In this document: positions 1 to 64,000 of the stretch, piece by piece
Numbering within the stretch: the first letter of the stretch is position 1
Layout of the letters: every line of letters starts with the position of its first letter
Source of the DNA: a virus
Reading direction: 5' to 3' (one strand)
DNA: 64,000 nucleotides
Virus record (IMG/VR): IMGVR_UViG_3300042564_002458
Coordinates: 56,922 to 120,921 of that record
Made by a program: the position numbers and the translations under genes
The notes under the pieces: generated by a model
Databases searched by the model: none
The model's input: the letters and a program-made list of their open reading frames with translations, nothing else
What the model was told of the DNA's origin: nothing

Positions 1-72
1 ACACATATGATTGTAAACACGAATCATACTATCATTCAATTCACTAACACTACGGTAAGATAAACTACTCAT
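1..72 (-). CDS. Unknown protein, N-terminal fragment cut by window edge
   Basis: An ATG at 72-70 opens a frame reading MSSLSYRSVSELNDSMIRV and running off the left edge. GGAG lies eight bases upstream on the minus strand. Only 24 residues are visible, so no family can be named. It follows the LKW-type gene at 91-384 in the same direction. Confidence 0.5.
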   Translation of the reverse strand, partial: MSSLSYRSVSELNDSMIRVYNHMC

Positions 73-90
73 TTAAGTCTCCTATTTAAA

Positions 91-384
91 TTAAATCCAC
101 TTTAGTGAAAACGCAATTGATTCAGAATCATCACGTAAATAAATTCGTGTACAATATGAATCATTTTGCCAACACCATCGTGAGTTACTACAACTAACAT
201 CATCAAACAAATCATGATTATCATAAGAATTCACTTCTTTACTGGGACCCCAATGAGCCCAACACCATTCACTCATTTTACAAAAGTTAATTCTATCGTT
301 TTTGTTATTAACCGATAACTGAACATAATATTTCCAATAAGAATATCCAACATTACGTTTGTCTAATTTTTTAATTTTGATCAT
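91..384 (-). CDS. LKW-family small protein
   Basis: This 97-residue protein ends FSLKWI and carries the internal WCWAHWGP block, so it belongs to the same paralogous family as the array at 5609-8255. Function is unknown. It lies five bases after the related gene 389-595. Family members share a WCxxxxG motif in the middle and an [I/L/F]xLKW tail at the very end. Membership is seen directly; any function would be a guess. Confidence 0.75.
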   Translation of the reverse strand: MIKIKKLDKRNVGYSYWKYYVQLSVNNKNDRINFCKMSEWCWAHWGPSKEVNSYDNHDLFDDVSCSNSRWCWQNDSYCTRIYLRDDSESIAFSLKWI

Positions 385-388
385 AATA

Positions 389-595
389 TTACATCCATCT
401 TAGATTAAACATTACAAAATCTTTTTCACTATGAAATACAAAACTCCAACTATCCACATAATATGAATGTGGAGGATCGGTAAAATACCAATTTTCAGTA
501 CAATTCTTTTCACACCAATCAAGAATATTGGTCAATGATCCATGTTTAACAGAGATTGTAACTCTACAAGTATTATCCTTGATATTTTGTAACAT
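389..595 (-). CDS. LKW-family small protein
   Basis: A 68-residue protein with DWCEKNC in the middle and FNLRWM at the C-terminus, the family pattern. Its start overlaps the end of the deaminase gene (573-1061) by 23 bases, which suggests translational coupling. Function unknown. Confidence 0.75.
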   Translation of the reverse strand: MLQNIKDNTCRVTISVKHGSLTNILDWCEKNCTENWYFTDPPHSYYVDSWSFVFHSEKDFVMFNLRWM

Positions 596-1061
596 TCACT
601 CCACTTTTAGTTAAGAACTCTAGTCCCAATTCATTCTTATATGTATCATGATAATATACAGTAAATATTCCAGCCTGATAGATCATTTTTGCACAATCTA
701 TACAGGGAGCATGTGTACAAAATAATGTTGCTCCTTCACTAGATATAGTACTCTTGGCAATTTTCATCAAAGCATTAGCTTCGCTATGAAGCACCTCTGG
801 TTTAGTTTTAAGTTTAATCCAATTGCTATTATCAGTTTGAGTGTATCCTAAGGATACCATATCAGTACCCATAACTTCTTCATTGATAACAAAAACAGTA
901 TCTTCACAGTTGTTGTCCCAACCACTGGGTGTTCCATTGTATCCAAATGTCACTACATTGTCTTTGACAATTACAGTACCAACTTTTAATCTGACTGCAC
1001 TACTCAATTGACTTACTGATTGAGCCATGTTCATATATAAATCAATGAATTTCTGTTTCAT
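573..1061 (-). CDS. dcd: Deoxycytidylate (dCMP) deaminase
   Basis: Predicted to convert dCMP to dUMP and feed dTMP synthesis for phage DNA. The 162-residue protein has the zinc cytidine-deaminase signature: HSEAN (His ligand plus catalytic Glu, about residue 92) and CTHAPCIDC (two Cys ligands, about residues 115-123). The N-terminal half has the VGTVIVKDN and GYNGTPSG blocks typical of the phage enzyme. Length fits the family. It overlaps 1042-1320 by 20 bases. The symbol is used loosely, since T4 calls this gene cd. Confidence 0.93.
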   Translation of the reverse strand: MKQKFIDLYMNMAQSVSQLSSAVRLKVGTVIVKDNVVTFGYNGTPSGWDNNCEDTVFVINEEVMGTDMVSLGYTQTDNSNWIKLKTKPEVLHSEANALMKIAKSTISSEGATLFCTHAPCIDCAKMIYQAGIFTVYYHDTYKNELGLEFLTKSGVNVTKYQG

Positions 1062-1320
1062 TTTTTACCAAATAGTTGTCACAAATCCAACGATCACAAA
1101 TTTCATGTGATTTAAAATAGTATAATGGACTACCGTTGGGTATATTAAATCTATCACAAAATGCCTGACCATAACGTTTACCCTTCAGTACATCAATTAC
1201 ATAATAGTGTTTGAATTCTGTATATTGTTCTTGAGTTATAGTGTGATATATATCATCTTTAAAAGAGATAGGAATCATATTTAAATCATGATAATGTTGT
1301 ACGTCTTGCAAGTTGATCAT
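1042..1320 (-). CDS. Unknown small protein
   Basis: 92 residues, rich in Tyr and His, with no motif I recognise. It starts at the last base of the gene above it (1320-1646; TAATG junction) and its end overlaps the deaminase start, so it is probably co-translated with dCMP deaminase and MazG. Confidence 0.65.
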   Translation of the reverse strand: MINLQDVQHYHDLNMIPISFKDDIYHTITQEQYTEFKHYYVIDVLKGKRYGQAFCDRFNIPNGSPLYYFKSHEICDRWICDNYLVKNETEIH

Positions 1321-1646
1321 TATTCTTCAACTCGTTCAATTTTACCATCAATAATAAAGAACGGTACATTTAATGGAGTTTCTTTAACATGACCAATATA
1401 TCCAGCATAATTCAAACTATAGTTTTTAGCTGTTTCTTCTAATGTATTACCTTGACTGGCAAATGAATCATCTTCCATAAAATATAGATAATGTTGATCC
1501 TCTACAATCTCATGTTTTAGAAATTCAATTTGATCAGTAATCATATTGGACAATTCTTTGATCATTTTGTCATAACAATATTGATAACCTACATATCCAC
1601 CAACTGAAAGACCAATTATAAATGATAATGGGATTAACATATCCAT
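1320..1646 (-). CDS. Membrane-anchored small protein
   Basis: 108 residues. One hydrophobic Gly-rich segment at residues 2-22 (LIPLSFIIGLSVGGYVGYQY) is followed by a charged soluble part with many acidic residues. It looks like a single-pass inner membrane protein with most of its mass on one side. No domain recognised. It lies two bases after the MazG-like gene. Confidence 0.65.
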   Translation of the reverse strand: MDMLIPLSFIIGLSVGGYVGYQYCYDKMIKELSNMITDQIEFLKHEIVEDQHYLYFMEDDSFASQGNTLEETAKNYSLNYAGYIGHVKETPLNVPFFIIDGKIERVEE

Positions 1647-1648
1647 AA

Positions 1649-1975
1649 TTATTCCATATTCTTTAGATTAAGAGTGCTCCATTGACTAAGTTTTTTAAAC
1701 TTACGTTGTTTGGCTTCTAATAATCTTTCTAATGATATTTCACCTTGATTAGTTAAGATATCAATCATTGCCAATACATCTCCAATCTCTTGTTCTAGAC
1801 GATCTAGATTAGATTGTTGTAAATACATACCATGTAATCCAAATCTAAAACATTTACTTGTGGCTTGTACAACTTCGGCACATTCTTCTTGTAATATTAG
1901 CAATGCTTCTTTGGTAGATTCTTTCATAATAGTATATTTGAAATTAGTAAGAGACTTTTGTATAGTGTCTCTCAA
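1649..1975 (-). CDS. MazG-like nucleoside triphosphate pyrophosphatase
   Basis: A 108-residue all-alpha NTP-PPase. The EEC-AEVVQATSK block (about residues 30-40) and LEQEIGDVLAMIDIL (about 62-76) supply the ExxE and ExxD metal-binding helices. Such proteins hydrolyse dNTPs or (p)ppGpp-like nucleotides. MazG-type genes are common in T4-like phages. It sits upstream of dCMP deaminase, in keeping with nucleotide metabolism. Substrate cannot be read from sequence. Confidence 0.85.
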   Translation of the reverse strand: MRDTIQKSLTNFKYTIMKESTKEALLILQEECAEVVQATSKCFRFGLHGMYLQQSNLDRLEQEIGDVLAMIDILTNQGEISLERLLEAKQRKFKKLSQWSTLNLKNME

Positions 1976-1983
1976 ACTATTTA

Positions 1984-2029
1984 ATTATATTAATATTGTG
2001 TCGGGAATTTCACCCGATACTAATATAAT
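1984..2029 (-). terminator. Long hairpin after the HTH gene
   Basis: The arm 1984-1992 (attatatta) pairs perfectly with 2021-2029 (taatataat), and inside it 2001-2005 (tcggg) pairs with 2013-2017 (cccga). The hairpin covers the stop region of 2029-2289. There is no clean U-run, so it may be a weak terminator or an mRNA-stabilising structure. Confidence 0.45.
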
Positions 2030-2289
2030 TACGCTACTAAACCAGCAGCCAAAGCACGATAACCAGCCGAGATAACTTTACGTGTTGGTGTACCGATACG
2101 ATAACGAGTTACTGATTGACCCTTGCTGTTTTTACGTGAGTTAGCATAAACAGCATAGCCAGCGAAACGAATATCGCTAACAGTTGCAGTTGGGTTCTTG
2201 ATGTCAAAACGAGCTGCAATTTGAGCTGCAGTAAGTTGTTCACCATTCAAGAGTGCTTCGGTAAGTTTAGATTGTTTAGTTACTTGCAT
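2029..2289 (-). CDS. Small helix-turn-helix protein
   Basis: 86 residues. The segment LTAAQIAARFDIKNPTATV (about 19-37) reads as a helix-turn-helix, followed by a short wing-like region with KGQSVTRYRIG. Proteins of this type are frequent in T4-like phages and are assumed to bind nucleic acid; the target is unknown. It has its own strong promoter (2339-2367) and a good ribosome site (AAAAAGGAAATAAA). Confidence 0.7.
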   Translation of the reverse strand: MQVTKQSKLTEALLNGEQLTAAQIAARFDIKNPTATVSDIRFAGYAVYANSRKNSKGQSVTRYRIGTPTRKVISAGYRALAAGLVA

Positions 2290-2338
2290 TTTATTTCCTT
2301 TTTAAGTTGTCACTGCAACAATGTTACAGCGTGATACT

Positions 2339-2367
2339 ATTATAACATGACTTGTAATAATAGTCAA
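2339..2367 (-). promoter_or_regulatory. Sigma70-type promoter for the HTH gene
   Basis: Minus strand: -35 TTGACT (2367-2362), 17-base spacer, -10 TATAAT (2344-2339). The start codon at 2289 leaves a leader of about 45 bases. Confidence 0.75.
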
Positions 2368-2397
2368 TGTAAAATGGACACATAGTGTCCATTTTAA

Positions 2398-3246
2398 TTA
2401 TACTTCAATGATCTTTGGATAGTATGGATCAGTTTCCTGTGAACCACGTTCATAACCAACATAACCACGTGGGTGGGCCATGATTCGTGTTTCACCAATC
2501 ATATAATCAAATTCATCATGTGTATGTCCATGAACCCAAACTTTGATTTGTGGACGATCCAAAATAAACTCAGATAAATCAGTACTATAAGCACCATTCA
2601 TATAACGATCATCAGCATAACGTGGATGTGTACTAAGTTTACTTGGTGCATGATGACCGATTACAAAGAACTTTTCATCTGACTTTTCGGCTGTTACATG
2701 ACGAATATAATCCAATGTCTTATAGTGACGAACAATGGTATCGGCTGGACGTAAACGTCTAAATTCATCCTGTTCAACACGAATAATACGAAAATCATTC
2801 ATACTTGAATCAATAACTTTAAGCGTTAATGGATCAGATTTATTGCAATCAGTCCATAATGTTCCACCGATAAATGTTACATCATCAAGTTTAAATACAT
2901 CATTTTCCATAAAATGAACATTATGAAATTTTTTACATTCATCTTTTAATATATCTAAAGTTTGTACCCATTTACCATTATAAAACTCATGATTGCCAGC
3001 AACATATAATACATGAGGAAACTCTGTACTACAACGCTTTAAAAAGTCCCGAAATTTCTGTGATTGTTGATAACGACCAGGCAAATTATTAACCCACTCT
3101 GGTTTCATAACATCTTCTGGAAAGTCATGCATATCAGCGGCAACCATAATATCACCAGCCAATATCAATACATCCGAGTTTTCTGTATTTTTAATATTCA
3201 AATCACCAAATTCTAGATGAAGATCACTACAAAGCGCCGCTTTCAT
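2398..3246 (-). CDS. Calcineurin-like metallophosphoesterase
   Basis: 282 residues with the full set of metal-binding motifs in order: SDLHLEF (about 7), LAGDI (about 30), AGNHEF (about 84), IGHHAPS (about 194) and VHGHTHDEF (about 239). It should be an active two-metal phosphoesterase. The substrate could be a nucleotide, a phosphorylated nucleic-acid end or a protein. Compare the degenerate relative at 12909-13610, which has lost these residues. Confidence 0.88.
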   Translation of the reverse strand: MKAALCSDLHLEFGDLNIKNTENSDVLILAGDIMVAADMHDFPEDVMKPEWVNNLPGRYQQSQKFRDFLKRCSTEFPHVLYVAGNHEFYNGKWVQTLDILKDECKKFHNVHFMENDVFKLDDVTFIGGTLWTDCNKSDPLTLKVIDSSMNDFRIIRVEQDEFRRLRPADTIVRHYKTLDYIRHVTAEKSDEKFFVIGHHAPSKLSTHPRYADDRYMNGAYSTDLSEFILDRPQIKVWVHGHTHDEFDYMIGETRIMAHPRGYVGYERGSQETDPYYPKIIEV

Positions 3247-3248
3247 AA

Positions 3249-3662
3249 TTATTCCTTAACTCTATTTTCTCTTTCATTTTGATGTTCATCACATAATGTG
3301 ATAATCCACCCTGATTGATTACTCTTTCCTGGTCTGCCGCACTGTTCGCAGATACGACCACTCATTGACTCAGCAAACCAAATCATACCATCTATCAGTC
3401 TGTCACCACCACTAGTGTAAAAACGTAGTGTGCCAAACTTTTCTTTGACCTGATCTGCCACTACCTGTGGAATAACTCTAGTCTCTGAACTGTTGTTGTC
3501 AATGTAGCTTTGAATATTCCAACATAATGTATCAATTAAATCATACCAACCATCACCAACGGATAAACCCCAATACATGCATGATTGAGTCATATCTTTG
3601 TCAACATTAACAAAAATCTTGGGATATTTCTTACATAGTTTAGATTCTAATTCTGGACTCAT
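3249..3662 (-). CDS. Zinc-finger phage protein of unknown function
   Basis: 137 residues from the ATG at 3662; a longer frame starts at 3689 but has no better ribosome site and overlaps the gene above. The C-terminal part has ICEQCG...TLCDEH, a likely zinc site (CxxC...CxxH), after the block VKEKFGTLRFYTSGGD. I recall this block from many T4-like phages of aquatic bacteria, without a known function. Confidence 0.75.
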   Translation of the reverse strand: MSPELESKLCKKYPKIFVNVDKDMTQSCMYWGLSVGDGWYDLIDTLCWNIQSYIDNNSSETRVIPQVVADQVKEKFGTLRFYTSGGDRLIDGMIWFAESMSGRICEQCGRPGKSNQSGWIITLCDEHQNERENRVKE

Positions 3663-3663
3663 A

Positions 3664-3990
3664 TTATTCTCCCATAAAATTTGATTCAAGATTAATGATC
3701 TTAATTGATCCTTTATCTCCTAAATCGTTAACAAAACCGTTAAAAATACTTGAAGTATATCCACTCATACCAATATTATGTTTACCACAATTGTAAATAC
3801 TTCCGCTTGCATTATGAATTTCATAATGATTATCATGTTCTACAATGTTAGTGATACCTGAACTTAATTTCCAACGATCACTACCTAAATAACCACCATA
3901 CCAACTGGCTAATACTTTACGAGTACTTTCTTCATCTTCATTAAATTTTAGTTCTACAATTACCCAACTATCAGGTGTATATGTGCTCAT
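3664..3990 (-). CDS. Unknown protein
   Basis: 108 residues, probably a beta-rich soluble domain (STYTPDSWVIVEL, YKVLASWYGG-like segments). It starts with STYTPDSWVI after Met and ends two bases before the next gene. No recognisable motif. Confidence 0.65.
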   Translation of the reverse strand: MSTYTPDSWVIVELKFNEDEESTRKVLASWYGGYLGSDRWKLSSGITNIVEHDNHYEIHNASGSIYNCGKHNIGMSGYTSSIFNGFVNDLGDKGSIKIINLESNFMGE

Positions 3991-4010
3991 TTTTAATCCT
4001 AAAGTTATTG

Positions 4011-4847
4011 TTAAATATCATCATATTGTATAATTTGTCTAGTATCCATATTAATAATTACTCCATCATAATTTAGATATTTTTTAAACAAATAGTTATA
4101 AGTATTATACTCTGAATCGTTTACTAAAATAACATCATATATTTCATATTTATATTTTGATAAATGATCACTGAATGGTTCAGTCAATATATGTTTTTGA
4201 AATAAAGATGGGCATTTTTTTATTTTAATAAAATCATTATCATGGTCAATAGGCAGATAAAATAGATTTTTTATTTTTGGTAATGGATATCTACCCCACC
4301 AATATGAATATAAACCCCAAAACTCTGCATGAAATCTATAAGTCGGACTTAATTTCATTGGATCAATCAATTGTTTGACATATTCTGATTTGAACCAAAA
4401 GAAATTTCCCTTAAAATGCCAATGAAATAATGATCCAACAAAATCTGAACCACAATCTAAATGATAACGACATAGATCACTATGATCAACTACACCATAC
4501 ATCATTAATGTAGACCAGTTTAAGCTATTGTGATATTCTGAACCATTCGGTCTACTAGCACCCTTACAATGAAGATATAATCCATAAAAATCTAAAGTAG
4601 ATGAATCTTTCCAAAGTTTCTGAAGAGCAGGATATTCATATGATGTTGCATCCAATCCGGTATCAAAATATTCAATATCTAAATTACTATTAGTTAAAAA
4701 ATCATATTTTCCCCAGTTAAGAGAATGTACAATAATTATTTTTTCATATTTCAAATTACTATTTTGTATACTATTAATAATATGTAATAAACTAGATTTA
4801 GTATTAATCATTTCAATTACTGAAATATAAATTCGTACTGGTTTCAC
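4011..4847 (-). CDS. Glycosyltransferase-like protein
   Basis: 278 residues from a GTG at 4847, preceded by GGGATTAAAC; a TTG at 4859 is the alternative. The blocks YGLYLHCKGASRPNG, CGSDFVGSLFHWHFKGNFFWF and RFHAEFWGLY fit a family of sugar transferases found in O-antigen and rhamnan clusters and in large phages: a capped donor site, then a GNFFW acceptor region. It might modify phage DNA, virions or the cell surface. Family assignment is from memory, not from a search. Confidence 0.65.
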   Translation of the reverse strand: MKPVRIYISVIEMINTKSSLLHIINSIQNSNLKYEKIIIVHSLNWGKYDFLTNSNLDIEYFDTGLDATSYEYPALQKLWKDSSTLDFYGLYLHCKGASRPNGSEYHNSLNWSTLMMYGVVDHSDLCRYHLDCGSDFVGSLFHWHFKGNFFWFKSEYVKQLIDPMKLSPTYRFHAEFWGLYSYWWGRYPLPKIKNLFYLPIDHDNDFIKIKKCPSLFQKHILTEPFSDHLSKYKYEIYDVILVNDSEYNTYNYLFKKYLNYDGVIINMDTRQIIQYDDI

Positions 4848-4849
4848 GT

Positions 4850-5551
4850 TTAATCCCAAAGACCTTGATAATATTTACCAAACAAACGAAAACCATTCTG
4901 AATACGATCTTGTACTAGTTTCATACCATCATAATCACATTCATATGTATGATTCGGGCCATCTGCCATCTGATAAAGTTTGGCATCTTCTTCTGGTACT
5001 GGGTTGCCATCTCGATCAACCGGTAACCAAACAGTATCAAAGTTTCCTGAACGGAACGCATCTTCCCACGAATCGTCTAGCTCACATTCAAATGCAAAGA
5101 TCATTTCATCTATGACCCAATCCCAGCGTTTAAAATGATTATCATCTGTATCATATTCATTTTCTTTTGGTGATGCTTCTGTACTACGCAGATTCATGTT
5201 CTCCGGTACATCTTCGTCATCAACAAATGGAGCACCGTGCTTAGTTTCTTTCAATTGTTTAAGCATTGGAAGAATGATATATGCCAATGTATGATCCATT
5301 GACCACGTATCCCAACGATCAATTTTTACTTTGATTGTACGTTGACGTTTAGATTCAACCCACAAACAAAATTTTTGTAGTAATGAATCTTTGTCGTCTC
5401 CCCCGGATAGCCAAGTACCAAAATTATGAACCCAGTCCGGTTTACGTTTGAATCCATATTCATCTGTTTCTTTTTTAGCCCAAAAGCATAGCATTTCCGC
5501 GATTTGGTAGGGACCAATCCAGTTCTTATACTTTCCAATTTTAACTTTCAT
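4850..5551 (-). CDS. Conserved phage protein of unknown function
   Basis: 233 residues, acidic, with many Trp (KNWIGPYQIAEMLCFWAK near the start, HFKRWDWVIDEMIFAFE in the middle). I recall similar proteins in cyanophages and other T4-like phages, always without a function. Its own promoter lies at 5577-5605 and the ATG follows AGGATAAAA. Confidence 0.7.
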   Translation of the reverse strand: MKVKIGKYKNWIGPYQIAEMLCFWAKKETDEYGFKRKPDWVHNFGTWLSGGDDKDSLLQKFCLWVESKRQRTIKVKIDRWDTWSMDHTLAYIILPMLKQLKETKHGAPFVDDEDVPENMNLRSTEASPKENEYDTDDNHFKRWDWVIDEMIFAFECELDDSWEDAFRSGNFDTVWLPVDRDGNPVPEEDAKLYQMADGPNHTYECDYDGMKLVQDRIQNGFRLFGKYYQGLWD

Positions 5552-5576
5552 TTTTATCCTAAATCTATTATACTCT

Positions 5577-5605
5577 ATTATACTCTATTAATGAGTTATT
5601 GTCAA
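5577..5605 (-). promoter_or_regulatory. Sigma70-type promoter
   Basis: Minus strand: -35 TTGACA (5605-5600), 17-base spacer, -10 TATAAT (5582-5577). The sequence TACTCTATTA is repeated three times across the -10 region (5571-5590 in plus orientation). It would drive 4850-5551 and genes to its left, and it lies just past the end of the LKWS array. Confidence 0.8.
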
Positions 5606-5608
5606 GAA

Positions 5609-5911
5609 TTATAACCACCGCAAAATGAACAACGCGGCCTGTTTTTCATCATGAAATCCGAATACATCATTCCATCCATAATTTATACCATTACCACTCA
5701 TACGAGAGAATAATTCTTTATTGTTTACGTAATAGAAATCCCATGTAGTCCCAGGTGGTCCAAAATGGTCAATGGCCCAATCATAGGCTTGATTATAATC
5801 CAGACGTTTTTCTTCATTAAGTATAACTTCATGCTCAAATATTTCGTCTCTAGTAAAGTTAATCAATGCTCTTTTAACTCTACTATGTTTTGGAATGTAT
5901 CTTATTCCCAT
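5609..5911 (-). CDS. LKW-family small protein
   Basis: 100 residues. The family motif appears as AIDHFGPPGTTW, and the tail as LFILRWL. It is the last member of the array, overlaps the gene before it by 10 bases, and is followed at once by a promoter for the next unit. Function unknown. Confidence 0.75.
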   Translation of the reverse strand: MGIRYIPKHSRVKRALINFTRDEIFEHEVILNEEKRLDYNQAYDWAIDHFGPPGTTWDFYYVNNKELFSRMSGNGINYGWNDVFGFHDEKQAALFILRWL

Positions 5912-6162
5912 TTTAATAAAAAAAATGTTAAATCTTCAGGATTTCTAAAATAGTACTTACTATGACCATCTATACTAACACACCATCTACTATCTGGAAC
6001 ACTTCTACGTTGAGCAATACCAAATTTTTTTGTACACCAACGATATATGTCAGCAGCCTCAAGATGATCAATATAATATAGATGATTTCTCACTCTACGA
6101 GCCGTCATCCAAACTGTACCATTACTATGATAATCTTCTCTAACAACAAATTTCATGACCAT
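5902..6162 (-). CDS. LKW-family small protein
   Basis: 86 residues beginning MVM and ending FFLLKWE. The central motif is RWCTKKFG. Both ends overlap neighbours by 10 bases through the shared KW/MVM codons. Function unknown. Confidence 0.75.
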   Translation of the reverse strand: MVMKFVVREDYHSNGTVWMTARRVRNHLYYIDHLEAADIYRWCTKKFGIAQRRSVPDSRWCVSIDGHSKYYFRNPEDLTFFLLKWE

Positions 6163-6362
6163 TTCAATAAAAATAATGTGGCATCACTTTCTTTGTTAAA
6201 TTCCGCCTCAAACTCAAACCATGGATCCGAATCTACACGATCAACAGTCCACTCTAGTTCTATTATACGAAAATTTATAAAACTTGTACAGTGTTCATTT
6301 ATCCAATCCACAACTTCCTGTACATCAAAGTCATTGATAATTTTAATCTTGACTACGACCAT
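6153..6362 (-). CDS. LKW-family small protein
   Basis: 69 residues starting MVVVKIKI and ending LFLLKWS. The central Cys is displaced (WINEHCTSF). The 10-base overlaps at both ends imply coupled translation. Function unknown. Confidence 0.75.
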   Translation of the reverse strand: MVVVKIKIINDFDVQEVVDWINEHCTSFINFRIIELEWTVDRVDSDPWFEFEAEFNKESDATLFLLKWS

Positions 6363-6643
6363 TTTAATATAAATGCAGTTAATACTAGAGGATCATAAAT
6401 TTTTAATGACAACCCAACAATATCAACCGAATTAATAATACACCATCTATTTAATTCGTCAAAATTATTATTCCAATATGCTACATCGGTTAAAATTATT
6501 GAAGTATAATTAACGTCTTCTTCCAAATATTCTTCTGGAACCAAATAGAATTTATGTCCTTTCATTTCTGTCAATACATCAATATGATCTTTTAACCAAT
6601 GGTTACGTTGTGATTGATATTCGTCTGAATTCATAATATCCAC
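6353..6643 (-). CDS. LKW-family small protein
   Basis: 96 residues ending AFILKWS, with RWCIINSVDIVG in the middle. The N-terminus is longer than in its neighbours and does not start MVM; the ATG overlaps the upstream gene by 13 bases. Function unknown. Confidence 0.72.
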   Translation of the reverse strand: MDIMNSDEYQSQRNHWLKDHIDVLTEMKGHKFYLVPEEYLEEDVNYTSIILTDVAYWNNNFDELNRWCIINSVDIVGLSLKIYDPLVLTAFILKWS

Positions 6644-6846
6644 TTTAATGTAAATATCAAAGCATCTTTGCTCTGAGTAAATGTAAATGTTCCATCAAAC
6701 AAATCAAGACACCATTGACCGTCAATCCATCTGTCACCGGCCATAATACATGATCCAAAATTATCTGTGCACCAATCTTTCATTTCATATATTTTTTGAA
6801 TACTAGAATCATTTTCAAATGATATTGGAATTTTTGTCATGACCAT
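6631..6846 (-). CDS. LKW-family small protein
   Basis: 71 residues beginning MVM and ending FTLKWIL, with DWCTDNFG in the middle, the clearest form of the motif. Overlaps the gene before it by 10 bases. Function unknown. Confidence 0.75.
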   Translation of the reverse strand: MVMTKIPISFENDSSIQKIYEMKDWCTDNFGSCIMAGDRWIDGQWCLDLFDGTFTFTQSKDALIFTLKWIL

Positions 6847-7082
6847 CTCAATAAAAATAAAAGTGCTGATTTCTCATCTGGTATACTCACAGTAACATGT
6901 AAGGTCGTTCCGACACTATTTGTTCTAGTTCCATGACCTCTCCATATATAGTCAATATTGTGTTCTTTCAACCAGTTACATATCTGATTCATAAAGATAG
7001 ATGCATCACCATACTTACTACGATCTCCGTATACTGTACGGTCTGTATCAGGTCTCTGTAACTCACCAACATAATAAGTCAT
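6837..7082 (-). CDS. LKW-family small protein
   Basis: 81 residues beginning MTYYVGEL and ending LFLLRWS. The motif is degraded to NWLKEHNI. One base separates it from the upstream gene, so this junction lacks the 10-base overlap. Function unknown. Confidence 0.73.
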   Translation of the reverse strand: MTYYVGELQRPDTDRTVYGDRSKYGDASIFMNQICNWLKEHNIDYIWRGHGTRTNSVGTTLHVTVSIPDEKSALLFLLRWS

Positions 7083-7083
7083 A

Positions 7084-7302
7084 CTATGACCACTTTAACA
7101 TAAAAAGTAATTGTGTTTCTTCATCTACATGTTCAGTTAACTCAATGATATAAGTATTCATATAAGTATTACAACGAATACACCAACCAATACCATTGAT
7201 ATTACTACCAGAATTTGGTAATCTCTCACCTACTTTTTCAATGAGCCAATTTAAAACTTTGGCAGTGTCTTCAACATTTGTTTTTTCTATTTTCATGACC
7301 AT
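7084..7302 (-). CDS. LKW-family small protein
   Basis: 72 residues beginning MVM and ending LFMLKWS, with NWLIEKVG and a second WC (GWCIRC). Overlaps the gene before it by 10 bases. Function unknown. Confidence 0.75.
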   Translation of the reverse strand: MVMKIEKTNVEDTAKVLNWLIEKVGERLPNSGSNINGIGWCIRCNTYMNTYIIELTEHVDEETQLLFMLKWS

Positions 7303-7553
7303 TTCAATGTAAATAATAATGCATCCTGCTCATGATCAAATGAGAATATGTATGTGACCTGTTCACGACCTCTGCCATCATACACACATTGCCACGTTCC
7401 ATCACGCCCAAAGTTTGGCCGATCAACAATACTAAATCTCATACCAAACTGTTTGTGACACCATGTACACATTCTTTCAATCTCAACGTTGGATTTAGCG
7501 TGTATCATAACATTATGAGTTAATCGTTCTTTTTTGCCAACTATCATGACCAT
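7293..7553 (-). CDS. LKW-family small protein
   Basis: 86 residues beginning MVM and ending LFTLKWS, with TWCHKQFG in the middle. At 7544-7553 the minus strand reads KWS-stop for the upstream gene and ATG GTC ATG for this one. Function unknown. Confidence 0.75.
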   Translation of the reverse strand: MVMIVGKKERLTHNVMIHAKSNVEIERMCTWCHKQFGMRFSIVDRPNFGRDGTWQCVYDGRGREQVTYIFSFDHEQDALLFTLKWS

Positions 7554-7786
7554 TTCAGTGAAAACATTAATGCGTGTTTTGCATCTTTAAAAGCCCAACG
7601 ATCATATAATGATCTTCTTGATCTTGCCAATATTGGATTATATAATGCTATAAAATCCTCTTCCCACTTCAACTTTTGATTATTACAAAGCCAACGATAT
7701 TTTATCCATTGATCTGATTCAGTTTCAGATACACATTGTACTACATGTGGATATTCTCGTAATACATCGTCTACATATGGAAACAT
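7544..7786 (-). CDS. LKW-family small protein
   Basis: 80 residues ending MFSLKWS, with YRWLCNNQ in the middle. Its start shares one base with the stop of the gene before it (TAATG junction). Function unknown. Confidence 0.73.
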   Translation of the reverse strand: MFPYVDDVLREYPHVVQCVSETESDQWIKYRWLCNNQKLKWEEDFIALYNPILARSRRSLYDRWAFKDAKHALMFSLKWS

Positions 7787-8007
7787 TATAGATACTTAAT
7801 AGCAAACCAACTGGCAATAGATTCTTGATAAAATGTAAATACAACTGATTTTGGAATTTTTATTCCTCCATGATAATCATTTTCACATGGAATATAAGCA
7901 AAGTCAAAATCTTTATGACTAACCAAATCACGTTTTTTTAAATCATGAACCATATCAAAAATCTCATGTATATCTTTATCAAATAATTTAATCTCTATCA
8001 TGACCAT
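7786..8007 (-). CDS. LKW-family small protein, divergent
   Basis: 73 residues beginning MVM and ending WFAIKYL, the most diverged member; the Cys-Trp motif is gone. The MVM start overlaps the KWS end of the upstream gene by 10 bases, which supports family membership by position. Function unknown. Confidence 0.7.
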   Translation of the reverse strand: MVMIEIKLFDKDIHEIFDMVHDLKKRDLVSHKDFDFAYIPCENDYHGGIKIPKSVVFTFYQESIASWFAIKYL

Positions 8008-8255
8008 TTGATTGAAAACAATAACGCTGCTTCTTCTGTCTCAAACCATATTTTAGTTCCAGTCCAAACATAATGTGAATCACCAACTGTCTCTCTACAC
8101 CATTTATGTATTTCTACGTAAGTATCATTTAACTTTCTTGAAGAGTATTCAACTGAATAATATTCTTGATTTTCCAATAAATAATTCCAATCAATGATTG
8201 TTGGACTATTTTCAAATTTAATATTATCTAAAAATTCTCTTATTGATAGTTTCAT
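7998..8255 (-). CDS. LKW-family small protein, first of the array
   Basis: 85 residues from the ATG at 8255, which overlaps the stop of the DUF3307 gene by four bases (ATGA). A longer frame from 8330 would overlap that gene by 79 bases and is less likely. Motif KWCRETVG, tail LFSIKWS. Function unknown. Confidence 0.72.
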   Translation of the reverse strand: MKLSIREFLDNIKFENSPTIIDWNYLLENQEYYSVEYSSRKLNDTYVEIHKWCRETVGDSHYVWTGTKIWFETEEAALLFSIKWS

Positions 8256-8617
8256 AACGTCACAAGATAACAAATCATACCAATATATGTTACTTGATGT
8301 AACAATTGATCTAACCCTAATAACCACCAAAACTGTTCATGAGTAGTTGGTCCCCATGTCATTTTCTTATTAAGTTTCATTTTTGCCCAATCAATATGAT
8401 AATGAATAATCATATCGACAATTGCCAATATAATAGCACTTGATACATCAATAATTATCACACATAAAAATGTTCCAATGCCATGTAACATGGCATGTAA
8501 CAATCCACCTGGGTGTCCATATGTTCCCTTGTTAGACCATTGATATTTGGTCTGTAATGGAAAATCAATAATAAAATGTTTTACTTGAAGTAATAACATC
8601 AATGTAATTAATATCAT
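8252..8617 (-). CDS. DUF3307 membrane protein
   Basis: 121 residues with several hydrophobic segments and the signature KHFIIDFPLQTKYQW near the N-terminus plus HYHIDWAK in the middle, as in DUF3307. It is predicted to be a polytopic inner membrane protein. The function of the family is not known. Overlaps both neighbours by four bases (ATGA). Confidence 0.75.
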   Translation of the reverse strand: MILITLMLLLQVKHFIIDFPLQTKYQWSNKGTYGHPGGLLHAMLHGIGTFLCVIIIDVSSAIILAIVDMIIHYHIDWAKMKLNKKMTWGPTTHEQFWWLLGLDQLLHQVTYIGMICYLVTL

Positions 8618-9378
8618 GCAATTTCCTTGTTAAAATCAATCATCCACTCATCACTAGACATATAGTTAAAGTTCAATGAATGAGATTTATTCTCCCAAGA
8701 TCCTTTAATCTTGATTGATTCTGATGTGTCAAACATATGATCCCAAATATACTTAATCTGATTTTTACTATCAACATCAATCATAACTAAATTATTGGTT
8801 TCAATATCAATCAACCAATATTGATCTACTTTAAGTTGAACTGTATTACGTTTAACTTTCATGATTGGTTTCATGTAACGAGAAAAATTTGAATTAATAG
8901 AAACATAATTATGATTGTAATATGCATCTTTCATTTTAATTAATAGTTGATCTGTTTCATAATATTCTGGCAAACGATAAATTAATCCAGGTTTATCACT
9001 ATCATATGTCATTCTATCACTAGTAATAAATGTTAGAACTGATTTTTGAAATTCAGTAAGATCATCTTTAAGTTGTTTGATTAAGATATATTTACTAAAA
9101 TAATCTGCCACTAATTCTGCATTATCATAATCTATCTGAGTTAAATTAAGAGTATTGGATGCTTCTTTTAAATTAAGATAACGTTTTTCCCAATTATCTT
9201 TAAAATTTCTCCAAAGATGACAACTAATGGCCAACAAATCCTTATTAACTTTTATCTGTGAGGATGCAGAGCGATTTGAAAATATACTGCTATGACCATT
9301 TATTGGAAATTTCCCAATAGTAATACTTTTAGAACTGATTTTGGGTGATGGATTCCATAAAATTTGAGTATTTGCCAT
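8614..9378 (-). CDS. Unknown protein
   Basis: 254 residues, soluble, rich in Lys, Asn and Ile, with no signal peptide and no motif I recognise. It is the first gene after the promoter and 34-bp palindrome at 9393-9450 and leads into the DUF3307 gene and LKWS array, so it may head that operon. The ATG follows AGGAATTAATC. Confidence 0.65.
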   Translation of the reverse strand: MANTQILWNPSPKISSKSITIGKFPINGHSSIFSNRSASSQIKVNKDLLAISCHLWRNFKDNWEKRYLNLKEASNTLNLTQIDYDNAELVADYFSKYILIKQLKDDLTEFQKSVLTFITSDRMTYDSDKPGLIYRLPEYYETDQLLIKMKDAYYNHNYVSINSNFSRYMKPIMKVKRNTVQLKVDQYWLIDIETNNLVMIDVDSKNQIKYIWDHMFDTSESIKIKGSWENKSHSLNFNYMSSDEWMIDFNKEIA

Positions 9379-9392
9379 GATTAATTCCTAAA

Positions 9393-9426
9393 ATAATATC
9401 AGAATAGATATCTATTCTGATATTAT
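9393..9426. promoter_or_regulatory. 34-bp perfect palindrome at the promoter start
   Basis: Perfect inverted repeat centred on gatatc (9407-9412), 17 bp per arm. Its right arm overlaps five of six bases of the -10 box at 9422-9427, so it covers the transcription start and 5-prime leader of 8614-9378. It could be an operator or a stable hairpin at the 5-prime end of the mRNA. Confidence 0.75.
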
Positions 9427-9450
9427 AATTGATAATTGATTTACCGTCAA
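9422..9450 (-). promoter_or_regulatory. Sigma70-type promoter
   Basis: Minus strand: -35 TTGACG (9450-9445), 17-base spacer, -10 TATAAT (9427-9422). It overlaps the palindrome at 9393-9426. Confidence 0.8.
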
Positions 9451-9471
9451 TGACTTTTGGATGATTGAAAA

Positions 9472-10293
9472 TTATATTACTAGTAATTGATCATAGGTAT
9501 AATTTCTTTCCATATATATGGATGGATGTTTCAGAAACATTGATTCTGCATCACCATCTCTACGTGGTTTTGATACAACATCAAAATTTACCAAATTAAC
9601 TTCTTTGAACTTATTGATAATTTCAAATACAGTTTTTGGTTCTCCATAGGCAAGATTTTCAATCATCAATGATGATTGACTAATTGCCTTAATCAAAGCA
9701 CGACAAATATCATTGACATGAACATATTCACGTAATGCAGTACCATCTTTGGTGTTATAATCTGTCCCATATAAATCAAATGAACCAGTTTTAATGGAAT
9801 TGATTAAGTTAAACAAAAGTCCATCTGGGTTTGTTGGTGGGAATCCATCTGTTCCAGTTACATTGTAAAAACGAAATATTGTTGAATTATCTGGCGCGAA
9901 TTGTCTGACAACATCTTCTGCGGCACGTTTTGATAGTCCATATGGATTGGTTGGAGTTTCTGCACCACCAGTGGATGCAAATACAAAATTTTTGAATTCA
10001 ATATATTTTAGTATGTTGGCAGTACCTAAAATATTAGTATCGTAATATTTTTCTGGATACTGAACTGATTCATTCATACGAACCAACGCTGCTAGATGAA
10101 TGATTGTATCAAACTTCTTATAACTACCAACACTCATAACATCAAGACTATCACAAATATCAATATTGAAATCAACATTAATGTCACTGATGTCTAAAGT
10201 ATATACATTGTATTTGTCAGTACTGTTTAACATTTTTACTAAATGTTTGCCAATATATCCCTGAGACCCAGTTACTAAAATATCAGATTTCAT
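9472..10293 (-). CDS. NAD-dependent sugar epimerase/dehydratase (GalE-like)
   Basis: 273 residues of the extended SDR family. GSQGYIGKHLV (about 8-18) is the GxxGxxG nucleotide site, and IIHLAALVRMNES fits the HxAA region. The usual YxxxK appears as NPYGLSKRAAEDV (about 163), and RFYNVTGTDG follows. It is somewhat shorter than GalE (about 338). Likely acts on a UDP- or dTDP-sugar, perhaps supplying the glycosyltransferase at 4011-4847; that link is inference. Overlaps the upstream gene by four bases. Confidence 0.82.
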   Translation of the reverse strand: MKSDILVTGSQGYIGKHLVKMLNSTDKYNVYTLDISDINVDFNIDICDSLDVMSVGSYKKFDTIIHLAALVRMNESVQYPEKYYDTNILGTANILKYIEFKNFVFASTGGAETPTNPYGLSKRAAEDVVRQFAPDNSTIFRFYNVTGTDGFPPTNPDGLLFNLINSIKTGSFDLYGTDYNTKDGTALREYVHVNDICRALIKAISQSSLMIENLAYGEPKTVFEIINKFKEVNLVNFDVVSKPRRDGDAESMFLKHPSIYMERNYTYDQLLVI

Positions 10294-10811
10294 TTATCAC
10301 CTGTTGGAAATGGCCAATTATTGCCATTGACATTTATATTAGAAATATCAAGTATTGATTCCATATAATATTTATTCCAAATACGATCCAATACTTTCAT
10401 AACTTCAGCATTGGACATTTCATGATCACTTGTTTCTTCTAATGAGTTAATAGTCCATATATTTTCTACAACATCATGCCAAGCATATATACAAACTTCA
10501 TCTGATGGACGATGAATCAAACACCATGGGGTTAGTTCATGTTCGGGGAATTCCCAATCATCCTCTGTTGCTGCATCACGATGAATAAAAATAGCATATG
10601 ATTCCATGTTTTTATCGCCACGTTCCTCGTAAACATATTCACCATTTTCGTCTTCAGTTTCAAGATCACCATGACCATCGAAAATAATCTTAACATCTGA
10701 AATGTCAGAAATGTTTTCTCCAATTTCCAATTCATCTGGATCATACCACATAGTGTCCAATAATCTTTGTATAATTTGTTCATATCTATTGTAATCATAA
10801 TCTTCACTCAT
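10290..10811 (-). CDS. Acidic protein of unknown function
   Basis: 173 residues with a very acidic N-terminal half (IIFDGHGDLETEDENGEYVY) and two Trp-rich blocks. No family recognised. ATGA overlaps at both ends tie it to the epimerase and to 10808-11155. Confidence 0.65.
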   Translation of the reverse strand: MSEDYDYNRYEQIIQRLLDTMWYDPDELEIGENISDISDVKIIFDGHGDLETEDENGEYVYEERGDKNMESYAIFIHRDAATEDDWEFPEHELTPWCLIHRPSDEVCIYAWHDVVENIWTINSLEETSDHEMSNAEVMKVLDRIWNKYYMESILDISNINVNGNNWPFPTGDK

Positions 10812-11155
10812 AAAATTCTCCTATCATCTACTAATGTCAATATCAATTGATATTGTTCCCATGCTTTATTCAATGATTTATATCTGGTTCTCAATTCACG
10901 TTCTCGTGTTTCTTGACGATACAAAAAACTATCCATATGTGATACCAAACGTGGAAGATTCTCTTTAGGCATAACGATATCTATCATTTCTACATCTTCA
11001 ATCTCATCATATCCTGGAAAAGAAGAAAGATCAGTCATTGCATTATTATTGTACTTGACTCTGCGATAGCGTCTTGACGAAGTTACAACATTTGCCTCAT
11101 ATTCTTTCTTGAATATTTCAAGAGCTTCGTTATCATTAATCCACATTGAACTCAT
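10808..11155 (-). CDS. Unknown protein
   Basis: 115 residues with a charged C-terminal helix (RQETRERELRTRYKSLNKAW) that may form a coiled coil. It begins on the last base of the clpP stop codon (TAATG) and ends four bases into the next gene. No domain recognised. Confidence 0.63.
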   Translation of the reverse strand: MSSMWINDNEALEIFKKEYEANVVTSSRRYRRVKYNNNAMTDLSSFPGYDEIEDVEMIDIVMPKENLPRLVSHMDSFLYRQETRERELRTRYKSLNKAWEQYQLILTLVDDRRIL

Positions 11156-11745
11156 TATTCACCACGTTTTGCAATAATCTTATCTGCCAAACCATATCCT
11201 ACGGCTTCAGAAGCACTCATAAAGAAATCACGTTCCATATCTTTTGATAATTCATCATATGTCTTTCCAACTGAGTTATGATTAACATAGATTTGAGTTA
11301 ATTCTCGTTTCATTTTAATAATTTCTTTAACTTGAATTTCCATATCAGTAGCTTGACCACGAGCACCACCACTTGGTTGATGAATCATATGTCTGGCATA
11401 TGGCAGAATCAAACGTTTACCTTGTGTACCAGCTTGTGCCAATAAACTACCCATACTACAGGCTTGACCCATAACAATAGTACTAACATCACAATTGATA
11501 AATTGCATAGTATCATAGATACTCATACCGGCTGTGACACTGCCGCCCGGACTATTGATATAAAAGTGAATGTCTTTCTCTGATTCACTTTCTAGAAATA
11601 GTAGTTGAGCCACAATCACTGAGGCTGAGTGTTCGTTAACATCATCGTGTAACATGATGATACGATCTTTAAGCAAACGACTATAAATATCATATGAGCG
11701 TTCGCCCTTGCTTGTTTGTTCTACTACCATTGGGATTAAACTCAT
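11155..11745 (-). CDS. clpP: ClpP-type ATP-dependent protease subunit 1
   Basis: 196 residues, the normal ClpP length. The catalytic triad is present: Ser in [14 protein letters not shown] (about 97), His in [10 protein letters not shown] (about 122) and Asp in [12 protein letters not shown] (about 171). [16 protein letters not shown] is the conserved substrate-groove region. It should assemble as a tetradecamer and degrade proteins fed by a Clp ATPase, plausibly the phage ClpX at 16501-17721. A second, more diverged ClpP follows upstream. Confidence 0.95.
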
Positions 11746-11831
11746 TTTACTGCTCCTTTTAGAATATCTAGTTCACGTTCTGTCATGTACAGTTTTGATT
11801 CTAACTCACGATTCTTTTCATATAGTTTCAT
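11742..11831 (-). CDS. 29-residue coiled-coil miniprotein
   Basis: Reads [21 protein letters not shown] and on to its stop, a charged heptad-like helix. It sits between the two clpP genes, one base after the first stop, and its TGA overlaps the clpP1 ATG (ATGA). The tight coupling on both sides supports a real gene, perhaps linked to protease assembly; that role is a guess. Confidence 0.5.
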
Positions 11832-11832
11832 A

Positions 11833-12456
11833 TTATACTTTAGTGGTTGTTCTTTTGCGAGTACTAGGCGGTGGACTAACACCTTCTATATAATCGCATA
11901 GATTGAGTTTTAATGCGGCATCATGATCTAGCCATACATCCTGTGCGGGTAAGAGTTGTGACATGATTATGTCTTCGTCTAATCCAGTACATACTTTATA
12001 ATGATCCAAAATACGCTTATTTGTCAATTCAAATTCTCGCATAGTGGCAAATAATTCATGACTTTTACCTTCACTTCCAGCACTAAATTGATGACTAAGA
12101 ATACTGGTATTTGGTGTTAAAAATCTACGACCTTTTTGTCCCGCGATAAAAATCAATAAACCACAACTGGCAATTAAGCCAAGTCCCACAGTTTTAATTG
12201 GTATCTTACTAGATTTCATTGTATCAATCAGTGCAAATGCAGCTGACAAATCCCCACCCTCACTACAAATCATCAATAATAGTTCTGGCTTATGAATTTT
12301 ACTAATATAGTTTTCGTACAAAATCCATTCTATAACGGGTTTTACTGATTCTGCTGTAACGTCATCCATAAACACGTATCTGCCAGCATAATTCTGTAAA
12401 GCCTCACTGTGCGATAATGGTTGATTATCATTATCATTAGTGTCTTGTTTGGTCAT
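11833..12456 (-). CDS. ClpP-type protease subunit 2, divergent
   Basis: 207 residues with the ClpP/crotonase fold signature. MICSEGGDLSAAFALIDTM matches the groove, ASCGLLIFIAG carries the Ser, ILSHQFS the His, and AQDVWLDHDAAL the likely Asp. The triad is therefore probably intact, but the overall sequence is far from clpP1 and both termini are extended (N-terminal MTKQDTNDND, basic C-terminus RKRTTTKV). A mixed ClpP1P2 particle is one possibility. Own promoter at 12486-12514. Confidence 0.85.
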   Translation of the reverse strand: MTKQDTNDNDNQPLSHSEALQNYAGRYVFMDDVTAESVKPVIEWILYENYISKIHKPELLLMICSEGGDLSAAFALIDTMKSSKIPIKTVGLGLIASCGLLIFIAGQKGRRFLTPNTSILSHQFSAGSEGKSHELFATMREFELTNKRILDHYKVCTGLDEDIIMSQLLPAQDVWLDHDAALKLNLCDYIEGVSPPPSTRKRTTTKV

Positions 12457-12485
12457 TTAAAGTCCTTGCTATTTGTCATTTAACT

Positions 12486-12514
12486 AATATAACATAGAAA
12501 AAAAGTTCTGTCAA
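12486..12514 (-). promoter_or_regulatory. Sigma70-type promoter for the clpP pair
   Basis: Minus strand: -35 TTGACA (12514-12509), 17-base spacer, -10 TATATT (12491-12486). Confidence 0.75.
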
Positions 12515-12524
12515 TCAAATTGGT

Positions 12525-12532
12525 CATAAATA
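12525..12532 (+). promoter_or_regulatory. Late-promoter-like octamer CATAAATA
   Basis: CATAAATA, 18 bases before the ATG of 12551-12916, which has a good ribosome site (taggagataaac). It resembles the T4 late promoter TATAAATA. Confidence 0.45.
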
Positions 12533-12550
12533 TTATTTTAGGAGATAAAC

Positions 12551-12916
12551 ATGGATATTATTTTAAGTATTGGTGGTATTGTTTTGGCTTATTTTGTAAC
12601 AAGTTACTTTTGGAAGAAATTATCAAAAGATGAAGTAAAAAAAGAAGCCGAATCAGTCGCACCATATAAAGTTGAACCACCAGTGGAAACTGTAGTTGTT
12701 CCGGTAGTGGAAGAAGTTAAAACTGTTGCACCTGAATTAAAAGTTGTAACTGGATCTGCTTTAAAACCCAGAACGACAAAGAGATCAACTAAATCAAAAT
12801 CAACTCAATCATCTGCCACTAAAACTACAGCCAAAACACCGGCAAAAACTACAGCCAAAACACCGGCAAAAACACCGGCAAAAACACGTATCAAAAAACC
12901 AACGGATAATGCATAG
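12551..12916 (+). CDS. Membrane-anchored protein with histone H1-like tail
   Basis: 121 residues. Residues 2-20 form one membrane helix (DIILSIGGIVLAYFVTSYF). A Val/Glu/Pro-rich linker follows, and the C-terminal 45 residues are a basic repeat of KTTAKTPAK units like eukaryotic H1 and Bordetella-type H1 tails. It could tether DNA or RNA to the membrane. Repeated DNA (acagccaaaacaccggcaaa) underlies the tail. Role is inference. Confidence 0.7.
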   Translation: MDIILSIGGIVLAYFVTSYFWKKLSKDEVKKEAESVAPYKVEPPVETVVVPVVEEVKTVAPELKVVTGSALKPRTTKRSTKSKSTQSSATKTTAKTPAKTTAKTPAKTPAKTRIKKPTDNA

Positions 12917-13610
12917 TACATTTTCTGTTGATTTAATCAGTGATTTAAATTTAACTGATACTGATATATTTGAATGGACTGGGAAACAAACCAGTTTATT
13001 CTGTGTTGTGGCTGGCAATATAAGCAACAATTTGAAAGTTTTAGAAAGAACATTATCTCATCTTGGTGATAATTATCGTGGTGTATTATTCATAGATGGT
13101 AGTCTTGAACATGAAAATCTTCAAGACTACTATTATAGAGTAGAAGAAATTAAAGAAATTTGTAGTAAAATTAATAATGTGGTTTATCTACATAATCATG
13201 TAGTAGTACTAAATGGTATAGCCTTTATTGGCTGTAATGGTTGGTATGGTAATAGAAAAGATTCTAATTGTATTGAAGAGATTGAATATTTAGAAAAATA
13301 TAGATCAGAAGATTTGTCATATATCAGTATGAGCATCAAAAAACTTCAACATAGTGAGGATGTTAAAAAAATGGTTATTGTCAGTAACAGTATACCAAGT
13401 GACTATTTGACATTTAACAGTCCAAATGTAAAATTTCCAGAAGAATTAAATTTAAGTTTGAGTTTACTTTTTGATAATAGTCACAAGATTGATAAATGGC
13501 TATTTGGAACTGATGATATGTCTATTGATGTAACATTATCAGATAGACAATATGTTAATAATCCTGTAATATCAGGATTATTATATCAACCAAAAAGAAT
13601 TGATCTTTAA
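12909..13610 (+). CDS. Degenerate metallophosphoesterase-like protein
   Basis: 233 residues that keep the layout of calcineurin-like phosphoesterases but have lost the metal ligands. DLISDLNL stands where SDLHL is usual, VVAGNISN for GDI, DGSLEHE for GNHE, VSNSIPS for the HH motif and LFGTDD for GHTH. HVVVLNGIAFIGCNGWYG is the well-kept mid-domain block. It is probably catalytically dead and may have become a binding or structural protein. Overlaps the gene before it by 8 bases and converges with clpS (4-base overlap). Confidence 0.72.
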   Translation: MHSTFSVDLISDLNLTDTDIFEWTGKQTSLFCVVAGNISNNLKVLERTLSHLGDNYRGVLFIDGSLEHENLQDYYYRVEEIKEICSKINNVVYLHNHVVVLNGIAFIGCNGWYGNRKDSNCIEEIEYLEKYRSEDLSYISMSIKKLQHSEDVKKMVIVSNSIPSDYLTFNSPNVKFPEELNLSLSLLFDNSHKIDKWLFGTDDMSIDVTLSDRQYVNNPVISGLLYQPKRIDL

Positions 13611-13909
13611 TCACATTCAATTTTAATTTGTAGTGGATAACCCTGACTACGAGCGGCAATAGTTACTTCAATACCTTTTTGTTCGGCAATTTCATATGGT
13701 AACACAGCTACCACGGCACTACCAGCAGAATGAATATTTTCAGTCAAATCCATGGCTGATGTTTCGCTATAATCAAAATATTCCATCAATGATTCCACCA
13801 CAAAATTCATAGTGGTAACATCATCATTGATATAAAATACACGATAGAATGGTGGTTCTGAAAGTTTAATATTTGGTTTAATTTTAGTACCGATTTCAGT
13901 TTTAGCCAT
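13607..13909 (-). CDS. clpS: ClpS-like adaptor for Clp protease
   Basis: 100 residues from the ATG at 13909, preceded by AAGGAAACAAA; a longer frame from 13957 lacks a ribosome site. The core PPFYRVFYINDDVTTMNFVVESL matches the ClpS NDDxTTMxFV motif, and the end ARSQGYPLQIKIE matches ARxxxxPLxxxxE. ClpS recognises N-degron substrates and normally hands them to ClpA, while this phage encodes ClpX, so it may act on host ClpAP. Confidence 0.9.
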   Translation of the reverse strand: MAKTEIGTKIKPNIKLSEPPFYRVFYINDDVTTMNFVVESLMEYFDYSETSAMDLTENIHSAGSAVVAVLPYEIAEQKGIEVTIAARSQGYPLQIKIECD

Positions 13910-13975
13910 TTTGTTTCCTTGAAAATTAAGAGAGATAGTGAGACAAAATAGCCTCACTATTCGTTACAAGTATTT

Positions 13976-14004
13976 ATTATATCACTTAAGATATTTAATG
14001 TCAA
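13976..14004 (-). promoter_or_regulatory. Sigma70-type promoter for clpS
   Basis: Minus strand: -35 TTGACA (14004-13999), 17-base spacer, -10 TATAAT (13981-13976). The -35 lies inside the last codons of the hsp20 gene. Confidence 0.75.
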
Positions 14005-14428
14005 TCGTTTTTGGTCTCATTTCTTCTGGAACTTGACGTTCTAGATAAATGGTTAAAATTCCATTAACATTTGTAGCATCAATAATCTTAACATGTTCGG
14101 CTAATGTAAATTCACGTTGAAAATCGCGATTACTAATACCGTGAAATAAGTATTCCTCAGTATAAACTTCCTGATTTTCTTTTCCGCCACTGATGGTTAG
14201 TACACGATTATTGAGTTCAATTTTAACCTCACCCTGATTAAAACCAGCCGTGGCCACTTCAATACGAAATTTATCATCAGTTTCTTTTACAATATTATAT
14301 GGGGGATAATTGGTTTGATTTGATTGAGAGGATACTCTGAGCATTTCATCCAACATTGAGTCAAATCCAATTCCGAATTTGTGTATAGATGGAATATCCA
14401 AACTTCTTAGACTTAAAGTACGTGTCAT
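13982..14428 (-). CDS. Small heat-shock protein (Hsp20/IbpA type)
   Basis: 148 residues with an alpha-crystallin domain from about residue 40. NIVKETDDKFRIEVATAGF opens it, VKIELNNRVLTISGGKE lies in the middle, and FHGISNRDFQREFTL and NGILTIYLER (the IxI-like end) close it. ATP-independent holdase chaperone. A 66-base leader with TAAAGGAG before the ATG separates it from a possible promoter at 14495-14523. Confidence 0.93.
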   Translation of the reverse strand: MTRTLSLRSLDIPSIHKFGIGFDSMLDEMLRVSSQSNQTNYPPYNIVKETDDKFRIEVATAGFNQGEVKIELNNRVLTISGGKENQEVYTEEYLFHGISNRDFQREFTLAEHVKIIDATNVNGILTIYLERQVPEEMRPKTIDIKYLK

Positions 14429-14494
14429 TTGTTTTCTCCTTTATTAAGCGATGAATGACTAATATAGACCCCTAAGGCATCTACACTAATACTT

Positions 14495-14523
14495 ATTATA
14501 CAAGATTACGTAAAATAGTACAA
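14495..14523 (-). promoter_or_regulatory. Possible promoter for hsp20
   Basis: Minus strand: -10 TATAAT (14500-14495) and a weaker -35 TTGTAC (14523-14518), with a 17-base spacer. Confidence 0.5.
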
Positions 14524-14537
14524 TATTATTGGATAAA

Positions 14538-14867
14538 TTAAACTGTAAAAGATTCACCACAACCACAACGTGCGGCTTCTTTTGGGTTGATAAAGTCAAA
14601 ACCTTCATTCAATCCTTTCTTTACATAATCAATCTCAAGACCATCAATATACACTAAATCTTTCTGTGTGACCCAAACTTTTGCCCCACTTCCGATATCG
14701 TATTCTACCCAATCCCATGTACATGGAACTTGATCTACATATTCAAGTACATACGCTAAACCACTACATCCAGTTGTCTTGACACCTACTTTGATGCCCT
14801 GTCCACTACCACGTTTGGCAATGTTACTAACTATTTTGGCTGCAGCCTTTTCTGTCACTGTAATCAT
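14538..14867 (-). CDS. IscA/HesB-type Fe-S cluster protein
   Basis: 109 residues. The three conserved Cys are present: TTGCSGLAY (about 33) and RCGCGESF (about 101 and 103). A-type carriers accept or deliver Fe-S clusters or iron. It ends the deformylase/IscU block, overlapping def by four bases. The pairing with IscU suggests the phage boosts Fe-S assembly, perhaps for its radical SAM enzyme; that is inference. Confidence 0.93.
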   Translation of the reverse strand: MITVTEKAAAKIVSNIAKRGSGQGIKVGVKTTGCSGLAYVLEYVDQVPCTWDWVEYDIGSGAKVWVTQKDLVYIDGLEIDYVKKGLNEGFDFINPKEAARCGCGESFTV

Positions 14868-15358
14868 ATTTTTTTACCCTTTTTAACTGCCATGTTAAAT
14901 TTTAAATCACTAACATATTCTTTAAACACTATACCATTTAAATGATCCAATTCATGTAAGAAACATTTGGCATCCATATCTTCTAATGTTTCTGTATGAT
15001 ATATACCATTGATATCTTGCCAACGAGCATCTACAGTTTTTGGTCTAGTAATTTCTAAAAATACATTGGGAAAACTTAAACAACCTTCTGAATTCTTATA
15101 CTGTTCTTCACTAATACTAACTATTTCTGGGTTAAACATTAAAGTAGTACCCAATGATCTACTGATATTAATGGCTATTACTCTATAAGAAACACCAACT
15201 TGATTGGCAGCAATACCATGAGCCTGATAGTGATGTAATGTTTCAAGTAAATCTGTAGAAAGAAATCTATTAAGACCAGCAGGAGGATTATTAAAGTCCC
15301 ACTCTTGACAACGAGTACGTAATACTTGTTCAGGCCATTTTTTAATGTCTAATATCAT
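14864..15358 (-). CDS. def: Peptide deformylase
   Basis: 164 residues, full length. The three family motifs are present: GIAANQVG (motif 1, about 46), EGCLSFP (motif 2, Cys metal ligand, about 90) and HELDHLNG (motif 3, HExxH, about 133). It removes the N-formyl group from new proteins and acts in the cytoplasm at the ribosome exit. Phage deformylases are known from cyanophages and giant phages. Overlaps iscU by 17 bases. Confidence 0.95.
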   Translation of the reverse strand: MILDIKKWPEQVLRTRCQEWDFNNPPAGLNRFLSTDLLETLHHYQAHGIAANQVGVSYRVIAINISRSLGTTLMFNPEIVSISEEQYKNSEGCLSFPNVFLEITRPKTVDARWQDINGIYHTETLEDMDAKCFLHELDHLNGIVFKEYVSDLKFNMAVKKGKKI

Positions 15359-15728
15359 GTTTGATTCTGTAATCTGTTATTGCGGCTTTGATTGCATCTT
15401 CCGCTAAAATTGAACAGTGAATTTTCACAGGAGGTAATGCAAGCTCTTGCGCAATTTCCGTATTTTTAATTGTTCCGGCCTCATCAAGAGTTTTACCCTT
15501 GACCCATTCTGTAACCAATGATGAACTAGCAATTGCACTACCACATCCATACGTCTTAAAACGTGCATCTGTGATAATACCATCATTCACCTTTATTTGT
15601 AACTTCATCACATCACCACAGGCTGGTGCACCAACCATACCAGTACCAACATCAGTATCATTCTTATCAAATGATCCTACATTTCTTGGATTTTCGTAAT
15701 GATCCAACACTTTATCTGAATATGCCAT
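15342..15728 (-). CDS. iscU: IscU Fe-S scaffold protein
   Basis: 128 residues, the full IscU length. Ligands: Cys in GAPACGDVMKLQ (about 37, with Asp 39), Cys in YGCGSAIASS (about 63) and Cys in KIHCSILAEDA (about 106). LPPVK, the HscA-binding motif, is intact. It should accept sulphur from host IscS and assemble 2Fe-2S clusters. Its start touches the end of the hydrolase gene (TAATG). Confidence 0.96.
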   Translation of the reverse strand: MAYSDKVLDHYENPRNVGSFDKNDTDVGTGMVGAPACGDVMKLQIKVNDGIITDARFKTYGCGSAIASSSLVTEWVKGKTLDEAGTIKNTEIAQELALPPVKIHCSILAEDAIKAAITDYRIKHDIRH

Positions 15729-16306
15729 TATTTTATCTCTTTAAGTTTATCTTTAATAATATTTATAGTAATTGGACTAAGAACCACTTCATAATGATTA
15801 ATGTCAACTTCAATTAAATTCATATCTGTACGACATTTCATACTCTTAACCGTTACCACACCATCATTGTCACTGATAATCCATGGACTGTTACCACTAG
15901 TAGTTACAATGTTTGTCCATGGACGTTTAATATTAATCTTACGAGCACTAGACATTGGTTCACTTAGTGGGCCAATATCTCTAAGTAATTTACTAAATGG
16001 TAGAAAATATTTGGCAAAGTCGGCACTTTCTGCCCCACCGTATGGTGTACTAATAGTACAAGCACCTAATACTTTATCATTTAAATATTCACTTAAATGT
16101 AAGGCATATATTCCACCAAGACTATGACAAACAAAAAACATATCATTGAAATCTTTCAATTGTTCTTTCATAGATTCTAAATTATTATGAAATCCATGTT
16201 TACTGTCATATTCAATCACATATTCATCTTTGTGTTTAAGATGTTGTCTGATATAATTGAAACTATCACCTGTAGCACTTGCCCCATGAATATATACTAT
16301 TTTCAT
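15728..16306 (-). CDS. Alpha/beta hydrolase
   Basis: 192 residues from the ATG at 16306; the longer frame from 16369 overlaps rpsU. IVYIHGASATGDSFNYI is the oxyanion region, VCHSLGGIYAL the nucleophile elbow with Cys for the usual first Gly, SDNDGVV the acid, and NHYEVV the His. Lipase or esterase of unknown substrate. It lies one base after rpsU. Confidence 0.85.
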   Translation of the reverse strand: MKIVYIHGASATGDSFNYIRQHLKHKDEYVIEYDSKHGFHNNLESMKEQLKDFNDMFFVCHSLGGIYALHLSEYLNDKVLGACTISTPYGGAESADFAKYFLPFSKLLRDIGPLSEPMSSARKINIKRPWTNIVTTSGNSPWIISDNDGVVTVKSMKCRTDMNLIEVDINHYEVVLSPITINIIKDKLKEIK

Positions 16307-16307
16307 G

Positions 16308-16517
16308 TTAGTACATTTTTTTAGGTAATTCTTGACTACGTAATTGTTTCTTCCAACGTGACTTAGCACGTGCTTTGGCTATCTTTCTTGTGATAGTTGG
16401 TTTCTCATAACTTTGACGTTCACGTAATTCATCAAGTAAACCACTATCAATGATTTTCTTTTTAAATTTACGCATTGACGATTCAAACGATTGACCATCT
16501 CTAATTATTACTTTCAT
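16308..16517 (-). CDS. rpsU: Ribosomal protein bS21
   Basis: 69 residues, the usual bS21 length, with the pattern FESSMRKFKKKIIDSGLLDELRERQ then a basic C-terminal helix (KAKSRWKKQ-like). bS21 sits near the anti-Shine-Dalgarno helix of the 30S subunit and helps initiation. Phage copies, known in giant phages, may tune ribosomes to phage mRNAs. The gene overlaps clpX by 17 bases; a GATAAATA octamer (16566-16573) lies inside clpX upstream. Confidence 0.92.
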   Translation of the reverse strand: MKVIIRDGQSFESSMRKFKKKIIDSGLLDELRERQSYEKPTITRKIAKARAKSRWKKQLRSQELPKKMY

Positions 16518-17721
16518 TTGTATTCTCTATTAATATTCTAGGATCATCTACTAAATCTCTAGTGATATTTATCGTCTTGATATTGTTCTTTATGTAGAAT
16601 TGAACATCATACATATGAGGCAATAATACTCGTTCCACTTCACTATGAAGTCCTCTTGCTCCAGTTTTTAATTTAAGACAATTTTCCGCTATTTGATCAA
16701 TAGATTCACTTGTAAATGTCAATGCAATGTCATCAAGTCCTAATAGATATTCATATTGTTGAATATAATTATTCTTAACATCAGTCATGATTCTAATCAA
16801 TTGTTCTTTGGTTAATTCACTAATATTAACCAAACTTGTAAAACGTCCAGTAAATTCTGGTATCATTCCAAATCTAGTTAAATCATCTGGAATAATTTTT
16901 TCCAAATAATCAATATCTTCTTTTGATTTTAGTTTAGATGAAAATCCAATACTATTTCCATCCATTCTTTTTGATACTATTTCATTTAAACCAACATAAG
17001 CACCACCAGCAATAAACAAAATATTTGTTGTATCAATTTCTATCATTTCTTGATTTGGGTGTTTACGTTTGCCACTTTGAGCCACTCTACATACAGTTCC
17101 CTCTACTAATTTAAGTAGAGCCTGTTGTACACCCTCACCGCTTACATCACGAGTAATACTAGCACTTTCTGAGCGTCTGGCAATTTTATCAATCTCATCA
17201 ATGAAAATAATACCACGTTGAGCACGTTCAATATCACCATCAGCCGCGGCCAATAGTCTACTAATCATACTTTCAACGTCATCACCAACATAACCAGCCT
17301 CTGTTAAACTAGTGGCATCGGCAATAATAAACGGAACATCTAGATATTTGGCTACAGTTTTGGCCAATAAAGTTTTACCACTACCAGTGGGTCCAACGAT
17401 TAAGACATTACTTTTTTGAAGTACAATGTTTTCATCTTTATTGTTGATTCGTTTATAATGATTACTAACAGCTACACTTAATATTTTCTTGGCACGTTCT
17501 TGTCCAATAATATATTGATCCAGAAAATTTTTGATATCATCTGGATATAGTGTAGTTGATTTATCATTTATTGATTGATCATCTGTTGATTGATCATTTG
17601 TTAATAACTCTGTGCAAAGTTCAATACAATCATTACAGATTGCCGAACTTTCGCCCACGATAAGTTTTTTAACTAAGTTTTTGTGTTTTCCGCAAAAGGA
17701 ACAGTGTAGAATGTCGCTCAT
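16501..17721 (-). CDS. clpX: ClpX unfoldase
   Basis: 406 residues, near the bacterial length. N-terminal zinc domain CSFCGK...CNDCIELC; Walker [14 protein letters not shown] (about 111); pore loop GYVG; Walker [15 protein letters not shown] loop (GKRKHPNQE); the IGF tripeptide for docking to ClpP; and GARGLH at sensor 2. Bacterial ClpX has GARGLR, so the sensor-2 Arg is replaced by His here, which may alter ATP hydrolysis. Substrate unfolding for the phage or host ClpP is the likely role. Confidence 0.96.
16566..16573 (-). promoter_or_regulatory. Late-promoter-like octamer inside clpX
   Basis: Minus strand GATAAATA followed by TCACTAG; the same 15-base string occurs before the radical SAM operon (55164-55171). 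It lies about 50 bases before rpsU. Confidence 0.4.
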
Positions 17722-17762
17722 ATATTATACTTATCTTTTTAAGAATTGATGGCATCATTTTA

Positions 17763-18914
17763 TTAAACAAAAATAGCATTGGTGCCCAATAAATTAACAT
17801 TAGGACAATTTTCTAATGTGGGTGTTAATCTGATATCACTTATTCTACTAATATAGTTTGATACTGATTGACTAGTAATATTTATTGCTATTGTATATTG
17901 AAGTTGTTTACGAGCATTAATTATACCAGTATAATTGTAACCAAACGTAACAAGATTAGGTTGTGACTGTGGATTATTAAATGGGGCGCTAGTACAGGCA
18001 AAGTTTGTCCAATTACCAGATTGTTCTCTGACTTGAATTAATAAATTCATAGGAGCTCCCAATCTATTTTGAATAGCAGAATAACTCATCAGATCAGAGA
18101 ATTGATAGTATTTGGTTTGATTGGCACCAAAGAAAAATGAATGAGATTCTGTCAAAATCGACACTTGTGCCATTCCGCCGTCAGTTGGTTTCTGATCAAT
18201 TGGATTAAGTCTTGGTACTTTACCAACAGTTTTAAATACTTCTTGTAATGAATCTAAATATCCCTGATTCATATTGGCTATAAAATCAATTTCAATTCTA
18301 CCATTTCTATAATTGTCAATCATGGATCTACTGCCATCGATTTTCAAATTAAAGGCTCTACTAGGATAATCCCGCAAAACAGAATTTAAAATCTTATCCT
18401 CATCCTGTTTACTTTCTTGAAAAGTGGAAATACGATCAATGTGTTTTTCACCATCTAATTGATTAGTTGCACTAGAACTACCTAGAGCACGATTGGCAAT
18501 TTTGTTGGAACTAACAGTAACATCAATTTCCAAAATGAATTCATCATTTCCATTTTTTTCTCTGGAAATGATTTTATGATTTTTGACATAACAACTACTA
18601 TAATTAGTTACGTTATCTCTGGTCAATTGTTGATTATTACTTTCCAATTCACTAGAGATAACACTTCCAAATGCCTTGTTACAGGCTTCTTTAAATGCCA
18701 ATTTTGTGGCAAGTTGTTGATCGTTGTCAGTGACACGAATTTTAACCAAGTATTCTGGTACTTGATCACCAATTACTTCAGCGAAAAACTTAGTAATACT
18801 AATCACTGACATAATAGGACTGGCCGGAGCAATAATAGATGAACTAATTCCTTGACCATTAGATATGGAACAAACGCTCGTTAGTAATAGCGCCGATATC
18901 AATTTTAATTTCAT
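17763..18914 (-). CDS. Secreted protein of unknown function
   Basis: 383 residues with a signal peptide (KLKLISALLLTSVCSISNGQG). The first half, with LVKIRVTDNDQQLATKLAFKEACNKAFG, resembles domains in LPP20-like and FlgT-like envelope proteins; this is a weak similarity from memory. It is translated right after the lipoprotein gene 18917-19570 (two-base gap), and the two probably work together in the periplasm. Confidence 0.65.
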   Translation of the reverse strand: MKLKLISALLLTSVCSISNGQGISSSIIAPASPIMSVISITKFFAEVIGDQVPEYLVKIRVTDNDQQLATKLAFKEACNKAFGSVISSELESNNQQLTRDNVTNYSSCYVKNHKIISREKNGNDEFILEIDVTVSSNKIANRALGSSSATNQLDGEKHIDRISTFQESKQDEDKILNSVLRDYPSRAFNLKIDGSRSMIDNYRNGRIEIDFIANMNQGYLDSLQEVFKTVGKVPRLNPIDQKPTDGGMAQVSILTESHSFFFGANQTKYYQFSDLMSYSAIQNRLGAPMNLLIQVREQSGNWTNFACTSAPFNNPQSQPNLVTFGYNYTGIINARKQLQYTIAINITSQSVSNYISRISDIRLTPTLENCPNVNLLGTNAIFV

Positions 18915-18916
18915 GA

Positions 18917-19570
18917 TTATCTCATCATTGATTTACGAACATCTAAGATACCAGTTTCATTTTTCTTATCCCAACGAAAAACTACTTTGACATTACGTCC
19001 ACCACCTACAACTTCATTATCAATCATACGTAATCCACCCAAGATACCACGGCTACTAGTACGAATATTTTGTTGTAAACGACTAGAAATATTCAAGGCA
19101 TCTTGACGAACTGCCTGATTAATTGAGCCATTAGTTTCTGTGTCAGAGGTAGACACTCCGCCTGTATTATTGGCAATGTTATTGGTTTTGTTATCAGTAG
19201 ACTTTTCTAAATTTTTACTGATAATTTCAACACTGGTGGAACTAGTAATACTTTCTTTGTTAATGAAGTCATTGAGTTTGCGCTTGGCATCCAACTCGGC
19301 AACTTTATAACTTGATTCAATGGCGCTGGCACTATTACCCCAAACAGGAGCATAACCAGTTACTTCAATGGCTTCAATTCCGCCACTGAACATACCATAG
19401 ATAATTTTAATTCCATCTCGTTTAAAGTCCTCAGTGGCACGTTGTTCACTTATAGCAGTTTGTTGACCAGGATTTACAGGGCCGCCAGGATTGCTTTGAC
19501 TTTGATATTTGGGACTGGAACATCCAGCAAGTGCCATTACACTAACTAGAGTAATAAGTTTGAAATTCAT
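18917..19570 (-). CDS. Outer-membrane lipoprotein, LPP20-like
   Basis: 217 residues. The lipobox MALAGCSS (Cys at about 17) predicts a lipid-anchored protein. The mature part has ATEDFKRDGIKI and a VTGYAPVWGN...AELDAKRKLNDFI block, resembling LPP20/LpoB-like proteins. It ends two bases before its secreted partner. Why a phage would need it is unclear; cell-surface remodelling is possible. Confidence 0.68.
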   Translation of the reverse strand: MNFKLITLVSVMALAGCSSPKYQSQSNPGGPVNPGQQTAISEQRATEDFKRDGIKIIYGMFSGGIEAIEVTGYAPVWGNSASAIESSYKVAELDAKRKLNDFINKESITSSTSVEIISKNLEKSTDNKTNNIANNTGGVSTSDTETNGSINQAVRQDALNISSRLQQNIRTSSRGILGGLRMIDNEVVGGGRNVKVVFRWDKKNETGILDVRKSMMR

Positions 19571-19591
19571 TGAAGACTCCAGAATAGAGTT

Positions 19592-19618
19592 ACTGACGGC
19601 AGAAAATCCACCGTCAGT
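19592..19618 (-). terminator. Hairpin after 19637-20080
   Basis: Perfect 8-bp stem: 19592-19599 (actgacgg) pairs with 19611-19618 (ccgtcagt), with an 11-base loop. No U-run follows on the minus strand, so termination is uncertain. Confidence 0.5.
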
Positions 19619-19636
19619 TTACTAGATCATAACAGA

Positions 19637-20080
19637 TTATTCGACTGTTTGATCAACTGCGGCGAGAACATCCTCAGCGGAAACTTTACGCTTAGACCGA
19701 GCCTTGATACTGTCAAGTGATAATGCCTGTTTCTTGGTGGCTTTAACTTTGACTTCTTTTTTGACACGAGGTGCTTTTGGTTCACGAGTATCAATTTGAT
19801 CCTGAATCAATGCCTGATCTGACGGATCTTGAAACTCCGATGCGGCTAGAGCAAACTTAAGTGCTTCTAATCGCAACATTGGTTCTGGAAGACTAATAAA
19901 GTCTGTACGTTTTTCAATGAGTTTAACACCCTTTGATTTTACATACGACTTTGATTGAGCCGATTTGATACGACTAGTCAGATCAACACCGCATCGAACC
20001 TTTTCAACCACTTTTGAACCATCTGGGGTTTCGTGTTTAGTAATGCCGACACAAGTCCATAGAGTATCACGTTTTGCCAT
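19637..20080 (-). CDS. Lys-rich protein of unknown function
   Basis: 147 residues with a beta-rich N-terminal part (LWTCVGITKHETPDG) and a strongly basic C-terminal linker (PRVKKEVKVKATKK). Nucleic-acid binding is possible. Its leader has a promoter (20176-20204) and a terminator-like hairpin (20105-20157), so expression may be attenuated. Confidence 0.65.
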   Translation of the reverse strand: MAKRDTLWTCVGITKHETPDGSKVVEKVRCGVDLTSRIKSAQSKSYVKSKGVKLIEKRTDFISLPEPMLRLEALKFALAASEFQDPSDQALIQDQIDTREPKAPRVKKEVKVKATKKQALSLDSIKARSKRKVSAEDVLAAVDQTVE

Positions 20081-20104
20081 TTTTAAAACTCCTAAAATAT
20101 AATA

Positions 20105-20157
20105 AAAAATAAAACCCGGAACTTGTGTAAGACATTCGTAAATCCGGGAAGTTTACG
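20105..20157 (-). promoter_or_regulatory. Leader with competing hairpins (putative attenuator)
   Basis: In the transcript from 20176-20204, CGTAAA (20157-20152) can pair with TTTACG (20142-20137), enclosing CTTCCCGGA. Alternatively TCCCGGA-side bases (20148-20143) pair with TCCGGG (20120-20115), followed by TTTTATTTTTT. The second fold looks like an intrinsic terminator sitting between promoter and gene. Confidence 0.55.
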
Positions 20158-20175
20158 AGGTCCCATTGAAACTAT

Positions 20176-20204
20176 AGTATATCACTAAACGGATTTAATG
20201 TCAA
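20176..20204 (-). promoter_or_regulatory. Sigma70-type promoter
   Basis: Minus strand: -35 TTGACA (20204-20199), 17-base spacer, -10 TATACT (20181-20176). Confidence 0.78.
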
Positions 20205-20398
20205 GCGATTTCATTATCGTCTTTATCCGAATTTGTAATTATTTGTAATTCGGAATTAATGAAATTCAAATTAGATAAAAATTCAAATTCTTCTAATTCA
20301 AACGATGACATTGTATATTCAACTGGAACACTATCATTATAAACTTTAAGTGTTTTAGCATCTATCAATGATTGATATAATTCTTTAACTCTACCCAT
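20201..20398 (-). CDS. Small protein of unknown function
   Basis: 65 residues, acidic at the C-terminus. Ends on the -35 box of the next promoter. It follows 20408-20635 by nine bases. No motif recognised. Confidence 0.55.
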   Translation of the reverse strand: MGRVKELYQSLIDAKTLKVYNDSVPVEYTMSSFELEEFEFLSNLNFINSELQIITNSDKDDNEIA

Positions 20399-20407
20399 TA
20401 TGATTCT

Positions 20408-20635
20408 TTAAAATTTTGACAAAAGTTTATTTACACTCACGAAATCTTCCGATTTCATGATACTTGTGGCAGTATCTATAAATTCATAGATCATTAATTG
20501 ACGTAATACAATTACCGTATTTAGATCGGTCTCGTCAAGTTCAGCCATCCAAGTATCTAAATCGTCTTTTGTTTGAATTGACCACATCTTGTCAAGAAGT
20601 TTAACTTGATGTGGTTTGAGATTTTCTATATTCAT
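20408..20635 (-). CDS. Small protein of unknown function
   Basis: 75 residues from the ATG at 20635, which overlaps the stop of the next gene up (ATGA); a start at 20650 is possible. Helical pattern with MWSIQTKDDLDTWMAEL. No family recognised. Confidence 0.6.
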   Translation of the reverse strand: MNIENLKPHQVKLLDKMWSIQTKDDLDTWMAELDETDLNTVIVLRQLMIYEFIDTATSIMKSEDFVSVNKLLSKF

Positions 20636-20901
20636 AGATCGAATTCGCATCCAACATTTTGAGCTTCATATAAAGCATCCATAATGTGACAATAAAAAGT
20701 ATCAGTATCCAATTCCTCATAGGGACTGGTATTAGTAATAGATGGGATATCCAACTCATTATCACCGAAAAAAGCCAAGTGATAATTTTTGATACAATCA
20801 TCCTGAACATCGCGATAGATACGATATTCAAAACCGTTAATGGTGAAAATCAAATCACTGCCAGATTTTCCAAATTTAATCATTTTATCTCTCATTGACA
20901 T
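20632..20901 (-). CDS. Small protein of unknown function
   Basis: 89 residues, mixed alpha/beta, with FTINGFEYRIYRDVQDDC. Overlaps the upstream gene by 10 bases and the downstream one by four. No family recognised. Confidence 0.6.
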   Translation of the reverse strand: MSMRDKMIKFGKSGSDLIFTINGFEYRIYRDVQDDCIKNYHLAFFGDNELDIPSITNTSPYEELDTDTFYCHIMDALYEAQNVGCEFDL

Positions 20902-21107
20902 TTATTTAATTGAACATCGAAAGAATGACGTTTCATTTTTTCGTCATACAAAGTAACAGTAGAACCAAAACCATCTGATTTACCCATCTGATCAAGAACA
21001 AAATACATAGCGGTATTTTGTAGAGAAAAATCAGAGACAACTTGCTTTTTAATAGCGGCACGAGTAGTATAAAAACATACGCCGTTTACGATGACTCTAA
21101 TTTTCAT
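20892..21107 (-). CDS. Small protein of unknown function
   Basis: 71 residues, likely all-beta (KIRVIVNGVCFYTTRAAIKKQ). Two bases separate it from the 24-residue gene upstream. No family recognised. Confidence 0.6.
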   Translation of the reverse strand: MKIRVIVNGVCFYTTRAAIKKQVVSDFSLQNTAMYFVLDQMGKSDGFGSTVTLYDEKMKRHSFDVQLNKCQ

Positions 21108-21109
21108 AA

Positions 21110-21184
21110 TTATTCCAATTCGGTTGCAGAAGGGACATAAATATAATCGTCCTCATATTCATCAAAAACCCAATAACCAGTCAT
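21110..21184 (-). CDS. 24-residue acidic miniprotein
   Basis: Reads MTGYWVFDEYEDDYIYVPS and on to a stop: very acidic and aromatic. AAAGGAATAATT precedes the ATG, and the gaps to both neighbours are two bases, which supports a real gene. Confidence 0.5.
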   Translation of the reverse strand: MTGYWVFDEYEDDYIYVPSATELE

Positions 21185-21186
21185 AA

Positions 21187-21396
21187 TTATTCCTTTATTT
21201 TTACTGAATTTTTATTAAACAACATGCCGAACAGAAAGTTAATACCCCAAGCCTGAAGCCAAGTAATTTCTTTAACACCCGTAACGGCATCAACCAAACA
21301 TCCATTCCACAACATCATCACTGGCCACGCCAATAAGACGCTGACTGCAACAAATACTGTCAATGCAAAAATAACTGATCCAATATCTTTTTTCAT
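21187..21396 (-). CDS. Small two-helix membrane protein
   Basis: 69 residues with two hydrophobic segments (SVIFALTVFVAVSVLLAWPVM and WLQAWGINFLFGMLF). Inner membrane location predicted. T4-like phages carry many such proteins; no function known. Confidence 0.6.
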   Translation of the reverse strand: MKKDIGSVIFALTVFVAVSVLLAWPVMMLWNGCLVDAVTGVKEITWLQAWGINFLFGMLFNKNSVKIKE

Positions 21397-21401
21397 TTTT
21401 T

Positions 21402-21608
21402 TTAGGCCGTAAAATCGTAAGCGTACTCGCCAAACATCGCGACACTAACTTGGACTCGTTGATTGTAGTCTTTGAACAATACCGAAAACACACGGCGAGC
21501 ATCTTTTTCTTCGGCACGTACAAACAGAGTACCGTTAACAAAATACGCTTGACGATCTTGCTTAAGTACTTTGGCAACTTTGTCTAAAACAATCTTTTCA
21601 AAACCCAT
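21402..21608 (-). CDS. Small protein of unknown function
   Basis: 68 residues, alpha/beta (FEKIVLDKVAKVLKQDRQAY). First gene after the promoter at 21640-21668, with a good ribosome site (GGAGAAGTAA). Confidence 0.6.
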   Translation of the reverse strand: MGFEKIVLDKVAKVLKQDRQAYFVNGTLFVRAEEKDARRVFSVLFKDYNQRVQVSVAMFGEYAYDFTA

Positions 21609-21639
21609 TTACTTCTCCGTTTTCTCAGTGTATGTGTAT

Positions 21640-21668
21640 ATTATATCAGCTTTTGGATTTATCGTCAA
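21640..21668 (-). promoter_or_regulatory. Sigma70-type promoter
   Basis: Minus strand: -35 TTGACG (21668-21663), 17-base spacer, -10 TATAAT (21645-21640). It has the recurring TTGACGATAAATC core and overlaps the end of the zinc-finger gene. Confidence 0.8.
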
Positions 21669-21804
21669 GGTCTTTTTTCTCATCGTTGTAACGACGCAAC
21701 AACTCTTCCATTGACATTTCTTCGTATTTTACGACACAATCATGTTGTTGAAAAGTAAAGGAATTCTTGAAATTGATCTGACATTGTTTACATCTAATTT
21801 TCAT
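21646..21804 (-). CDS. Small zinc-finger-like protein
   Basis: 52 residues from the ATG at 21804 (ribosome site AAGGAATTAAAC); the longer frame from 21873 runs through the promoter. CKQCQINFKNSFTFQQHDC gives a possible C2HC zinc finger, followed by a charged helix. Likely binds nucleic acid or protein. Confidence 0.65.
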   Translation of the reverse strand: MKIRCKQCQINFKNSFTFQQHDCVVKYEEMSMEELLRRYNDEKKDLDDKSKS

Positions 21805-21835
21805 GTTTAATTCCTTTTCTTCAGCGTATATGAAT

Positions 21836-21864
21836 ATTATAACATTAACTGTATTTATTGTCAA
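21836..21864 (-). promoter_or_regulatory. Sigma70-type promoter
   Basis: Minus strand: -35 TTGACA (21864-21859), 17-base spacer, -10 TATAAT (21841-21836). It has the TTGACAATAAAT core and starts just after the terminator at 21877-21904. Confidence 0.82.
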
Positions 21865-21876
21865 ATTTGCCATAAA

Positions 21877-21904
21877 AAAACTGTTGTATTTCTACAACAG
21901 TTTT
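21877..21904 (-). terminator. Intrinsic terminator
   Basis: Perfect 12-bp stem (21877-21888 with 21893-21904) closed by a GAAA tetraloop on the minus strand and followed by a T-run. It ends the 21968-22336 transcript just before the next promoter. Confidence 0.85.
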
Positions 21905-21967
21905 ATGCTCATTTTTTGATCAATTTAAGCAAATATTTCTAATGCTGTCCCACAATGATAATGTGAT

Positions 21968-22336
21968 TTATTTTTTCAAAAATTGTTCGAGATTTGGGGG
22001 CAACCAACCAACTGGTTTTAAAACTTTACCATCTTCACGTTTACGAACCTTACCAGTTTCTTTATCAATCTTGGCAAAATTAGTACTCATAACTTCTTTC
22101 CATGCACCTTCTGCATCACTACCCATACTGTGAATAGCACCAATAGTAACAACTAAAATGTCAATTAAGGCATCTAATTGTTCTACACGATCATTGTCAA
22201 TCAGAGCGGCAGTTAATTCACTTACTTCTTCATCAATCAACGCTAGATACATACCATATTGTTCTTGATTGAATGTGTTGGTGATTTGACCACACGCCTG
22301 CATAAACTTCTCTTGATCACGAAATACATTTGTCAT
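21968..22336 (-). CDS. MazG-like NTP pyrophosphatase
   Basis: 122 residues of the all-alpha NTP-PPase group. DEEVSELTAALIDND (about 32) and EQLDALIDILVVTIGA (about 52) give the metal-binding Glu/Asp pairs, and GKVRKREDGKVLKPVGWLPP is the typical tail. Predicted to clean up or hydrolyse nucleotides. Distinct from the MazG-like gene at 1649-1975. Overlaps dadA by four bases. Confidence 0.82.
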   Translation of the reverse strand: MTNVFRDQEKFMQACGQITNTFNQEQYGMYLALIDEEVSELTAALIDNDRVEQLDALIDILVVTIGAIHSMGSDAEGAWKEVMSTNFAKIDKETGKVRKREDGKVLKPVGWLPPNLEQFLKK

Positions 22337-23499
22337 TCTTTTTCCTTTATTAAATCAACTAACATTTTTGATGTTGATGGACTATTAGTCCATCCTAAAT
22401 GACCATGACCAGTATTATAGTAAACATTGTCGGTTTTAGACTTCTTTACTATAGGCATCATGTTAGGGGTCATTGGTCGTAAACATGCCCAACTTGAGTA
22501 ATTACTTGTATCTATTTTTGGAAAGTTAGTATGAACCCAATTCAGTAATGGTTCAATTCTATCTCTAACTATATCATAATTTTCGTCATTGAGTTCCGCA
22601 GTTCCGGCAACACGAAATCGATTACCTAACGTACTAGAAACAATCTTTGCCTGATCATCTAACAAACTAACACGAGGAACATATTTCATATCTTCATCTG
22701 ATACATCAATTGTGATACTATATCCCTTGACTGGATAGATTGGTATTGAATCACCAAACATCTTACCAATTTCTACAGAACCAACACCGGCACAAACAAT
22801 CAACAATTCAAAATCTTCATTGAATTTCTGATTGAACTTAAACTCAACGTTATATTTCTCAACGAGAATCTTAGATAGTTCTACACAAAATTTGTGAATA
22901 TCACCAGTCCAATCACTCTTAGTATATACACCGCCAATAACATCAGTCAAATCATGTAAGGCATGATCTATACTAATAGTTTTATTAGCCGTCAGAATAT
23001 CCCATTCACAACCATTATCATTGTAAATATCTTTGGCATTGATTGCACTTTCAAAATACTTTTCATTCTTATAGAAGTGTAGAATACCACAATAAGTCTG
23101 ATCAAATTCTAATTTCTCTTCCTCAATAATTTGTTGATAAAGTTTACGAGATTCCAACCCAAGTCTAATTGTTTCGACGGTATTTTTATAATAGTCACCA
23201 CAAATAGTGTGCCACATAAATTTTGATAACCATTTTATTTTGGAAATATTTAGAGTTGGACGAATCAGTAGTGGAGCATCTTTCTTAAACATCCACTTGA
23301 TGCCTTTGTAGACATTACTCCATGTGGTCCAAACTTCACTATTACTAACACTGACTTGTCCCCCATTTGCAAAACTAGTTTGCATTGCTGGAAAGCGTTC
23401 TTGATCTATCACTGTTACTTTATAACCTGATTTGGCAAGATAGTAAGCAGTCAATACTCCAGTAATACCTGCACCAACAACTGTAACTGATTTACTCAT
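22333..23499 (-). CDS. dadA: D-amino-acid dehydrogenase-like FAD oxidoreductase
   Basis: 388 residues from the ATG at 23499, which overlaps the upstream stop (ATGA). VTVVGAGITGVLTAYYLAKSG is the N-terminal FAD site; FANGGQVSVSNSEVW and YNTGHGHLGWT match DadA. The family oxidises D-alanine and similar amino acids at the inner membrane and passes electrons to quinone. As a phage gene it could recycle D-amino acids from peptidoglycan for energy; that is inference. The substrate could also be another imino acid. Confidence 0.82.
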   Translation of the reverse strand: MSKSVTVVGAGITGVLTAYYLAKSGYKVTVIDQERFPAMQTSFANGGQVSVSNSEVWTTWSNVYKGIKWMFKKDAPLLIRPTLNISKIKWLSKFMWHTICGDYYKNTVETIRLGLESRKLYQQIIEEEKLEFDQTYCGILHFYKNEKYFESAINAKDIYNDNGCEWDILTANKTISIDHALHDLTDVIGGVYTKSDWTGDIHKFCVELSKILVEKYNVEFKFNQKFNEDFELLIVCAGVGSVEIGKMFGDSIPIYPVKGYSITIDVSDEDMKYVPRVSLLDDQAKIVSSTLGNRFRVAGTAELNDENYDIVRDRIEPLLNWVHTNFPKIDTSNYSSWACLRPMTPNMMPIVKKSKTDNVYYNTGHGHLGWTNSPSTSKMLVDLIKEKE

Positions 23500-23708
23500 T
23501 CTTTCACTCCGAAATGTGTTAGAATATTTCCACCAATCCATTCGCATTTGTTCTCATCAGCAAGATCGGCAACTTTAGCACATTTTCTAATAATCATCTC
23601 GGCGAACTTTTCGATATCTTCGGGTGTATGCAAGGAAGGCAGATACTCACCATCCTCGCCAGCCATAGGAACAACCTTTAATAAGATTTGTTTAATTCGT
23701 TCGTTCAT
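23496..23708 (-). CDS. MNE/FAELIVxEC-family small protein
   Basis: 70 residues. Family pattern: MNERIKQIL start, FAEMIIRKCA in the middle, and a C-terminal ILTHFGVKE. Nine such genes lie in this window, and the family is common in T4-like phages of aquatic bacteria without a known function. Near-twin of 24334-24534 (both have VPMAGEDGEYLPSLHT). Confidence 0.7.
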   Translation of the reverse strand: MNERIKQILLKVVPMAGEDGEYLPSLHTPEDIEKFAEMIIRKCAKVADLADENKCEWIGGNILTHFGVKE

Positions 23709-23874
23709 TCTTCAACTCCGAAAGTTTCAAACTTTGTTCTTGATTGTGCCTTAAACATTCCATAATGGTGTCTAAAGCTCGGTCAACTCCTAAGCGCCGT
23801 GCTGCCTTGCCTCGGTCCGACTCCATATATTCTTTTATATCTTTATCGGTCATATCTTCAATTTGTTTGTTCAT
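23692..23874 (-). CDS. Small protein in the MNE cluster
   Basis: 60 residues starting MNKQIEDM but lacking the FAELIVxEC core; RRLGVDRALDTIMECLRHN may be its diverged remnant. Overlaps the next gene by 17 bases. Function unknown. Confidence 0.58.
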   Translation of the reverse strand: MNKQIEDMTDKDIKEYMESDRGKAARRLGVDRALDTIMECLRHNQEQSLKLSELKNERTN

Positions 23875-24128
23875 TATTCAACTTCAAAATGTTCTTTCAA
23901 ATCAGATACACACTGAGATATACCAGCAGCGGTAAATTCACCTTGCCAACCGCTGGCACAAACAGCAATACATTCCTTAACAATCAACTCGGCGAACCTT
24001 TCAGCAAAAGTATTGGGAATTTCCACAATACCATGATCATCAATTCTACTGGCAATAACAGATTCTACAGGAGTAGATACACATTCCTTTAACGCCTGTC
24101 TAACTAATTTAGTAATATGTTGGTTCAT
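23874..24128 (-). CDS. MNE/FAELIVxEC-family small protein
   Basis: 84 residues: MNQHITKLVRQAL start, FAERFAELIVKECIAVC core, and LKEHFEVE end. Starts and stops share one base with both neighbours (TAATG). Function unknown. Confidence 0.7.
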   Translation of the reverse strand: MNQHITKLVRQALKECVSTPVESVIASRIDDHGIVEIPNTFAERFAELIVKECIAVCASGWQGEFTAAGISQCVSDLKEHFEVE

Positions 24129-24334
24129 TATAATTCAATCCCAAAATGTTCACAATAAACGTCTACCATACGTGAATGTCCAGCCATTGCTAATTCTTTA
24201 CCGTTTAGTTTAATACATTCTGCCACAATCAACTGAGCGAACTTTTCTAGATTGAGTTCGTTCATTGGCCCATCATTGCTGTCATAATCAGTATTAGTGG
24301 ACTGTTTTATAAGTTGTTTAATTAGTTCATTCAT
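24128..24334 (-). CDS. MNE/FAELIVxEC-family small protein
   Basis: 68 residues: MNELIKQLIKQS start, FAQLIVAECIKL core, and CEHFGIEL end. One-base overlaps with both neighbours. Function unknown. Confidence 0.7.
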   Translation of the reverse strand: MNELIKQLIKQSTNTDYDSNDGPMNELNLEKFAQLIVAECIKLNGKELAMAGHSRMVDVYCEHFGIEL

Positions 24335-24534
24335 TATTCAATTCCGAAATGTATCTTTAACGCACCACCTACTGTTTTGGATAAGTTTTCTCCGCAATAG
24401 TCAATACATTCCTGAACAGTCAGCTCGACGAACTTTTCAATGTCTTGTGAAGTATGTAGTGATGGTAAATATTCACCATCTTCTCCCGCCATTGGTACAA
24501 TCTGTAATAACAGTCTTTTAATCTCAGAGTTCAT
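24334..24534 (-). CDS. MNE/FAELIVxEC-family small protein
   Basis: 66 residues from the ATG at 24534 (MNSEIKRLLLQIVPMAGEDG). The core is FVELTVQECIDYC and the end LKIHFGIE. A start at 24552 is possible but overlaps the methyltransferase end. Function unknown. Confidence 0.68.
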   Translation of the reverse strand: MNSEIKRLLLQIVPMAGEDGEYLPSLHTSQDIEKFVELTVQECIDYCGENLSKTVGGALKIHFGIE

Positions 24535-24545
24535 AGTTTTATTAT

Positions 24546-25139
24546 TTACCAAAGTTGAAGATTATATATAGTTTCATTACGTGGAGTTAAATAACCTTTG
24601 ATTACTGAATAATTTAAAAAGGCATCTGACAGATTTGAATTATTATCGTTATAATAGCAAAAGTTTTTAACGTAGTATTGTACATCAAATTTCTGAGTTA
24701 AATCATTAATATTAAAATTGGATTTATGTATTTCGTATGAATTACCGCCATAATCATCTTGAGCCATATTGTTAGGCCAACAAATTATTACCCATTTACA
24801 TTTGTATAAAAAATAATCAAGATAATCTATGACTTCTGATCTAAACAAATGTTCTAATACATCTCCGAATATTACCACATCATATTGAAATTTATATTCG
24901 GTTTTAATAAAGTCTTGTATAGAAACTGGAAATACGGTATTGTATATGTTGGATAGATTAAATTCTTTTATATATGATTCAGTTGGTTCAATTGCATCTA
25001 ATATTCCGGTATATCCTGAGTTTTTAATTAAATTTCCATTTTTTCCAGAACCTACACCTACATCTAAAATTCTAGAAGGCTTTAATCTATAAATGTGATC
25101 TACTAGAAAATTATCGAACGCTATTGATGAATACGGCAT
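24546..25139 (-). CDS. Class I SAM-dependent methyltransferase
   Basis: 197 residues. ILDVGVGSGKNGNLIKNSGY (about 20-39) is motif I, DAIEPTESYI motif II, and YDVVIFGDVLEHLF (about 84) motif IV with the VLEH typical of small-molecule methyltransferases (Methyltransf_23-like). Acceptor unknown; a sugar, lipid or metabolite is more likely than DNA. Own promoter at 25176-25204. Confidence 0.82.
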   Translation of the reverse strand: MPYSSIAFDNFLVDHIYRLKPSRILDVGVGSGKNGNLIKNSGYTGILDAIEPTESYIKEFNLSNIYNTVFPVSIQDFIKTEYKFQYDVVIFGDVLEHLFRSEVIDYLDYFLYKCKWVIICWPNNMAQDDYGGNSYEIHKSNFNINDLTQKFDVQYYVKNFCYYNDNNSNLSDAFLNYSVIKGYLTPRNETIYNLQLW

Positions 25140-25175
25140 ATTTGTCCTTTAGTTAAATTGTATTTTACAATCACT

Positions 25176-25204
25176 ATATTAACAAATCATTGACTTTAAG
25201 TCAA
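25176..25204 (-). promoter_or_regulatory. Sigma70-type promoter with palindromic -35 region
   Basis: Minus strand: -35 TTGACT (25204-25199), 17-base spacer, -10 TAATAT (25181-25176). The -35 sits in an inverted repeat, cattgactt/aagtcaatg (25188-25206). Confidence 0.7.
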
Positions 25205-25234
25205 TGATTTTGGATAGGTGGTCACACATATATT

Positions 25235-25492
25235 TCATTCTTCAACTCCAAAATGTTCTTTAATATGTTTTGCCATGTTCACATACTCTGGGCGAATTCC
25301 CATTTGACTAGGAGCAAAATCTATCCAATCCGTACCTTTTAATCTTATCTGATCAACACATTCATGAATAATCAACTCAGCAAACTTTAATGTCCATAAA
25401 CGTTGTTGTTCTTCATATGATTTATCATAATGTTCATTACCAACATAAAAATCAGCATGTTCGGCATGATCAGTAATACGCTGTTCGTTCAT
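25235..25492 (-). CDS. MNE/FAELIVxEC-family small protein
   Basis: 85 residues from the ATG at 25492. LKFAELIIHECVDQI is the core and AKHIKEHFGVEE the end. It follows the TPR protein and precedes the methyltransferase promoter. Function unknown. Confidence 0.68.
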   Translation of the reverse strand: MNEQRITDHAEHADFYVGNEHYDKSYEEQQRLWTLKFAELIIHECVDQIRLKGTDWIDFAPSQMGIRPEYVNMAKHIKEHFGVEE

Positions 25493-25497
25493 ATTTT

Positions 25498-26250
25498 TTA
25501 CCAATCTGAACTACTAGAATCTGAACTACTAGAATCTGAACTACTATCCCAACTATCAGAACTAACTCCAAAATCACTAGATGGTGTATATTCAGGTGTA
25601 ACATTTTTAGTTGGTTGACTACTATTATTACCATTAATTAAATGATTTGCCAATGCTGCTCCCGCTACAGCTCCAACACCTACTGCCGCTCCAGTTGCCA
25701 AACTACCCATGATACCACTACCAGATGTTGTACTCCCAGATTGAACTGGCGCTGAAGTAGTATTACTTGGTGAAGGATGAAATGGTGTAATTGGACGATT
25801 AGTATTATTTGGCATATAAGATGGAGGTTGTGATTCTCTTTTTCTAACAATAAGCCAGATGATTAAAATACCACAAATTACAATACCACAAAAAATTATA
25901 ATGTTTTGATTACTAATTGATTCTGATTTGGGTTTGATACCCAATGCGTTACGAACACGAGTTACTGATTCTGGTTTGGCATAACTAAATTTTGGATCCA
26001 ATGTTTCTGCTTTGAGAAAAGTTTCTTTCGCTAACCAATTTTTTCCCATGGACAATAGTAATTCTGTTTTAACAAAATATGCCTTGGAACTATTAGGATG
26101 TTTTTTAATGATATCATCAATCATTGACAATGCTTGTTCTTTATTTGTCTGTGAAGTTTGAAAAATTTCCTTAACCGTAGGATCAGCCAGAACTACATGA
26201 CCAAAAAATAATGTCATTGACAATATTAATGTTTGAATAATTTTTTTCAT
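25498..26250 (-). CDS. Membrane protein with signal peptide and TPR-like repeat
   Basis: 250 residues from the ATG at 26250, after AAGGAGAGTAAA. Signal peptide MKKIIQTLILSMTLFFGHVVLA; TPR-like helices (about 25-100) include ALSMIDDIIKKHPNSSKAYF; one transmembrane helix IIIFCGIVICGILIIWLIV. After that come a Gly/Ala-rich stretch (GSLATGAAVGVGAVAGAALA) and a Ser-Asp-Trp repeat tail. It probably sits in the inner membrane with the TPR part in the periplasm. Role unknown. Confidence 0.7.
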   Translation of the reverse strand: MKKIIQTLILSMTLFFGHVVLADPTVKEIFQTSQTNKEQALSMIDDIIKKHPNSSKAYFVKTELLLSMGKNWLAKETFLKAETLDPKFSYAKPESVTRVRNALGIKPKSESISNQNIIIFCGIVICGILIIWLIVRKRESQPPSYMPNNTNRPITPFHPSPSNTTSAPVQSGSTTSGSGIMGSLATGAAVGVGAVAGAALANHLINGNNSSQPTKNVTPEYTPSSDFGVSSDSWDSSSDSSSSDSSSSDW

Positions 26251-26251
26251 T

Positions 26252-26407
26252 TTACTCTCCTTGATCTTCACGATCATTAAATTCTTTAATCAATTGTTCT
26301 TTAGTTAGTTCCCATTCCACAGGTGGAATACCATGCCATCCGATACATTGACCAATTGGACTGCGACCACAACCACATTTTGAAAAACCTTCTACTCTTG
26401 GTGTCAT
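26252..26407 (-). CDS. CDGSH-like small Cys/His protein
   Basis: 51 residues from the ATG at 26407 (ATGA overlap with the SGNH gene). KCGCGRSPIGQCIGWHG has the Cys-x-Cys...Cys...His spacing of CDGSH-type 2Fe-2S sites, although the CDG is changed to CIG and the middle gap is one residue shorter. I recall this short form from other aquatic phages. A zinc site is the alternative. Confidence 0.6.
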   Translation of the reverse strand: MTPRVEGFSKCGCGRSPIGQCIGWHGIPPVEWELTKEQLIKEFNDREDQGE

Positions 26408-26820
26408 TTTGTTCTCTCTACAATATCTTTGTAACCAGACCAACTTGGATGAATACCATCTGATTGTAGACCACGAATAGGTAACACAATATCACCGTTA
26501 GAAGCAGCAATCTCTCGTACAAAGTCTTGAATCTTTTCAATTGGTACATTGCTGGCTTTTAAATTGCCGGCGGGAAGAATCCAAAACACATTCTTTGCAC
26601 CAATACGTTGTCTCATCTCAAACAGTTGATCGTAGGACTTAACATACTGATGATCGTTACTACCAAGACTAATAATAACAGTATTGGCATAGAAAGAACC
26701 AGGATACATTTTGTTAAATTGCCAAGTGTTAATTCCACCTTTACCCTGTAATTCACATTGTGGTGCAAATTGTTTTGTTCCCACGGCAATACTATCACCA
26801 ATAATCAAACATTCTAACAT
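26404..26820 (-). CDS. SGNH/GDSL hydrolase
   Basis: 138 residues from the ATG at 26820. LIIGDSIAVG (block I, Ser nucleophile), GKGGINTWQF (block II), ISLGSNDH (block III) and SDGIHPSWSGY (block V, Asp/His) are all present, so it should be an active esterase or lipase-like enzyme, perhaps deacetylating a glycan. Own promoter at 26852-26880. Confidence 0.85.
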   Translation of the reverse strand: MLECLIIGDSIAVGTKQFAPQCELQGKGGINTWQFNKMYPGSFYANTVIISLGSNDHQYVKSYDQLFEMRQRIGAKNVFWILPAGNLKASNVPIEKIQDFVREIAASNGDIVLPIRGLQSDGIHPSWSGYKDIVERTK

Positions 26821-26851
26821 ATAATTACCCAAAAGTTAAGTTAATAATAAT

Positions 26852-26880
26852 ATTATACATTAATTGTTAATTATCGTCAA
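26852..26880 (-). promoter_or_regulatory. Sigma70-type promoter
   Basis: Minus strand: -35 TTGACG (26880-26875), 17-base spacer, -10 TATAAT (26857-26852). Confidence 0.8.
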
Positions 26881-26907
26881 TTGATTTTGGACAAATAACT
26901 GAAAATA

Positions 26908-27561
26908 TTAATGATTTGACATATACATTACTTTTTCATTAGGCGGTCCAACTTCGGAAATATATTCAATTTCGGTATTATCATTTACTTTTTGAACATA
27001 TGATTGTGCTTTTAATCTATTAATATCCCAGAAATCAAAACCTAAAAAATACCAATCTCTGTTGGTATGATTAATAAATTCATGTGTTTCTTTTGCAGGA
27101 TTAAATTGAAACAGTAGTCCTTGAGATACTGAAATTTGAATCCCATCTATTTTAATAGTTACTTGATCATCGTGATGATTGCTTATACAAAAAATATATC
27201 TTCGTATTTGCTTATGATATTGAAAATCGTCAACATGTGGTAAAAGACAACCTCCAGGAATTATTTTCCATACACACATTCTTCCAAATGGTCCAGTTTC
27301 ATTTGTAAGAATTCCGGTTTCTTGACAAAATTTTAATACATTAGGATAATGAGGATTATATTCATAGTTATTTTTTACAGCAAAAGACAACATATTTTTA
27401 AAATAAAAATAATTTAAATTTCTATTAACAAATCTCATTCGTCCTTGATCAAATATACCTATACCTGATCCCAGCGGCTCAAACCAACTACTATCATCAC
27501 TATCAATTTCTTTTTGTAAAGTAGTAGCCCAATCTATTTGATACGATATATGTTTAGCCAT
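26908..27561 (-). CDS. Aspartyl/asparaginyl beta-hydroxylase-like 2OG oxygenase
   Basis: 217 residues with the jelly-roll oxygenase signature: LLPHVDDFQYHKQIRRYIF (HxD) and, about 55 residues on, ETHEFINHTNRDWYFLGF (distal His plus Arg/Trp). Fe(II)- and 2-oxoglutarate-dependent hydroxylation is likely; substrate unknown. GGCLLPHVDD is typical of the Asp_Arg_Hydrox group. Neighbour 27571-28161 is of the same broad class. Confidence 0.8.
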   Translation of the reverse strand: MAKHISYQIDWATTLQKEIDSDDSSWFEPLGSGIGIFDQGRMRFVNRNLNYFYFKNMLSFAVKNNYEYNPHYPNVLKFCQETGILTNETGPFGRMCVWKIIPGGCLLPHVDDFQYHKQIRRYIFCISNHHDDQVTIKIDGIQISVSQGLLFQFNPAKETHEFINHTNRDWYFLGFDFWDINRLKAQSYVQKVNDNTEIEYISEVGPPNEKVMYMSNH

Positions 27562-27570
27562 AAAAATACC

Positions 27571-28161
27571 TTATTCTATTGTGTAAGTAATAATATATCT
27601 AGAAGATATCAAATCAGTTTTGTCAAGACATACTACACAATGAGGTCTATTAATACTTAATATATAAGCCTCCCCATCATTCATAATAAATTCATCTAGA
27701 TCATCAGACCAAAAATTTTTAATATCATTTTTTTTATTAATATATGTTTTCCATTTATTTGAATTTTTAAATCCAATATTTATACATGTATTTCTTGTAA
27801 TATCTTCGTGTATTTCTACATCTAATCCCGGTATAGTTTTAATAATATTAACTCTTTGTGGTATAATTTTATGATTTAAAAAATCATCCACTAGCAAGTT
27901 TTGAGATTTCATTAATTTAGATTGTAATATTTTTAATTTTTGAGAAATTTCTATACATTGAATTTTGAAATTTTCATAAAAATTTCTTGCAAAAATTATG
28001 TTGGTATTTGGAAATTCTTGCCAATGAGCTTTTTTGGAGGGATCAATATATAATTTATTTTTGTCTATTGGATTATATAATACAGGTAAATTTTTAGTTA
28101 ATAATTCAATATCCCAATCAAATGTAATATTAGAATCTAGTTTATAATATATATTATCCAT
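27571..28161 (-). CDS. 2OG-Fe(II) oxygenase-like protein
   Basis: 196 residues. LDVEIHEDITRNTCINIGF gives the HxD pair and INRPHCVVCLDKTDLISSRYIITY the distal His and Arg. Low overall similarity to known families, but the residue pattern is that of the oxygenases in the 49.7-55 kb operon. AT-rich, like its neighbour. Substrate unknown. Confidence 0.68.
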   Translation of the reverse strand: MDNIYYKLDSNITFDWDIELLTKNLPVLYNPIDKNKLYIDPSKKAHWQEFPNTNIIFARNFYENFKIQCIEISQKLKILQSKLMKSQNLLVDDFLNHKIIPQRVNIIKTIPGLDVEIHEDITRNTCINIGFKNSNKWKTYINKKNDIKNFWSDDLDEFIMNDGEAYILSINRPHCVVCLDKTDLISSRYIITYTIE

Positions 28162-28197
28162 TGAAATATTTAGTATTTAAAATAATTGACAAAATAA

Positions 28198-28220
28198 TAA
28201 GGGAGATTAAATCTCCCTTA
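28198..28220 (-). terminator. Intrinsic terminator after the OmpA-like gene
   Basis: Perfect 10-bp stem (28198-28207 with 28211-28220), three-base loop, then TTATTTTG on the minus strand. Confidence 0.8.
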
Positions 28221-28244
28221 TATCAATAATAAATTATAATATGA

Positions 28245-28796
28245 TTATTGAATTGTAATAACTACTCTTCTATCTGGTGACAAACAAGATTTAAATTTCT
28301 CAAAGTTTTTCATACCAGTACAAAGTGCAGTATCAGAAGTTGGCTGTGTAGAACCAACACCACTGACAACAAATTTGGATTTAAATCCAGTTTTGGAGTT
28401 CAGATAATCAGCAACAGCCTGAGCACGTTGTTGACTTAACTTTTGATTATAAGATGATGTACCAATACGATCAGTATGACCAATTATAGTCACGATTGAG
28501 GTAGTAGTAATACTTTTAATAATCGGATTCAATACTTCACGACCTTTTACAGTCAATGCAGATGAATCGAATTCAAATAAAACATCACCGTTCAAAGTCA
28601 TTGGTGTACGTTTTACTTCAGCAACTGGATCACAACCTTTTACTGCGTTAGTAGGAACATAAGTTCCTGTATGCAGACAAAGACCACTTCCAGTTTGTAC
28701 AATCTTACCGCTACTATCCGTTACATAACCCTCTGCTGCCATACCGACAGACCAGATGGTTAAGTAGGATAACATGATTACTAATAATGCTTTCAT
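28245..28796 (-). CDS. OmpA-family outer-membrane/peptidoglycan-associated protein
   Basis: 183 residues. Signal peptide (MKALLVIMLSYLTIWSVGMAAE), a short N-terminal part, then an OmpA C-terminal domain from about residue 68: VLFEFDSSALTVKGREVL, IIGHTDRIGTSSYNQKLSQQRAQAV and DRRVVITI. The TDxxGxxxxNxxLSxxRA motif binds peptidoglycan. No beta-barrel, so it is Pal-like. It follows the porin gene by 15 bases and shares its terminator; together they could alter the host envelope. Confidence 0.9.
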   Translation of the reverse strand: MKALLVIMLSYLTIWSVGMAAEGYVTDSSGKIVQTGSGLCLHTGTYVPTNAVKGCDPVAEVKRTPMTLNGDVLFEFDSSALTVKGREVLNPIIKSITTTSIVTIIGHTDRIGTSSYNQKLSQQRAQAVADYLNSKTGFKSKFVVSGVGSTQPTSDTALCTGMKNFEKFKSCLSPDRRVVITIQ

Positions 28797-28811
28797 TGTT
28801 ATCCTTTGTGA

Positions 28812-29951
28812 TTAGAATTGATGACGTAGACCAACACCAACTACAGTGCTTTTCGCGGTATCAACAGTAGCATAGTTTACACTTTGACCAACATAGGCAT
28901 ACGCATTTGTACGCTTAGTGAAGTCATATGTATAACCCAAGTTGTATGAGCTTTGATTCTGAGCATTGTAAGCATCTTTCATGTTGGTGTTAGGGGCAAT
29001 CATTGTCCATGACACTAACACACGCGATACAGCGTTCACAGGAACAGTAGCGCCAACGATGTAGCTGTTGTAGCCAACACCGGGTGCGAACACCAAGGCG
29101 TTTGTGTTACCGTTAGGTCCAACTGCCAATTGTGCACCAGTACCACCAGCACCTGAACCAGCCCAGAAGCCGTCACGAGTCTGTCCATAACCTGCCATTA
29201 ATTTTACTACTTTCAAATCATAAGAAGCACCCAAGCTCCAGTTGTTAACTGACTGACCATTCTGAACTGATGATTCAGAGGCATAAGCTTTGTCATAAGA
29301 TACAGCTGCATAAACTGGACCATTGGCGTATTTTAAACCAGCGGTAATTTGGCGTGAGTTGTCGCTTGTAGCAAAACCATAGCCAGTTGTACCACCATTA
29401 GAAGCCAATCCTGTAGCAAACGAATATCCCAAACCGGCTTGAACACCGCTCATAACAGGTGAACGATACATTAATGTATTGTCTAGACGTAGTGTATTAC
29501 CAGATGTAAAGGCATGACCCATGTTCAATTGACCGAATCCTGCCGAGAATGGATCTAAGTTTCCGACTAGCCAATCACTTGCCAAGTTTGTCATACGACC
29601 TAAGCGAACATCGCCCCAGGCACTATTTTGTAATCCAAACCAAGCTTGACGACCAAACATACGACCACTTTGTTGACTTGTGCCATTACCAAGATCAAAT
29701 CCGTTTTCCAATTGGAAAATAGCCGAATTGCCGTTACCCATGTCCTCAACGCCCTTGAGACCGAATCGGTTTCCTGACTGAACGCCATAAGCACCACCAA
29801 AGTTGCTAACGCCCTCGCCATTGGCAAGACTGACTGATTGATAGCGTAGACCACCATCGATGAGACCATATAATGTTACAGAACTTTGTGCCTGAGCAGC
29901 TGTTCCAACGGCCAATGCAGCAGCCAATACTGATAGTTTATAAAATTTCAA
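28812..29951 (-). CDS. Burkholderiales-type outer-membrane porin
   Basis: 379 residues, probably from the TTG at 29951, preceded by AGGAGAAGTAAA; the ATG at 29981 lies upstream of that ribosome site. Signal peptide LKFYKLSVLAAALAVGTAAQA, mature start QSSVTLYGLIDGGLRY, PEFRLFG-like GRMFGRQAWFGL, and a C-terminal GVGLRHQF ending in Phe for Bam insertion. It matches 16-stranded trimeric porins of Comamonadaceae/Burkholderiaceae. GC is higher than in its surroundings, which suggests capture from a host. It could replace the phage receptor or alter nutrient uptake. Confidence 0.93.
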   Translation of the reverse strand: MKFYKLSVLAAALAVGTAAQAQSSVTLYGLIDGGLRYQSVSLANGEGVSNFGGAYGVQSGNRFGLKGVEDMGNGNSAIFQLENGFDLGNGTSQQSGRMFGRQAWFGLQNSAWGDVRLGRMTNLASDWLVGNLDPFSAGFGQLNMGHAFTSGNTLRLDNTLMYRSPVMSGVQAGLGYSFATGLASNGGTTGYGFATSDNSRQITAGLKYANGPVYAAVSYDKAYASESSVQNGQSVNNWSLGASYDLKVVKLMAGYGQTRDGFWAGSGAGGTGAQLAVGPNGNTNALVFAPGVGYNSYIVGATVPVNAVSRVLVSWTMIAPNTNMKDAYNAQNQSSYNLGYTYDFTKRTNAYAYVGQSVNYATVDTAKSTVVGVGLRHQF

Positions 29952-30063
29952 TTTACTTCTCCTTAATGTTTTCAAAAACAATATACATTATCACATATAA
30001 TGTAATATAATACAAGTTTTTTGGTATAATGACTAGTATTTAGTTATTATAATTGAGATTAAA

Positions 30064-30324
30064 TTATTTTATAGGGACAATACTTACTACATTGTTCACT
30101 CTAAAACTTCTCCATTCTCGTCTATCTAAACTCCATACGCTAATGACATTTGTATTTGATTCGCGACTTCGTTTATTTTCGGACAAAGATTTTACGGGTA
30201 ATGCCTCAGAACGTAAAGTGCATAGCATTACTCGTAATTCTCCGTCCACTTTTTTGAAAGTTACTTCACAATCTGTTTGATGTAACATTTCCAAAATCTG
30301 TGAGTGTGTCGGGTTTTCTTTCAT
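30064..30324 (-). CDS. DUF2693-like protein
   Basis: 86 residues. CEVTFKKVDGELRVMLCTL followed by a C-terminal EWRSFRVNNVVSI matches the small SH3-like DUF2693 family common in phages; function unknown. The ATG at 30324 follows AAGGATAAGTAT. Confidence 0.72.
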   Translation of the reverse strand: MKENPTHSQILEMLHQTDCEVTFKKVDGELRVMLCTLRSEALPVKSLSENKRSRESNTNVISVWSLDRREWRSFRVNNVVSIVPIK

Positions 30325-30358
30325 ATACTTATCCTTTAAGTAAAATTTTGTCTATTTA

Positions 30359-30469
30359 CTATGATATTTTAATGGAAAGCCAACAAATTCCGGCAATAAT
30401 TAATCCTAATGCTGCAAATCCAACAATTTCAAAAATAAGAATTGCAACAATATGAATTAATATATCCAT
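30359..30469 (-). CDS. 36-residue membrane protein
   Basis: Reads MDILIHIVAILIFEIVGF and continues hydrophobic to the end (AALGLIIAGICW): a single or hairpin membrane helix. Its ATG overlaps the stop of the next gene up by one base (TAATG). Confidence 0.5.
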   Translation of the reverse strand: MDILIHIVAILIFEIVGFAALGLIIAGICWLSIKIS

Positions 30470-30780
30470 TATTCGTCAGTTGGGGGAATTCCGTTACTAT
30501 GTTTGTTGCGTTTTTGTTCCACATCTTGCATAGCTCGTTTTTCTTGTTGTGTACGTTCATCAAAAAACTTACGTGGATTTCCACACATGAAACAATTACT
30601 ATCTCCACATGTCATACCACTTACTTTGTGATAACGATGAGAACTTTCATCTCGTGAATCAACAGGCGTACCATAATCTGCAAATGAATGAACTTTACGA
30701 ATATTCATTTGTCGGTTAATATGATTTTCTTTTTGTTGTTGACGTTTACTATGTTTGATTTTATCATATTCTGTACTCAT
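30469..30780 (-). CDS. Cys/His-rich protein of unknown function
   Basis: 103 residues with CGDSNCFMCGNPRKFF, a likely zinc knuckle, and a Gln/Arg/Lys-rich helical N-terminus. The block HKVSGMTCG...CGNPRK is one I recall from many phages. May bind nucleic acid. Confidence 0.65.
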   Translation of the reverse strand: MSTEYDKIKHSKRQQQKENHINRQMNIRKVHSFADYGTPVDSRDESSHRYHKVSGMTCGDSNCFMCGNPRKFFDERTQQEKRAMQDVEQKRNKHSNGIPPTDE

Positions 30781-30788
30781 AACAGATC

Positions 30789-31187
30789 CTATTGTAATAG
30801 AGTTGGTGATTTATGACGATTGAATGAATCAAATATCTCTAATTCATCATCATTTTCTTCATAATCTTCTAATTCTTGCCAACAAATTTCTGATATAATG
30901 TCACCATCCTCATTCCAAAGAAATCCATTAGGATAAACTGATATACCATTTAAAAATCCACTACTAAACAATAATTCAAAATTATTGTATGCTTCCCGTA
31001 AACTGTTCCCGCCCATGTGTGTGCACATGATGATACCTTCAGGTTCTCGCCGATCATCTTGTGTTTTTGGAAAAACTTTCCAAAATGTCAACATAAGCGA
31101 GTAATTATCAGATGACCATTGAGTGGCATCTATTGTAACTGCTTCAAACTCAAGTGTATCTAAAACTGGAAATTCTTTAAAGTCCAT
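30789..31187 (-). CDS. Acidic protein of unknown function
   Basis: 132 residues, with an acidic C-terminal part (CWQELEDYEENDDELEIFD). No recognised domain. Own promoter at 31219-31247, divergent from the lysis cassette. Confidence 0.62.
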   Translation of the reverse strand: MDFKEFPVLDTLEFEAVTIDATQWSSDNYSLMLTFWKVFPKTQDDRREPEGIIMCTHMGGNSLREAYNNFELLFSSGFLNGISVYPNGFLWNEDGDIISEICWQELEDYEENDDELEIFDSFNRHKSPTLLQ

Positions 31188-31218
31188 ATAACACCACCTT
31201 TTAAGTTCTATTTTACTT

Positions 31219-31247
31219 ATTATAGTCTATTTACACTATAACATCAA
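31219..31247 (-). promoter_or_regulatory. Sigma70-type promoter
   Basis: Minus strand: -35 TTGATG (31247-31242), 17-base spacer, -10 TATAAT (31224-31219). Confidence 0.65.
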
Positions 31248-31293
31248 CTATATTGGACAATTTTATTAGTCAACAGATTATTGAGTTAAAATA

Positions 31294-31301
31294 GATAAAT
31301 A
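31294..31301 (+). promoter_or_regulatory. Late-promoter-like octamer for the lysis cassette
   Basis: GATAAATA, 24 bases before the holin ATG, with an AAGGAGAG ribosome site between. Late timing would suit lysis genes. Confidence 0.5.
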
Positions 31302-31325
31302 CTCACATAATAAGGAGAGACAAAA

Positions 31326-31787
31326 ATGTCCGAGAAATATCAGAGTGCAAGTGAAAAGAAAAAAGAAGATTGGATGAACTCAAAGTGGCGTCCAATGATG
31401 GGTTGGATGTATATGGCAGTTTGTATGACCGATTTTGTACTATTTCCAGTACTATGGAGTTTAGTACAGGCCGTCCATGGTGGACAAGTAAGTAGTCAGT
31501 GGAGTCCTATTACACTTCAAGGTGCTGGATTGTTTCACATGGCAATGGGTGCTATTTTGGGTATTGCTGCATTTGGCAGAACACAGGAGAAAATGGCTGG
31601 GGTCAATAACGGCGGATTAACAACTTCAAATATCTCATCAGGTAGTGTTCCTTTGAGTGCTAATACAATGAACACAATGAACACAAGTGGATTCCCATCA
31701 ACTCAAAATTCCATTTCAAATTCACCAATATTAATAAGCAGTACAGGCAAAACAATGCCACCACCACAAATAGATCAACCATTATAA
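31326..31787 (+). CDS. Holin (three-helix, 3TMs type)
   Basis: 153 residues. SKWRPMMGWMYMAVCMTDFVLFPVLWSLV and GAGLFHMAMGAILGIAAFGRTQE give two or three membrane segments with the WRPxxGW start of the 3TMs holin superfamily. The C-terminal half is a disordered Ser/Thr/Asn/Pro-rich tail, unusually long for a holin. First gene of the lysis cassette. Confidence 0.75.
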   Translation: MSEKYQSASEKKKEDWMNSKWRPMMGWMYMAVCMTDFVLFPVLWSLVQAVHGGQVSSQWSPITLQGAGLFHMAMGAILGIAAFGRTQEKMAGVNNGGLTTSNISSGSVPLSANTMNTMNTSGFPSTQNSISNSPILISSTGKTMPPPQIDQPL

Positions 31788-31800
31788 CAAGGATAATAAA

Positions 31801-32022
31801 ATGAAAAAGATTCTAACATCACTATTAATAACATTTATAGGAATATTTTCCTCTATGGTTTATGCAGCTGATGAAGCTCCAAAAACTAAACAAGTATGCA
31901 AAGATGTGCTTGATAAAGATAAAAAACCAGTGTTGAACAAAGATGGAACTACAAAACAAACTTGTAAAACAATTAAGATTCACAAAAAAGTCGAGGGTAC
32001 AGAAATCCCTCCAAAGAAATAA
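31801..32022 (+). CDS. Small secreted basic protein
   Basis: 73 residues. Signal peptide MKKILTSLLITFIGIFSSMVYA, then a Lys-rich mature part with two Cys (KQVCKDV and KQTCKTI), perhaps a disulfide. It lies between holin and endolysin; role in lysis unknown. Confidence 0.62.
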   Translation: MKKILTSLLITFIGIFSSMVYAADEAPKTKQVCKDVLDKDKKPVLNKDGTTKQTCKTIKIHKKVEGTEIPPKK

Positions 32023-32034
32023 TCGGAGATCACT

Positions 32035-32895
32035 ATGTCAGGATTTACATTTAACTTTACTGAACAACAACTAGCACAAATGATACCTGGGAATTCATAT
32101 GTTTCTCAGTGGTATCAGGCATTGTGTAGAATTCTTCCAGAATATGAAATTAATACTCCACAACGAGTGGCAGCATTCGTGGCACAATGCGCTCATGAGA
32201 GTGGAAACTTTCGCTTACTCAAAGAGAACTTAAACTACAAGGCTGAGAGTTTAATGAGAGTATGGCCTAGTCGTTTCCCAAACATAGAAATCGCGCGTCA
32301 GTATGCTATGCAACCAGAAAAGATTGCCAATAAAGTTTACTGTGATCGAATGGGTAATGGTAGTGAGCAGTCAGGAGATGGTTGGAAGTATGCAGGAAAG
32401 GGATTGATCCAATTAACCGGAAAAGACAATTATACTTGGTTCGCAGAATCTATTGAAACTCCTCTTGAACAAATTCCGGAATATCTACAAACATTCGAGG
32501 GTGCTGTTCAGTCAGCCTGTTGGTTCTGGGAAGTCAATAATTTAAATCAATGGTCTGATGCAGGTGACATTCTTACACTAACAAAGAGAATAAATGGTGG
32601 GACTATCGGTCTTGAAGATCGTATTAAACATTATCAACATGCGCTTCATGTGTTAGGTGGTGCAGTTAGTGAAACTCAACATGTAACAGAATCAAGTGGA
32701 ATTGATATGTCCACTGTTATTCGTCGAGGTAGTAGAGGATCTACTGTAGCGGCCGTACAGTCTAAACTTGGTCTTACTGCCGATGGTGACTTTGGTCCAG
32801 GTACAGAAAGAGCCTTGATGGGATGGCAGCGCGAGAATGGTCTTGAACCTGATGGTATTGCCGGCCCACTAACGTTGGCTAAAATTCTCGGATAA
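32035..32895 (+). CDS. Endolysin: GH19 glycosidase plus peptidoglycan-binding domain
   Basis: 286 residues. Residues about 1-200 form a GH19 chitinase-like muramidase domain: CAHESGNFRLLKENLNY holds the catalytic Glu, and GDGWKYAGKGLIQLTGKDNY is the hallmark. Residues about 220-286 form a PG_binding_1 domain (VQSKLGLTADGDFGPGTERAL). No signal peptide, so it needs the holin to cross the inner membrane. Confidence 0.95.
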   Translation: MSGFTFNFTEQQLAQMIPGNSYVSQWYQALCRILPEYEINTPQRVAAFVAQCAHESGNFRLLKENLNYKAESLMRVWPSRFPNIEIARQYAMQPEKIANKVYCDRMGNGSEQSGDGWKYAGKGLIQLTGKDNYTWFAESIETPLEQIPEYLQTFEGAVQSACWFWEVNNLNQWSDAGDILTLTKRINGGTIGLEDRIKHYQHALHVLGGAVSETQHVTESSGIDMSTVIRRGSRGSTVAAVQSKLGLTADGDFGPGTERALMGWQRENGLEPDGIAGPLTLAKILG

Positions 32896-32897
32896 TT

Positions 32898-33344
32898 ATG
32901 TGGCAAATAATGTGGCTATTCTCTCTATTACCAGATTTTGTCTATCATATATTATTGATAGTTGGAATAGTTGCTTTTGCCGGAAGTTATCTTCTGACGA
33001 TGATTCCATTCTTTACTCAGAATGCATTTATGATTCGTATTGCCAGTATGATTCTCATTATTTTTTGTGTCTGGATGGAAGGGGGCATGGCTGTTGAATC
33101 TAAGTGGAAAGCTCAAGTTGCAGAACTTGAATTGAAGGTTGCCAAGGCAGAGAAAGAATCGGCAGAAGCAAATGGACGTATAGAAACTGTATACGTAGAT
33201 AGAATTAAAGTAGTAAAAGAAATACAATATGTAGTTCAAGGGCGTATATCTAAAGATGCTGATAAATTAGACAAAACTTGTAAAATTGATCCAGAAGCAA
33301 TTGAAATACTCAATCAATTCACACACTCTGGAGCGAAGAAATGA
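32898..33344 (+). CDS. Inner-membrane spanin-like protein (i-spanin)
   Basis: 148 residues with about three membrane helices in the first 65 residues (LLPDFVYHILLIVGIVAFAG and others), then a long charged coiled-coil (AQVAELELKVAKAEKESAEA) facing the periplasm. This architecture, directly before a lipoprotein gene that overlaps by four bases, fits an i-spanin/o-spanin pair. Extra N-terminal helices are unusual, as Rz has one. Confidence 0.68.
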   Translation: MWQIMWLFSLLPDFVYHILLIVGIVAFAGSYLLTMIPFFTQNAFMIRIASMILIIFCVWMEGGMAVESKWKAQVAELELKVAKAEKESAEANGRIETVYVDRIKVVKEIQYVVQGRISKDADKLDKTCKIDPEAIEILNQFTHSGAKK

Positions 33345-33598
33345 AATTAGCCACATTATTATTAACCATTTTGTTAACTGGGTGTGTTACACCAGTGGCT
33401 AGAAATTTTCCATCAATTCCAGAATCATTAAAAACTAAATGTGAGGATTTGACTAAAACTCCTCAAACAGATAAGTTAAGTGTAGTGTTATCAGTCGTGG
33501 TAAAGAATTATGGTCAATATCAAGAATGTAGTGCAAAAGTTGATATATGGATAGAGTGGTACAGTGAACAAAAAAAAATATTTGACTCTGTAAAATAA
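33341..33598 (+). CDS. Outer-membrane spanin-like lipoprotein (o-spanin)
   Basis: 85 residues. Lipobox LLTGC (Cys 15) after MKLATLLLTIL, then a short periplasmic part with helix and two more Cys. ATGA overlap with the i-spanin gene. Predicted to join the i-spanin to disrupt the outer membrane. Confidence 0.72.
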   Translation: MKLATLLLTILLTGCVTPVARNFPSIPESLKTKCEDLTKTPQTDKLSVVLSVVVKNYGQYQECSAKVDIWIEWYSEQKKIFDSVK

Positions 33599-33619
33599 TA
33601 ATAACAAAAGGAGCAGTCA

Positions 33620-33901
33620 ATGAATGAAATATTCAAACTGATATCCGATTTAGGTTTCCCAATTGCAGCTGCAATTGCTGGTGGCTATTTCGTTTATCTA
33701 ACAATTAAATTATTACTAGCTGGAGTATTATCAGCAGTTAAAGGTATGGCTGGTATTATCACTGCATTAGATAATCGTGTTAAAACAATGAATCACGATG
33801 TTATACGCATCGATACCGTAGTATCAAACGCGTTGGGATTAAAACCTGATGTTGATCGTGTTGCGCGTGCTGATGGTAAGAATGATGCTCGGAGAGACTA
33901 A
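33620..33901 (+). CDS. Single-helix membrane protein, paralogue A
   Basis: 93 residues. One membrane helix (LGFPIAAAIAGGYFVYLTI) and a helical tail ending in charged residues. Paralogue of 34080-34385: both have a [F/Y]GFPI start, D/N-xRxxxMxxDxIRxxxxV in the middle and a charged end. Possible holin-like or antiholin partner; this is inference from location. Confidence 0.65.
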   Translation: MNEIFKLISDLGFPIAAAIAGGYFVYLTIKLLLAGVLSAVKGMAGIITALDNRVKTMNHDVIRIDTVVSNALGLKPDVDRVARADGKNDARRD

Positions 33902-34080
33902 TGCTATACTTTGATTACACATGGAATTTGAGTGACAACGGAATTGTCTTAGACCAAGAACTTGATGCATATAAACTAGGATGGAAAGAAGGTGACTTGT
34001 TTAAGTTTGTAGACATTGACGGCAAGCGACAATTAGTCAAACTGGATCCCGTAGAAAAGTTTATAAAAGGATACGAATAA
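33901..34080 (+). CDS. 59-residue conserved phage protein
   Basis: Reads MLYFDYTWNLSDNGIVLDQ in the first 19 residues, with LGWKEGDLFKFVDIDGKR later. TAATG overlaps at both ends tie it to the two paralogous membrane proteins. I recall similar small proteins in T4-like phages of aquatic bacteria; function unknown. Confidence 0.65.
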   Translation: MLYFDYTWNLSDNGIVLDQELDAYKLGWKEGDLFKFVDIDGKRQLVKLDPVEKFIKGYE

Positions 34081-34385
34081 TGGATAACATATCAGATTTA
34101 ATTAGCAAGTACGGATTTCCTATTGTAGCAGCAGTAGGAATGGGCATGATGATAAAGTATGTGTGGACCTGGGCCACTACAGAAATCAAACCTGTCATTA
34201 GTGATGCCAACACAGTGCTTATTGCTCTTATTGATCGTATACGTATGTTAGACAACGATCTGATCCGATTGAATCAAAAGGTCAATACTGTATTGCATCT
34301 ACGTGGCAAGACCATTGAACACGAACGTGTAGAAGCCGAAGCAGACATCAATCAAAAGACCACCGAAATCAAGGAAAAAAAATGA
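34080..34385 (+). CDS. Single-helix membrane protein, paralogue B
   Basis: 101 residues. Membrane helix YGFPIVAAVGMGMMIKYVW, then a long helix with LIALIDRIRMLDNDLIRLNQKV and a charged tail. It looks like a duplicate of 33620-33901. Followed by a lipoprotein with ATGA overlap, repeating the membrane protein/lipoprotein order of the spanin pair. Confidence 0.65.
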   Translation: MDNISDLISKYGFPIVAAVGMGMMIKYVWTWATTEIKPVISDANTVLIALIDRIRMLDNDLIRLNQKVNTVLHLRGKTIEHERVEAEADINQKTTEIKEKK

Positions 34386-34723
34386 AACAGTTTCTAGCTG
34401 TTGCTGTACTAATAGTGTTAACTGGATGCAGTCTGCTGCCAAGAGCACATGATCCAGTGATGTTTGATCAGTTAATTACAGTAGATATTACCATAAAGAA
34501 AGTTGATTGTAATAATCCAGATTGGAAAATAGCATTGATTCAAACTCAACACTTATCTCAATATACTACTTGGAGAAATGATCCTCAATCGTCCAATCTT
34601 AATGGTTTGTATTTACATGTAGAGAAAATGAGTGAAGGTGGATCAAAAACTTTTTGTGAAATAGGTAAAAAAACTGCAGCTGGTAGAATTTTAGCAACCA
34701 AAACGGCCTGGGAGGGTAGATGA
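34382..34723 (+). CDS. Lipoprotein of unknown function
   Basis: 113 residues with lipobox VLTGCSLL (Cys 16). The mature part has two more Cys (VDCNNPDW, KTFCEIGK). It may be a second o-spanin-like protein or a superinfection-type lipoprotein. Overlaps both neighbours by four bases. Confidence 0.6.
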   Translation: MKQFLAVAVLIVLTGCSLLPRAHDPVMFDQLITVDITIKKVDCNNPDWKIALIQTQHLSQYTTWRNDPQSSNLNGLYLHVEKMSEGGSKTFCEIGKKTAAGRILATKTAWEGR

Positions 34724-34962
34724 TGCAATCAATTGATATACTAGAACAACTTAAAGTAGTAGATCCCATATTCATTGATATTGCTATAGAAATGCAATCA
34801 ATTGAAGATGCTTATGCTAAGGGTGAATTATCATTAGATGAACGTCTACACTTAATAAATGAAATACGTGATATTCGTGCAGCACAATGTTGTGCTGGGA
34901 ATGAAATAGCAATTAGACATCTAGTTCAAGTTTGTAACTTAATAGCCAGTATTATTAAATAA
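34720..34962 (+). CDS. Helical protein of unknown function
   Basis: 80 residues, mostly helical, acidic, with ELSLDERLHLINEIRDI and a CC pair. Last gene tightly linked to the cassette. No family recognised. Confidence 0.58.
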   Translation: MMQSIDILEQLKVVDPIFIDIAIEMQSIEDAYAKGELSLDERLHLINEIRDIRAAQCCAGNEIAIRHLVQVCNLIASIIK

Positions 34963-34970
34963 TTGTAAAT

Positions 34971-34992
34971 AATCATAAATATTTTTATGATT
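34971..34992 (+). promoter_or_regulatory. Octamer and hairpin over the start codon of 34987-35184
   Basis: CATAAATA (34974-34981) precedes the ATG by five bases, with no ribosome site. The stretch also forms a perfect 9-bp hairpin (34971-34979 with 34984-34992) that contains the ATG, so start access may be controlled, or the mRNA may begin at the ATG. Confidence 0.5.
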
Positions 34993-35184
34993 ATTATTGT
35001 TGGTTGGAATCAAGTTGATGAAATTAGTCATTGGTGTTCTGAAAACGTGGGGTATTTGATTTGGACTAACAATATCTCAGATTGGATAGGACATGGATGG
35101 TATGTGTCTCGTGTTTCAAACGGATTAAAATTAAGAATTGATAATGAAGAAAAGCGACTATTAGCCGCTTTACTTTGGACTTAA
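34987..35184 (+). CDS. LKW-family small protein, + strand member
   Basis: 65 residues with HWCSENVG and tail AALLWT, a reduced form of the LKWS family. Its stop ends one base before the stop of the convergent cyclase gene. No ribosome site; see the octamer and hairpin at its start. Function unknown. Confidence 0.65.
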   Translation: MIIIVGWNQVDEISHWCSENVGYLIWTNNISDWIGHGWYVSRVSNGLKLRIDNEEKRLLAALLWT

Positions 35185-37239
35185 TTACTTGCTTGTTGCC
35201 CTATATGTTCCGTCCCAATCTCTTGGTAAATTGGACATTTTCATTTCATAACATCTTTTTTTCCAAATAGTATAATATTCATTCATTTGTCCATCAAATT
35301 CACCCATTAAACTATCACATAAAAATATAGCGTGTTCAAATTCTTGTTTACGATATGCAACTAACATTTCTTCATGATCTTTACGACCAATTTCATATTC
35401 ACCATGAGCACCTGGATATAATTCTAATACAGTATAAATCGTAACTCCTAATGTCTTACCTTTAACTGCGATACAATCTAACTCTAATACAAAATAATCA
35501 TCTTTTACATATTCAGCAGTTTTTGGACCAAGTACGATTTTGACGCCGTACGGTTTACTCTGGCCTTCCAATCTTGAAGCCAAATTGACGCCATCACCAA
35601 GACAAGTATAGTCAAAACGCTGATCACTTCCCATGTTACCAACCACAACGGTGTCAGTATTAATGCCAAGACCCATACCAAAAGCCGGTACACCTTCTGC
35701 TGTAACTTCTTTATTAAATTCATCTAAACTTCCCATCATTTCTAAACCTGTTTTGACAGCTAACTTGGCATGATCCACATTGTTAATAGGTGCATTCCAA
35801 AATGCCATCTGAGCATCACCAATATATTTGTCTAATGTACCATTGTTTTCTAATATTTTCTTTGTCATAGCAGTCATATAACGATTCATAATCTTAGTTA
35901 AACCTTGTACATCACGACCATAATGTTCACTAATAGCGGTAAATCCACGAACATCAGTAAACATAATTGTAAGCTCTTGTTCATCTCCACCTAGTCTTAA
36001 TAATTCTGGTTGTCTTTGTAATTTGGCTACTAAATCAGGTGATAGATAACTACCAAATTGTTTCTTGATTTGTTGTTTCTGTAAGAATTCACTTACAAAC
36101 TTAATTCCATAAGCATGAAGAAGAACCAGAATAAGACCAACAACGATGATAGTGCTATCCAAAAGCCAATGATACATATCATACAAATACATGCTACCAT
36201 AAATAGTACCGCCGAGAAAAATAATGCTAGTGATAATCCCAACATAAATCCACCTTGTTAAAAATAGTAATAATAAACCTAATATTAATAATACTAAAAT
36301 CTCTAACCCATCAGCATAATATGGACGTTCAATATTAACTTGATTAACTAATGTACCAATAACTGCAGCTTGTACATAATGTGGGAACTGAGCACCAATT
36401 GCAGTAGGTACTGGATTACTTATTCCGGCGGCAGTTGGTCCAATAATAACAATAGCATCATCTAATTTTTCTGGTAAATTTAATAAATTTACACTTTGTG
36501 GAGTTTGACTCCAATCAATCCATATACGTCCAAAATTGTCAGTAGTAATCGGACCAAATTTTGGTATACGCATTTTTTCTACACCCAATTCATTTAATTT
36601 AACTTGAAATGTAGTATCATCTGATGCTACACGTAATACTTCCATGGCTAAACTTGGATATAGTTTATCATCTACTGTAATTATCAATGGTAAACGACGA
36701 TTAACACCATCAATTTCCGGCAAGGTATTAACTGTACCTATACCCGCCGCAGCATTTTCTAATATAGATACATTGGAAATAATACCAGAATATTTAATGA
36801 TACGATCTAAATATTCTGTATTCAATACGGCTGATCCTGGATTTCTTGGTGTGTTTTTAGTTTTTTGTGATGGCACATTAACCAATACAACTGGGAATTC
36901 TGTCAATGTTTTAGATAATTTAGTATCACCATTTTGTCTATCTTTTTCTGACATTAATACATTTAGTACTACTAGACCAGCGCCACGTTTGTATAAGTCA
37001 CGTATGATATCTGAGTATATAGCTCGATCAAGTGGCCATTGACCATATTTCTCTAGAGTATCTTCATCAATATTGACTGTGTAAATGTTTAATGATTTTG
37101 TAGGTTGACTGGTGATTAGTTGATCAAAATATCTGAGACGAACTGATTCTACAAATGAATAATCAGCAACACGTATACCAACAATCAGTGCTAGTGTTAG
37201 TAATGCTGTCCATGGTGATAGTATAATACGTTTAATCAT
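35185..37239 (-). CDS. CHASE2-domain class III adenylate cyclase
   Basis: 684 residues. N-terminal membrane helix (about 8-25), periplasmic CHASE2 domain (about 40-310, with WPLDRAIYSDIIRDLYKRGA), three membrane helices (about 318-390), then a class III cyclase domain (about 425-610). MFTDVRGFTAISE gives the first metal Asp; LDKYIGDAQMAFW the adenine-type Lys and second Asp; DYTCLGDGVNLASRLEG the Asn/Arg pair. All catalytic residues are present, so it should make cAMP in response to an envelope signal. Common in Burkholderiales, very unusual in a phage. Confidence 0.93.
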   Translation of the reverse strand: MIKRIILSPWTALLTLALIVGIRVADYSFVESVRLRYFDQLITSQPTKSLNIYTVNIDEDTLEKYGQWPLDRAIYSDIIRDLYKRGAGLVVLNVLMSEKDRQNGDTKLSKTLTEFPVVLVNVPSQKTKNTPRNPGSAVLNTEYLDRIIKYSGIISNVSILENAAAGIGTVNTLPEIDGVNRRLPLIITVDDKLYPSLAMEVLRVASDDTTFQVKLNELGVEKMRIPKFGPITTDNFGRIWIDWSQTPQSVNLLNLPEKLDDAIVIIGPTAAGISNPVPTAIGAQFPHYVQAAVIGTLVNQVNIERPYYADGLEILVLLILGLLLLFLTRWIYVGIITSIIFLGGTIYGSMYLYDMYHWLLDSTIIVVGLILVLLHAYGIKFVSEFLQKQQIKKQFGSYLSPDLVAKLQRQPELLRLGGDEQELTIMFTDVRGFTAISEHYGRDVQGLTKIMNRYMTAMTKKILENNGTLDKYIGDAQMAFWNAPINNVDHAKLAVKTGLEMMGSLDEFNKEVTAEGVPAFGMGLGINTDTVVVGNMGSDQRFDYTCLGDGVNLASRLEGQSKPYGVKIVLGPKTAEYVKDDYFVLELDCIAVKGKTLGVTIYTVLELYPGAHGEYEIGRKDHEEMLVAYRKQEFEHAIFLCDSLMGEFDGQMNEYYTIWKKRCYEMKMSNLPRDWDGTYRATSK

Positions 37240-37883
37240 TATCTATTTGTTAGTGCCTTTTTGTCAAAAACTGGATCACTGAAAACAATCACTTGACCAC
37301 GCATCATGATATTTTCATCATGAAGATCAGGACGAAATCCTGGTCGCATAACAACTTCATATACAATATCTAATGCAGAAATAAAATCAGGATATTTCTT
37401 GCAGTATTCAATAAAGGGAATAAAGCGTGAACTCCAGTTATCTTCTTTTCTAGCAATAACTTCACTTGGAGATATTCTTTCAATTGTTGCAATTTCTATT
37501 ATAGCATTCATTGGTTTCAACATCATGTATGCATCTTCGGAAATACGAGTCAATTTCTCTGTACGAATAGCCACTACGCCAGGAACAATACGCACGACTC
37601 GTGGACTGACAAAATGTGGCATATGTGGATTATCTTTGTGTTGAATAGACGCTTTGATCCATTCAATATAGGCAATATCTGTATCAGAAAATACTTTTAG
37701 TACATATGATAGTTGATAATTATCCCATACCGTACCGAATGATCCAGAACCTAATGGTCTGAATCCATTGTCATACAACACTTTGTGCCATTCTAGACCA
37801 AGTGGGTACTCAGCAACTTTACGAGGATTTTGTGGCAAGTTTTTGATTTTATTTTTGATGCCAACTAGTTCTGTAATTTTCAT
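37239..37883 (-). CDS. Protein-kinase-like protein
   Basis: 214 residues. GSGSFGTVWDNYQLSYVLKVF is a glycine-rich loop plus Lys, and FRPDLHDENIMM the catalytic-loop-like HxDxxxxN region. The DFG is replaced by SDPVFD. Small phage kinase-like proteins of this type occur in T4-like phages; activity and target unknown. It overlaps the cyclase start by one base, so the two may act in one signalling unit (inference). Confidence 0.72.
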   Translation of the reverse strand: MKITELVGIKNKIKNLPQNPRKVAEYPLGLEWHKVLYDNGFRPLGSGSFGTVWDNYQLSYVLKVFSDTDIAYIEWIKASIQHKDNPHMPHFVSPRVVRIVPGVVAIRTEKLTRISEDAYMMLKPMNAIIEIATIERISPSEVIARKEDNWSSRFIPFIEYCKKYPDFISALDIVYEVVMRPGFRPDLHDENIMMRGQVIVFSDPVFDKKALTNR

Positions 37884-38431
37884 CTTAGTTTAGGATTTCC
37901 AAATACTGATTCAGTAATAATATTATCAGGTAATTCTCGTTTATATGTCCCATTATCTATCATATGTAGATTAGGATCATTGAATAATTTTTGTAAAAAT
38001 TGTTGATCTGAAATTGGAGTTAAACCACGCTTTAATAATACATTTCGTAACGAATCAGATGATTCAATCCACCAACCTGATTTTGTCAATAATTGTGTTA
38101 ATTTTTCTAATGATTTATCTTTACTTGCGCGACTACCATCATGTCCTAAACCTTGTATTTTGTATCCAGTCCACGTTTCATTTGATCGTGCGGGTCGATA
38201 GAATATAGCACAATCTACGTCTGGATCTTTGTCAAAATCAACAATAGCCCAGTCACTGGGTAACAGATTACTGATATTATTGACAAAACTTCCCTGTGGG
38301 GTATTCTTATAGGCAGTTTGAACAAGAGAAATTAGATCGTCACTTACTTCTGTTTTAGCATCGTTGGAAATATCTAATTCCCAACGATTTTTGGTAAGTT
38401 TGATTTCATATAATAATTCATGTATTTTCAT
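37880..38431 (-). CDS. Conserved phage protein of unknown function
   Basis: 183 residues starting MKIHELLYEIK, with CAIFYRPARSNETWTGYKIQ and KSGWWIESSDSLRN. I recall relatives in cyanophages. ATGA overlap with the kinase-like gene. No ribosome site; the ATG lies three bases after a GATAAATA octamer, so it may be leaderless. Confidence 0.65.
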   Translation of the reverse strand: MKIHELLYEIKLTKNRWELDISNDAKTEVSDDLISLVQTAYKNTPQGSFVNNISNLLPSDWAIVDFDKDPDVDCAIFYRPARSNETWTGYKIQGLGHDGSRASKDKSLEKLTQLLTKSGWWIESSDSLRNVLLKRGLTPISDQQFLQKLFNDPNLHMIDNGTYKRELPDNIITESVFGNPKLR

Positions 38432-38434
38432 ACA

Positions 38435-38442
38435 TATATTTA
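38435..38442 (-). promoter_or_regulatory. Late-promoter-like octamer at a leaderless start
   Basis: Minus strand GATAAATA, ending three bases before the ATG of 37880-38431. It would drive the kinase-like and cyclase genes too. Confidence 0.5.
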
Positions 38443-38492
38443 TCGTTTTTGCTGGTTACGAGTTCCAGCGTGTACTCTATCTTGTACCCGGT

Positions 38493-39503
38493 TTATTTTG
38501 CGATTTGTGACCAAACTTTATTACGAATCTGATCAGTTAGTGTGTCAGGAAGTGCTACATAGTCCAATTCTGATGCCAAGGCCTTACCGTTCTTGAATGA
38601 CCAATCAAAAAACTTGATGACTTCTGCTGTGGCTTTGGGATCAGCAGGTTTAGCATAGATCAAGATAAAACTGGCACCAGCAATGGGCCAACTCTTGACA
38701 CCTGTAGCATCAATAATACTAATACCCATGCCTGGTTTGCTGAACCAGTCGGCATCAGCTGCGGCTGCAGCAAACGATTCTTCGTTAGGGTTTACATAGT
38801 GTCCGTCACGATTTTGCAATTGAAGATGTTTGATATTGTTCTTTTTAGCGTAGGCATATTCCACATAACCGATGGCACCTTTAACTCGCGTCACATTAGC
38901 AGCAACACCTTCGTTGCCTTTACCACCAACTGAACTGGCTGCGGGCCATTTAACAGCATTGCCTTTACCAATCTTGTCTGCCCAGTCCTTAGATACTGTG
39001 GCAAGATAGTCCGTAAAGTGATAAGTTGTTCCGGATCCGTCAGCACGATGTACCACTGTGATGTTTTGATTGGGCAACTTTTTACCAGGATTCAGTGCTG
39101 CTATCTTGGAATCATTCCAATTGAGAACGGTACCTTGATAAATTTCAGCCAACACTGATCCAGTTAGTCTCAGTTCGCCTGGCTTGAATCCATCTAAATT
39201 GGCTATTGGTACTACACCACCTAATATGGCTGGGAATTGCAGCAATCCCAACTTATTCAAAGTGTCTTCTGATACTGGGGCATCACTTGCACCAAAGTTT
39301 ACTGTTTTGTTTGTGATTTGTCGAACGCCACCTGAACTTCCAATGCTTTGATAGTTAAATCTTACGCCAGTTTCTTTGTTGTAAACTTCTGCCCATTTGG
39401 CATAGATAGGATATGGAAATGTTGCACCAGCACCCGTGATTTGTTGTGCCGATGTTGTAAAACTTGTCACTGCTAATATTAGTACAGCTACTATTTTGTT
39501 CAT
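38493..39503 (-). CDS. pstS: Phosphate ABC transporter substrate-binding protein
   Basis: 336 residues, full length. Signal peptide MNKIVAVLILAVTSFTTSAQ; phosphate-binding motifs GAGATFPYPIYAKW, GSSGGVRQITNK and HRADGSGTTYHFTDYL. It binds phosphate in the periplasm for the host PstCAB transporter. Phage pstS genes are well known from cyanophages, where host PhoB can control them. A Pho-box-like repeat lies upstream (39553-39570). Confidence 0.96.
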   Translation of the reverse strand: MNKIVAVLILAVTSFTTSAQQITGAGATFPYPIYAKWAEVYNKETGVRFNYQSIGSSGGVRQITNKTVNFGASDAPVSEDTLNKLGLLQFPAILGGVVPIANLDGFKPGELRLTGSVLAEIYQGTVLNWNDSKIAALNPGKKLPNQNITVVHRADGSGTTYHFTDYLATVSKDWADKIGKGNAVKWPAASSVGGKGNEGVAANVTRVKGAIGYVEYAYAKKNNIKHLQLQNRDGHYVNPNEESFAAAAADADWFSKPGMGISIIDATGVKSWPIAGASFILIYAKPADPKATAEVIKFFDWSFKNGKALASELDYVALPDTLTDQIRNKVWSQIAK

Positions 39504-39552
39504 TGTATCTCCTTTATGTACTAAGTATTTACAATAATAGTAGTATATTATT

Positions 39553-39570
39553 ATTACAGTTTTGTTACAA
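39553..39570 (-). promoter_or_regulatory. Pho-box-like repeat before pstS
   Basis: Minus strand TTGTAACAAAACTGTAAT: two 7-mers close to CTGTNAT separated by four As, 11 bases apart as in PhoB sites. It lies 50 bases before the pstS ATG and within the last codons of the small gene 39554-39646. Confidence 0.45.
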
Positions 39571-39646
39571 ATTTTTCCTTCTTTTCATCTACTGGATCAA
39601 ATGGTCTTGATGGATTCTTAGGTCTTGTATGTTTAAACCAACTCAT
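39554..39646 (-). CDS. 30-residue basic/Pro-rich miniprotein
   Basis: Reads MSWFKHTRPKNPSRPFDP and continues to a stop after 30 residues. CTTCAAGGAGACTACT precedes the ATG (a strong ribosome site), with an AATAAATA octamer 24 bases upstream. The good signals support a real gene; function unknown. Confidence 0.62.
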   Translation of the reverse strand: MSWFKHTRPKNPSRPFDPVDEKKEKFVTKL

Positions 39647-39670
39647 AGTAGTCTCCTTGAAGTACTATGA

Positions 39671-39678
39671 TATTTATT
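39671..39678 (-). promoter_or_regulatory. Late-promoter-like octamer
   Basis: Minus strand AATAAATA followed by TCATAG, 24 bases before the miniprotein ATG. Overlaps the end of the curlin-repeat gene. Confidence 0.4.
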
Positions 39679-40096
39679 GACCTTGTTGTACTATAATAGT
39701 ACCACAATTAGCAGTAGCGCAAGTATGAGTTAAAGAATATGTTTGTTGAGTAGACCCGGACTGAATACTATTCAGTCCAGTTGTATTACCATGTAATTGA
39801 ACTGCGGATTGATGATTACCTGATCCTTGTTGTAATAGATTTACACTTTTATTCCCGCCAGTTAATGATATTGAAACATCATGATTACCATTATCTTTTT
39901 GTTGTATAATTAATGAATTATTGTTATCAGTAACAATGACATTAACCGTTTTATTACTACCCCATTGCTCAATACTGGTGATATTATTTTTACCCACTTG
40001 ATTAATCATAACAGAATTATAATCACCAATTTGTTCAATATATATTGAACTTTGTGCATATGAATTAAAAACTATGAATAAGAATAGCCATCTCAT
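39674..40096 (-). CDS. Curlin-repeat protein (CsgB/CsgA-like, second)
   Basis: 140 residues. Short signal peptide (MRWLFLFIVFNSYAQ) and about five curlin-type repeats of the form xIxQxGxxNxxxI, for example YIEQIGDYNSVMINQVGKNN and SLIIQQKDNGNHDVSI. A Cys pair lies near the C-terminus. Predicted secreted amyloid-like fibre subunit or nucleator. Overlaps the FecR-domain gene by four bases. Confidence 0.8.
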   Translation of the reverse strand: MRWLFLFIVFNSYAQSSIYIEQIGDYNSVMINQVGKNNITSIEQWGSNKTVNVIVTDNNNSLIIQQKDNGNHDVSISLTGGNKSVNLLQQGSGNHQSAVQLHGNTTGLNSIQSGSTQQTYSLTHTCATANCGTIIVQQGQ

Positions 40097-41175
40097 CGTT
40101 TTACTCCAGAATTTTGTTTAATCATTACAAAATTACCACCAGGACTTCCATCTCCTATCAATGCAGTGGCCACAACATCATTATGAATTACAATAACATT
40201 AGTATTAGATTGATGTCCAACAGTTTTTACTTCAACATAATGTTCATTCTCTGAATTTCTAAATGCAATTCCTCTTCCTCGGCCTTTTTGATCGACAGCA
40301 TCTGGTTTTTCCCATGACACACACACTTGAAATTTTGGATTACACCCGCTTTTTAATGCTGTCTCTGTCATACCAATAATACGAGATTGTTCTGCACTTT
40401 CTGCAACAAGTTTTTTAAGTTGTTGTTGAGATTGAATTTCCAATTCTTCTAATTCTATTTCACGCTTAGATTTACCACTTTCTTTTATCGCTCGTTGAAC
40501 TTCTGGTGGTTTACTAATAATTAGTGTGTTATTTAATTTACTCTCAATTGTATTGACTAAAGTTGGTGTTGTTGGGCTGACAGTTGCACTAGCGACATAT
40601 GTGGCATGAAATGCTTGATTTAGAGTAACTGTTCCTGTTAAAGTACTTACATCAATTTGACCAACCTTACAACGATTTTCTTCCAATTCATATTTCTTAA
40701 CATCGTTTTCATCTTTACAACTTGGTATTAAAACAATTAAACTTTGACCAGATTCATCAACAGTCATAGTAAAGTCTGTTCCACGAACTGCCACCGTAGC
40801 AGTTGGTGTTTTAATGTCAACTCGTTGTGGGTTTGTTTTGGCAATTTGTCCACTGGCATAACGAACTGTTCCCATTCCCACTTTAATGGCTAATTTTCCA
40901 GCATCAGATTTTTTAGAATCATATACAAAATCATCAATTAGTAATCTACTATTTTCAGTAACTCGAACTTTTGTATCATCTTTGAATGTAATATGTCCTA
41001 CGCACTTATTAGTAACATAAATATCCATACTGTGAATTGTGCTATTTTTTTCACCAGTGATTTTACTTTTGTTGCGATGTATTTCGCATCCAATTCCGTC
41101 ATGACTACTTACAGTTCCTATTTCTGCATAAGAATTAGTCGCCAGTAATATTAATACCAACAACATTAATCTCAT
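40093..41175 (-). CDS. Secreted FecR-domain protein
   Basis: 360 residues. Signal peptide (MRLMLLVLILLATNSYA), then a FecR-type region about 55-185 with VTENSRLLIDDFVYD, GTVRYASGQIAKTNPQRVDI and PTATVAVRGTDFTM, the usual 'ATAAVRGT' block. The rest has coiled-coil (LEELEIQSQQQLKKLVAES) and a beta-rich end. In bacteria such FecR proteins often sit beside CHASE2 cyclases, as here within 4 kb. Role in curli assembly unknown. Confidence 0.8.
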   Translation of the reverse strand: MRLMLLVLILLATNSYAEIGTVSSHDGIGCEIHRNKSKITGEKNSTIHSMDIYVTNKCVGHITFKDDTKVRVTENSRLLIDDFVYDSKKSDAGKLAIKVGMGTVRYASGQIAKTNPQRVDIKTPTATVAVRGTDFTMTVDESGQSLIVLIPSCKDENDVKKYELEENRCKVGQIDVSTLTGTVTLNQAFHATYVASATVSPTTPTLVNTIESKLNNTLIISKPPEVQRAIKESGKSKREIELEELEIQSQQQLKKLVAESAEQSRIIGMTETALKSGCNPKFQVCVSWEKPDAVDQKGRGRGIAFRNSENEHYVEVKTVGHQSNTNVIVIHNDVVATALIGDGSPGGNFVMIKQNSGVKR

Positions 41176-41176
41176 T

Positions 41177-41929
41177 TTATCTCGCCACTGCAGTTAATGG
41201 GTTAATAATAGAACTACTACTGGTTCTAACTGTAACAGTGTTATTACTTCCAGTAGTTCTGATATCAACATTAGTGTCATTAACGCCCTGTTGTTGAATA
41301 ATGTAACTATTATAATCACCAGTAACCGCTAATTGTAATTCGTGTCCATCAACTCCAGCTACATCAATTTGTTGACTGTCTAATTTGTTGTTATTACCAA
41401 TAATACTAACATTACTAATTCCACTTGAACTTTTTAATTCTTTAGTAATTTGATTAGTATTTCCTGTTGCAACAATTGTACTAGTAATGTCATTTCCAAT
41501 CACTGTTTGAATTATATTATTAGAATTACCGGTAATTGTTTCAGTGATATTATTTCTTAAATTTGTGGCTGATAGTGCAGTTCCAACATTTAATTTAGAA
41601 TTATTTAAATTTCCAGTTATGATACTAGTGTAAGTATTATTGTTACCATAGATATCATATTGATTTAAATTACTATCTCCAGTTTGAGTTATGGATACTG
41701 TGTTAGTATTACCAGTAATGGTTGCATAATTAGAACTACTTGGAGTAATATTACTAGTACCCCCAACACCATTTGTTCCACCAACTTGTTCTATGGTAAT
41801 AGTATTACTACTACCAATTTGCTCAATATATACTTTATTTGGTCCAGTACTAGCGTTTTGTGCCATGACTGATCCAAATGATGATAATATTAAGACAAAT
41901 AAACTATTGATTATTATTTTTGTTTTCAT
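41177..41929 (-). CDS. Curlin-repeat protein (major curlin-like)
   Basis: 250 residues. Signal peptide (MKTKIIINSLFVLILSSFGSVMAQ) followed by many repeats rich in Asn, Gly, Thr and Ser: YIEQIGSSNTITIEQVGG, VSITQTGDSNLNQYD, YIIQQQGVNDTNVDI. Likely the main fibre subunit secreted by the CsgG pore next door. Longer than E. coli CsgA (151 residues). Confidence 0.82.
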   Translation of the reverse strand: MKTKIIINSLFVLILSSFGSVMAQNASTGPNKVYIEQIGSSNTITIEQVGGTNGVGGTSNITPSSSNYATITGNTNTVSITQTGDSNLNQYDIYGNNNTYTSIITGNLNNSKLNVGTALSATNLRNNITETITGNSNNIIQTVIGNDITSTIVATGNTNQITKELKSSSGISNVSIIGNNNKLDSQQIDVAGVDGHELQLAVTGDYNSYIIQQQGVNDTNVDIRTTGSNNTVTVRTSSSSIINPLTAVAR

Positions 41930-41938
41930 AGTTATTCC

Positions 41939-42748
41939 TTATTTTTTAAAATTCCAGTGTCCCTTTTTGACACCTTCATTAATTGTTCCTACGACTGCCG
42001 CTTGTATAGCGAGAGCGGTGGCACGATTAATACTTTCATTGATACTGGCTCCAGTTTCTGCTTCAATTGCCTGTGTTCCATTATCAACAAATTTCAATAC
42101 TCCGAGTTTGTCCATATAACTTAATACTGTCTTGGTTACCGTTACGGAAGTTAGTATTTCCCCTGTAGCTACTGATACTGTTCTGAGTGTTACGGTTACT
42201 GTGTCACTTTGATATTGAGTGCTGGCTCCAATACCAAATAATCTTAATCCACTACCACCAGTTATTAAATTACTATCATAACCAACAATAGCACCCTCAA
42301 TAATAATTCCAGCAAACATCATTGGTGGTAATGTTTTTGCATCACGACCTTGATATTGTTCGCGCATTTGTCTAATCATTTGTCTTTCTTTGATTAAATT
42401 TTCTAAACCCACTCGTTCTAATACCGTAAACCAACGACCATTACCTACATCTTGTAATGCTTTAATTAAATAACTATCTCCACCTTGAGTGACGGCTGAA
42501 CTTAAACTGGCAATATTTGGAACACTTTTACGCTGACCGGTTTTATCCATAAATCCATAAACTGCCACAGTTATTGGCCCACTTTCTGGAGGTTCTACTT
42601 GAAAATTGTCTCTAGTAAATACTGTTTCTTTTTCTATAATAGGGTCATCAAATTGTCTTCCAGTCATTTTTTCTCTGAGAAAACTACTAGTGGCACAAGA
42701 AGATAACATTAACCCTGTTAGTATCAAGGATAAGATTTTTATTATCAT
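41939..42748 (-). CDS. csgG: CsgG curli secretion pore lipoprotein
   Basis: 269 residues, close to bacterial CsgG. Lipobox MLSSCATS (Cys about 18). Motifs: VAVYGFMDKTGQRKS, GGDSYLIKALQDVGNGRWFTVLERVGLENLIKERQ (the region after the pore constriction start) and LPPMMFAGIIIEGAIVGYDSN. It forms a nonameric outer-membrane channel for curlin. Follows csgF by nine bases. Confidence 0.94.
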   Translation of the reverse strand: MIIKILSLILTGLMLSSCATSSFLREKMTGRQFDDPIIEKETVFTRDNFQVEPPESGPITVAVYGFMDKTGQRKSVPNIASLSSAVTQGGDSYLIKALQDVGNGRWFTVLERVGLENLIKERQMIRQMREQYQGRDAKTLPPMMFAGIIIEGAIVGYDSNLITGGSGLRLFGIGASTQYQSDTVTVTLRTVSVATGEILTSVTVTKTVLSYMDKLGVLKFVDNGTQAIEAETGASINESINRATALAIQAAVVGTINEGVKKGHWNFKK

Positions 42749-42757
42749 TTTTTATCC

Positions 42758-43237
42758 TTAAAAAGCAAAAGTACCAGCCGGCACTTTCATAGTGGTAACT
42801 TGATTGGCATTAGTTAAACTAATAATACTAATTATTATCATTCCACGATCACTACCATCACCTAATTTCCAAGTGATTGAATTTCCACCCAGATCCGGAA
42901 TAGTTCCACAAACAATACCGGCTTGTGTGCAAGTTGCACCTTCACCAAACATACTATCGGTGAGTTGTTTTGCCAATTGTGAATATATTCTACTTTCTAA
43001 ATTGGCAATAAATCTTGCCTGCGGGGTATCTTTTGCCGCGGCTTCGATTTTTGCTTTTAGAGCCTCGGACGCAGCAGTGTTTTTATCCTTGGCTTGATCT
43101 TCAAGTTGTTTGATTGTCAGTATGTGCGAACTATAACCAATTCCACCAAATGCCGGACTATTAAAATTAAAATTTAATTCCCCAGAATTAGCAGCAAAAC
43201 AAGTTACGAACAGCACACTTATTATTATTGTTTTCAT
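42758..43237 (-). CDS. csgF: CsgF curli assembly factor
   Basis: 159 residues. Signal peptide (MKTIIISVLFVTCFAANSGE) and a mature N-terminus ELNFNFNSPAFGG, which is the CsgF segment that plugs into the CsgG pore. The C-terminal beta domain follows. Longer than E. coli CsgF (138). First gene of the curli operon, with its start codon inside a possible hairpin. Confidence 0.9.
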   Translation of the reverse strand: MKTIIISVLFVTCFAANSGELNFNFNSPAFGGIGYSSHILTIKQLEDQAKDKNTAASEALKAKIEAAAKDTPQARFIANLESRIYSQLAKQLTDSMFGEGATCTQAGIVCGTIPDLGGNSITWKLGDGSDRGMIIISIISLTNANQVTTMKVPAGTFAF

Positions 43238-43295
43238 ACTGTTCCCTAGCTAGTCATCTTAAGATGACCCGACTATTAGTATTTAGAACAGTATG
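43235..43295 (-). promoter_or_regulatory. Nested inverted repeats over the curli operon start
   Basis: Minus strand CATACTGTTC (43295-43286) can pair perfectly with GAACAGTATG (43244-43235), which holds the csgF ATG. Inside lies a perfect 16-bp palindrome (43253-43268). A start-masking mRNA structure or an operator pair are both possible. Confidence 0.6.
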
Positions 43296-43309
43296 TACAA
43301 AAGATATGT

Positions 43310-43331
43310 GATACTATATTGTGTAGTATCG
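43310..43331 (-). terminator. Hairpin between 43340-43780 and the curli operon
   Basis: 7-bp stem gatacta/tagtatc with a seven-base loop at about 43311-43331; the downstream sequence has a weak TTTTG run. Weak terminator or protective hairpin. Confidence 0.4.
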
Positions 43332-43339
43332 TAAAATGA

Positions 43340-43780
43340 TTAATCAATAAATTCGTAACTAAGTTTTAGTGCCTCATGTAATTGACTAGTATTAACATCG
43401 TGTTCTTTATAACCCTCAAGTAAACATTGCCAATAATTCACTGATGGGGGCGAAAATGAATCTTTACTAGTCATAGTATACACCCAACTATCATATATTT
43501 TATTTTGATATAAAATAGGAACAATGATTCTGGTATAATAAGTTGGATATCCCTCTAGACGATCCAAACTGTCTAAACATTCATCAGTGATTTCCCATAA
43601 TACACCATTGGTTTTTGATCCTGATTTTGACACCACATCGGCGTGAATATTGAATTTAAATTGATAGTCAAATAATAAAGCGAAACCTAAACTAACGGAA
43701 TCTGGACAGCGATATGTCATCTCAGATTTATTAGTGTTCATTCCATATGCAAAATAGTAATATTTCTTTTTATTATTCAT
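43340..43780 (-). CDS. Gamma-glutamylcyclotransferase-like (AIG2/GGCT) protein
   Basis: 146 residues from the ATG at 43780 (TGATG overlap with the gene above). YYFAYGMNTNKSEM is the substrate-binding loop and LDRLEGYPTYYTRI the region with the catalytic Glu. It may cleave gamma-glutamyl amino acids or related amines. Common in phages; substrate unknown. Confidence 0.78.
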   Translation of the reverse strand: MNNKKKYYYFAYGMNTNKSEMTYRCPDSVSLGFALLFDYQFKFNIHADVVSKSGSKTNGVLWEITDECLDSLDRLEGYPTYYTRIIVPILYQNKIYDSWVYTMTSKDSFSPPSVNYWQCLLEGYKEHDVNTSQLHEALKLSYEFID

Positions 43781-43992
43781 CACCAATCACTCTCATCCGA
43801 AATGATAACAGTAAATTCACCTTCTTCGTCTTTATGAGTAACGATAAAGGTAGCAATTAATACTGACCCAATACCATTACTATTTTTCTGTGATAGCGTT
43901 ACGCTACCATGATCTCCACTCTCGTTCAGTTGATTGAACAGAGCATACAGTCGTTCAACTTCTCTATGATTCATAGTAATTGTTTTCATCAT
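43780..43992 (-). CDS. Small protein of unknown function
   Basis: 70 residues: a helical start (NHREVERLYALFNQLNESG) and beta-rich rest ending in acidic DESDW. ATGA and TGATG overlaps with neighbours. No family recognised. Confidence 0.6.
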   Translation of the reverse strand: MMKTITMNHREVERLYALFNQLNESGDHGSVTLSQKNSNGIGSVLIATFIVTHKDEEGEFTVIISDESDW

Positions 43993-44228
43993 TCAATTCC
44001 GAAATATTTAAGTATAACCTCTTGAGATGAGGTGTCATGCGTCAGTGCCCAATGTTCAAAAGCAATATTGCCACATTCTTTCACAATCAACTCGGCGAAC
44101 TTTTGATTGACAATATTTGTAAGTTCATCTTCTTCGTATACCGGTCCACGATTTCTACGCCGATTATTATAGTCATCTTGGCCAAATTGTGCAGCCTGTT
44201 TGTATAGTTCCTTAATTCGTTCGTTCAT
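43989..44228 (-). CDS. MNE/FAELIVxEC-family small protein
   Basis: 79 residues: MNERIKELYKQAAQFG start, KFAELIVKECGNI core, LKYFGIE end. Function unknown. Confidence 0.7.
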   Translation of the reverse strand: MNERIKELYKQAAQFGQDDYNNRRRNRGPVYEEDELTNIVNQKFAELIVKECGNIAFEHWALTHDTSSQEVILKYFGIE

Positions 44229-44231
44229 TCT

Positions 44232-44465
44232 TCAACTCCTGCAATTCATCCATCTGATTTCGTCGGCACATAATCTTGCGCCAAACTGTTTGTCACCACC
44301 GTTGCTTTCTCTAACAACGTCACACCTTTGAGCACATTCCTCCACAAGCAACTCAGCGAACCTGTCAGCAAACTTTGTCAAGTCTTGCATGTCCATTACA
44401 GACCATGTGCATGCAAATCTCTCATCTAGAGCTTGCCCCATCAGTAGTTTAATTTGTTCGTTCAT
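44232..44465 (-). CDS. MNE/FAELIVxEC-family small protein
   Basis: 77 residues: MNEQIKLLMGQAL start, RFAELLVEECAQRCD core; the usual HFG end is replaced by RWMNCRS. ATGA overlap with 44462-44581. Function unknown. Confidence 0.68.
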   Translation of the reverse strand: MNEQIKLLMGQALDERFACTWSVMDMQDLTKFADRFAELLVEECAQRCDVVRESNGGDKQFGARLCADEIRWMNCRS

Positions 44466-44581
44466 TTAAAAAGCCATCCTTTTAATTGAATTACCAATCC
44501 ATCTGAGTATTCAGCACGGATTGTACAAGTGCCCAACAATGCCAAATACAGTACAGTCCACGTAATTGTTCTAATTATCAT
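44462..44581 (-). CDS. 39-residue secreted or membrane miniprotein
   Basis: Reads MIIRTITWTVLYLALLGTC and then a short polar end. It looks like a signal peptide or lipobox (LLGTC). ATGA overlaps with both neighbours strongly support a coupled gene. Confidence 0.58.
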   Translation of the reverse strand: MIIRTITWTVLYLALLGTCTIRAEYSDGLVIQLKGWLFK

Positions 44582-44784
44582 TCTTGTACTCCGAAATGTT
44601 GTTTAATCTTATTGGCAATAATAGCACCCATGTCATCTTCTCTATGACTAGATCCTAGAGCAAGGTCTATACATTTGTAAGCAATCAATTCGGCGAACTT
44701 TTCCATATTATTGGGTAGTCCTATAGCCAAATAATCTTTTGAGTATCCAGCCTGTTCAGCAAGTTCTCGAATTCGTTCGTTCAT
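44578..44784 (-). CDS. MNE/FAELIVxEC-family small protein
   Basis: 68 residues: MNERIRELAEQAGY start, KFAELIAYKCIDL core, IKQHFGVQE end. Function unknown. Confidence 0.7.
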   Translation of the reverse strand: MNERIRELAEQAGYSKDYLAIGLPNNMEKFAELIAYKCIDLALGSSHREDDMGAIIANKIKQHFGVQE

Positions 44785-44793
44785 TTTATTTCC

Positions 44794-45057
44794 TTAAAAT
44801 ATAGCATTTGAGTCTCGTTTTTTTATGGCTCTACATACTGGGCCAAGCGCAGAGTAATAGACTATACGAGCCGATGTGGAATGAATTCCAAACTCTTGCC
44901 CGATCTCTTTGAAAGTCATATCGTGAAATACGCGACAAACGAAAACATCAATTCTTAGCTGTCTTGTTTTTTCAAATTTAGTACTTTTAATAATTGCATC
45001 TAAGGCAATTTTAGATATTTCATGTTGATAGACCGTCATTTCTGAATCAGTTAACAT
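44794..45057 (-). CDS. Sigma-region-4-like HTH protein
   Basis: 87 residues. RVFHDMTFKEIGQEFGIHSTSARIVYYSAL is a helix-turn-helix like the -35-binding region 4 of sigma factors or a small terminase/regulator HTH. It may control phage transcription. Follows the GIY-YIG gene by nine bases. Confidence 0.65.
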   Translation of the reverse strand: MLTDSEMTVYQHEISKIALDAIIKSTKFEKTRQLRIDVFVCRVFHDMTFKEIGQEFGIHSTSARIVYYSALGPVCRAIKKRDSNAIF

Positions 45058-45066
45058 AAATTATTC

Positions 45067-45390
45067 TTAAAATGTATTGAGTGTTGAGTTATATTTACGA
45101 ATCAATTCTCGCTCACGAGTATGTGCCGCTAAACGACCACGTACACTTTCTACAAATCCGTATGTAAAACTTTCGGATCCATAATCACGAATACTAGTAG
45201 ACAATGACCAACCTTTGTCTTCGGTCAAGGCGCGTTGTACATGTTTTTGAATGCGGCGCTTGAGTGTTTTTTGAATTCCACCCACATTCTTGACAGTGAT
45301 TCCTATATACTGATCACCAGTCACTATGTTGTTAATAACATAGATCAAGTGAGTACAATCGTTTCGGCGTTTTCTTGTTTTCGTCATCAT
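45067..45390 (-). CDS. GIY-YIG nuclease
   Basis: 107 residues covering one GIY-YIG domain: HLIYVINNIVTGDQYIGITV (the two strand motifs), LKRRIQKHV (Arg) and a late ERELIRKYN (Glu). No DNA-binding extension is seen, so it may be a free-standing homing or repair nuclease. Own promoter at 45397-45425. Confidence 0.8.
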   Translation of the reverse strand: MMTKTRKRRNDCTHLIYVINNIVTGDQYIGITVKNVGGIQKTLKRRIQKHVQRALTEDKGWSLSTSIRDYGSESFTYGFVESVRGRLAAHTRERELIRKYNSTLNTF

Positions 45391-45396
45391 AAGTAC

Positions 45397-45425
45397 ATTA
45401 TAGACTATAATGGATTTATTGTCAA
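45397..45425 (-). promoter_or_regulatory. Sigma70-type promoter
   Basis: Minus strand: -35 TTGACA (45425-45420), 17-base spacer, -10 TATAAT (45402-45397); TTGACAATAAATC core. Confidence 0.82.
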
Positions 45426-45444
45426 ATTAAGAGTATTTTAGTGT

Positions 45445-45464
45445 TGTATTAAAACAACACATTG
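45445..45464. terminator. Short hairpin in the gap after 45543-45767
   Basis: 7-bp stem gtgttgt/acaacac with a six-base loop just before the 45425 promoter. Similar tgttgta/tacaaca hairpins lie at 21881 and 63550, also beside promoters. Confidence 0.4.
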
Positions 45465-45542
45465 ACACAGCGATTTTGAGCGAGTTTTTTGAGATTTTAA
45501 CACTCAACTACACTATATTAATTTAAATGGCTCTGGTGACGG

Positions 45543-45767
45543 CTAAATCAATCTGATTATTAGTCCATGAGCGTAAATTATCATCATAACTACATTAACA
45601 GCCAATATACTATACTCACGAATTCTTAGTGACCAAATGATCCAAAATACACTACCGACATTTAGCAAATATAAATTAAGTGGGTCAAGTTTATAGCTAA
45701 TAGCTAACGCTCCCAAGATGGTTAAAATCGTGGCAGTCCATTTTAAAAAGTTGTTTAATTTTATCAT
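45543..45767 (-). CDS. Small polytopic membrane protein
   Basis: 74 residues with two or three hydrophobic segments (WTATILTILGALAISY, LYLLNVGSVFWIIWSL, ILAVNVVMMIIYAHGLII). Resembles the short transporter-like membrane proteins seen in phages. Own promoter at 45774-45802. Confidence 0.62.
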   Translation of the reverse strand: MIKLNNFLKWTATILTILGALAISYKLDPLNLYLLNVGSVFWIIWSLRIREYSILAVNVVMMIIYAHGLIIRLI

Positions 45768-45773
45768 AGACTG

Positions 45774-45802
45774 ATTATATTATAAACTAGATTTATTGTC
45801 AA
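45774..45802 (-). promoter_or_regulatory. Sigma70-type promoter
   Basis: Minus strand: -35 TTGACA (45802-45797), 17-base spacer, -10 TATAAT (45779-45774); TTGACAATAAATC core. Confidence 0.8.
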
Positions 45803-45870
45803 GTAAATTTAAGTGACAATATATTATAGTTATTTTTTATATCACTATCATAAGTAAATAATAGTTCATT

Positions 45871-45878
45871 GATAAATA
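45871..45878 (+). promoter_or_regulatory. Late-promoter-like octamer at a leaderless start
   Basis: GATAAATA ends five bases before the ATG at 45884, and no ribosome site is present. Confidence 0.5.
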
Positions 45879-45883
45879 AAAAT

Positions 45884-46633
45884 ATGATTACTATACACGA
45901 TTTATATACAGATCATTTATTATTATTATCGGCGAAACAACCTAATAAAAATTGGGCAGAATCCGACTCAGAATCATTATATAAAGAAAATCTTAAAACA
46001 CAATCGGAAGATTGGTATTATCGAACACATTCAATTACATATAAACACAACTCGAACAAATACAGATGTGCTGAATGGAATGATATAACTTGGAGTAATA
46101 GTTGGATTGTATTAGGATGTTCTAGTGTAGAAGGTATTGGTCTGGATGAATCTGACGTATTATCTACCAGACTTTCTGAACTATTAGATAGTCCTGTAAT
46201 AAATTTAGGTGTAGGCGGAACTGGAGCAGATGTTACATTGTTTAATAGTATACGATTAATTGATAAAAATATAAGACCAAAAGGAGTAATTATAATAAAT
46301 GGCGATTTTACATTAACTCGGCTTTCATTATTTACATCGAGAGGATCAATAGCCATTGGAAATTGGAGTTTTGATAAAAAAATAAATCAAGGAAAATTTT
46401 CAAATTTGTATTCATTATGGACCAATGAAGCAGGACACTCAGAAACATATTCTTATATGTGTCTTAGAGGAGCAATTTCCATGTGGAAGACTGAAAACAT
46501 ACCAACATTTTATTTCAATATTGAACGAGATTTACCTAAAAAAAGTGACTTAGCAAGAGATTTGTCACATTGGGGTAGAGAAACAATAAAATTGTGGGCA
46601 AGGTCTATTGTAAACACAATTATAATTCAGTAG
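45884..46633 (+). CDS. SGNH-hydrolase-like protein
   Basis: 249 residues from the ATG at 45884; a TTG at 45869 lies inside the octamer. WIVLGCSSVEGIGLDES is a GDS-like block I with Ser, NLGVGGTGADV block II, IIINGDF block III, and RDLSHWGRETIKLWA the C-terminal Asp/His. Similar in layout to 51853-52548. Lone + strand gene between leftward genes; substrate unknown. Confidence 0.7.
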   Translation: MITIHDLYTDHLLLLSAKQPNKNWAESDSESLYKENLKTQSEDWYYRTHSITYKHNSNKYRCAEWNDITWSNSWIVLGCSSVEGIGLDESDVLSTRLSELLDSPVINLGVGGTGADVTLFNSIRLIDKNIRPKGVIIINGDFTLTRLSLFTSRGSIAIGNWSFDKKINQGKFSNLYSLWTNEAGHSETYSYMCLRGAISMWKTENIPTFYFNIERDLPKKSDLARDLSHWGRETIKLWARSIVNTIIIQ

Positions 46634-46666
46634 ATATTTTTAAATTGATCTATTATAAATACAAAA

Positions 46667-46692
46667 AGCCCCAAACCGTTAGGAATGGGGCT
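46667..46692 (-). terminator. Intrinsic terminator for the YkuK-like gene
   Basis: 6-bp stem agcccc (46667-46672) with ggggct (46687-46692), followed by TTTTTG on the minus strand. Lies between convergent genes. Confidence 0.75.
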
Positions 46693-46704
46693 ATAATTAA
46701 ATTG

Positions 46705-47196
46705 TTAGGCTGCCATTTGACGTTGATATTCTGTCAATGATTTGAATCTGTCTGCCGCATAACTGGCAGCAAATGCCTGTGGTTTAACCAATGGTATAAC
46801 CCCACACATTCCTTTGATATATCCCATGGCTTCGTTTACTACGATACTACTATTATGAGCCTCATTTGGATTTATATCTAGATGAACTTCAATATCATGA
46901 GCAACAACTTTACTCAATTTAAGATACAAATCCGCAATTTTATAAACTTCTGTCATTAGACGCATACGTGGTTTATTAGATTGTTGATCATAGTCACGTT
47001 CTCTATTAACGGCACCAAAAATCTTACATCCGTTATTGCCATTAACATGTACTACAACTGCGGTAATATAGTCGGCGTACCAGATATCATTTAATTGAAA
47101 ACGTTCACTATCACACCCAATATAAATCTTGGTGTCTGTGTCACAAGTTTCCAGAAATGCTACTACTTCGTCTATATCTATTTGTTTCTTATACAT
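46705..47196 (-). CDS. RNase H-fold protein, YkuK-like
   Basis: 163 residues. KIYIGCDSERFQLNDIWYADYITAVVVH is the first strand set with an RNase H-type Asp, EVHLDINPNEAHNSSIVVNEAMGYIKG a further acidic set. Matches the YkuK/DUF458 group of RNase H-like proteins, also present in T4-like phages. Nuclease activity is plausible but not shown. Followed by a terminator. Confidence 0.78.
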   Translation of the reverse strand: MYKKQIDIDEVVAFLETCDTDTKIYIGCDSERFQLNDIWYADYITAVVVHVNGNNGCKIFGAVNRERDYDQQSNKPRMRLMTEVYKIADLYLKLSKVVAHDIEVHLDINPNEAHNSSIVVNEAMGYIKGMCGVIPLVKPQAFAASYAADRFKSLTEYQRQMAA

Positions 47197-47202
47197 GATA
47201 CT

Positions 47203-47472
47203 CTACCTTTTATGTTTGTTAAAACCTCTATTCTTTTTCTGTGATCTATTTAAAGCCTTAAATAAATAATCCCGTTTGACTAATCCACTTTCAATATCAG
47301 CAACTGCCTGATGTACTGGAATCAACTTTTTTTTATATTCACCTAAAATATAAAGTCCAGATTCTGCATATTTACTATATCGAATTTCTTTAATTTCTTT
47401 GGTTCGTGCAGCTCCCATCAATACTGATTCATAAAGATTAATACTTGTACCAATTACGCTATCATTTTTCAT
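47203..47472 (-). CDS. RNA polymerase omega-subunit-like protein
   Basis: 89 residues from the ATG at 47472, after AGGAAACAAT; the longer frame from 47550 has no ribosome site. NLYESVLMGAARTKEI resembles the omega N-terminal helix (RFELVLVASRRARQ), and PVHQAVADIESGLVKRDYL resembles the conserved TVIALREIAEGLVTRDI. A phage omega could replace the host one and reshape RNA polymerase. Family call is by eye. Confidence 0.65.
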   Translation of the reverse strand: MKNDSVIGTSINLYESVLMGAARTKEIKEIRYSKYAESGLYILGEYKKKLIPVHQAVADIESGLVKRDYLFKALNRSQKKNRGFNKHKR

Positions 47473-47497
47473 ATTGTTTCCTAGTTTTAAAATATAA

Positions 47498-47767
47498 TTA
47501 TAAGCATTGTAATGTAAACCACGTGGCATATTCGCCACGTTTAAATGCAAATTGTTTTACCCCAGATTTATTTGGATTAGATGTAATTCTGGAAATCCAA
47601 TCATCTTTACAAAGTCGTTTTCTACACCATTCTGATAATTCACGATAATGTAATTCATTTCCAAATTCATCTGAATAAATGTCTTGAGATTTGTAAAGAT
47701 TAGTTCTGGGAACATCAATTACTGTCCATCCTTGTCTAATATAATATCTAAATCCTCGTTGATTCAT
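47498..47767 (-). CDS. LKW-related small protein
   Basis: 89 residues with LSEWCRKRLCKDDW and a degenerate end TWFTLQCL, so a diverged LKW-family member. It lies nine bases after the gene 47777-48343. Function unknown. Confidence 0.6.
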   Translation of the reverse strand: MNQRGFRYYIRQGWTVIDVPRTNLYKSQDIYSDEFGNELHYRELSEWCRKRLCKDDWISRITSNPNKSGVKQFAFKRGEYATWFTLQCL

Positions 47768-47776
47768 ATATTTCCT

Positions 47777-48343
47777 TTAATTGTCTTCTAAATTATCTAC
47801 TACAATCCAACCTAATTTTAGTAAATCTGTTCTAATTTCATCAGTAACTACACTTTCTGAAACATACTCACGATTATCTTCATCTAGTTCGGGTATGTAT
47901 CCATCTAACCCGTAACCATCTTCTTGACTACCAATACCGCTACAGTACCAATCAATGTAATCACCTTCTTGTTTCATATTGGAAATGATTCCACCAGCAC
48001 TACGCCAGCTGGCTGACCAATAATTTTCTTTTAAGATTTGAATTACATCTTCTTTTATAAAATCATTATTACATATTGCGGCATAAAGATTTTGAGCATA
48101 GTTATCGCTATTTCTAACTTTTGCTAGAATCCAATCTGTGGTTCTTAAATCCCACTCCATATTATTCTTTTGCCATTCTGGATCAGATTCATGTTCAAGA
48201 TCAAGTTTATCCCAACTTTCATACAAATCTATCATACTTTTAACATTTGAATCAGTCATACTTTTACCGTTCTCTATAACACGTTTAATATAATTTTTTT
48301 TTTGAAATGTATTTCTTTCTGGACTTTTGCTAAGATTATTCAT
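47777..48343 (-). CDS. Unknown protein
   Basis: 188 residues, acidic, Trp-rich (NNMEWDLRTTDWILAKV, NYWSASWRSAGGIIS). No motif recognised. Transcribed after tRNA-Val. Confidence 0.62.
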   Translation of the reverse strand: MNNLSKSPERNTFQKKNYIKRVIENGKSMTDSNVKSMIDLYESWDKLDLEHESDPEWQKNNMEWDLRTTDWILAKVRNSDNYAQNLYAAICNNDFIKEDVIQILKENYWSASWRSAGGIISNMKQEGDYIDWYCSGIGSQEDGYGLDGYIPELDEDNREYVSESVVTDEIRTDLLKLGWIVVDNLEDN

Positions 48344-48360
48344 AGTTAAACTTTATAAAA

Positions 48361-48435
48361 TGGTGGATCGTGACGGGTTCGAACCGCCGACTTTTTCCGT
48401 GTAAAGGAAACCTTCTACCGCTGAATTAACGATCC
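48361..48435 (-). tRNA. tRNA-Val (UAC)
   Basis: 75 bases with CCA encoded. Acceptor GGATCGT/ACGATCC, anticodon loop TTTACAC (UAC), T-loop TTCGAAC. Reads GUA and probably other Val codons. Confidence 0.93.
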
Positions 48436-48442
48436 AAAAGTT

Positions 48443-48688
48443 TTACAGATAAATAAATGTCATTACAATTCCAAGTAGTAATAATAAAACTGTAAAAATT
48501 GTAAGTGTAATTTCTAATAATTTGGGAAATTTTGATGACTCAAAAACCTCTTCAATTTCACTTGGTTTTGGAATATTATCAATTTCAATATTTGACTTTG
48601 GTAAATCATTAACAGAATTATTTTGATAATGATTTACAAAAACAATTACTACTAAAACTAATAAAATTATAATTAAAATTGGTGACAT
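48443..48688 (-). CDS. Small two-helix membrane protein
   Basis: 81 residues with a helix at each end (ILIIILLVLVVIVFVNHY and LEITLTIFTVLLLLLGIVM) and an acidic middle. Lies between tRNA-Leu and tRNA-Val. Function unknown. Confidence 0.6.
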   Translation of the reverse strand: MSPILIIILLVLVVIVFVNHYQNNSVNDLPKSNIEIDNIPKPSEIEEVFESSKFPKLLEITLTIFTVLLLLLGIVMTFIYL

Positions 48689-48707
48689 ATTATTTCCTTT
48701 TAAATAA

Positions 48708-48792
48708 TGGTACGAGAGACGGGACTTGAACCCGTAATCCTTGCGGCGACAGATTTTAAGTCTGTTGTGTATACCAATTCCACCACTCTCGC
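48708..48792 (-). tRNA. tRNA-Leu (UAA)
   Basis: 85 bases with CCA and a long variable arm. Acceptor GCGAGAG, anticodon loop CTTAAAA (UAA), T-loop TTCAAGT. Confidence 0.93.
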
Positions 48793-48801
48793 ATTTAATC
48801 T

Positions 48802-48942
48802 TTACCGTCTATCTCCTGGATTACAGGTGACATTGTACATACTACCCTGATATAATGTTTTCTGCCAACAAACTTGACCACGAGGTCCCATTACACAGCC
48901 AGATAACATTACAATCATGACAACTAATAGTGTCTGTTTCAT
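48802..48942 (-). CDS. 46-residue lipoprotein
   Basis: Reads MKQTLLVVMIVMLSGCVMG at the start: signal peptide plus lipobox LSGC (Cys 16). The short mature part has two Cys (QVCWQKTLY and NVTCNPGD). Lies between tRNA-Arg and tRNA-Leu. Function unknown; perhaps superinfection exclusion. Confidence 0.62.
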   Translation of the reverse strand: MKQTLLVVMIVMLSGCVMGPRGQVCWQKTLYQGSMYNVTCNPGDRR

Positions 48943-48999
48943 ATTAATTTATCTCAATTAAAACAATATAATAAATTTAACTTTTTTCTAATGTAAAAA

Positions 49000-49074
49000 T
49001 GGTCCGGCGACCAGGAATCGAACCTGGATTAATAGCTTAGAAGGCTACTGTTCTATCCGTTGAACTATCGCCAG
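49000..49074 (-). tRNA. tRNA-Arg (UCU)
   Basis: 75 bases with CCA. Acceptor CTGGCGA/TCGCCGG (one G-U), anticodon loop CTTCTAA (UCU), T-loop TTCGATT. Reads AGA, a codon favoured in AT-rich genomes. Confidence 0.92.
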
Positions 49075-49081
49075 ATATTAA

Positions 49082-49534
49082 TTAATACTTTGAAGTTGAA
49101 AACTTTTTCAAATGAATTAAGTCAGACGGTGAGACCGCAGACTCTTTGACAACTGCTGATTGATTAATGGGAATTAAATATCGTTCTGTACCATCCTTTA
49201 CTATATCATGATTATAGATCATGATTTTTGGATCAACTTTATAAATCCATCCATCAGATGAATGTTTATAACGATGATGAGGTACAGAGACAAAGTAAAT
49301 AAAATCAACATTCAAACATTTTTTAAGTTGAGATTTAGGAATAGTAAATGAATTTTTCAGTACATATGGATTTTGAGTTTTTACCTCAATTTTAAGTCCA
49401 TTAGCCATAAAATCTTTTTCTGAATCAAATTTATCTACTGAATGAGATATTGTTTGTCCAAGAGAACTAAGATAGTTAATAACTACTTTTTCTCCCGCTA
49501 ATCCTAATTCTCCAGATTTGTCAATATAAGCCAT
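49082..49534 (-). CDS. PD-(D/E)XK-like nuclease
   Basis: 150 residues from the ATG at 49534; the longer frame overlaps a tRNA. GLAGEKVVINYLSSLG resembles the N-terminal helix with Glu, and SEKDFMANGLKIEVKTQ supplies D...ExK. Looks like a small restriction-like or repair nuclease. Substrate unknown. Confidence 0.68.
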   Translation of the reverse strand: MAYIDKSGELGLAGEKVVINYLSSLGQTISHSVDKFDSEKDFMANGLKIEVKTQNPYVLKNSFTIPKSQLKKCLNVDFIYFVSVPHHRYKHSSDGWIYKVDPKIMIYNHDIVKDGTERYLIPINQSAVVKESAVSPSDLIHLKKFSTSKY

Positions 49535-49555
49535 AATTACCCTAATAATATTAAA

Positions 49556-49632
49556 TGGTGCCCCCACCTGGACTCGAACCAGGGACCAAAGGATTATGAG
49601 TCCTCTGCTCTAACCAACTGAGCTACAGGGGC
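49556..49632 (-). tRNA. tRNA with CAU anticodon (Ile2 or Met)
   Basis: 77 bases with CCA. Acceptor GCCCCTG/TGGGGGC, anticodon arm GAGGACTCATAATCCTT (CAU). The body resembles tRNA-Ile2, where lysidine turns the anticodon to read AUA, but elongator Met cannot be excluded by eye. Own promoter at 49663-49691. Confidence 0.9.
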
Positions 49633-49662
49633 ATTTCTGTCAATCTTTCATTCTAAGATACT

Positions 49663-49691
49663 ATTATACAACATTATTGATTTATTGTCAA
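49663..49691 (-). promoter_or_regulatory. Sigma70-type promoter for the tRNA/nuclease genes
   Basis: Minus strand: -35 TTGACA (49691-49686), 17-base spacer, -10 TATAAT (49668-49663); TTGACAATAAATC core. Transcript would start about 25 bases before tRNA-CAU. Confidence 0.83.
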
Positions 49692-49753
49692 GTATTATAT
49701 ATCCAAATTGTAGAATATTCTTTGTCAAGAATTACATTTAATGAGATTTTTTG

Positions 49754-50239
49754 TTAATTTTCTACTACACCGACTAGATGAAGTCGATGTTGATCAGAAC
49801 AATTTATAAATGTATGAGATTTAGTTGTATCAACTTTCCATACATATCCTTTTTTTAAATTTGTAAGTTGTCCAGTACGAAAAAGAAAATAGCATTCTGG
49901 ATTGGTTATTAATGGAATATGAATTCTAGAAGTATCATCTTTGTGTATACTATAACACGCATACGGTCCAACCCACATTAGTCTAGTTCTAAGTAGTTTG
50001 TATTTGTCAATTAATTCTTCAAATATAGTATTTTTAAAAAAAGGATTTAAATTAGTATATGAAAGTTCCTCTCCTTTACTTTTTCCGACTGCACTGGTCC
50101 ACGGATCTTCATTATCTTTATATTGCAATCCTGTTTGTTTACCTTTATGTTCATAATCGGTCCATTGCATATTAAGTTCTAACAAATTGTATGAATCTAA
50201 TACTAGTTGGTAGTTTATTGTTTCTAAAATTTTTATCAT
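49754..50239 (-). CDS. Aspartyl/asparaginyl hydroxylase-like 2OG oxygenase (operon gene 9)
   Basis: 161 residues from the ATG at 50239 (ATGA overlap). CYSIHKDDTSRIHIPLI gives HxD; KKGYVWKVDTTKSHTFINCSDQHRLHLVG gives the GxxWxxD...H...N...R signature of the Asp_Arg_Hydrox group. Last gene of the nine-gene operon. Substrate unknown. Confidence 0.78.
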   Translation of the reverse strand: MIKILETINYQLVLDSYNLLELNMQWTDYEHKGKQTGLQYKDNEDPWTSAVGKSKGEELSYTNLNPFFKNTIFEELIDKYKLLRTRLMWVGPYACYSIHKDDTSRIHIPLITNPECYFLFRTGQLTNLKKGYVWKVDTTKSHTFINCSDQHRLHLVGVVEN

Positions 50240-50727
50240 GATAATATTATATTGGCCGCCTGATCTTCTGTAATATAGTCTGTTGTTGTAAAATGAGGGT
50301 ACTTTTTTAGAATCTTTTCTGTACCTACATATGCAAACCATTTGTATTTAACCCTACATATCCCACTTACCCGATTACTCATTTCTTTTAATATAAGTTT
50401 TTCTGCCTGATATTTTAGTAAATCTTGTCTATCTTTTGGTAACAGTTTTATATCTGCTATTCTACTACCTACATTAATTATTGTCTTATTTTTATCTTTC
50501 CACTCATGAAAAATTTCTAAAAATAATAATGTTTGTCCAAACTCTGATGTTGCATTATTAATAAAAACATCACAATCATATGATTCTTCGATAATTCGGC
50601 GTCTATCAGTGATATTAGTTATATCGTAACCCGTAGATAAACTAAATCCTATAGCATCAGGAGTTAGTCTTTCATATAATCGTTTGCCAATACCGGCTGT
50701 GTGTCCTGTAATTGCATAAGTTGTCAT
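50236..50727 (-). CDS. Short-chain dehydrogenase/reductase (operon gene 8)
   Basis: 163 residues, shorter than typical SDRs (about 250). TGHTAGIGKRLYERL is the Rossmann TGxxxGIG, CDVFINNATS the NNA motif, and LLKYQAEKLILKEMS the YxxxK catalytic pair. Likely an NAD(P)H-dependent reductase acting on a product of the operon oxygenases. ATGA overlaps on both sides. Confidence 0.8.
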   Translation of the reverse strand: MTTYAITGHTAGIGKRLYERLTPDAIGFSLSTGYDITNITDRRRIIEESYDCDVFINNATSEFGQTLLFLEIFHEWKDKNKTIINVGSRIADIKLLPKDRQDLLKYQAEKLILKEMSNRVSGICRVKYKWFAYVGTEKILKKYPHFTTTDYITEDQAANIILS

Positions 50728-51332
50728 TCTTTAAACCTCAATGTTATTCCTAATTTCTCACCATTCATTTTAGATGTGCAATGTATTTTTTTATTATTAA
50801 AGATTATCATACTTCCAGGCTCAAATGGATATGCAGTACCCGATAATTCGGATAGTGCATGCTTTGGATAGTGCGATAGATAATCATTATATAAAGTTTC
50901 GTTTATTGATTTTCCGGTTTTATTTGTAATAGGATATTCATGAGGATAACCTTTTACACCTATATTTGTTGAAAAATACATTACGGGTTTTTGCATACAC
51001 CAAGTAACACTATCTTGTTCCCACTCTTGATCAAATATTATTAAACTGGTTCGTGATCCAGTATACATCAACGGTATCACAACATTTATAGTATTGTCCT
51101 GATAGGTTTTATAATCAGTATGTGGTAAGTATGGAATAGAGTGTTTATAAAAATTTCCACTTTTGTAAACTAGTTGTTTATCTAATATTCGTTCTATGAT
51201 AGGAGTAAATAATTCAAGACTACTACCAGGTGAGGTCTTGTTCATTGTATTGGTGTCATACAAGTTTCTACTATTATAATCATTAATAGCAGTATTAATC
51301 AACTCTTGAGAAACTATATTATTGTATATCAT
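50724..51332 (-). CDS. 2OG-Fe(II) oxygenase-like protein (operon gene 7)
   Basis: 202 residues. IPYLPHTDYKTYQDNTINVVIPLM gives HxD, and IIFNNKKIHCTSKMNGEKLGITLRF gives the distal His and Arg. ATGA overlaps. Substrate unknown. Confidence 0.72.
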   Translation of the reverse strand: MIYNNIVSQELINTAINDYNSRNLYDTNTMNKTSPGSSLELFTPIIERILDKQLVYKSGNFYKHSIPYLPHTDYKTYQDNTINVVIPLMYTGSRTSLIIFDQEWEQDSVTWCMQKPVMYFSTNIGVKGYPHEYPITNKTGKSINETLYNDYLSHYPKHALSELSGTAYPFEPGSMIIFNNKKIHCTSKMNGEKLGITLRFKE

Positions 51333-51856
51333 ATTGTATCAGGCGGGTTTTCAAGAAAAACAGTTAACATAATTCGTATAATTTTCGATTTAAGTAATAT
51401 TATATTATGTGGGTGCGATGGATCGAACAATAACGGTTTATCTAAAATGTAGTAATCTATCAATTTACAGTTTTTAATATTAACTGTATAATACGATAAT
51501 ACTTTAGTATTTGATTTTATTAATAGTTCATCTGGCACTTTTTCAAAACAATTTGTTTTTGCAAATTCAGAATTTAATATTGGAAAATTTAGTCTTATTC
51601 CAGGAGTAAAATCAACATGAGGATTCATATATGAATTATGAGATTTAACAAAACACAAACCTGATTTGTATTTCAAATTATAAATGCTCATAAACTCTAA
51701 CAATTCTGAGCAATGAGTTTTTATTTCTTCTAAACTAAACCAACAACTACCATTTTTCATAGCACTAATTTTATGAAATGTATCAAAAATATATAATAAC
51801 TTCTTAGATATAATTTCTATATTGTTACATTCTAGGTATCTAAATGGGGTACTCAT
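51329..51856 (-). CDS. 2OG-Fe(II) oxygenase-like protein (operon gene 6)
   Basis: 175 residues. NPHVDFTPGIRLNFPI gives HxD, and PSHPHNIILLKSKIIRIML the distal His and Arg. Part of the ATGA-coupled operon. Substrate unknown. Confidence 0.7.
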   Translation of the reverse strand: MSTPFRYLECNNIEIISKKLLYIFDTFHKISAMKNGSCWFSLEEIKTHCSELLEFMSIYNLKYKSGLCFVKSHNSYMNPHVDFTPGIRLNFPILNSEFAKTNCFEKVPDELLIKSNTKVLSYYTVNIKNCKLIDYYILDKPLLFDPSHPHNIILLKSKIIRIMLTVFLENPPDTI

Positions 51857-52548
51857 AATATTTTTAAAATTATTTCTGCTAGATTTTGATGAGATTTTTC
51901 TCCCATATGTCTACCGTCAGTCCCAAAATCTATATTTTGAATATTAATAATATCTGGAAAAATATTATCATGATCTCCTAATTTAATCTCGGTGAAATTT
52001 ATTTTTTGCACATTCAAAAACTCCAGAAGTTCTAGTCTAGATTTAGTGCTTCGCTGACCTATTTTATCTATGTTACTAGTATAGATTGATTGCAGTTCAT
52101 ACTCTCTTTTCCATAAATTGTGTCTAAAATTTTTATCAATAACCCAAGGACCCAAATGATACAATTCTTGATCTCTGATATGATACATTCTAGTATCTGG
52201 GTAGCTCCACTGTACTATAACATGATTTGGTTTAATCGTGAAGTTGCGACACCATTCTTGAATATTCATGCTAATAAAGTCACACCCACTACCTGAGATA
52301 CTAATATTGTATACAGGAATTCCTAAGGAATTCTGTAATACACTACTGTAGGTTTTTTCTAGACGAACAGATTCTCCTTCGCTCTGACTGCACCCACATA
52401 CTAAAATGTAATCAGAAATAATAGATTCTATGGGAATAGTTCGATGATATTCGCTGTTCATTTCTGATCGATGAATCCCATTATAACTATCTAGTTTTTC
52501 ATATCTAGAATCTCCATAACAATAATTATATTTTCTATAACTTATCAT
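51853..52548 (-). CDS. SGNH-hydrolase-like protein (operon gene 5)
   Basis: 231 residues. YILVCGCSQSEGESVRLEK is a GDS-like block I, ISISGSGCDF block II, VIVQWSYPDTRMY block III position, and NIDFGTDGRHMGEKSH the Asp/His block V. Relative of 45884-46633. In the operon it could remove or transfer an acyl group. ATGA overlaps. Confidence 0.7.
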   Translation of the reverse strand: MISYRKYNYCYGDSRYEKLDSYNGIHRSEMNSEYHRTIPIESIISDYILVCGCSQSEGESVRLEKTYSSVLQNSLGIPVYNISISGSGCDFISMNIQEWCRNFTIKPNHVIVQWSYPDTRMYHIRDQELYHLGPWVIDKNFRHNLWKREYELQSIYTSNIDKIGQRSTKSRLELLEFLNVQKINFTEIKLGDHDNIFPDIINIQNIDFGTDGRHMGEKSHQNLAEIILKIL

Positions 52549-53021
52549 ACTCCATGATCCTGACAGTATTTTTTTACAGTCTCATAATCATAATCGTTAA
52601 ATCCTATGCTCAATAGATATCTAATGTTATTACCGTTTCTAACGGCGTGTTTCTTATGTGTGTTTAATAAGTAATATTGATCTAGTTCATACTTTAACTC
52701 AGTAACATTTTCAATAACTTCTTCATTATCAGTTTGATCACCATAATAGCAATTACTATTAAATCCAGTTAGTAACAAATTAATAGCACATTGTCTACGC
52801 TCATCAGTATGAAATCTGTAAAATGTATTTGATATCATTTTAAAAACAATTGCATTTCCATTAAATTTAAATTTAATTTTTAATAACAATGTATCTAATA
52901 AATTGTTAGGAATTTTAAGTATATTAAATCCGTTACTGGAAAACCATTGATCGCTAGACTCAACATAATTGAGTATATCTGATCTACCTGTACTAACAGT
53001 GTTTAATTGATAGTAATTCAT
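52545..53021 (-). CDS. 2OG-Fe(II) oxygenase-like protein (operon gene 4)
   Basis: 158 residues. FYRFHTDERRQCAINLLL gives HxD, and LLNTHKKHAVRNGNNIRYLLSIGF the distal His and Arg. ATGA overlaps. Substrate unknown. Confidence 0.72.
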   Translation of the reverse strand: MNYYQLNTVSTGRSDILNYVESSDQWFSSNGFNILKIPNNLLDTLLLKIKFKFNGNAIVFKMISNTFYRFHTDERRQCAINLLLTGFNSNCYYGDQTDNEEVIENVTELKYELDQYYLLNTHKKHAVRNGNNIRYLLSIGFNDYDYETVKKYCQDHGV

Positions 53022-53581
53022 TCTATAATATTTTTAAAATATTCTTTGAGATTAAAAGTACTTACATCGATTGGATCAAAACACAAACTTATAATTGTTC
53101 TCAACTGACCATCAATCTGACCTGTAACTCCGTGCCATGATGGATTTACATGTATTAAATGCCATCTTTTTTCTTCAATTTTATGTTCTTCCACTACAGT
53201 AGTCTTATCATCCGAGTACCAACTAGTAACTGGACCAGGTCCACCAAGAGTTAAAATATAATTAAACGCATATTTTCGTCCGTAGTCTATATGAATGGGA
53301 TGTACGCCTTTTCCTTGACTATGTTCAATATATTTGTTAATATGTAACATCATCTTATTTATTAATTCTGGATGTTGAGAATCAGGATCTATTATAGATA
53401 TAATGTTTTGTTTAATCCAATCTTTAATCTCAGATGGCAAATAAGTTATACTATGACTAATCCCTTCTTTTTTGTTTAATTCTATTAGTCTATTATCAAT
53501 CCAACTTAATGGAATTAAATTCAAACATCTCTGTTCAAATTCGACTGGCAGTTTTGGCAAGTTTACGTAAGTAAAATTCAT
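53018..53581 (-). CDS. 2OG-Fe(II) oxygenase-like protein (operon gene 3)
   Basis: 187 residues. GVHPIHIDYGRKYAFNYIL gives HxD, and NPSWHGVTGQIDGQLRTIISL the distal His and Arg. ATGA overlaps. Substrate unknown. Confidence 0.74.
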   Translation of the reverse strand: MNFTYVNLPKLPVEFEQRCLNLIPLSWIDNRLIELNKKEGISHSITYLPSEIKDWIKQNIISIIDPDSQHPELINKMMLHINKYIEHSQGKGVHPIHIDYGRKYAFNYILTLGGPGPVTSWYSDDKTTVVEEHKIEEKRWHLIHVNPSWHGVTGQIDGQLRTIISLCFDPIDVSTFNLKEYFKNIIE

Positions 53582-54108
53582 GTTAAAAGATATATAGGAT
53601 CATGATCAAACCCTATTGTTAATGAAATTCGTGGTGTCTGATTACCTATTGTTATTTTATGAAATTCATTAACACGAATTATAGTGGGACATGTCAATTC
53701 TACACGATCAACTAGTTCTATAATTGCATCATGTTCTGGTAATTTTATTGTATATCTATCATTGGTGTAAAATCTTGTTTTACTAACGGTATAATATTCA
53801 GTATAACTGTTTTCACAATTTAAAATTGGTATGTTTATTCTTGCTTGAAATTTACTATTGTCCGAGTGAAGACTACCTTGATCATTATTATATGTAACGT
53901 AAAATGCTGTTGAAATGACATTGAGATTTATCTTTCTAAAACAATCATTAATTAGCTTTCTATTATCATTATAAAAATCTGAGACTTCACAAAAAGATAA
54001 TCCTTTTTTTCTTTCATATATTACTGTATTATTTTTAAGATACTCCAACGCATTACTTTGAATATATTGCCAGTTTGGAATACTGTTTAATTTCAGATAA
54101 TATTTCAT
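53578..54108 (-). CDS. 2OG-Fe(II) oxygenase-like protein (operon gene 2)
   Basis: 176 residues from the ATG at 54108 (ATGA overlap with the radical SAM gene; a TTG at 54120 is in frame). GSLHSDNSKFQARINIPIL gives HxD, and RVNEFHKITIGNQTPRISLTIGF the distal His and Arg. Substrate unknown. Confidence 0.72.
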   Translation of the reverse strand: MKYYLKLNSIPNWQYIQSNALEYLKNNTVIYERKKGLSFCEVSDFYNDNRKLINDCFRKINLNVISTAFYVTYNNDQGSLHSDNSKFQARINIPILNCENSYTEYYTVSKTRFYTNDRYTIKLPEHDAIIELVDRVELTCPTIIRVNEFHKITIGNQTPRISLTIGFDHDPIYLLT

Positions 54109-55127
54109 ATGTTCATCCAATTAAACAGTTTGGTAGATAATCCTACAGTATTCCACTGAGTATCACTTTTTATTGCCCAGTTTCTAAATACAGATAAAAA
54201 TTCATCTGAATTTGTACCAGTAGCAAATGGTATAGATTGCCAATCAGAAATCTGTTCTATTATTCGTCGTGGGAATTTTAACATATTACAATGATCTGGG
54301 TATACAATAGGAAAACTACTAAACGAATGATGTTTACTCCAATATTCATTCGCCGTATGATAGTTTTGAAATGTAAATGGTGTTATAGCATAGTTGATAG
54401 ACAAGTTAGTATGTTCGGTCAATACTTGTATATTATTCAACAACTCTGTCCAACTTGATCCTCTTCTGAACCATTCGTAAGTATCTTCAAATCCATCAAC
54501 ACTTACACTACATTTAATTTCGCGCCACCCTTCCCATAAGTCAATACGAGGTTTAATTAATCCATTTGTAATGTATTGTATTTCACAATGACTACGATCA
54601 ACATGTTTTAATCTATCAAGTAGTTTCCAATGATCTGGGTCTAAGAACGGTTCTCCACCACTAAATTTTAATACAGTGATATTTGGTAATAATTCAATGA
54701 GTTCTTCAACAAATTTATCAGTAATTTCAAATGATACTTTAACATGTGGAGTTATGTTTAATACTTTTGCCCAAGTACTACTACGATCAGGACCACAGTG
54801 AGCACATGCCAGCTGACACTTGTTGCTCATTTTAAATTGTAGAACTTTTAATTCTCTAGAGTTACTGATAAATGAAGTTGACATTCGCATACTAGTTTGA
54901 TTGTTAACTTCAAGTTGTTCACATCTACCGCAAGAATTTCTAGTTTTTTCTGAATACCCATTGATGAGATTATTTCGTAAATATAAGAGACGATGATGAT
55001 TAAACGCATTTTTAATACCATCTTGTATAGGAGTAATTTTTGCTAGATCAGATGTTTCTAAACAGCAAGGACGTGTCCATCCGTCTGTTTCGATGCTCAT
55101 CATATTTTCTATCCACGCACATTTCAT
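54105..55127 (-). CDS. Twitch-type radical SAM protein (operon gene 1)
   Basis: 340 residues. The radical SAM cluster site is NKCQLACAHCGP (CxxxCxxC, about 106-113), with FSGGEPFLDPDHW (the GGE motif) and ITNGLI after it. The N-terminal part has a second Cys set, RPCCLETSD and NSCGRCEQLE, as in SPASM/twitch enzymes, for an extra Fe-S cluster. Such enzymes often modify peptides or other small substrates. First gene of the operon; the phage IscU/IscA could supply its clusters (inference). Confidence 0.88.
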   Translation of the reverse strand: MKCAWIENMMSIETDGWTRPCCLETSDLAKITPIQDGIKNAFNHHRLLYLRNNLINGYSEKTRNSCGRCEQLEVNNQTSMRMSTSFISNSRELKVLQFKMSNKCQLACAHCGPDRSSTWAKVLNITPHVKVSFEITDKFVEELIELLPNITVLKFSGGEPFLDPDHWKLLDRLKHVDRSHCEIQYITNGLIKPRIDLWEGWREIKCSVSVDGFEDTYEWFRRGSSWTELLNNIQVLTEHTNLSINYAITPFTFQNYHTANEYWSKHHSFSSFPIVYPDHCNMLKFPRRIIEQISDWQSIPFATGTNSDEFLSVFRNWAIKSDTQWNTVGLSTKLFNWMNI

Positions 55128-55163
55128 ATCATTTTTTCTTCAGTAATATTCATTGTCTAGTGA

Positions 55164-55171
55164 TATTTATC
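55164..55171 (-). promoter_or_regulatory. Late-promoter-like octamer for the radical SAM operon
   Basis: Minus strand GATAAATA followed by TCACTAG, 36 bases before the ATG, with GAAG as a weak ribosome site. The 15-base string is shared with 16566-16573. Confidence 0.5.
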
Positions 55172-55217
55172 TATTTTTAGATTAGAATATTATGATATAA
55201 AAGTTATAATAGTTGAT

Positions 55218-55790
55218 TTAAATCAAACCTTCATCAGTCAATACTTTGACTGTTTCATCAGCCAATGGAATTTCTGTTTTGATATTCAATTCCAGAATCT
55301 CATCATTGAGTTTCTGTTTTTGTTTTTTTAGATTCAAGATTTCGCGCTTGATGTTGTTTAATTGATCTCGTGTAATTACAGTAGTTTCTACTGTATCTGA
55401 GTTACCATAGATACGACTACGTTGACTTTGATCACCTTCTTTGATTTTTGTCAAACGACCATTGATAACATCAATGCTATCTACTGGTGATAAACTAACA
55501 AAGTCTGACAATTGAACGATACGTTTGTCAACAAATGCTGATTTAGACAATGCCAAATTAACCCCACTAGCACTGTTAGCAGCCCCAACCAAACCACGAA
55601 TGTTATACAATGATAACAATAATAGTTGACGGCGACTGTCGTTTTTCCACAGTGTTTCATTAGCCTGATTCAACATTGTTTCAGCGTCTTGAAACTCATT
55701 CAATTGAATTGAAGTTTCAATTTTAATTTCACGAATTGCTTCCAAAATACGATTCTGAATAGCACTTGCCTTACGTAATGAAATGTTCAT
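55218..55790 (-). CDS. Helical protein of unknown function
   Basis: 190 residues from the ATG at 55790 (AAGGAATAAT site); the longer frame from 55877 adds an unlikely hydrophobic N-terminus. A helical start (RKASAIQNRILEAIREI), then LFYN-like helices and a C-terminal coiled coil (LNNIKREILNLKKQKQKLND). Reminiscent of a conserved T4-like phage protein; function unknown. Confidence 0.65.
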   Translation of the reverse strand: MNISLRKASAIQNRILEAIREIKIETSIQLNEFQDAETMLNQANETLWKNDSRRQLLLLSLYNIRGLVGAANSASGVNLALSKSAFVDKRIVQLSDFVSLSPVDSIDVINGRLTKIKEGDQSQRSRIYGNSDTVETTVITRDQLNNIKREILNLKKQKQKLNDEILELNIKTEIPLADETVKVLTDEGLI

Positions 55791-55879
55791 ATTATTCCTT
55801 GATTTTAAATTAAAATGATTAACGAGTAGTAAAAGGTCAAGTAATAGACCGGACAATAAACAATAGAAGATGTACATAG

Positions 55880-56096
55880 ACTATCTTCAATACAATTGTC
55901 AAAAATACAAATAAGCAGAAGACTTTATATTCATGATCAACAATCGACAAAATGTTTTGGATCATAACACAAAGTACGAATTATCAAGAGTTGTCGTTAA
56001 TTAGTCGCGAGACCAAGTAACTATCAATCTACTCTCATCTACCTTTTACTTACACGGTTGATTGATAACATTTTAAGTTATCTTATCAACAAAACT
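55880..56096. other. Intergenic gap before tRNA-Asn
   Basis: About 215 bases without a credible gene. A hairpin-forming repeat lies at about 56058-56090 (ttgattgataac with gttatc-ttatcaa), just past the 3-prime end of tRNA-Asn on the minus strand; it may serve RNA processing. Confidence 0.45.
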
Positions 56097-56172
56097 TGGC
56101 TGCTTAGCCTGGGCTCGAACCAGGGACCAAATGATTAACAGTCATCTACTCTACCAACTGAGCTACTAAGCA
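56097..56172 (-). tRNA. tRNA-Asn (GUU)
   Basis: 76 bases with CCA. Acceptor TGCTTAG/CTAAGCA, anticodon loop CTGTTAA (GUU), T-loop TTCGAGC. Confidence 0.93.
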
Positions 56173-56181
56173 ATTAACTAT

Positions 56182-56257
56182 TGGTGCCCCCAGTCGGATT
56201 CGAACTGACCACCCCCGCATTACAAGTGCGGTGCTCTACCAAATGAGCTATAGGGGC
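56182..56257 (-). tRNA. tRNA-Thr (UGU)
   Basis: 76 bases with CCA. Acceptor GCCCCTA/TGGGGGC, anticodon loop CTTGTAA (UGU), T-loop TTCGAAT. Confidence 0.92.
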
Positions 56258-56264
56258 AAAACTT

Positions 56265-56471
56265 TTATTCGGTTACTTCAGTACTAACAACTTTTTCAAC
56301 ATAGCCTTTACGACTAGTTACAATACGAATCTGATTAAGAATCTTTGCCTTAATTTTCTTCTTACCTTCTTTCTCAACCATAGTAGTAAGTTGACTTACT
56401 GTTAATCCACCTAAACGTGGTTTACCAGTTTTGGTTTTGTTTGGATCTCGTTTTTGATTACGTTGTGCCAT
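56265..56471 (-). CDS. Small basic protein of unknown function
   Basis: 68 residues, strongly basic (MAQRNQKRDPNKTKTGKPR start; KEGKKKIKAKILNQIR later). Possibly nucleic-acid binding. One base after 56473-56628. Confidence 0.6.
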   Translation of the reverse strand: MAQRNQKRDPNKTKTGKPRLGGLTVSQLTTMVEKEGKKKIKAKILNQIRIVTSRKGYVEKVVSTEVTE

Positions 56472-56472
56472 T

Positions 56473-56628
56473 TTATTTCTCCTGAGATAATTCGTTAGTA
56501 ACTCGTTGTGGTATAGTTTCGTCAGTAAGAGGCAACGTTAATTCAGTCAATGTTTCGCTCAACTCTAACCGTTGTTTTCTTATTTCTTCGTCTCTTCTTA
56601 ATAGTTCTAATGGTGTTGGATTGCCCAT
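56473..56628 (-). CDS. 51-residue protein of unknown function
   Basis: Starts at the ATG at 56628 (GGAAGTAAA). Charged helix MGNPTPLELLRRDEEIRK at the start. No family recognised. Confidence 0.58.
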   Translation of the reverse strand: MGNPTPLELLRRDEEIRKQRLELSETLTELTLPLTDETIPQRVTNELSQEK

Positions 56629-56638
56629 TTTACTTCCT

Positions 56639-56896
56639 TTAAATAAGTCCTGATAAAACTCGCCAATGAGCATTGGCAAAATCTAAAATATCAGTGGATA
56701 AAATTTCACCACTATTCCAATCCCATAATTCTAGTATTTCATCGTCTGTTAAATTTTTAACTGTTGGATTTAAACTTGCATTATCTTGTAATACTAAACT
56801 GGCAAACTTCCTAGCAATTTCCCACGATTTTTCATCAGTGGATCCACCTGATTCAATCATTAATTGTTTTAAACGATCTTCAGTTATTACAGCCAT
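56639..56896 (-). CDS. Helical protein of unknown function
   Basis: 85 residues from the ATG at 56896 (TAGGAAGTAAA); the longer frame overlaps tRNA-Gly. SWEIARKFASLVLQDN and DDEILELWDWNS suggest a helical bundle. Unknown. Confidence 0.6.
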   Translation of the reverse strand: MAVITEDRLKQLMIESGGSTDEKSWEIARKFASLVLQDNASLNPTVKNLTDDEILELWDWNSGEILSTDILDFANAHWRVLSGLI

Positions 56897-56914
56897 TTTA
56901 CTTCCTATAAAATT

Positions 56915-56988
56915 TGGAGCAGGGTAAGAGAATCGAACTCTCAGCATTAGCTTGGAAGGCTAAGGTATTACCACTATACGAACCCTGC
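56915..56988 (-). tRNA. tRNA-Gly (UCC)
   Basis: 74 bases with CCA. Acceptor GCAGGGT/ACCCTGC, anticodon loop CTTCCAA (UCC), T-loop TTCGATT. Confidence 0.93.
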
Positions 56989-57037
56989 ATTTGTTACTAC
57001 TATTATTTACTATCTATCATTATTACTATAAAAAATT

Positions 57038-57125
57038 TGGCGGGCAGTATTGGATTCGAACCAATGCACCCCTTGCGGAATGACAGATTAGCAATCTGTT
57101 GCCTTAACCACTCGGCCAACTGCCC
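57038..57125 (-). tRNA. tRNA-Ser (GCU)
   Basis: 88 bases with CCA and a long variable arm. Acceptor GGGCAGT/ACTGCCC, anticodon loop TTGCTAA (GCU), T-loop TTCGAAT. Confidence 0.93.
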
Positions 57126-57131
57126 AACTCA

Positions 57132-57329
57132 CTACAATAATTCTTTTAATAATTGTCTTTGTTCAGAACTCAATGTCATTGAGTATTGAACTTGTTCACT
57201 ACCATCTCGTCTGGCATTGTCCCATTCAGTTAAAAACTTAATTTGAACGTGATTAGATGGTTTTAAAACATCTGTCAATTCTACAATAATTTTAAATCCT
57301 TGATTGTCACTGATAATTTTTCGTGTCAT
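57132..57329 (-). CDS. Small protein of unknown function
   Basis: 65 residues, beta then helix (ISDNQGFKIIVELTDVL; SEQVQYSMTLSSEQRQLL). Own promoter at 57354-57382. Unknown. Confidence 0.6.
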   Translation of the reverse strand: MTRKIISDNQGFKIIVELTDVLKPSNHVQIKFLTEWDNARRDGSEQVQYSMTLSSEQRQLLKELL

Positions 57330-57353
57330 TATGTTTCTCTCTACTATTTAACT

Positions 57354-57382
57354 AGTATACATTGACTCTAAATTAAAGTCAA
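57354..57382 (-). promoter_or_regulatory. Sigma70-type promoter with palindromic -35 region
   Basis: Minus strand: -35 TTGACT (57382-57377), 17-base spacer, -10 TATACT (57359-57354). An inverted repeat acattgact/agtcaatgt spans the -35 and spacer (57360-57385), as at 25176-25204. Confidence 0.7.
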
Positions 57383-57396
57383 TGTATTTTGGATGA

Positions 57397-58008
57397 TTAC
57401 ATTTCTTTTTTAAAATTACCATTACGAAAACCAACAGTACCACCCTCATATTCAATTCTCTTGATAACATCATCAAATGAAATTGGGGCATATTCAGTTT
57501 GTTCAACACATACGCAATGATAACGAGTATCAATCTCGGTTTCACTGTAGATAATTTCTCCAGTAGGATAATTAATACCTTTCGCCTTACGAACTCGCTT
57601 TTCATGTAAATGACCATGAATATTGGTACCAAATCTACCAAGACTATCTGGGTGAATAGGTATATGACTAAGAATCATACCATCCAGTATGTGACAACCA
57701 CGTACATCTCTAAAGTATTTGGAATAATCCTTTAACTTATAGATATCATGATTACCTCTAATCAATACTTTATCACCATTAAGTCTGGGCATAACTGCAT
57801 CCAATGCCTTTTTATTAATTACAATGTCACCCAAAAAATAAACTTTATCTCGTGAGCTAACAGTGGCATTAAATCTTTCTATTAAATACTCATCCATTTC
57901 TGCTGCATCTTCAAACGGTCTCAATTTAGTCACGCCATCTGCTCTGAAAAATTGGCAAATACCTGCGTGACTAAAATGAGGGTCTGAATATAAAAATGCC
58001 GTGGGCAT
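57397..58008 (-). CDS. Calcineurin-like metallophosphoesterase
   Basis: 203 residues with intact motifs: YSDPHFSHAG (about 8), LGDIVIN (about 59), IRGNHDIYK (about 84), LSHIPIHPD and NIHGHLHEK (about 130). It belongs to the small phage phosphoesterase group. Immediately after RtcB; the two may act on RNA ends together (inference). Confidence 0.87.
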   Translation of the reverse strand: MPTAFLYSDPHFSHAGICQFFRADGVTKLRPFEDAAEMDEYLIERFNATVSSRDKVYFLGDIVINKKALDAVMPRLNGDKVLIRGNHDIYKLKDYSKYFRDVRGCHILDGMILSHIPIHPDSLGRFGTNIHGHLHEKRVRKAKGINYPTGEIIYSETEIDTRYHCVCVEQTEYAPISFDDVIKRIEYEGGTVGFRNGNFKKEM

Positions 58009-58018
58009 AATTTTCTCC

Positions 58019-59206
58019 TTACCCTTTAATACACATTACCTGTTTTAGAGTATGTACAATCTCAACTAAATCAGTTTGTGCAGCCATAACTTGATCAATG
58101 TCTTTATAAGCGCCTGGAATTTCATCCAATACACCATCATCTTTACGACATTCAACACCCATAGTTTGTACTGCCAAGTCCTCTAAGCTGAATAACTTTC
58201 GAGCTCCATTACGTGAATGTTTACGACCAGCACCATGACTACATGAACAATATGAATCTTCGTTACCCTTACCTTGTACAATGAATGATTTAGCACCCAT
58301 AGAACCAGGAATGATACCCATTTGACCAGCTTTTGCAGATACAGCACCCTTACGAGTAATCCACATGTCTTGACCAAAATGATTTTCAAAGTTAGTAAAG
58401 TTATGATGAGCATTTACAATTTCACCAAGAGTTTTCATCTTAGGAAACATATGAAGCAGATTTTGTAGTACAATTTGCATCATAGTATCACGATTAAGCA
58501 TTGCATAATCCTGTGCCCATTGCATAGCTTCAATATACATATTGAATTCGGCCGTACCTTCATCTAACCATGCCAAATCTGAATCTACCAATTTACGTTG
58601 TTCACGAATAGCAATCTCTTTAGCCATGTTAATAGCTACAGTACCGATTTGGTTACCAATTCCACGACTACCAGAATGTAACATAACCCAAACACGATTT
58701 TCGCTATCTAAACAAAGTTCTATAAAGTGATTTCCTCCACCCAAAGTACCAATTTGATTGGCAATTTTGTATGGATCAGCACGACCTAGTTTGTCTCGCA
58801 ATGTCAACTTTTCCCAACGTTGAAACATTTTAGTTTCAGCTTGACGTAACTTATCTGCAGCCGCACCACGAACTTTAATTGAACTGCGGCTATGTTCATT
58901 GAATCCAACTGGTACACCACGCTCAATAGAGTTTCGTAGTGAATACAGAGATTCTGGTAAATCTTCGGCAGTTAAGTTAGTCATTACTGCACACATACCA
59001 CAACCAATGTCAACACCAACAAAACTTGGCACAATTGCCCCGCGAGTTGGTATAACTGATCCAACAGTAGCACCCTTACCCATATGAACGTCTGGCATTA
59101 CTGCCATATGTCCAGCCAAGATTGGCAATTCTGATATATTACGAATTTGATCTAGAGCGGAACGTTCTACTTCCATATCTCCGATCCACATTTTAACGTT
59201 TTCCAT
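58019..59206 (-). CDS. rtcB: RtcB-type RNA ligase
   Basis: 395 residues from the ATG at 59206, after AAAAGGAAGTAAA. Motifs: HMAVMPDVHMGKGATVG, VGVDIGCGMCAV (Mn/Cys site), GGGNHFIEL, MLHSGSRGIGNQIG and SCSHGAGRKHSR (the His that takes GMP). It joins 2,3-cyclic-phosphate and 5-OH RNA ends, so it can mend tRNAs cut by host defence nucleases. Lies next to the tRNA cluster. Confidence 0.96.
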   Translation of the reverse strand: MENVKMWIGDMEVERSALDQIRNISELPILAGHMAVMPDVHMGKGATVGSVIPTRGAIVPSFVGVDIGCGMCAVMTNLTAEDLPESLYSLRNSIERGVPVGFNEHSRSSIKVRGAAADKLRQAETKMFQRWEKLTLRDKLGRADPYKIANQIGTLGGGNHFIELCLDSENRVWVMLHSGSRGIGNQIGTVAINMAKEIAIREQRKLVDSDLAWLDEGTAEFNMYIEAMQWAQDYAMLNRDTMMQIVLQNLLHMFPKMKTLGEIVNAHHNFTNFENHFGQDMWITRKGAVSAKAGQMGIIPGSMGAKSFIVQGKGNEDSYCSCSHGAGRKHSRNGARKLFSLEDLAVQTMGVECRKDDGVLDEIPGAYKDIDQVMAAQTDLVEIVHTLKQVMCIKG

Positions 59207-59222
59207 TTTACTTCCTTTTATT

Positions 59223-59317
59223 TGGTAGTAGCGTAGAGATTCGAACTCTACCGTTGCAGCCCATCTGACCACTCTCCAGGACTTATAAGATCCCGCCGCA
59301 CACCAGTGCTCGCTACC
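59223..59317 (-). tRNA. Atypical tRNA-like gene (anticodon UAU if seven-base loop)
   Basis: 95 bases with CCA. Acceptor GGTAGCG/CGCTACT and T-arm TAGAG-TTCGAAT-CTCTA are good. The anticodon arm reads GGGAT-CTTATAA-GTCCT. The D-arm is odd (GCAC-TGGT-GTGC, four-base loop), and about 27 bases lie between anticodon and T arms without a clear long stem. Could be a type II tRNA, an intron-bearing tRNA or a decayed one. Confidence 0.6.
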
Positions 59318-59322
59318 ATTAG

Positions 59323-59709
59323 TTATTTAATTTTTGCAAAATCGACACCTTCACCATAGTATCCGTTACTTTCACCTAACCATCGAATGTCAACGTAACC
59401 TTTTCTAGTTGCCAATTTATAAAAAGTCCATGTATAAGATTCTGCATATTTGTCTGCGATCCAACCTTCAGGATTTTCACCAGATACTTCTTCCGCTAAC
59501 AAAATTTCAGAATCTAACAAATCATCTAAATCACCCACAATAGATTCAACATATACATTCTCACAACAATCTTGTGAATGATACATTAAATACGAACTAC
59601 CATCTAATGTATCAAAAGAGATAGTGTCATCTGTTTGTGTTACTTTTGTAATTACTTGACCTTTCAGCGTTTCAAATGCTACTTGTTTGTTCCATAAATC
59701 ATAACTCAT
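59323..59709 (-). CDS. DUF7448-like protein
   Basis: 128 residues. ENVYVESIVGDLDDLLDSEIL and ESYTWTFYKLATRKGYVDIRWLGESNGYYGE match a beta-rich family spread through phages and some bacteria; function unknown. Confidence 0.75.
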   Translation of the reverse strand: MSYDLWNKQVAFETLKGQVITKVTQTDDTISFDTLDGSSYLMYHSQDCCENVYVESIVGDLDDLLDSEILLAEEVSGENPEGWIADKYAESYTWTFYKLATRKGYVDIRWLGESNGYYGEGVDFAKIK

Positions 59710-59738
59710 GTTCTTTCTCCTTTGATAATTTTGATAGT

Positions 59739-59813
59739 TGGTTGACCACTACGGTATCGAACCGTATTCTTTCGGGTAAGAGCCGAATGCTTCACCATTA
59801 AAGCTTGTGATCA
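59739..59813 (-). tRNA. tRNA-Lys (CUU)
   Basis: 75 bases with CCA. Acceptor TGATCAC/GTGGTCA, anticodon loop CTCTTAC (CUU), T-loop TTCGATA. Confidence 0.9.
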
Positions 59814-59825
59814 ATTATTGAATAG

Positions 59826-59909
59826 TGGTGGAGAGAGTAGGGATCGAACCTACCTGTCGTTAGACCACCGGGTTACAGCCGGCTAGAACACCATTGTTCC
59901 ATTCTCTCC
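59826..59909 (-). tRNA. tRNA-Tyr (GUA)
   Basis: 84 bases with CCA and a long variable arm. Acceptor GGAGAGA/TCTCTCC, anticodon loop CTGTAAC (GUA), T-loop TTCGATC. Confidence 0.92.
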
Positions 59910-60198
59910 ATTAATCTTTCTTGAATTAGTTCCCGTACTACGACTTTTACGCATCTGACAGATACACTATCATTCGCCCCGGACAGGAGTAGGGGAAGAT
60001 GTTGTCTTCTCGCGAAGAATTGAATTTGTAAGTAGTTCCACCTCTCACTATTGGAACCATTTGAGTCTTTGAATCAAGGGCGCCTGACTTTCAAGGGTAC
60101 GTTACTAGGGAGATACTTGTTTGCTACTAGGCTAATTAGGCCCAACTCACCTTTATCTTGCGGAACAGGCTTTCTCTCTTGCTAACACTTACAAAACT
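59910..60198 (-). ncRNA. Structured spacer in the tRNA cluster (candidate RNA)
   Basis: 289 bases with no credible ORF, between tRNA-Tyr and the CAU tRNA. On the minus strand it has CTTC-GCGA-GAAG (a GNRA tetraloop hairpin, about 60016-60031) and a GTTCC/GGAAC hairpin (about 60036-60061), GC content above the phage average, and no homology I recognise. It would be co-transcribed with the tRNAs. Confidence 0.45.
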
Positions 60199-60276
60199 TG
60201 GCCCTTGCCCTGTGGATTCTAACCACAGCCTAAAGTGTTATGAAACACCCGACCATATCACTGGATCTCAACAAGG
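60199..60276 (-). tRNA. tRNA-like gene with CAU in an eight-base loop
   Basis: 78 bases with CCA. Acceptor CCTTGTT/GGCAAGG, D-arm GATC/GGTC, T-arm TGTGG-TTAGAAT-CCACA (TTA in place of TTC). The anticodon stem GGGTG/CACTT closes an eight-base loop TTTCATAA. Probably tRNA-Met-like, but unusual. Confidence 0.65.
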
Positions 60277-60282
60277 ATAACT

Positions 60283-60357
60283 TGGCGACTCTGACGGGGA
60301 TCGAACCCGTGTCCCCTGATAGACAGTCAAGGATAATAGCCATTATAAGACAGAGCC
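60283..60357 (-). tRNA. tRNA-Asp (GUC)
   Basis: 75 bases with CCA. Acceptor GGCTCTG/CAGAGTC, anticodon loop CTGTCTA (GUC), T-loop TTCGATC. Confidence 0.92.
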
Positions 60358-60363
60358 ATAATT

Positions 60364-60438
60364 TGGAAGAGCTACGGGGAATTGAACCCCGATTGCCAGG
60401 ATGAAAACCTGGAGTCCGAACCATTAGACGATAGCTCC
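60364..60438 (-). tRNA. tRNA-Glu (UUC)
   Basis: 75 bases with CCA. Anticodon stem CCAGG/CCTGG, loop TTTTCAT (UUC), T-loop TTCAATT. Confidence 0.92.
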
Positions 60439-60447
60439 GCTAACTTC

Positions 60448-60642
60448 TTAACTTGCTTTTGCTTCTTTACGAGCGTTTTTCTCTGCCGTGATTTCATTAC
60501 GGCGTAATTTAATCAACTTGGCTAGTTCACCCAATGCCTTACGAGCACGAGTACCAGCGGCCGAATTTCCACCTGCAAACTTTGTATCTTCTGTTTGCCA
60601 TGCTTCGACTTGCTCGTTAATTTGTTTAATAGTTGTTGACAT
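60448..60642 (-). CDS. Small basic histone-like phage protein
   Basis: 64 residues: VEAWQTEDTKFAGGNSAAGTRARKALGELAKLIK. The AGTRARKAL block is one I recall from phage proteins sometimes labelled histone H1-like; probably DNA or RNA binding. Own promoter at 60681-60709. Confidence 0.72.
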   Translation of the reverse strand: MSTTIKQINEQVEAWQTEDTKFAGGNSAAGTRARKALGELAKLIKLRRNEITAEKNARKEAKAS

Positions 60643-60680
60643 TTTATTTTCCTTTTGTGAATGTATATTTAATACAATAT

Positions 60681-60709
60681 ATTATCTCACAAAATTTATT
60701 TAATGTCAA
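60681..60709 (-). promoter_or_regulatory. Sigma70-type promoter
   Basis: Minus strand: -35 TTGACA (60709-60704), 17-base spacer, -10 GATAAT (60686-60681). It can also drive the tRNAs to its left. Confidence 0.75.
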
Positions 60710-60732
60710 CTGAATTTGGATATATTAATATT

Positions 60733-61434
60733 TTATGGTGTCCAACGAATAGACAAATCAGAGTATTTTTCTGCTGATTGTACTATCAAATCTTTCACGG
60801 AAGAAGACATCTTATCTGATTTCATTTCGGTAATTATTAATACTGCTAATCTTATGGAATTAGGTCTATCAACATTTACAGTATGTATTGCTCTAACATT
60901 ATTAAGATAAAATCCATTCTGAGATTTTAAAATTTTAGCTGAATATATAATATCTTGTACTTTGGGAGTAATACCATTTTCTGGTATTTTACCTAATTCT
61001 TCTCTAGATTGATATTTTGTCTTGGTAGGTTTAATTAATAAAAAATCTCTATCAATTTCATCATTTTCAAGATATAATCTTAATCCAATCTCATCAGGAT
61101 CAGCATGCCAATAGGTTGAACCAACATAATCTGATTTCATTGGAAGTAATACCGCGGCCATTAATTCTGATTCTTGTAATGAAAACGCAGAATAAAAATA
61201 TTCTGCCAATTCTGGAAAATTTTTATCAAAATCTTCTAACCAGTTTCCATTTTTTCTGGCATAAACAATATCCCAAGGATAGATATCTTCTACGGTAATT
61301 TTACTACCATCAGCACGATCTTGTATCTTTTGAATTTGATTTTTTTTAAACCAATCATTTAGTTTTGATCTATCAAATACAGGGACAGGTTTAACATCTA
61401 TTGGAGTGTAAAGAATATCTAAAATATCAGTCAT
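60733..61434 (-). CDS. 2OG-Fe(II) oxygenase-like protein
   Basis: 233 residues. GSTYWHADPDEIGLRLYLEN gives HxD, and NNVRAIHTVNVDRPNSIRLAVL the distal His and Arg. I recall relatives in T4-like phages. It follows the structured RNA region; an AATAAATA octamer lies at 61465-61472 and AAAGGTAGTC before the ATG. Substrate unknown. Confidence 0.75.
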   Translation of the reverse strand: MTDILDILYTPIDVKPVPVFDRSKLNDWFKKNQIQKIQDRADGSKITVEDIYPWDIVYARKNGNWLEDFDKNFPELAEYFYSAFSLQESELMAAVLLPMKSDYVGSTYWHADPDEIGLRLYLENDEIDRDFLLIKPTKTKYQSREELGKIPENGITPKVQDIIYSAKILKSQNGFYLNNVRAIHTVNVDRPNSIRLAVLIITEMKSDKMSSSVKDLIVQSAEKYSDLSIRWTP

Positions 61435-61464
61435 ATACGACTACCTTTAAAATTTTACTTACTG

Positions 61465-61472
61465 TATTTATT
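61465..61472 (-). promoter_or_regulatory. Late-promoter-like octamer
   Basis: Minus strand AATAAATA followed by CAGTAAG, 30 bases before the ATG of 60733-61434. Confidence 0.4.
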
Positions 61473-61510
61473 GTACAATATGATCAATTAAATATTATCT
61501 ACTTTGTTAT

Positions 61511-61585
61511 CCATATTGAAGTACACTAAACAGGCAATTATTTCCTAACTCGCACTCGCGACGAGGTTAATGTACTTCAATATGG
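61511..61585 (-). ncRNA. Stem-closed RNA unit 1
   Basis: Perfect 15-bp inverted repeat: 61511-61525 (ccatattgaagtaca) pairs with 61571-61585. Inside is a hairpin with aactcg/cgaggtt arms. The last structured element before the oxygenase gene. Confidence 0.6.
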
Positions 61586-61791
61586 TGTAGGCTAAATCGT
61601 CCCCGACTCCCCTACTTGAGTTGTCAACCCTGTCCGTCTGATTATTCTCTTTGGGCGAGATCAGCAACACCCTACGATCTTTCCAGAACTCCGACATGGA
61701 GAACTGCGAGGTTATGATCGTAAGCACCCTTGACCATCTCGTGTAGTCAAATTACGCCCTATGATTAACGATTAGGGACATCGGGATTTTG
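61586..61791 (-). ncRNA. Structured spacer after tRNA-His
   Basis: About 205 bases without a credible ORF. Contains tacgatc (61674-61680) pairing with gatcgta (61715-61721), and cccta/taggg at about 61757-61777. It is probably part of the same transcript as tRNA-His. Confidence 0.5.
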
Positions 61792-61867
61792 TGGGGTGAC
61801 TGATGGGACTCGAACCCACAACGACAGGAATCACAATCCTGGATTCTACCATTGAACTACAGCCACC
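61792..61867 (-). tRNA. tRNA-His (GUG)
   Basis: 76 bases with CCA and the extra G(-1) paired to C. Acceptor GTGGCTG/CAGTCAC, anticodon loop TTGTGAT (GUG), T-loop TTCGAGT. Confidence 0.93.
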
Positions 61868-61873
61868 ATTGTC

Positions 61874-62076
61874 ATTAGTTGTATTGTTTCGTTATAGACA
61901 ACAATAACCCTATTGTCGTTTGCTTTTATCGCCCAAACATTATACAAGGACACTGGCCAGTGTTGATCTTGATTTCGTTTGGCACAACTGTATATTCGAT
62001 GCCTGCAGGACAGAGCGAAAATCGCCAGTGCATTAATCTGGTGAACACAGATTTTTTCCAAAACAATACAACTAAT
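61874..62076 (-). ncRNA. Stem-closed RNA unit 2
   Basis: Perfect 16-bp inverted repeat: 61874-61889 (attagttgtattgttt) with 62061-62076. Inside: a palindrome acactggccagtgt (61950-61963), a GCGA-AAA-TCGC hairpin, and aatctg/cagatt at about 62033-62055. No credible ORF. Confidence 0.65.
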
Positions 62077-62081
62077 AACAA

Positions 62082-62159
62082 TCATCATTATTGAACACAT
62101 TGCGGCTTGTGGCCTTACTACCAGAATACTCGGTTCGGCAATGCGCTCAATAATGATGA
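62082..62159 (-). ncRNA. Stem-closed RNA unit 3
   Basis: Perfect 13-bp inverted repeat: 62082-62094 with 62147-62159. A second helix inside, cattgc (62098-62103) with gcaatg (62138-62143). Confidence 0.62.
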
Positions 62160-62209
62160 CTCACGGAGTGCCTCACGGCAGGCCGATACTTCCCAGTATC
62201 ACTGAGTCA
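62157..62209 (-). ncRNA. Stem-closed RNA unit 4
   Basis: tgactca (62157-62163) pairs with tgagtca (62203-62209), enclosing a perfect gatact-tccc-agtatc hairpin (62185-62200). It abuts unit 3. Confidence 0.5.
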
Positions 62210-62218
62210 ACGTACTGC

Positions 62219-62240
62219 TATTGTGTTCATGAACACAATA
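62219..62240. repeat. 22-bp perfect palindrome between RNA units
   Basis: Centred on ttcatgaa (62226-62233), 11 bp per arm, with half-site tgaacacaata. Its acacaata edge recurs at the borders of units 6, 7 and 8. Confidence 0.65.
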
Positions 62241-62470
62241 TTTTAGTACACTAGGATGTCTGCGAATCCCCCAATCGGCTGGTTACCACGTTGTCGTCCA
62301 ACGACTGTTCGCTTACCACATTACATGCTAGACTACCCGACGCGACTACTGTTTCATCCACGTTTGAGAAGTTTCCATCTTTCATGATATCACAGTGCAC
62401 CCATCTCCGGCGAGAAAGTCTAATGCCTGTATATCCTATCGGATCTAGTAACCTAATGTACTAAAATATT
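62237..62470 (-). ncRNA. Stem-closed RNA unit 5
   Basis: Perfect 14-bp inverted repeat: 62237-62250 (aatattttagtaca) with 62457-62470, extended by a further partial helix (tagg/ccta). 234 bases, no credible ORF. Confidence 0.65.
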
Positions 62471-62477
62471 ATGACAC

Positions 62478-62577
62478 AATATTTTTATGCCTTCTGCACC
62501 GACCTGTCGAACCCGTATTTCCTCAATACGGTAGAAGAGGTTGCTAGTCTTCTAAAGGGCAAAGACATAAAAATATT
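62478..62577 (-). ncRNA. Stem-closed RNA unit 6
   Basis: Perfect 12-bp inverted repeat: 62478-62489 (aatatttttatg) with 62566-62577. Inside is a perfect hairpin ccgtatt-tcctc-aatacgg (62513-62531). 100 bases. Confidence 0.65.
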
Positions 62578-62585
62578 ATGTAACA

Positions 62586-62673
62586 CAATATTGAAACACA
62601 CTATCCTGGACTTTGGAACAGTGGCTGTACTCCTTCAAGAGTATTCTACTGTCTGAAATGTATTTCAATATTG
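62586..62673 (-). ncRNA. Stem-closed RNA unit 7
   Basis: 15-bp helix with one G-U: 62586-62600 (caatattgaaacaca) with 62659-62673. Inside is tactc-cttcaa-gagta (62629-62644). 88 bases; first unit after promoter 62713-62741. Confidence 0.65.
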
Positions 62674-62676
62674 CGT

Positions 62677-62692
62677 CTAATTTTTAAAGAAC
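62677..62692 (-). promoter_or_regulatory. boxA-like antitermination sequence, copy 1
   Basis: Minus strand GTTCTTTAAAAATTAG, close to the rRNA leader boxA (TGCTCTTTAACA in E. coli). It begins about 13 bases into the predicted transcript. Confidence 0.6.
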
Positions 62693-62712
62693 GATTTACT
62701 TACTGAACTTCT

Positions 62713-62741
62713 ATTATAACTGAATACTGATTTATCGTCAA
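62713..62741 (-). promoter_or_regulatory. Strong sigma70 promoter P1 of the RNA operon
   Basis: Minus strand: -35 TTGACG (62741-62736), 17-base spacer, -10 TATAAT (62718-62713). Confidence 0.87.
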
Positions 62742-62762
62742 GTCTTTTTTTTATATTCTACA

Positions 62763-63034
62763 CAATATTGAAACATACTTACTAAGGGAGGACAGAAATT
62801 CTAGCTCGGCTCGTTTTCCAAGATATCGAAATCATTCTCATTACTCTCGCCTGTTATGTCCGCCATATACCGATCCAACCCATACGGAATCCGTGGCTGG
62901 CGTTATAGTCCATGTTTCGTATGAGCAACATCTGCGACCAGACATGGGAATCATACTAACCTAACGGAAGCGATAACCTTAGTGTACTTACACAGGCATG
63001 ACCCATGTACTCACAAAAATATGCTTCAATATTG
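62763..63034 (-). ncRNA. Stem-closed RNA unit 8
   Basis: 15-bp helix with one G-U: 62763-62777 (caatattgaaacata) with 63020-63034. 272 bases, no credible ORF. Contains paired stretches such as acgga/tccgt (about 62884-62893) and, near its 3-prime end on the minus strand, TCCTCCCTTA (about 62783-62792). Confidence 0.65.
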
Positions 63035-63037
63035 CGT

Positions 63038-63053
63038 CTAATTTTTAAAGAAC
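63038..63053 (-). promoter_or_regulatory. boxA-like antitermination sequence, copy 2
   Basis: Minus strand GTTCTTTAAAAATTAG, identical to copy 1 and again just downstream of a strong promoter. Confidence 0.6.
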
Positions 63054-63075
63054 GTTTACTACTTACTATACAACT

Positions 63076-63104
63076 ATTATAACTGATTACTGATTTATCG
63101 TCAA
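63076..63104 (-). promoter_or_regulatory. Strong sigma70 promoter P2 of the RNA operon
   Basis: Minus strand: -35 TTGACG (63104-63099), 17-base spacer, -10 TATAAT (63081-63076). Confidence 0.87.
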
Positions 63105-63109
63105 GCTTT

Positions 63110-63301
63110 TTATGCGGCGTCAATATCAATGCCGAGTTCAATCATATAGGCATCCAGTGCATCAGAATAATAATCTTCTGCCAACGTTCGCATGATCAAA
63201 CTACGACTAAACGTCATGCCGTGAATAACAACGGGACCTTCAGCGTCTAATTTGTCACAAAATTTCTCTTCTGCCTGTTCCATCTGATTTAGTAAATTCA
63301 T
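63110..63301 (-). CDS. Small acidic protein of unknown function
   Basis: 63 residues from the ATG at 63301 (AAGGAAATAAAG); the longer frame from 63346 lacks a site. Helical and acidic (MNLLNQMEQAEEKFCDKL start). Ends a few bases before promoter P2. Confidence 0.62.
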   Translation of the reverse strand: MNLLNQMEQAEEKFCDKLDAEGPVVIHGMTFSRSLIMRTLAEDYYSDALDAYMIELGIDIDAA

Positions 63302-63323
63302 CTTTATTTCCTTTTCAAAGATA

Positions 63324-63482
63324 TTAACCGTGAATACTGGCACCAATTGGTGAAGATTCCAATGCCAATTTCACATCTTGAATCGACCACTCAAGACGAG
63401 CGGCAATTACCTCAACCGACCAACCATGATTACGCATGGCATGGCAGTAATCCACGCATTGAATTTCAACTAATTTAGACAT
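63324..63482 (-). CDS. Small HTH-like protein
   Basis: 52 residues; HAMRNHGWSVEVIAARLEWSIQDVKLAL reads as a helix-turn-helix of the Myb/sigma-4 sort. GAAAAGGAAACAAAT precedes the ATG. Own promoter at 63514-63542. Might regulate the RNA operon that follows (inference). Confidence 0.6.
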   Translation of the reverse strand: MSKLVEIQCVDYCHAMRNHGWSVEVIAARLEWSIQDVKLALESSPIGASIHG

Positions 63483-63513
63483 ATTTGTTTCCTTTTCTTC
63501 AGTGTATGTGTAT

Positions 63514-63542
63514 ATTTTACACTAAAACTGAATTATCGTCAA
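63514..63542 (-). promoter_or_regulatory. Sigma70-type promoter
   Basis: Minus strand: -35 TTGACG (63542-63537), 17-base spacer, -10 TAAAAT (63519-63514). Confidence 0.75.
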
Positions 63543-63549
63543 GTTATTT

Positions 63550-63567
63550 TGTTGTATTTTTACAACA
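63550..63567. terminator. Hairpin between divergent genes
   Basis: gttgta-tttt-tacaac hairpin beside the -35 of the 63514-63542 promoter; same type as at 21877-21904 and 45445-45464. Confidence 0.4.
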
Positions 63568-63579
63568 CTTAAACCATAT

Positions 63580-63587
63580 TATAAATA
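63580..63587 (+). promoter_or_regulatory. T4-type late promoter octamer at a leaderless start
   Basis: TATAAATA, an exact match to the T4 late consensus, ending five bases before the ATG of the HNH gene; no ribosome site. Confidence 0.6.
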
Positions 63588-63592
63588 ATATC

Positions 63593-63865
63593 ATGAGTAA
63601 AGAACGAATTCCTACTAATATGCGTCGTATTGTAATTGAACGTGATGGTTTACGTTGTGTATATTGTGATGTAGATTTACTTAAAAATGAAATACATTTA
63701 GATCATGTAATACCAGAATCTAAAGGTGGGCCAACTTCTGTTAGTAATTTACAAGTTACTTGTGGAAAATGTAATCTTGAAAAAGGTATTTTAACAGAAA
63801 GTGAATTTGAAAATAAACTACGTACACGTGCATTAAACATTTTGAATAGATTGGGTTACAAATAA
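63593..63865 (+). CDS. HNH endonuclease
   Basis: 90 residues from the ATG at 63593; an upstream ORF start at 63485 is not credible. CVYCDVDL...LDHVIPESKGG...NLQVTCGKCNLEKG is a complete HNH domain with two CxxC zinc pairs. Could be a homing or DNA-processing nuclease. Appears leaderless. Confidence 0.9.
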   Translation: MSKERIPTNMRRIVIERDGLRCVYCDVDLLKNEIHLDHVIPESKGGPTSVSNLQVTCGKCNLEKGILTESEFENKLRTRALNILNRLGYK

Positions 63866-63867
63866 TA

Positions 63868-64000
63868 TTAAATTCTTCGCATCTTCCAAGTGTAATCTTC
63901 ACCATTTGGAAGTTTACCATCTTCTACACTATCCACGCCCATTTTACCAACTTGATTTGGATTCTCACCTACCATAGCTACATACGCCATACCCACAGTA
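63868..64000 (-). CDS. Unknown protein, C-terminal part cut by window edge
   Basis: Open frame entering from the right edge and ending at the TAA at 63870-63868: MAYVAMVGENPNQVGKMG, then VDSVEDGKLPNGEDYTWKMRR-type residues. Whether the visible Met is the start is not known. Converges with the HNH gene. Confidence 0.55.
   Translation of the reverse strand, partial: TVGMAYVAMVGENPNQVGKMGVDSVEDGKLPNGEDYTWKMRRI

Follow-up and report, generated by a model that had tools for sequence, protein, structure and literature searches.

The first report of a phage curli operon came from Zaragoza-Solas et al. 2020 (PMC7029224), and phage curli genes were also described by Buchholz et al. 2022 (PMC9004378), with the cyclase discussed in neither study. 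The closest described locus is the curli, or type VIII secretion system (T8SS), region of pelagiphages, which lacks CsgE, contains a FecR gene and an adenylate cyclase, and follows the order csgF, csgG, curlin, FecR, second curlin, and cyclase (Wittmers et al. 2022, PMC9599517). In the same study, trees point to an alphaproteobacterial source, ocean metatranscriptomes show that phage T8SS genes are expressed, and a histidine kinase before csgF is reported as a feature of the podovirus version of the region (PMC9599517). Among bacteria, the Sinorhizobium meliloti cyclases CyaD1, CyaD2, and CyaK combine CHASE2 with a class III cyclase, an envelope input, and a cAMP output (PMC13001267, PMC5498481). 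These CHASE2 cyclases raise cAMP on sensing an extracellular plant protein via the outer-membrane protein NsrA and act via Clr (PMC13001267), and CyaD1 without CHASE2 gives constitutive cAMP (PMC5498481). A biofilm operon of Burkholderia contaminans offers another comparison; in it, a FecR-domain gene neighbors the gene of a CHASE2 histidine kinase (PMC5192318).

The window analyzed here, a 64,000-nucleotide stretch of an IMG/VR virus record that has 120,921 bases and is possibly incomplete, carries a class III adenylate cyclase (AC) as the last gene of such a block (Table 1). To our knowledge, membrane receptors that produce a second messenger are not usually expected in lytic phages. The minus-strand order is csgF-csgG-curlin-fecR-curlin-pstS-orf183-kinase-AC, which fits the phage curli/T8SS type, with CsgF, CsgG, and a curlin-repeat gene adjacent, FecR after the first curlin, and AC last. 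The window AC is therefore placed as a fresh example of an already described phage gene group consisting of curli-fiber genes and a cyclase. These curli and FecR genes immediately upstream of the cyclase (39674-43237) had been missed in the first-pass annotation. The window differs from the described regions in that pstS, orf183, and the kinase-like gene are interposed between the second curlin and AC, and in that the gene directly before csgF encodes a GGACT-family protein (Pfam) rather than a histidine kinase. We held the histidine kinase to be non-defining because Pelagibacter phage HTVC008M and Methylophilales phage Melnitz have none annotated there. As in the pelagiphage regions (PMC9599517), CsgE is missing, with no PF10627 match in the 120.9-kb record, which may be incomplete; canonical curli export is thus not assured. 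The window phage also encodes a porin of the Porin_4 type, and its relationship to the described pelagiphages is only distant.

Table 1. Features of the cyclase locus and its surroundings. Positions are window coordinates unless a locus is named (L005 and so on).
Feature	Position	Strand	Basis
Lysis genes: holin (31326-31787), endolysin (32035-32895), two small membrane/lipoprotein ORFs	31326..33598	+	PHROGs for the first two; inspection
Terminator-like stem-loop directly 3' of the AC stop codon	35151..35171	-	Consensus match only
CHASE2 class III AC, 684 aa	35185..37239	-	ORF list, Pfam, PHROGs, residue alignment, AlphaFold, fold match
AC C-terminal part, residues 565-684 (last cyclase strands and helical tail)	35188..35547	-	
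Class III cyclase catalytic domain, residues 421-602	35434..35979	-	Pfam PF00211 Guanylate_cyc, 6.9e-19; fold match
Codon of metal Asp D475	35815..35817	-	Kept in 79/79 phage homologs
Codon of metal Asp D429	35953..35955	-	Kept in 79/79 phage homologs
CHASE2 sensor with flanking helices, residues 15-323	36271..37197	-	Pfam PF05226, 1.1e-39
Kinase-like protein, 214 aa, distant T7 gp0.7 type; separate cargo	37239..37883	-	PHROGs, alignment, model
orf183, 183-aa protein traveling with the kinase-like gene	37880..38431	-	Homolog distribution
PstS-like phosphate-binding protein	38493..39503	-	Pfam, PHROGs
Second curlin-repeat protein, signal peptide-like N-terminus	39674..40096	-	PF07012, 8.1e-5
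Exported FecR-domain protein, proposed CHASE2 partner	40093..41175	-	PF04773, 7.6e-10; bacterial linkage
First curlin-repeat protein	41177..41929	-	PF07012, 7.5e-4, just below cut-off
CsgG outer-membrane curli pore	41939..42748	-	PF03783, 2.4e-48
CsgF	42758..43237	-	PF10614, 8e-10
Stand-alone ~117-aa homolog, example	L005:17428-17781	-	
Stand-alone ~117-aa homolog, example	L013:1571-1945	+	
Stand-alone ~117-aa homolog, example	L054:16761-17114	-	
Stand-alone ~117-aa homolog, example	L191:6001-6360	+	

The architecture of the AC, in which CHASE2 is followed by transmembrane helices and then by the class III cyclase domain, fits a CHASE2-type AC. Its AlphaFold model (mean pLDDT 89) runs from an N-terminal transmembrane helix through an extracytoplasmic alpha/beta domain and three more helices to the cyclase domain, which superposes on Pseudomonas aeruginosa CyaB (TMt 0.88) and Spirulina CyaC (TMt about 0.84-0.87). 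The active site is complete (D429, K471, D475, T545, N552, R556, K593, and K595), and the first-pass claim of an intact cyclase with all catalytic residues is borne out by Pfam, by the alignment of 79 phage homologs, and by the fold match; the loss of a metal Asp, named there as one finding that would overturn the claim, is seen in none of the 79. Specifically, D429, K471, D475, R556, K593, and K595 are invariant across these homologs, whereas position 545 is Asp in 14/79 and Ser in 1/79, and position 552 is Ser in 14/79. Aligned with P. aeruginosa CyaB, the purine-site residues K471 and T545 form an ATP-type rather than a guanylate-type pair, and the transition-state pair N552 and R556 is present. 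The window AC is accordingly predicted to make cAMP, its catalytic competence being judged from sequence and fold. Phage ACs with Asp545/Ser552 may represent a subfamily with possibly different activity; Melnitz AC has both of these residues in place of T545 and N552, and HTVC008M AC differs from the window in the absence of the C-terminal tail. The AC start codon and the stop codon of the 214-aa kinase-like ORF have one base in common (37239), as the first-pass annotation had described. Misassembly of a host gene into the contig is unlikely and was rejected as an explanation in view of a second contig, 99.96% identical over 10.6 kb, and of many diverged phage contigs that have the gene content and order of the AC locus in common. 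A promoter scan returned matches no more numerous than in shuffled sequence.

Membrane class III cyclases had been called very unusual in phages, with a search of related phages proposed as a check. This search returned plentiful relatives and speaks against rarity, as at least 599 viral contigs in an IMG/VR scan encode relatives of the AC, one PHROG family spans its whole length (790 bits), two cultured phage groups are represented, and a published description exists. The matches in the phage record collection were Melnitz (QZI95054.1, 40.5% identity) and HTVC008M (AGE60353.1, 37.6% identity), both of which encode a CHASE2 AC in the gene order of the window block, with the AC directly after the gene in the second-curlin position. 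When flanks were compared at 80 viral AC loci, 42 had at least 7 kb on either side, and csgF, csgG, curlin, and fecR lay near the AC in 41 of these. The gene fecR is on the same strand as AC in 58/69 relatives, and AC is on the opposite strand in the other 11/69, which, together with the three interposed genes in the window, indicates that strict co-transcription is not required. The pelagiphage case was already known; starting from the window, this block proves to be common also among viral contigs well beyond the described pelagiphages, and at least hundreds of aquatic phage contigs carry this group of curli genes and cyclase.

The AC is a maintained gene, with dN/dS between 0.05 and 0.14 among the 40 closest pairs listed, indicating purifying selection. 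In a 66-protein tree built with a quick method and midpoint rooting, the phage ACs, including those of Melnitz, HTVC008M (on a long branch), and three MAG-binned contigs, fall on one side of a starred branch and all sampled alpha- and gammaproteobacterial ACs on the other. This topology fits a single old acquisition of the AC by phages. The best alphaproteobacterial AC score exceeds the best gammaproteobacterial score (383 vs 312 bits), in agreement with the published alphaproteobacterial origin. This quick, midpoint-rooted phylogeny, of the kind that the first-pass annotation had proposed for finding the donor lineage, groups the phage ACs and singles out no donor. The phage-type curli-FecR-AC block is also present on the three MAG-binned contigs (L085, L086, and L091; Rhodobacteraceae and Pirellulales MAGs), whose ACs fall within the phage clade; these are probably phage contigs binned into bacterial MAGs. 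The same data bear on the idea that a bacterial cyclase is simply carried as a passenger without benefit. The AC does sit in a variable region and is absent from a close relative, but the low dN/dS, the invariant catalytic residues, and a single phage-only clade containing two cultured phage groups make this explanation extremely unlikely.

The kinase-like neighbor had been proposed as the cyclase's partner in a two-gene signaling pair. The label itself holds at the level of fold. The protein has a weak match to the T7 gp0.7 kinase PHROG (phrog_15752, E 7e-7, 174 residues), keeps the Lys, Asp, Asn, and Asp catalytic positions of kinases in six relatives, and yields a model (pLDDT 80) that matches kinase and aminoglycoside-phosphotransferase folds, with TM-scores to PDB kinases of only 0.25-0.38. 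It thus has the catalytic pattern in common with the T7 gp0.7 family, but the match is distant and the window family is sporadic in phages. The pairing is suggested by the one-base overlap and by the adjacency of kinase and AC in four (L004, L008, L017, and L082) of the five AC loci that have the kinase family; L008 is nearly identical to the window. Against it, 75/80 AC loci are without the kinase family, and a kinase search that found 46 loci, some on the same contigs, showed an AC within 9 kb in 4 and none in 41 of the 45 newly fetched loci counted. Furthermore, loci L152 and L153 keep orf183-kinase at 92% DNA identity (93% protein identity) with the same lysis-side flank as the window, and their similarity to the window stops where the window cyclase begins, with no cyclase or curli genes there and no cyclase in the 71.5-kb record of L153, which may be incomplete. 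Compared with window positions 33602-38443, orf183-kinase in L152/L153 abuts the lysis genes, and a segment of about 3.6 kb with the cyclase and small genes is missing. A dedicated kinase partner was rejected on this distribution and on the relative in which the pair persists without a cyclase, and we consider the two-gene signaling pair very unlikely as a general account, while a functional kinase-AC link may exist in the few phages having both. The adjacency is better read as arising because both favor the same variable site, and the orf183-kinase pair is separate cargo, as is pstS, in a variable region that borders the lysis genes. An MKIxEL N-terminal motif of orf183 and the kinase was also considered as a capsid-targeting tag and was dropped; only these two ORFs of the window have it.

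Bacterial genomes point to a different candidate partner. ACs of this type were found in 49/185 gammaproteobacterial genomes sampled (E <= 1e-60) and in 83/240 alphaproteobacterial genomes sampled (E <= 1e-70). A FecR domain (PF04773) lies within 3 kb of 11/55 gammaproteobacterial ACs against 0.33 expected and within 6 kb of 18/55 against 0.59 expected, the expectations being derived from genome-wide counts on the assumption of uniform placement. Of 40 alphaproteobacterial loci, 10 have fecR within two genes of the AC. In bacteria, the majority of ACs of this type lack an adjoining fecR. No csgG or csgF was detected in 60 bacterial AC loci with phage-trained profiles, which could miss distant copies, and a bacterial operon uniting AC, fecR, and curli, which we had considered, was found at none of these loci; the fecR-AC link is thus independent of curli. 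This adjacency far above chance, in bacteria and without curli genes, is newly found here. Since fecR lies near AC in bacteria even without curli, FecR is the better partner candidate, and the indication of FecR rather than the kinase gives the so far unexplained phage curli genes a pair that can be tested. The B. contaminans operon (PMC5192318) resembles the window in encoding a periplasmic FecR-domain protein beside a CHASE2 receptor, but it signals through a histidine kinase and a response regulator, and its FecR protein adds LysM. The S. meliloti cyclases resemble the window in their CHASE2 and cyclase domains, a likeness drawn by description rather than by sequence, but they are bacterial and take their input from the outer-membrane protein NsrA, not CsgG.

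The observations are that the catalytic site is intact, the architecture is that of a membrane sensor, selection is purifying, and linkage to csgF-csgG-curlin-fecR is conserved. On these grounds we propose, with about even confidence, that an active membrane AC forms the signaling end of a phage-borne curli (T8SS) block. The exported FecR-domain protein would bind or shape the periplasmic CHASE2 domain and might thereby report envelope state or curlin export through CsgG. CHASE2 would in turn switch the paired cytoplasmic cyclase domains, and the resulting cAMP would act on CRP-type regulators of the host, shifting the metabolism and surface state of the infected cell in the phage's favor during expression of the curli block. 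An effect of cAMP on the host is plausible. No cNMP-binding domain (PF00027) was recognized in the phage record, so the cAMP receptor would have to be the host's. In another and, in our judgment, unlikely account, the host receives a constant flood of cAMP from the cyclase, with CHASE2 and FecR only localizing the enzyme at the membrane and sensing nothing. No ligand is known for phage CHASE2, and the constitutive cAMP produced by CHASE2-deleted CyaD1 (PMC5498481) implies that the catalytic half is active by itself; the conservation of CHASE2 positions across the family and the retention of fecR with AC in both phages and bacteria argue against this account. The block could also serve lysis timing, with CsgG/CsgF as a gated pore and the cyclase as its sensor or timer rather than a regulator of host transcription. 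Buchholz et al. 2022 (PMC9004378) have proposed that the phage CsgGF pore functions in lysis, and the window AC adjoins the lysis genes (31326-33598). This reading is improbable, as the curlin-repeat genes in the block would be needless for a mere pore, the AC adjoins baseplate/tail genes and not lysis genes in Melnitz and HTVC008M, and there is no known link between cAMP and lysis.

A stand-alone homolog of the cyclase C-terminal part, present in many phages, is also newly found here. Within AC loci, 15 ORFs of about 100-128 aa show homology to AC residues 565-678, with scores of up to 102 bits. They correspond to the last cyclase strands and helical tail and lack the metal, purine, and Asn/Arg residues, and the ~117-aa product is therefore predicted from its residues to be non-catalytic. 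A profile scan gave 372 viral loci, some of which could be tails of full cyclases, and the 80 loci kept were those with short ORFs. The full cyclase is absent in 16 of 20 records tested that carry the homolog. Many copies stand directly before csgF, and in the six cyclase-less loci examined gene by gene the ~117-aa ORF follows genes resembling, by eye, the S21, Hsp20, ClpS, and phosphoesterase-like genes of the window. The homolog had no PHROGs match, no significant Pfam match, and no match in the phage record collection, and it is absent from the window phage. An extended form of the proposal given above, in which FecR, CHASE2, and cyclase make up a complete phage transmembrane signaling unit for reading curli export or the envelope and rewriting host cAMP during infection, with the stand-alone copy tuning that unit or competing with it in many relatives, is offered tentatively and is somewhat unlikely to hold in full.

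Further genes in the window were recorded alongside the cyclase locus. A Gram-negative-type porin (Porin_4, 1.6e-46; 28812-29981, minus strand) is matched only once, and weakly, in the phage record collection and lies beside an OmpA-domain protein (28245-28796, minus strand). A surface change or a superinfection block is a possible role for the porin, and its Porin_4 type suggests, by inference only, a betaproteobacterial host. A host-like cluster at 12909-17721 encodes S21, a zinc-finger ClpX-like ATPase, IscU/NifU-N, an IscA-type Fe-S biogenesis protein, Hsp20, and ClpS. Positions 49754-55127 hold a run of overlapping small genes and a radical SAM protein (54105-55127); several genes of this run resemble, by eye, 2-oxoglutarate oxygenases or SGNH-type hydrolases, and the two tested (50724-51332 and 51853-52548) had no Pfam match. 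The region 48361-61866 contains 13 tRNA genes and an RtcB-type RNA ligase (58019-59272).

Follow-up and report, generated by a model that had tools for sequence, protein, structure and literature searches.

The window analysed here is a 64,000-nucleotide stretch (positions 56,922 to 120,921) of the 120.9-kb IMG/VR record IMGVR_UViG_3300042564_002458, which comes from an aquatic, T4-related virus of bacteria. A search for the Gp23 capsid protein gave no match but is uninformative, since its controls had none either. On the minus strand, between positions 49754 and 55127, lie nine open reading frames (ORFs), named A to I, none of which is broken (Table 1). All eight junctions between them are ATGA stop/start overlaps. 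Because just 14 of the 88 neighbouring minus-strand ORF pairs in the whole window, with longest-ORF starts, overlap by exactly four bases, eight consecutive ATGA junctions are not a matter of chance. The nine-gene coupled set proposed in an initial annotation is therefore borne out. The length and overlap of the leader ORF are kept in the related loci L001 and L002, where the peptide reads MNITERNLI, and the leader may take part in the coupling. An independent contig, L105, matches positions 40757-51165 of the window with 99.94% identity. The dN/dS values, 0.14-0.20 against L001, indicate purifying selection.

Table 1 Features of the operon region in the window
Feature	Position	Strand	Length	Basis or remark
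GATAAATA, motif resembling a T4 late promoter, 5' of the operon	55164..55171	-		kept in L001 and L002
Leader ORF (MNITEEKMI)	55124..55153	-	9 codons	ATGA overlap with radical SAM start
A, radical SAM, N-terminal twitch domain	54105..55127	-	340 aa	Pfam, NF033640, BtrN-twitch profile
B, HxD...H oxygenase, Asp_Arg_Hydrox-related superfamily	53578..54108	-	176 aa	iterated profiles
C, HxD...H oxygenase, Asp_Arg_Hydrox-related superfamily	53018..53581	-	187 aa	conserved triad, profiles
D, HxD...H oxygenase, Asp_Arg_Hydrox-related superfamily	52545..53021	-	158 aa	conserved triad, profiles
E, SGNH/GDSL-type hydrolase or acyltransferase	51853..52548	-	231 aa	conserved S54/H214, structure profiles
F, HxD...H oxygenase, Asp_Arg_Hydrox-related superfamily	51329..51856	-	175 aa	AF2, Foldseek, alignment
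G, oxygenase, second DSBH family	50724..51332	-	202 aa	AF2, Foldseek, alignment
H, short SDR-type reductase/dehydrogenase	50236..50727	-	163 aa	YxxxK, adh_short in family members
I, Asp_Arg_Hydrox oxygenase, Cpz10-like	49754..50239	-	161 aa	PF05118, Cpz10 profile match

The upstream motif GATAAATA was compared with the T4-like late promoter TATAAATA. ATAAATA is also found 5' of the radical SAM gene in loci L004 and L133, where this gene leads as well. Overall, it precedes 37 of 110 leading cassette genes versus 134 of 717 other leading genes, a statistical enrichment. Going by this motif, the operon may be expressed late.

Protein A matches Pfam Radical_SAM (1e-12) and NCBIfam NF033640, N_Twi_rSAM (167.4 bits, 5e-49, below the curated cut-off of 170). 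NF033640 is matched by all 39 aligned relatives of A at E<=1e-5, with a best value of 1.7e-118. By these scores, A is a divergent relative of NF033640 and not a formal member. Cysteines C104, C108 and C111 of the CxxxCxxC motif, the twitch cysteines C3, C21, C66 and C69, and the GGEP motif are invariant in the 39 sequences. Profile positions 4-74 match the twitch domain of BtrN, a twitch-domain radical SAM dehydrogenase (PDB 4m7t), with 1.4e-8. A and BtrN have a four-cysteine twitch domain in common, but it precedes the radical SAM core in A and lies C-terminally in BtrN; the likeness does not imply an aminocyclitol activity. In addition, the radical SAM core scores against several peptide maturases, SkfB, PapB and YhhB. 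SkfB stands alongside small-molecule enzymes, BtrN and a cytosylglucuronate decarboxylase, among the nearest solved relatives of A.

B, C, D, F, G and I all carry the HxD...H motif, which is strictly or almost strictly conserved in the alignments of their relatives. The iron triad and the distal Arg/Lys of 2OG/Fe(II) oxygenases are conserved in six family alignments. These proteins had been taken for six different oxygenase folds. Instead, B, C, D, F and I form one Asp_Arg_Hydrox-related superfamily, in which iterated profiles link B to F, D, C and I, while G belongs to another double-stranded beta-helix (DSBH) family. Within the operon, the oxygenases are mutually diverged and under purifying selection. 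With Pfam PF05118 (Asp_Arg_Hydrox), I scores 31.6 bits, above the gathering threshold of 22.6, and is the sole operon protein filed as a member; the Pfam search gave no PF05118 match for B, C, D or F, and a weak one in 1 of 46 F-type sequences. Invariant residues are H97, D99 and H150 in C (dN/dS 0.19), H71, D73 and H125 in D (dN/dS 0.20, R135 nearly invariant), H80 and H150 in F (D82 and R161 nearly so), and H71, D73, H184 and K193 in G.

Sequence-profile searches of the PDB yielded no useful match for the F-type, G and small H alignments. Structure prediction, the fold check that had been proposed initially, supports a DSBH fold for F and G. The AF2 model of F (pLDDT 92) matches AndA, proline 3-hydroxylase and ASPH in Foldseek (E about 1e-4), and that of G (pLDDT 95.5) matches AndA, SnoN, WelO5 and P4H (best E 2e-6). 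The Foldseek matches of both are mostly 2OG oxygenases, with TM-scores near 0.5; scores of this size do not allow a substrate of F or G to be named from the folds. For B, C, D and I, the DSBH fold is predicted by homology. A PHROG match of G to "endonuclease V" (1.5e-4) was rejected as a probable misannotation, because the predicted fold is DSBH. The profile of I matches Cpz10 (PDB 7v4f) with 4e-24 over most of its length; together with L-proline cis-4-hydroxylase, Cpz10 is its nearest solved relative. Residues H99, D101, H142, R152, H107 and H154 of I occupy the positions of the H-D-H triad, the 2OG-binding arginine and the auxiliary histidine pair of Cpz10, which is the beta-hydroxylase of caprazamycin (nucleoside antibiotic) biosynthesis (PMC9814697). 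Unlike Cpz10, I is phage-encoded, in a radical SAM/SDR operon, and no nucleoside-antibiotic scaffold genes were recognised near it. The likeness to the Cpz10 type, which hydroxylates the side chain of an amino acid on a glycyluridine scaffold, is one of sequence and predicted active site. Among three further oxygenases proposed elsewhere in the window, those at 26908-27561 and 27571-28161 are supported, whereas 60733-61434 has the motif with no profile match.

In E, S54 and H214 are invariant, as expected for the catalytic serine and the C-terminal DxxH of SGNH/GDSL enzymes, and the profile finds structures of GDSL esterases and of TesA, with E values as low as 4.5e-7. In 23 sequences of the H family, T7, G8, Y106 and K110 are invariant and G12 nearly so; H therefore has the Gly-rich Rossmann motif and the YxxxK of SDR enzymes. 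The adh_short family is matched by 11 of these 23 members (best 1.9e-41), the H protein of the window itself having no Pfam match. Overall, conserved catalytic residues and fold predictions support the enzyme classes first assigned to the operon: one radical SAM enzyme, six oxygenases, an SGNH enzyme and an SDR.

Parts of this enzyme set occur, reshuffled, in 119 non-redundant IMG/VR loci. In the seven non-redundant loci found via A, G-type and Asp_Arg_Hydrox-type oxygenases are always present, and an SDR in six, one of these SDRs being distant. Frequent neighbours across the loci are desaturases, further radical SAM and PLP enzymes, PP-loop ATPases, GNATs and carbamoyltransferase-like genes. 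The near relative L013 differs by gene-precise swaps, B being replaced by another oxygenase, and by the exact deletion of F. Such gene-precise swapping between relatives argues for exchangeable decorating steps rather than for the several successive steps that had been suggested. The exact nine-gene order was seen here only; parts of it recur elsewhere. Hence, the synteny search and the folds revealed neither non-oxygenases nor an order found nowhere else with decayed frames, either of which would have spoken against the initial annotation.

Among isolate phages, searched with A, C, G, H and I, relatives of A with at most 26% identity are found in Vibrio phages and I has one match (36%), in Pelagibacter phage Mosig; no homologs of C, G or H were found. 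A pattern scan of bacterial genomes with the A alignment found none. A scan with I yielded homologs on chromosomes, chiefly of SAR11 but also of Kiloniella, and in 3 of 3 inspected loci the gene stands alone, without the cassette. The two SAR11 homologs inspected lie near hemB-, rpiB- and glyA-like genes.

The statement that no known phage pathway has such a make-up is too strong, because cyanophage tailoring clusters (PMC7824862) and pelagimyophage radical SAM cassettes (PMC7029224) are published. In jumbo cyanophages, 2OGFeDO, halogenase and carbamoyltransferase genes are clustered (PMC7824862). Like the operon, these phage-borne sets encode tailoring enzymes, several 2OG oxygenases among them, and carbamoyltransferase-like genes are shared with some relatives of the operon. 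However, no halogenase or carbamoyltransferase was recognised in the operon itself, which is marked by its core of twitch radical SAM, G oxygenase and SDR. Pelagimyophages, likewise T4-like aquatic phages, gain radical SAM cassettes in a hypervariable region, and an Asp/Asn beta-hydroxylase is listed as core; an oxygenase-rich coupled operon as found here is not described in the available excerpt of that source (PMC7029224). Biosynthetic gene clusters encoded by phages are rare, according to an excerpt citing Dragos et al. 2021 (PMC10452541). The operon resembles these as a biosynthetic-type cluster in a phage, but neither a precursor gene nor a scaffold gene could be recognised in it.

A compact biosynthetic or modification pathway, as first proposed, is supported by the catalytic residues, the predicted folds, the purifying selection and the recurrence of the reshuffled set in many loci. 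We put at about even the prospect that this is a late, modular tailoring pathway for a small molecule or conjugate. The operon would be one exchangeable island within a large family of phage gene clusters, transcribed from a T4-like late promoter as a single message, with the ATGA overlaps coupling its nine cistrons. Its proteins would form a tailoring line on a shared substrate, probably a small molecule or conjugate derived from an amino acid, a sugar or a nucleotide. A, G, H and the Cpz10-like hydroxylase I would make up the core: A may carry out a radical dehydrogenation, epimerisation or bond formation, and H may oxidise or reduce a new alcohol or carbonyl. The peripheral B, C, D, F and E would add or remove groups, and their single-gene swapping between relatives would alter the final decoration. 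The sequences show the enzyme families, the catalytic residues, the coupling, the purifying selection, the recurrence and the swapping; we infer the late timing, the single shared substrate, the order in which the enzymes act and the kind of product. A small molecule is favoured because the nearest solved relatives, Cpz10 and L-proline cis-4-hydroxylase for I, the BtrN twitch domain and cytosylglucuronate decarboxylase for A, act on small molecules. Counting against it, proteins and lipids too are modified by enzymes with Asp_Arg_Hydrox and P4H-like folds, and of A, C, G, H and I, the genes searched for in isolate phages, only I had a homolog there, a distant one. A carrier protein (PF00550) and an Asn-synthase-like ligase (PF00733) are absent from the 120.9-kb record, in which controls matched; the starting molecule must therefore be supplied by the host, or by genes lying beyond this record, which may be incomplete.

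The operon could instead tailor cell-surface or virion glycans (unusual sugars, LPS, capsule), blocking superinfection or coating the particle. We consider this rather unlikely, though it fits the published interpretation of cyanophage clusters of like make-up (PMC7824862), the two NAD epimerases and the cytidylyltransferase-like gene of the same record, and L004, where, on a sequence reading, the cassette adjoins a PfkB-like sugar kinase, a HIGH nucleotidyltransferase, an NAD epimerase and a cupin isomerase-like gene. However, GT1, GT2 and GT8 glycosyltransferases were not found in the 120.9-kb record, where controls matched, superinfection exclusion is a poorer fit to late-type promoter motifs, and LPS enzymes are not among the nearest solved relatives. 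The hydroxylation of protein Asp/Asn by Asp_Arg_Hydrox enzymes, together with the SkfB, PapB and YhhB scores of the A core, would suit a RiPP-like modification of a ribosomal peptide or virion protein by radical SAM enzyme and hydroxylases. It seems improbable: beyond the 9-codon leader, the gapless operon has no room for a precursor peptide gene, a vocabulary of SDR, SGNH, PLP, desaturase and carbamoyltransferase genes is atypical of RiPPs, and the N-terminal profile of A matches the small-molecule enzyme BtrN.

We give as little credence to hypermodification of nucleic acids, either a phage DNA base or a phage tRNA. 2OG oxygenases and radical SAM enzymes are part of known base-modification systems and the operon sits among 13 tRNA genes, but by the searches made its oxygenases belong to Asp_Arg_Hydrox and P4H/WelO5-like families and not to TET/JBP or AlkB, and relatives of the cassette often adjoin sugar, desaturase or PLP genes. 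It is very improbable that the oxygenases do no more than use up 2-oxoglutarate or adjust the nitrogen metabolism of the host, as hypothesised for those of T4-like cyanophages (PMC3037559): one fold does occur in many copies, but the conserved radical SAM, SDR and SGNH partners would be needless, as would mutually diverged oxygenases under purifying selection.

Beyond the tailoring pathway itself, we tentatively suggest, with less confidence, that lytic T4-like phages possess a widespread combinatorial system, in which gene-precise swaps of 2OG oxygenases around a core of twitch radical SAM, G oxygenase and SDR give rise, late in infection, to a family of new small molecules or virion decorations specified by the virus. 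The analysis exposes a large oxygenase superfamily hardly seen by Pfam, and the nine small enzymes offer defined targets for work in vitro. The question of why 2OG oxygenases are so numerous in aquatic phages of the T4 type would thereby become testable. If the proposal is true, widespread aquatic phages would carry out their own multi-step oxidative biosynthesis, whose product changes quickly through gene swapping.

Nine ORFs, A to I, run along the minus strand of the window from 55127 down to 49754, and all eight junctions between them are four-base ATGA overlaps. Across the whole window, overlaps of exactly four bases join only 14 of the 88 adjacent minus-strand ORF pairs (longest-ORF starts). 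In addition, a 9-codon ORF, whose length is kept in the near relatives L001 and L002, overlaps the start of A by ATGA. An independently assembled contig is 99.94% identical to window 40757-51165; a second assembly thus confirms at least this part of the operon (I, H and most of G). The six operon genes shared with L001 show dN/dS values of 0.14-0.20.

A matches NF033640 at 5e-49, slightly below the model cut-off. Its seven cysteines are invariant in an alignment of 39 sequences, and the first ~70 positions of its profile match the BtrN twitch domain. These features mark A as a radical SAM enzyme whose twitch domain is N-terminal. In E, the Ser and His characteristic of SGNH hydrolases are conserved, and the H family carries the SDR glycine motif and YxxxK.

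Iterated profiles unite the oxygenases B, C, D, F and I in one superfamily. I is a Pfam Asp_Arg_Hydrox protein and has a 4e-24 match to crystal structures of the beta-hydroxylase Cpz10, which acts in the biosynthesis of caprazamycin. In the alignment, H99, D101 and H142 of I fall on the iron triad of Cpz10, R152 on its 2OG-binding arginine, and H107 and H154 on its two auxiliary histidines (PMC9814697). Pfam detects one of 46 F-type proteins; a double-stranded beta-helix is predicted for F (pLDDT 92), with 2OG oxygenases among the best structural matches. The beta-helix predicted for G (pLDDT 95.5) matches AndA, SnoN, WelO5 and P4H; G is a second beta-helix family, apart from the B/C/D/F/I superfamily. 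Profiles, conserved residues and predicted folds thus bear out the enzyme classes of the initial annotation; its "six different folds" is wrong, since five oxygenases form one superfamily and G another. Homologs of I also occur on chromosomes, in L240 (Kiloniella) and in the SAR11 loci L190 and L228, where the gene is flanked by hemB-like and rpiB/glyA-like genes.

Features of the window (positions 56922-120921 of the 120,921-base IMG/VR virus record)
Feature	Position	Strand	Remarks
Possible further oxygenase	60733-61434		HxD, later H and R; no profile match
Gene A	54105-55127	-	first operon gene
Gene I	49754-50239	-	last operon gene
TTGACA-17-TATAAT	49663-49691	-	perfect sigma-70 consensus, between tRNA-Met and operon end
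tRNA-Met	49556-49632		beyond operon end
Second SGNH-family gene	45869-46633	+	outside operon, opposite strand; profile match 2e-77; conserved in near relative L013
Curli-type operon	41177-43237		CsgG (2.4e-48), CsgF (8e-10); further protein, marginal curlin-repeat match (7.5e-4, slightly below cut-off)
CHASE2 + adenylate/guanylate cyclase protein	35185-37239		684 aa; similar gene in relative L005; possible cyclic-nucleotide signalling gene
Porin_4-type porin	28812-29981		phage-encoded; plasmid matches mostly Burkholderiales, ~30% identity
OmpA-family protein	28245-28796		
DAO-type FAD oxidoreductase	22333-23547		
ClpX-like ATPase	16501-17721		
ClpP-like ORFs (two)	11155-11745, 11833-12456		label by sequence reading only
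NAD epimerase/dehydratase	9472-10293		another at L186:9463-10428

Scans with A, H and I, after removal of near-identical loci, gave 119 loci including the window. The scan with A fetched seven non-redundant loci. Each has a G-type and an Asp_Arg_Hydrox-type oxygenase, and six have an SDR, in one case a distant one. Gene order varies, A-G-H-I being contiguous in some loci and C-D-A or A-C-D in others. Around these genes, 36 loci have fatty-acid desaturases and 25 a second radical SAM family; PP-loop ATPases, PLP enzymes and GNATs recur as well, as do sulfotransferase-, TauD-, methyltransferase- and carbamoyltransferase-like genes, labelled by sequence reading only. In L013, whose aligned DNA stretches are ~82-99% identical to the window, a different oxygenase replaces B, F is absent with the ATGA retained, and a sulfotransferase-like gene in opposite orientation takes the place of H. 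These whole-gene exchanges are direct evidence that the single enzyme is the unit of change in the operon.

GATAAATA lies ~40 bases upstream of A. Within ~120 bases upstream, across all loci, ATAAATA precedes 37 of 110 leading cassette (operon-type) genes and 26 of 58 leading genes of the recurrent accompanying set, as against 134/717 other leading genes (Fisher p = 6e-4 and 1e-5, respectively, with the loci treated as independent although they are not entirely so) and 14/375 internal cassette genes. This motif is similar to the late promoter of T4 (TATAAATA), and we infer late expression of the operon. ATAAATA often starts just 11-14 bases ahead of the start codon (e.g., L015, L022, L116, L119, L143, L145), a spacing that would yield almost leaderless late messages.

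Together with this motif, gene content (a family B DNA polymerase, and UvsX- and gp32-like genes adjoining cassette relatives) suggests a T4-like virus. A search for the Gp23 capsid protein gave no match, nor did control searches. The Burkholderiales-type porin hints at a betaproteobacterial host, as a lead only. A curlin-like subunit in the curli-type operon of the window would be of interest, as CsgA/CsgB were reportedly not recognised in pelagimyophage curli operons (PMC7029224).

T4-like cyanophages carry multiple 2OG oxygenases (PMC3037559), a T4-like marine genome has 12 radical SAM genes (PMC5332604), and radical SAM cassettes have been described in pelagimyophages (PMC7029224). Cyanophage clusters have been interpreted as secondary-metabolite or capsule systems (PMC7824862). 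We found no description of the coupled A-I operon or its core in the open-licence literature.

Among relatives of solved structure, the closest to I and some of the closest to A have small-molecule substrates, and the recurrent partner genes are those of natural-product tailoring; on these grounds we propose a tailoring line, a reading with about even chances of being correct. Its main rival, decoration of a glycan, seems rather improbable. The 120.9-kb record, itself possibly incomplete, yielded no carrier protein, no Asn-synthase-like ligase and none of the common glycosyltransferases, and the scaffold of the tailored molecule may therefore come from the host. Under the tailoring proposal, the operon would be a late, exchangeable line of enzymes acting on a small molecule or conjugate.
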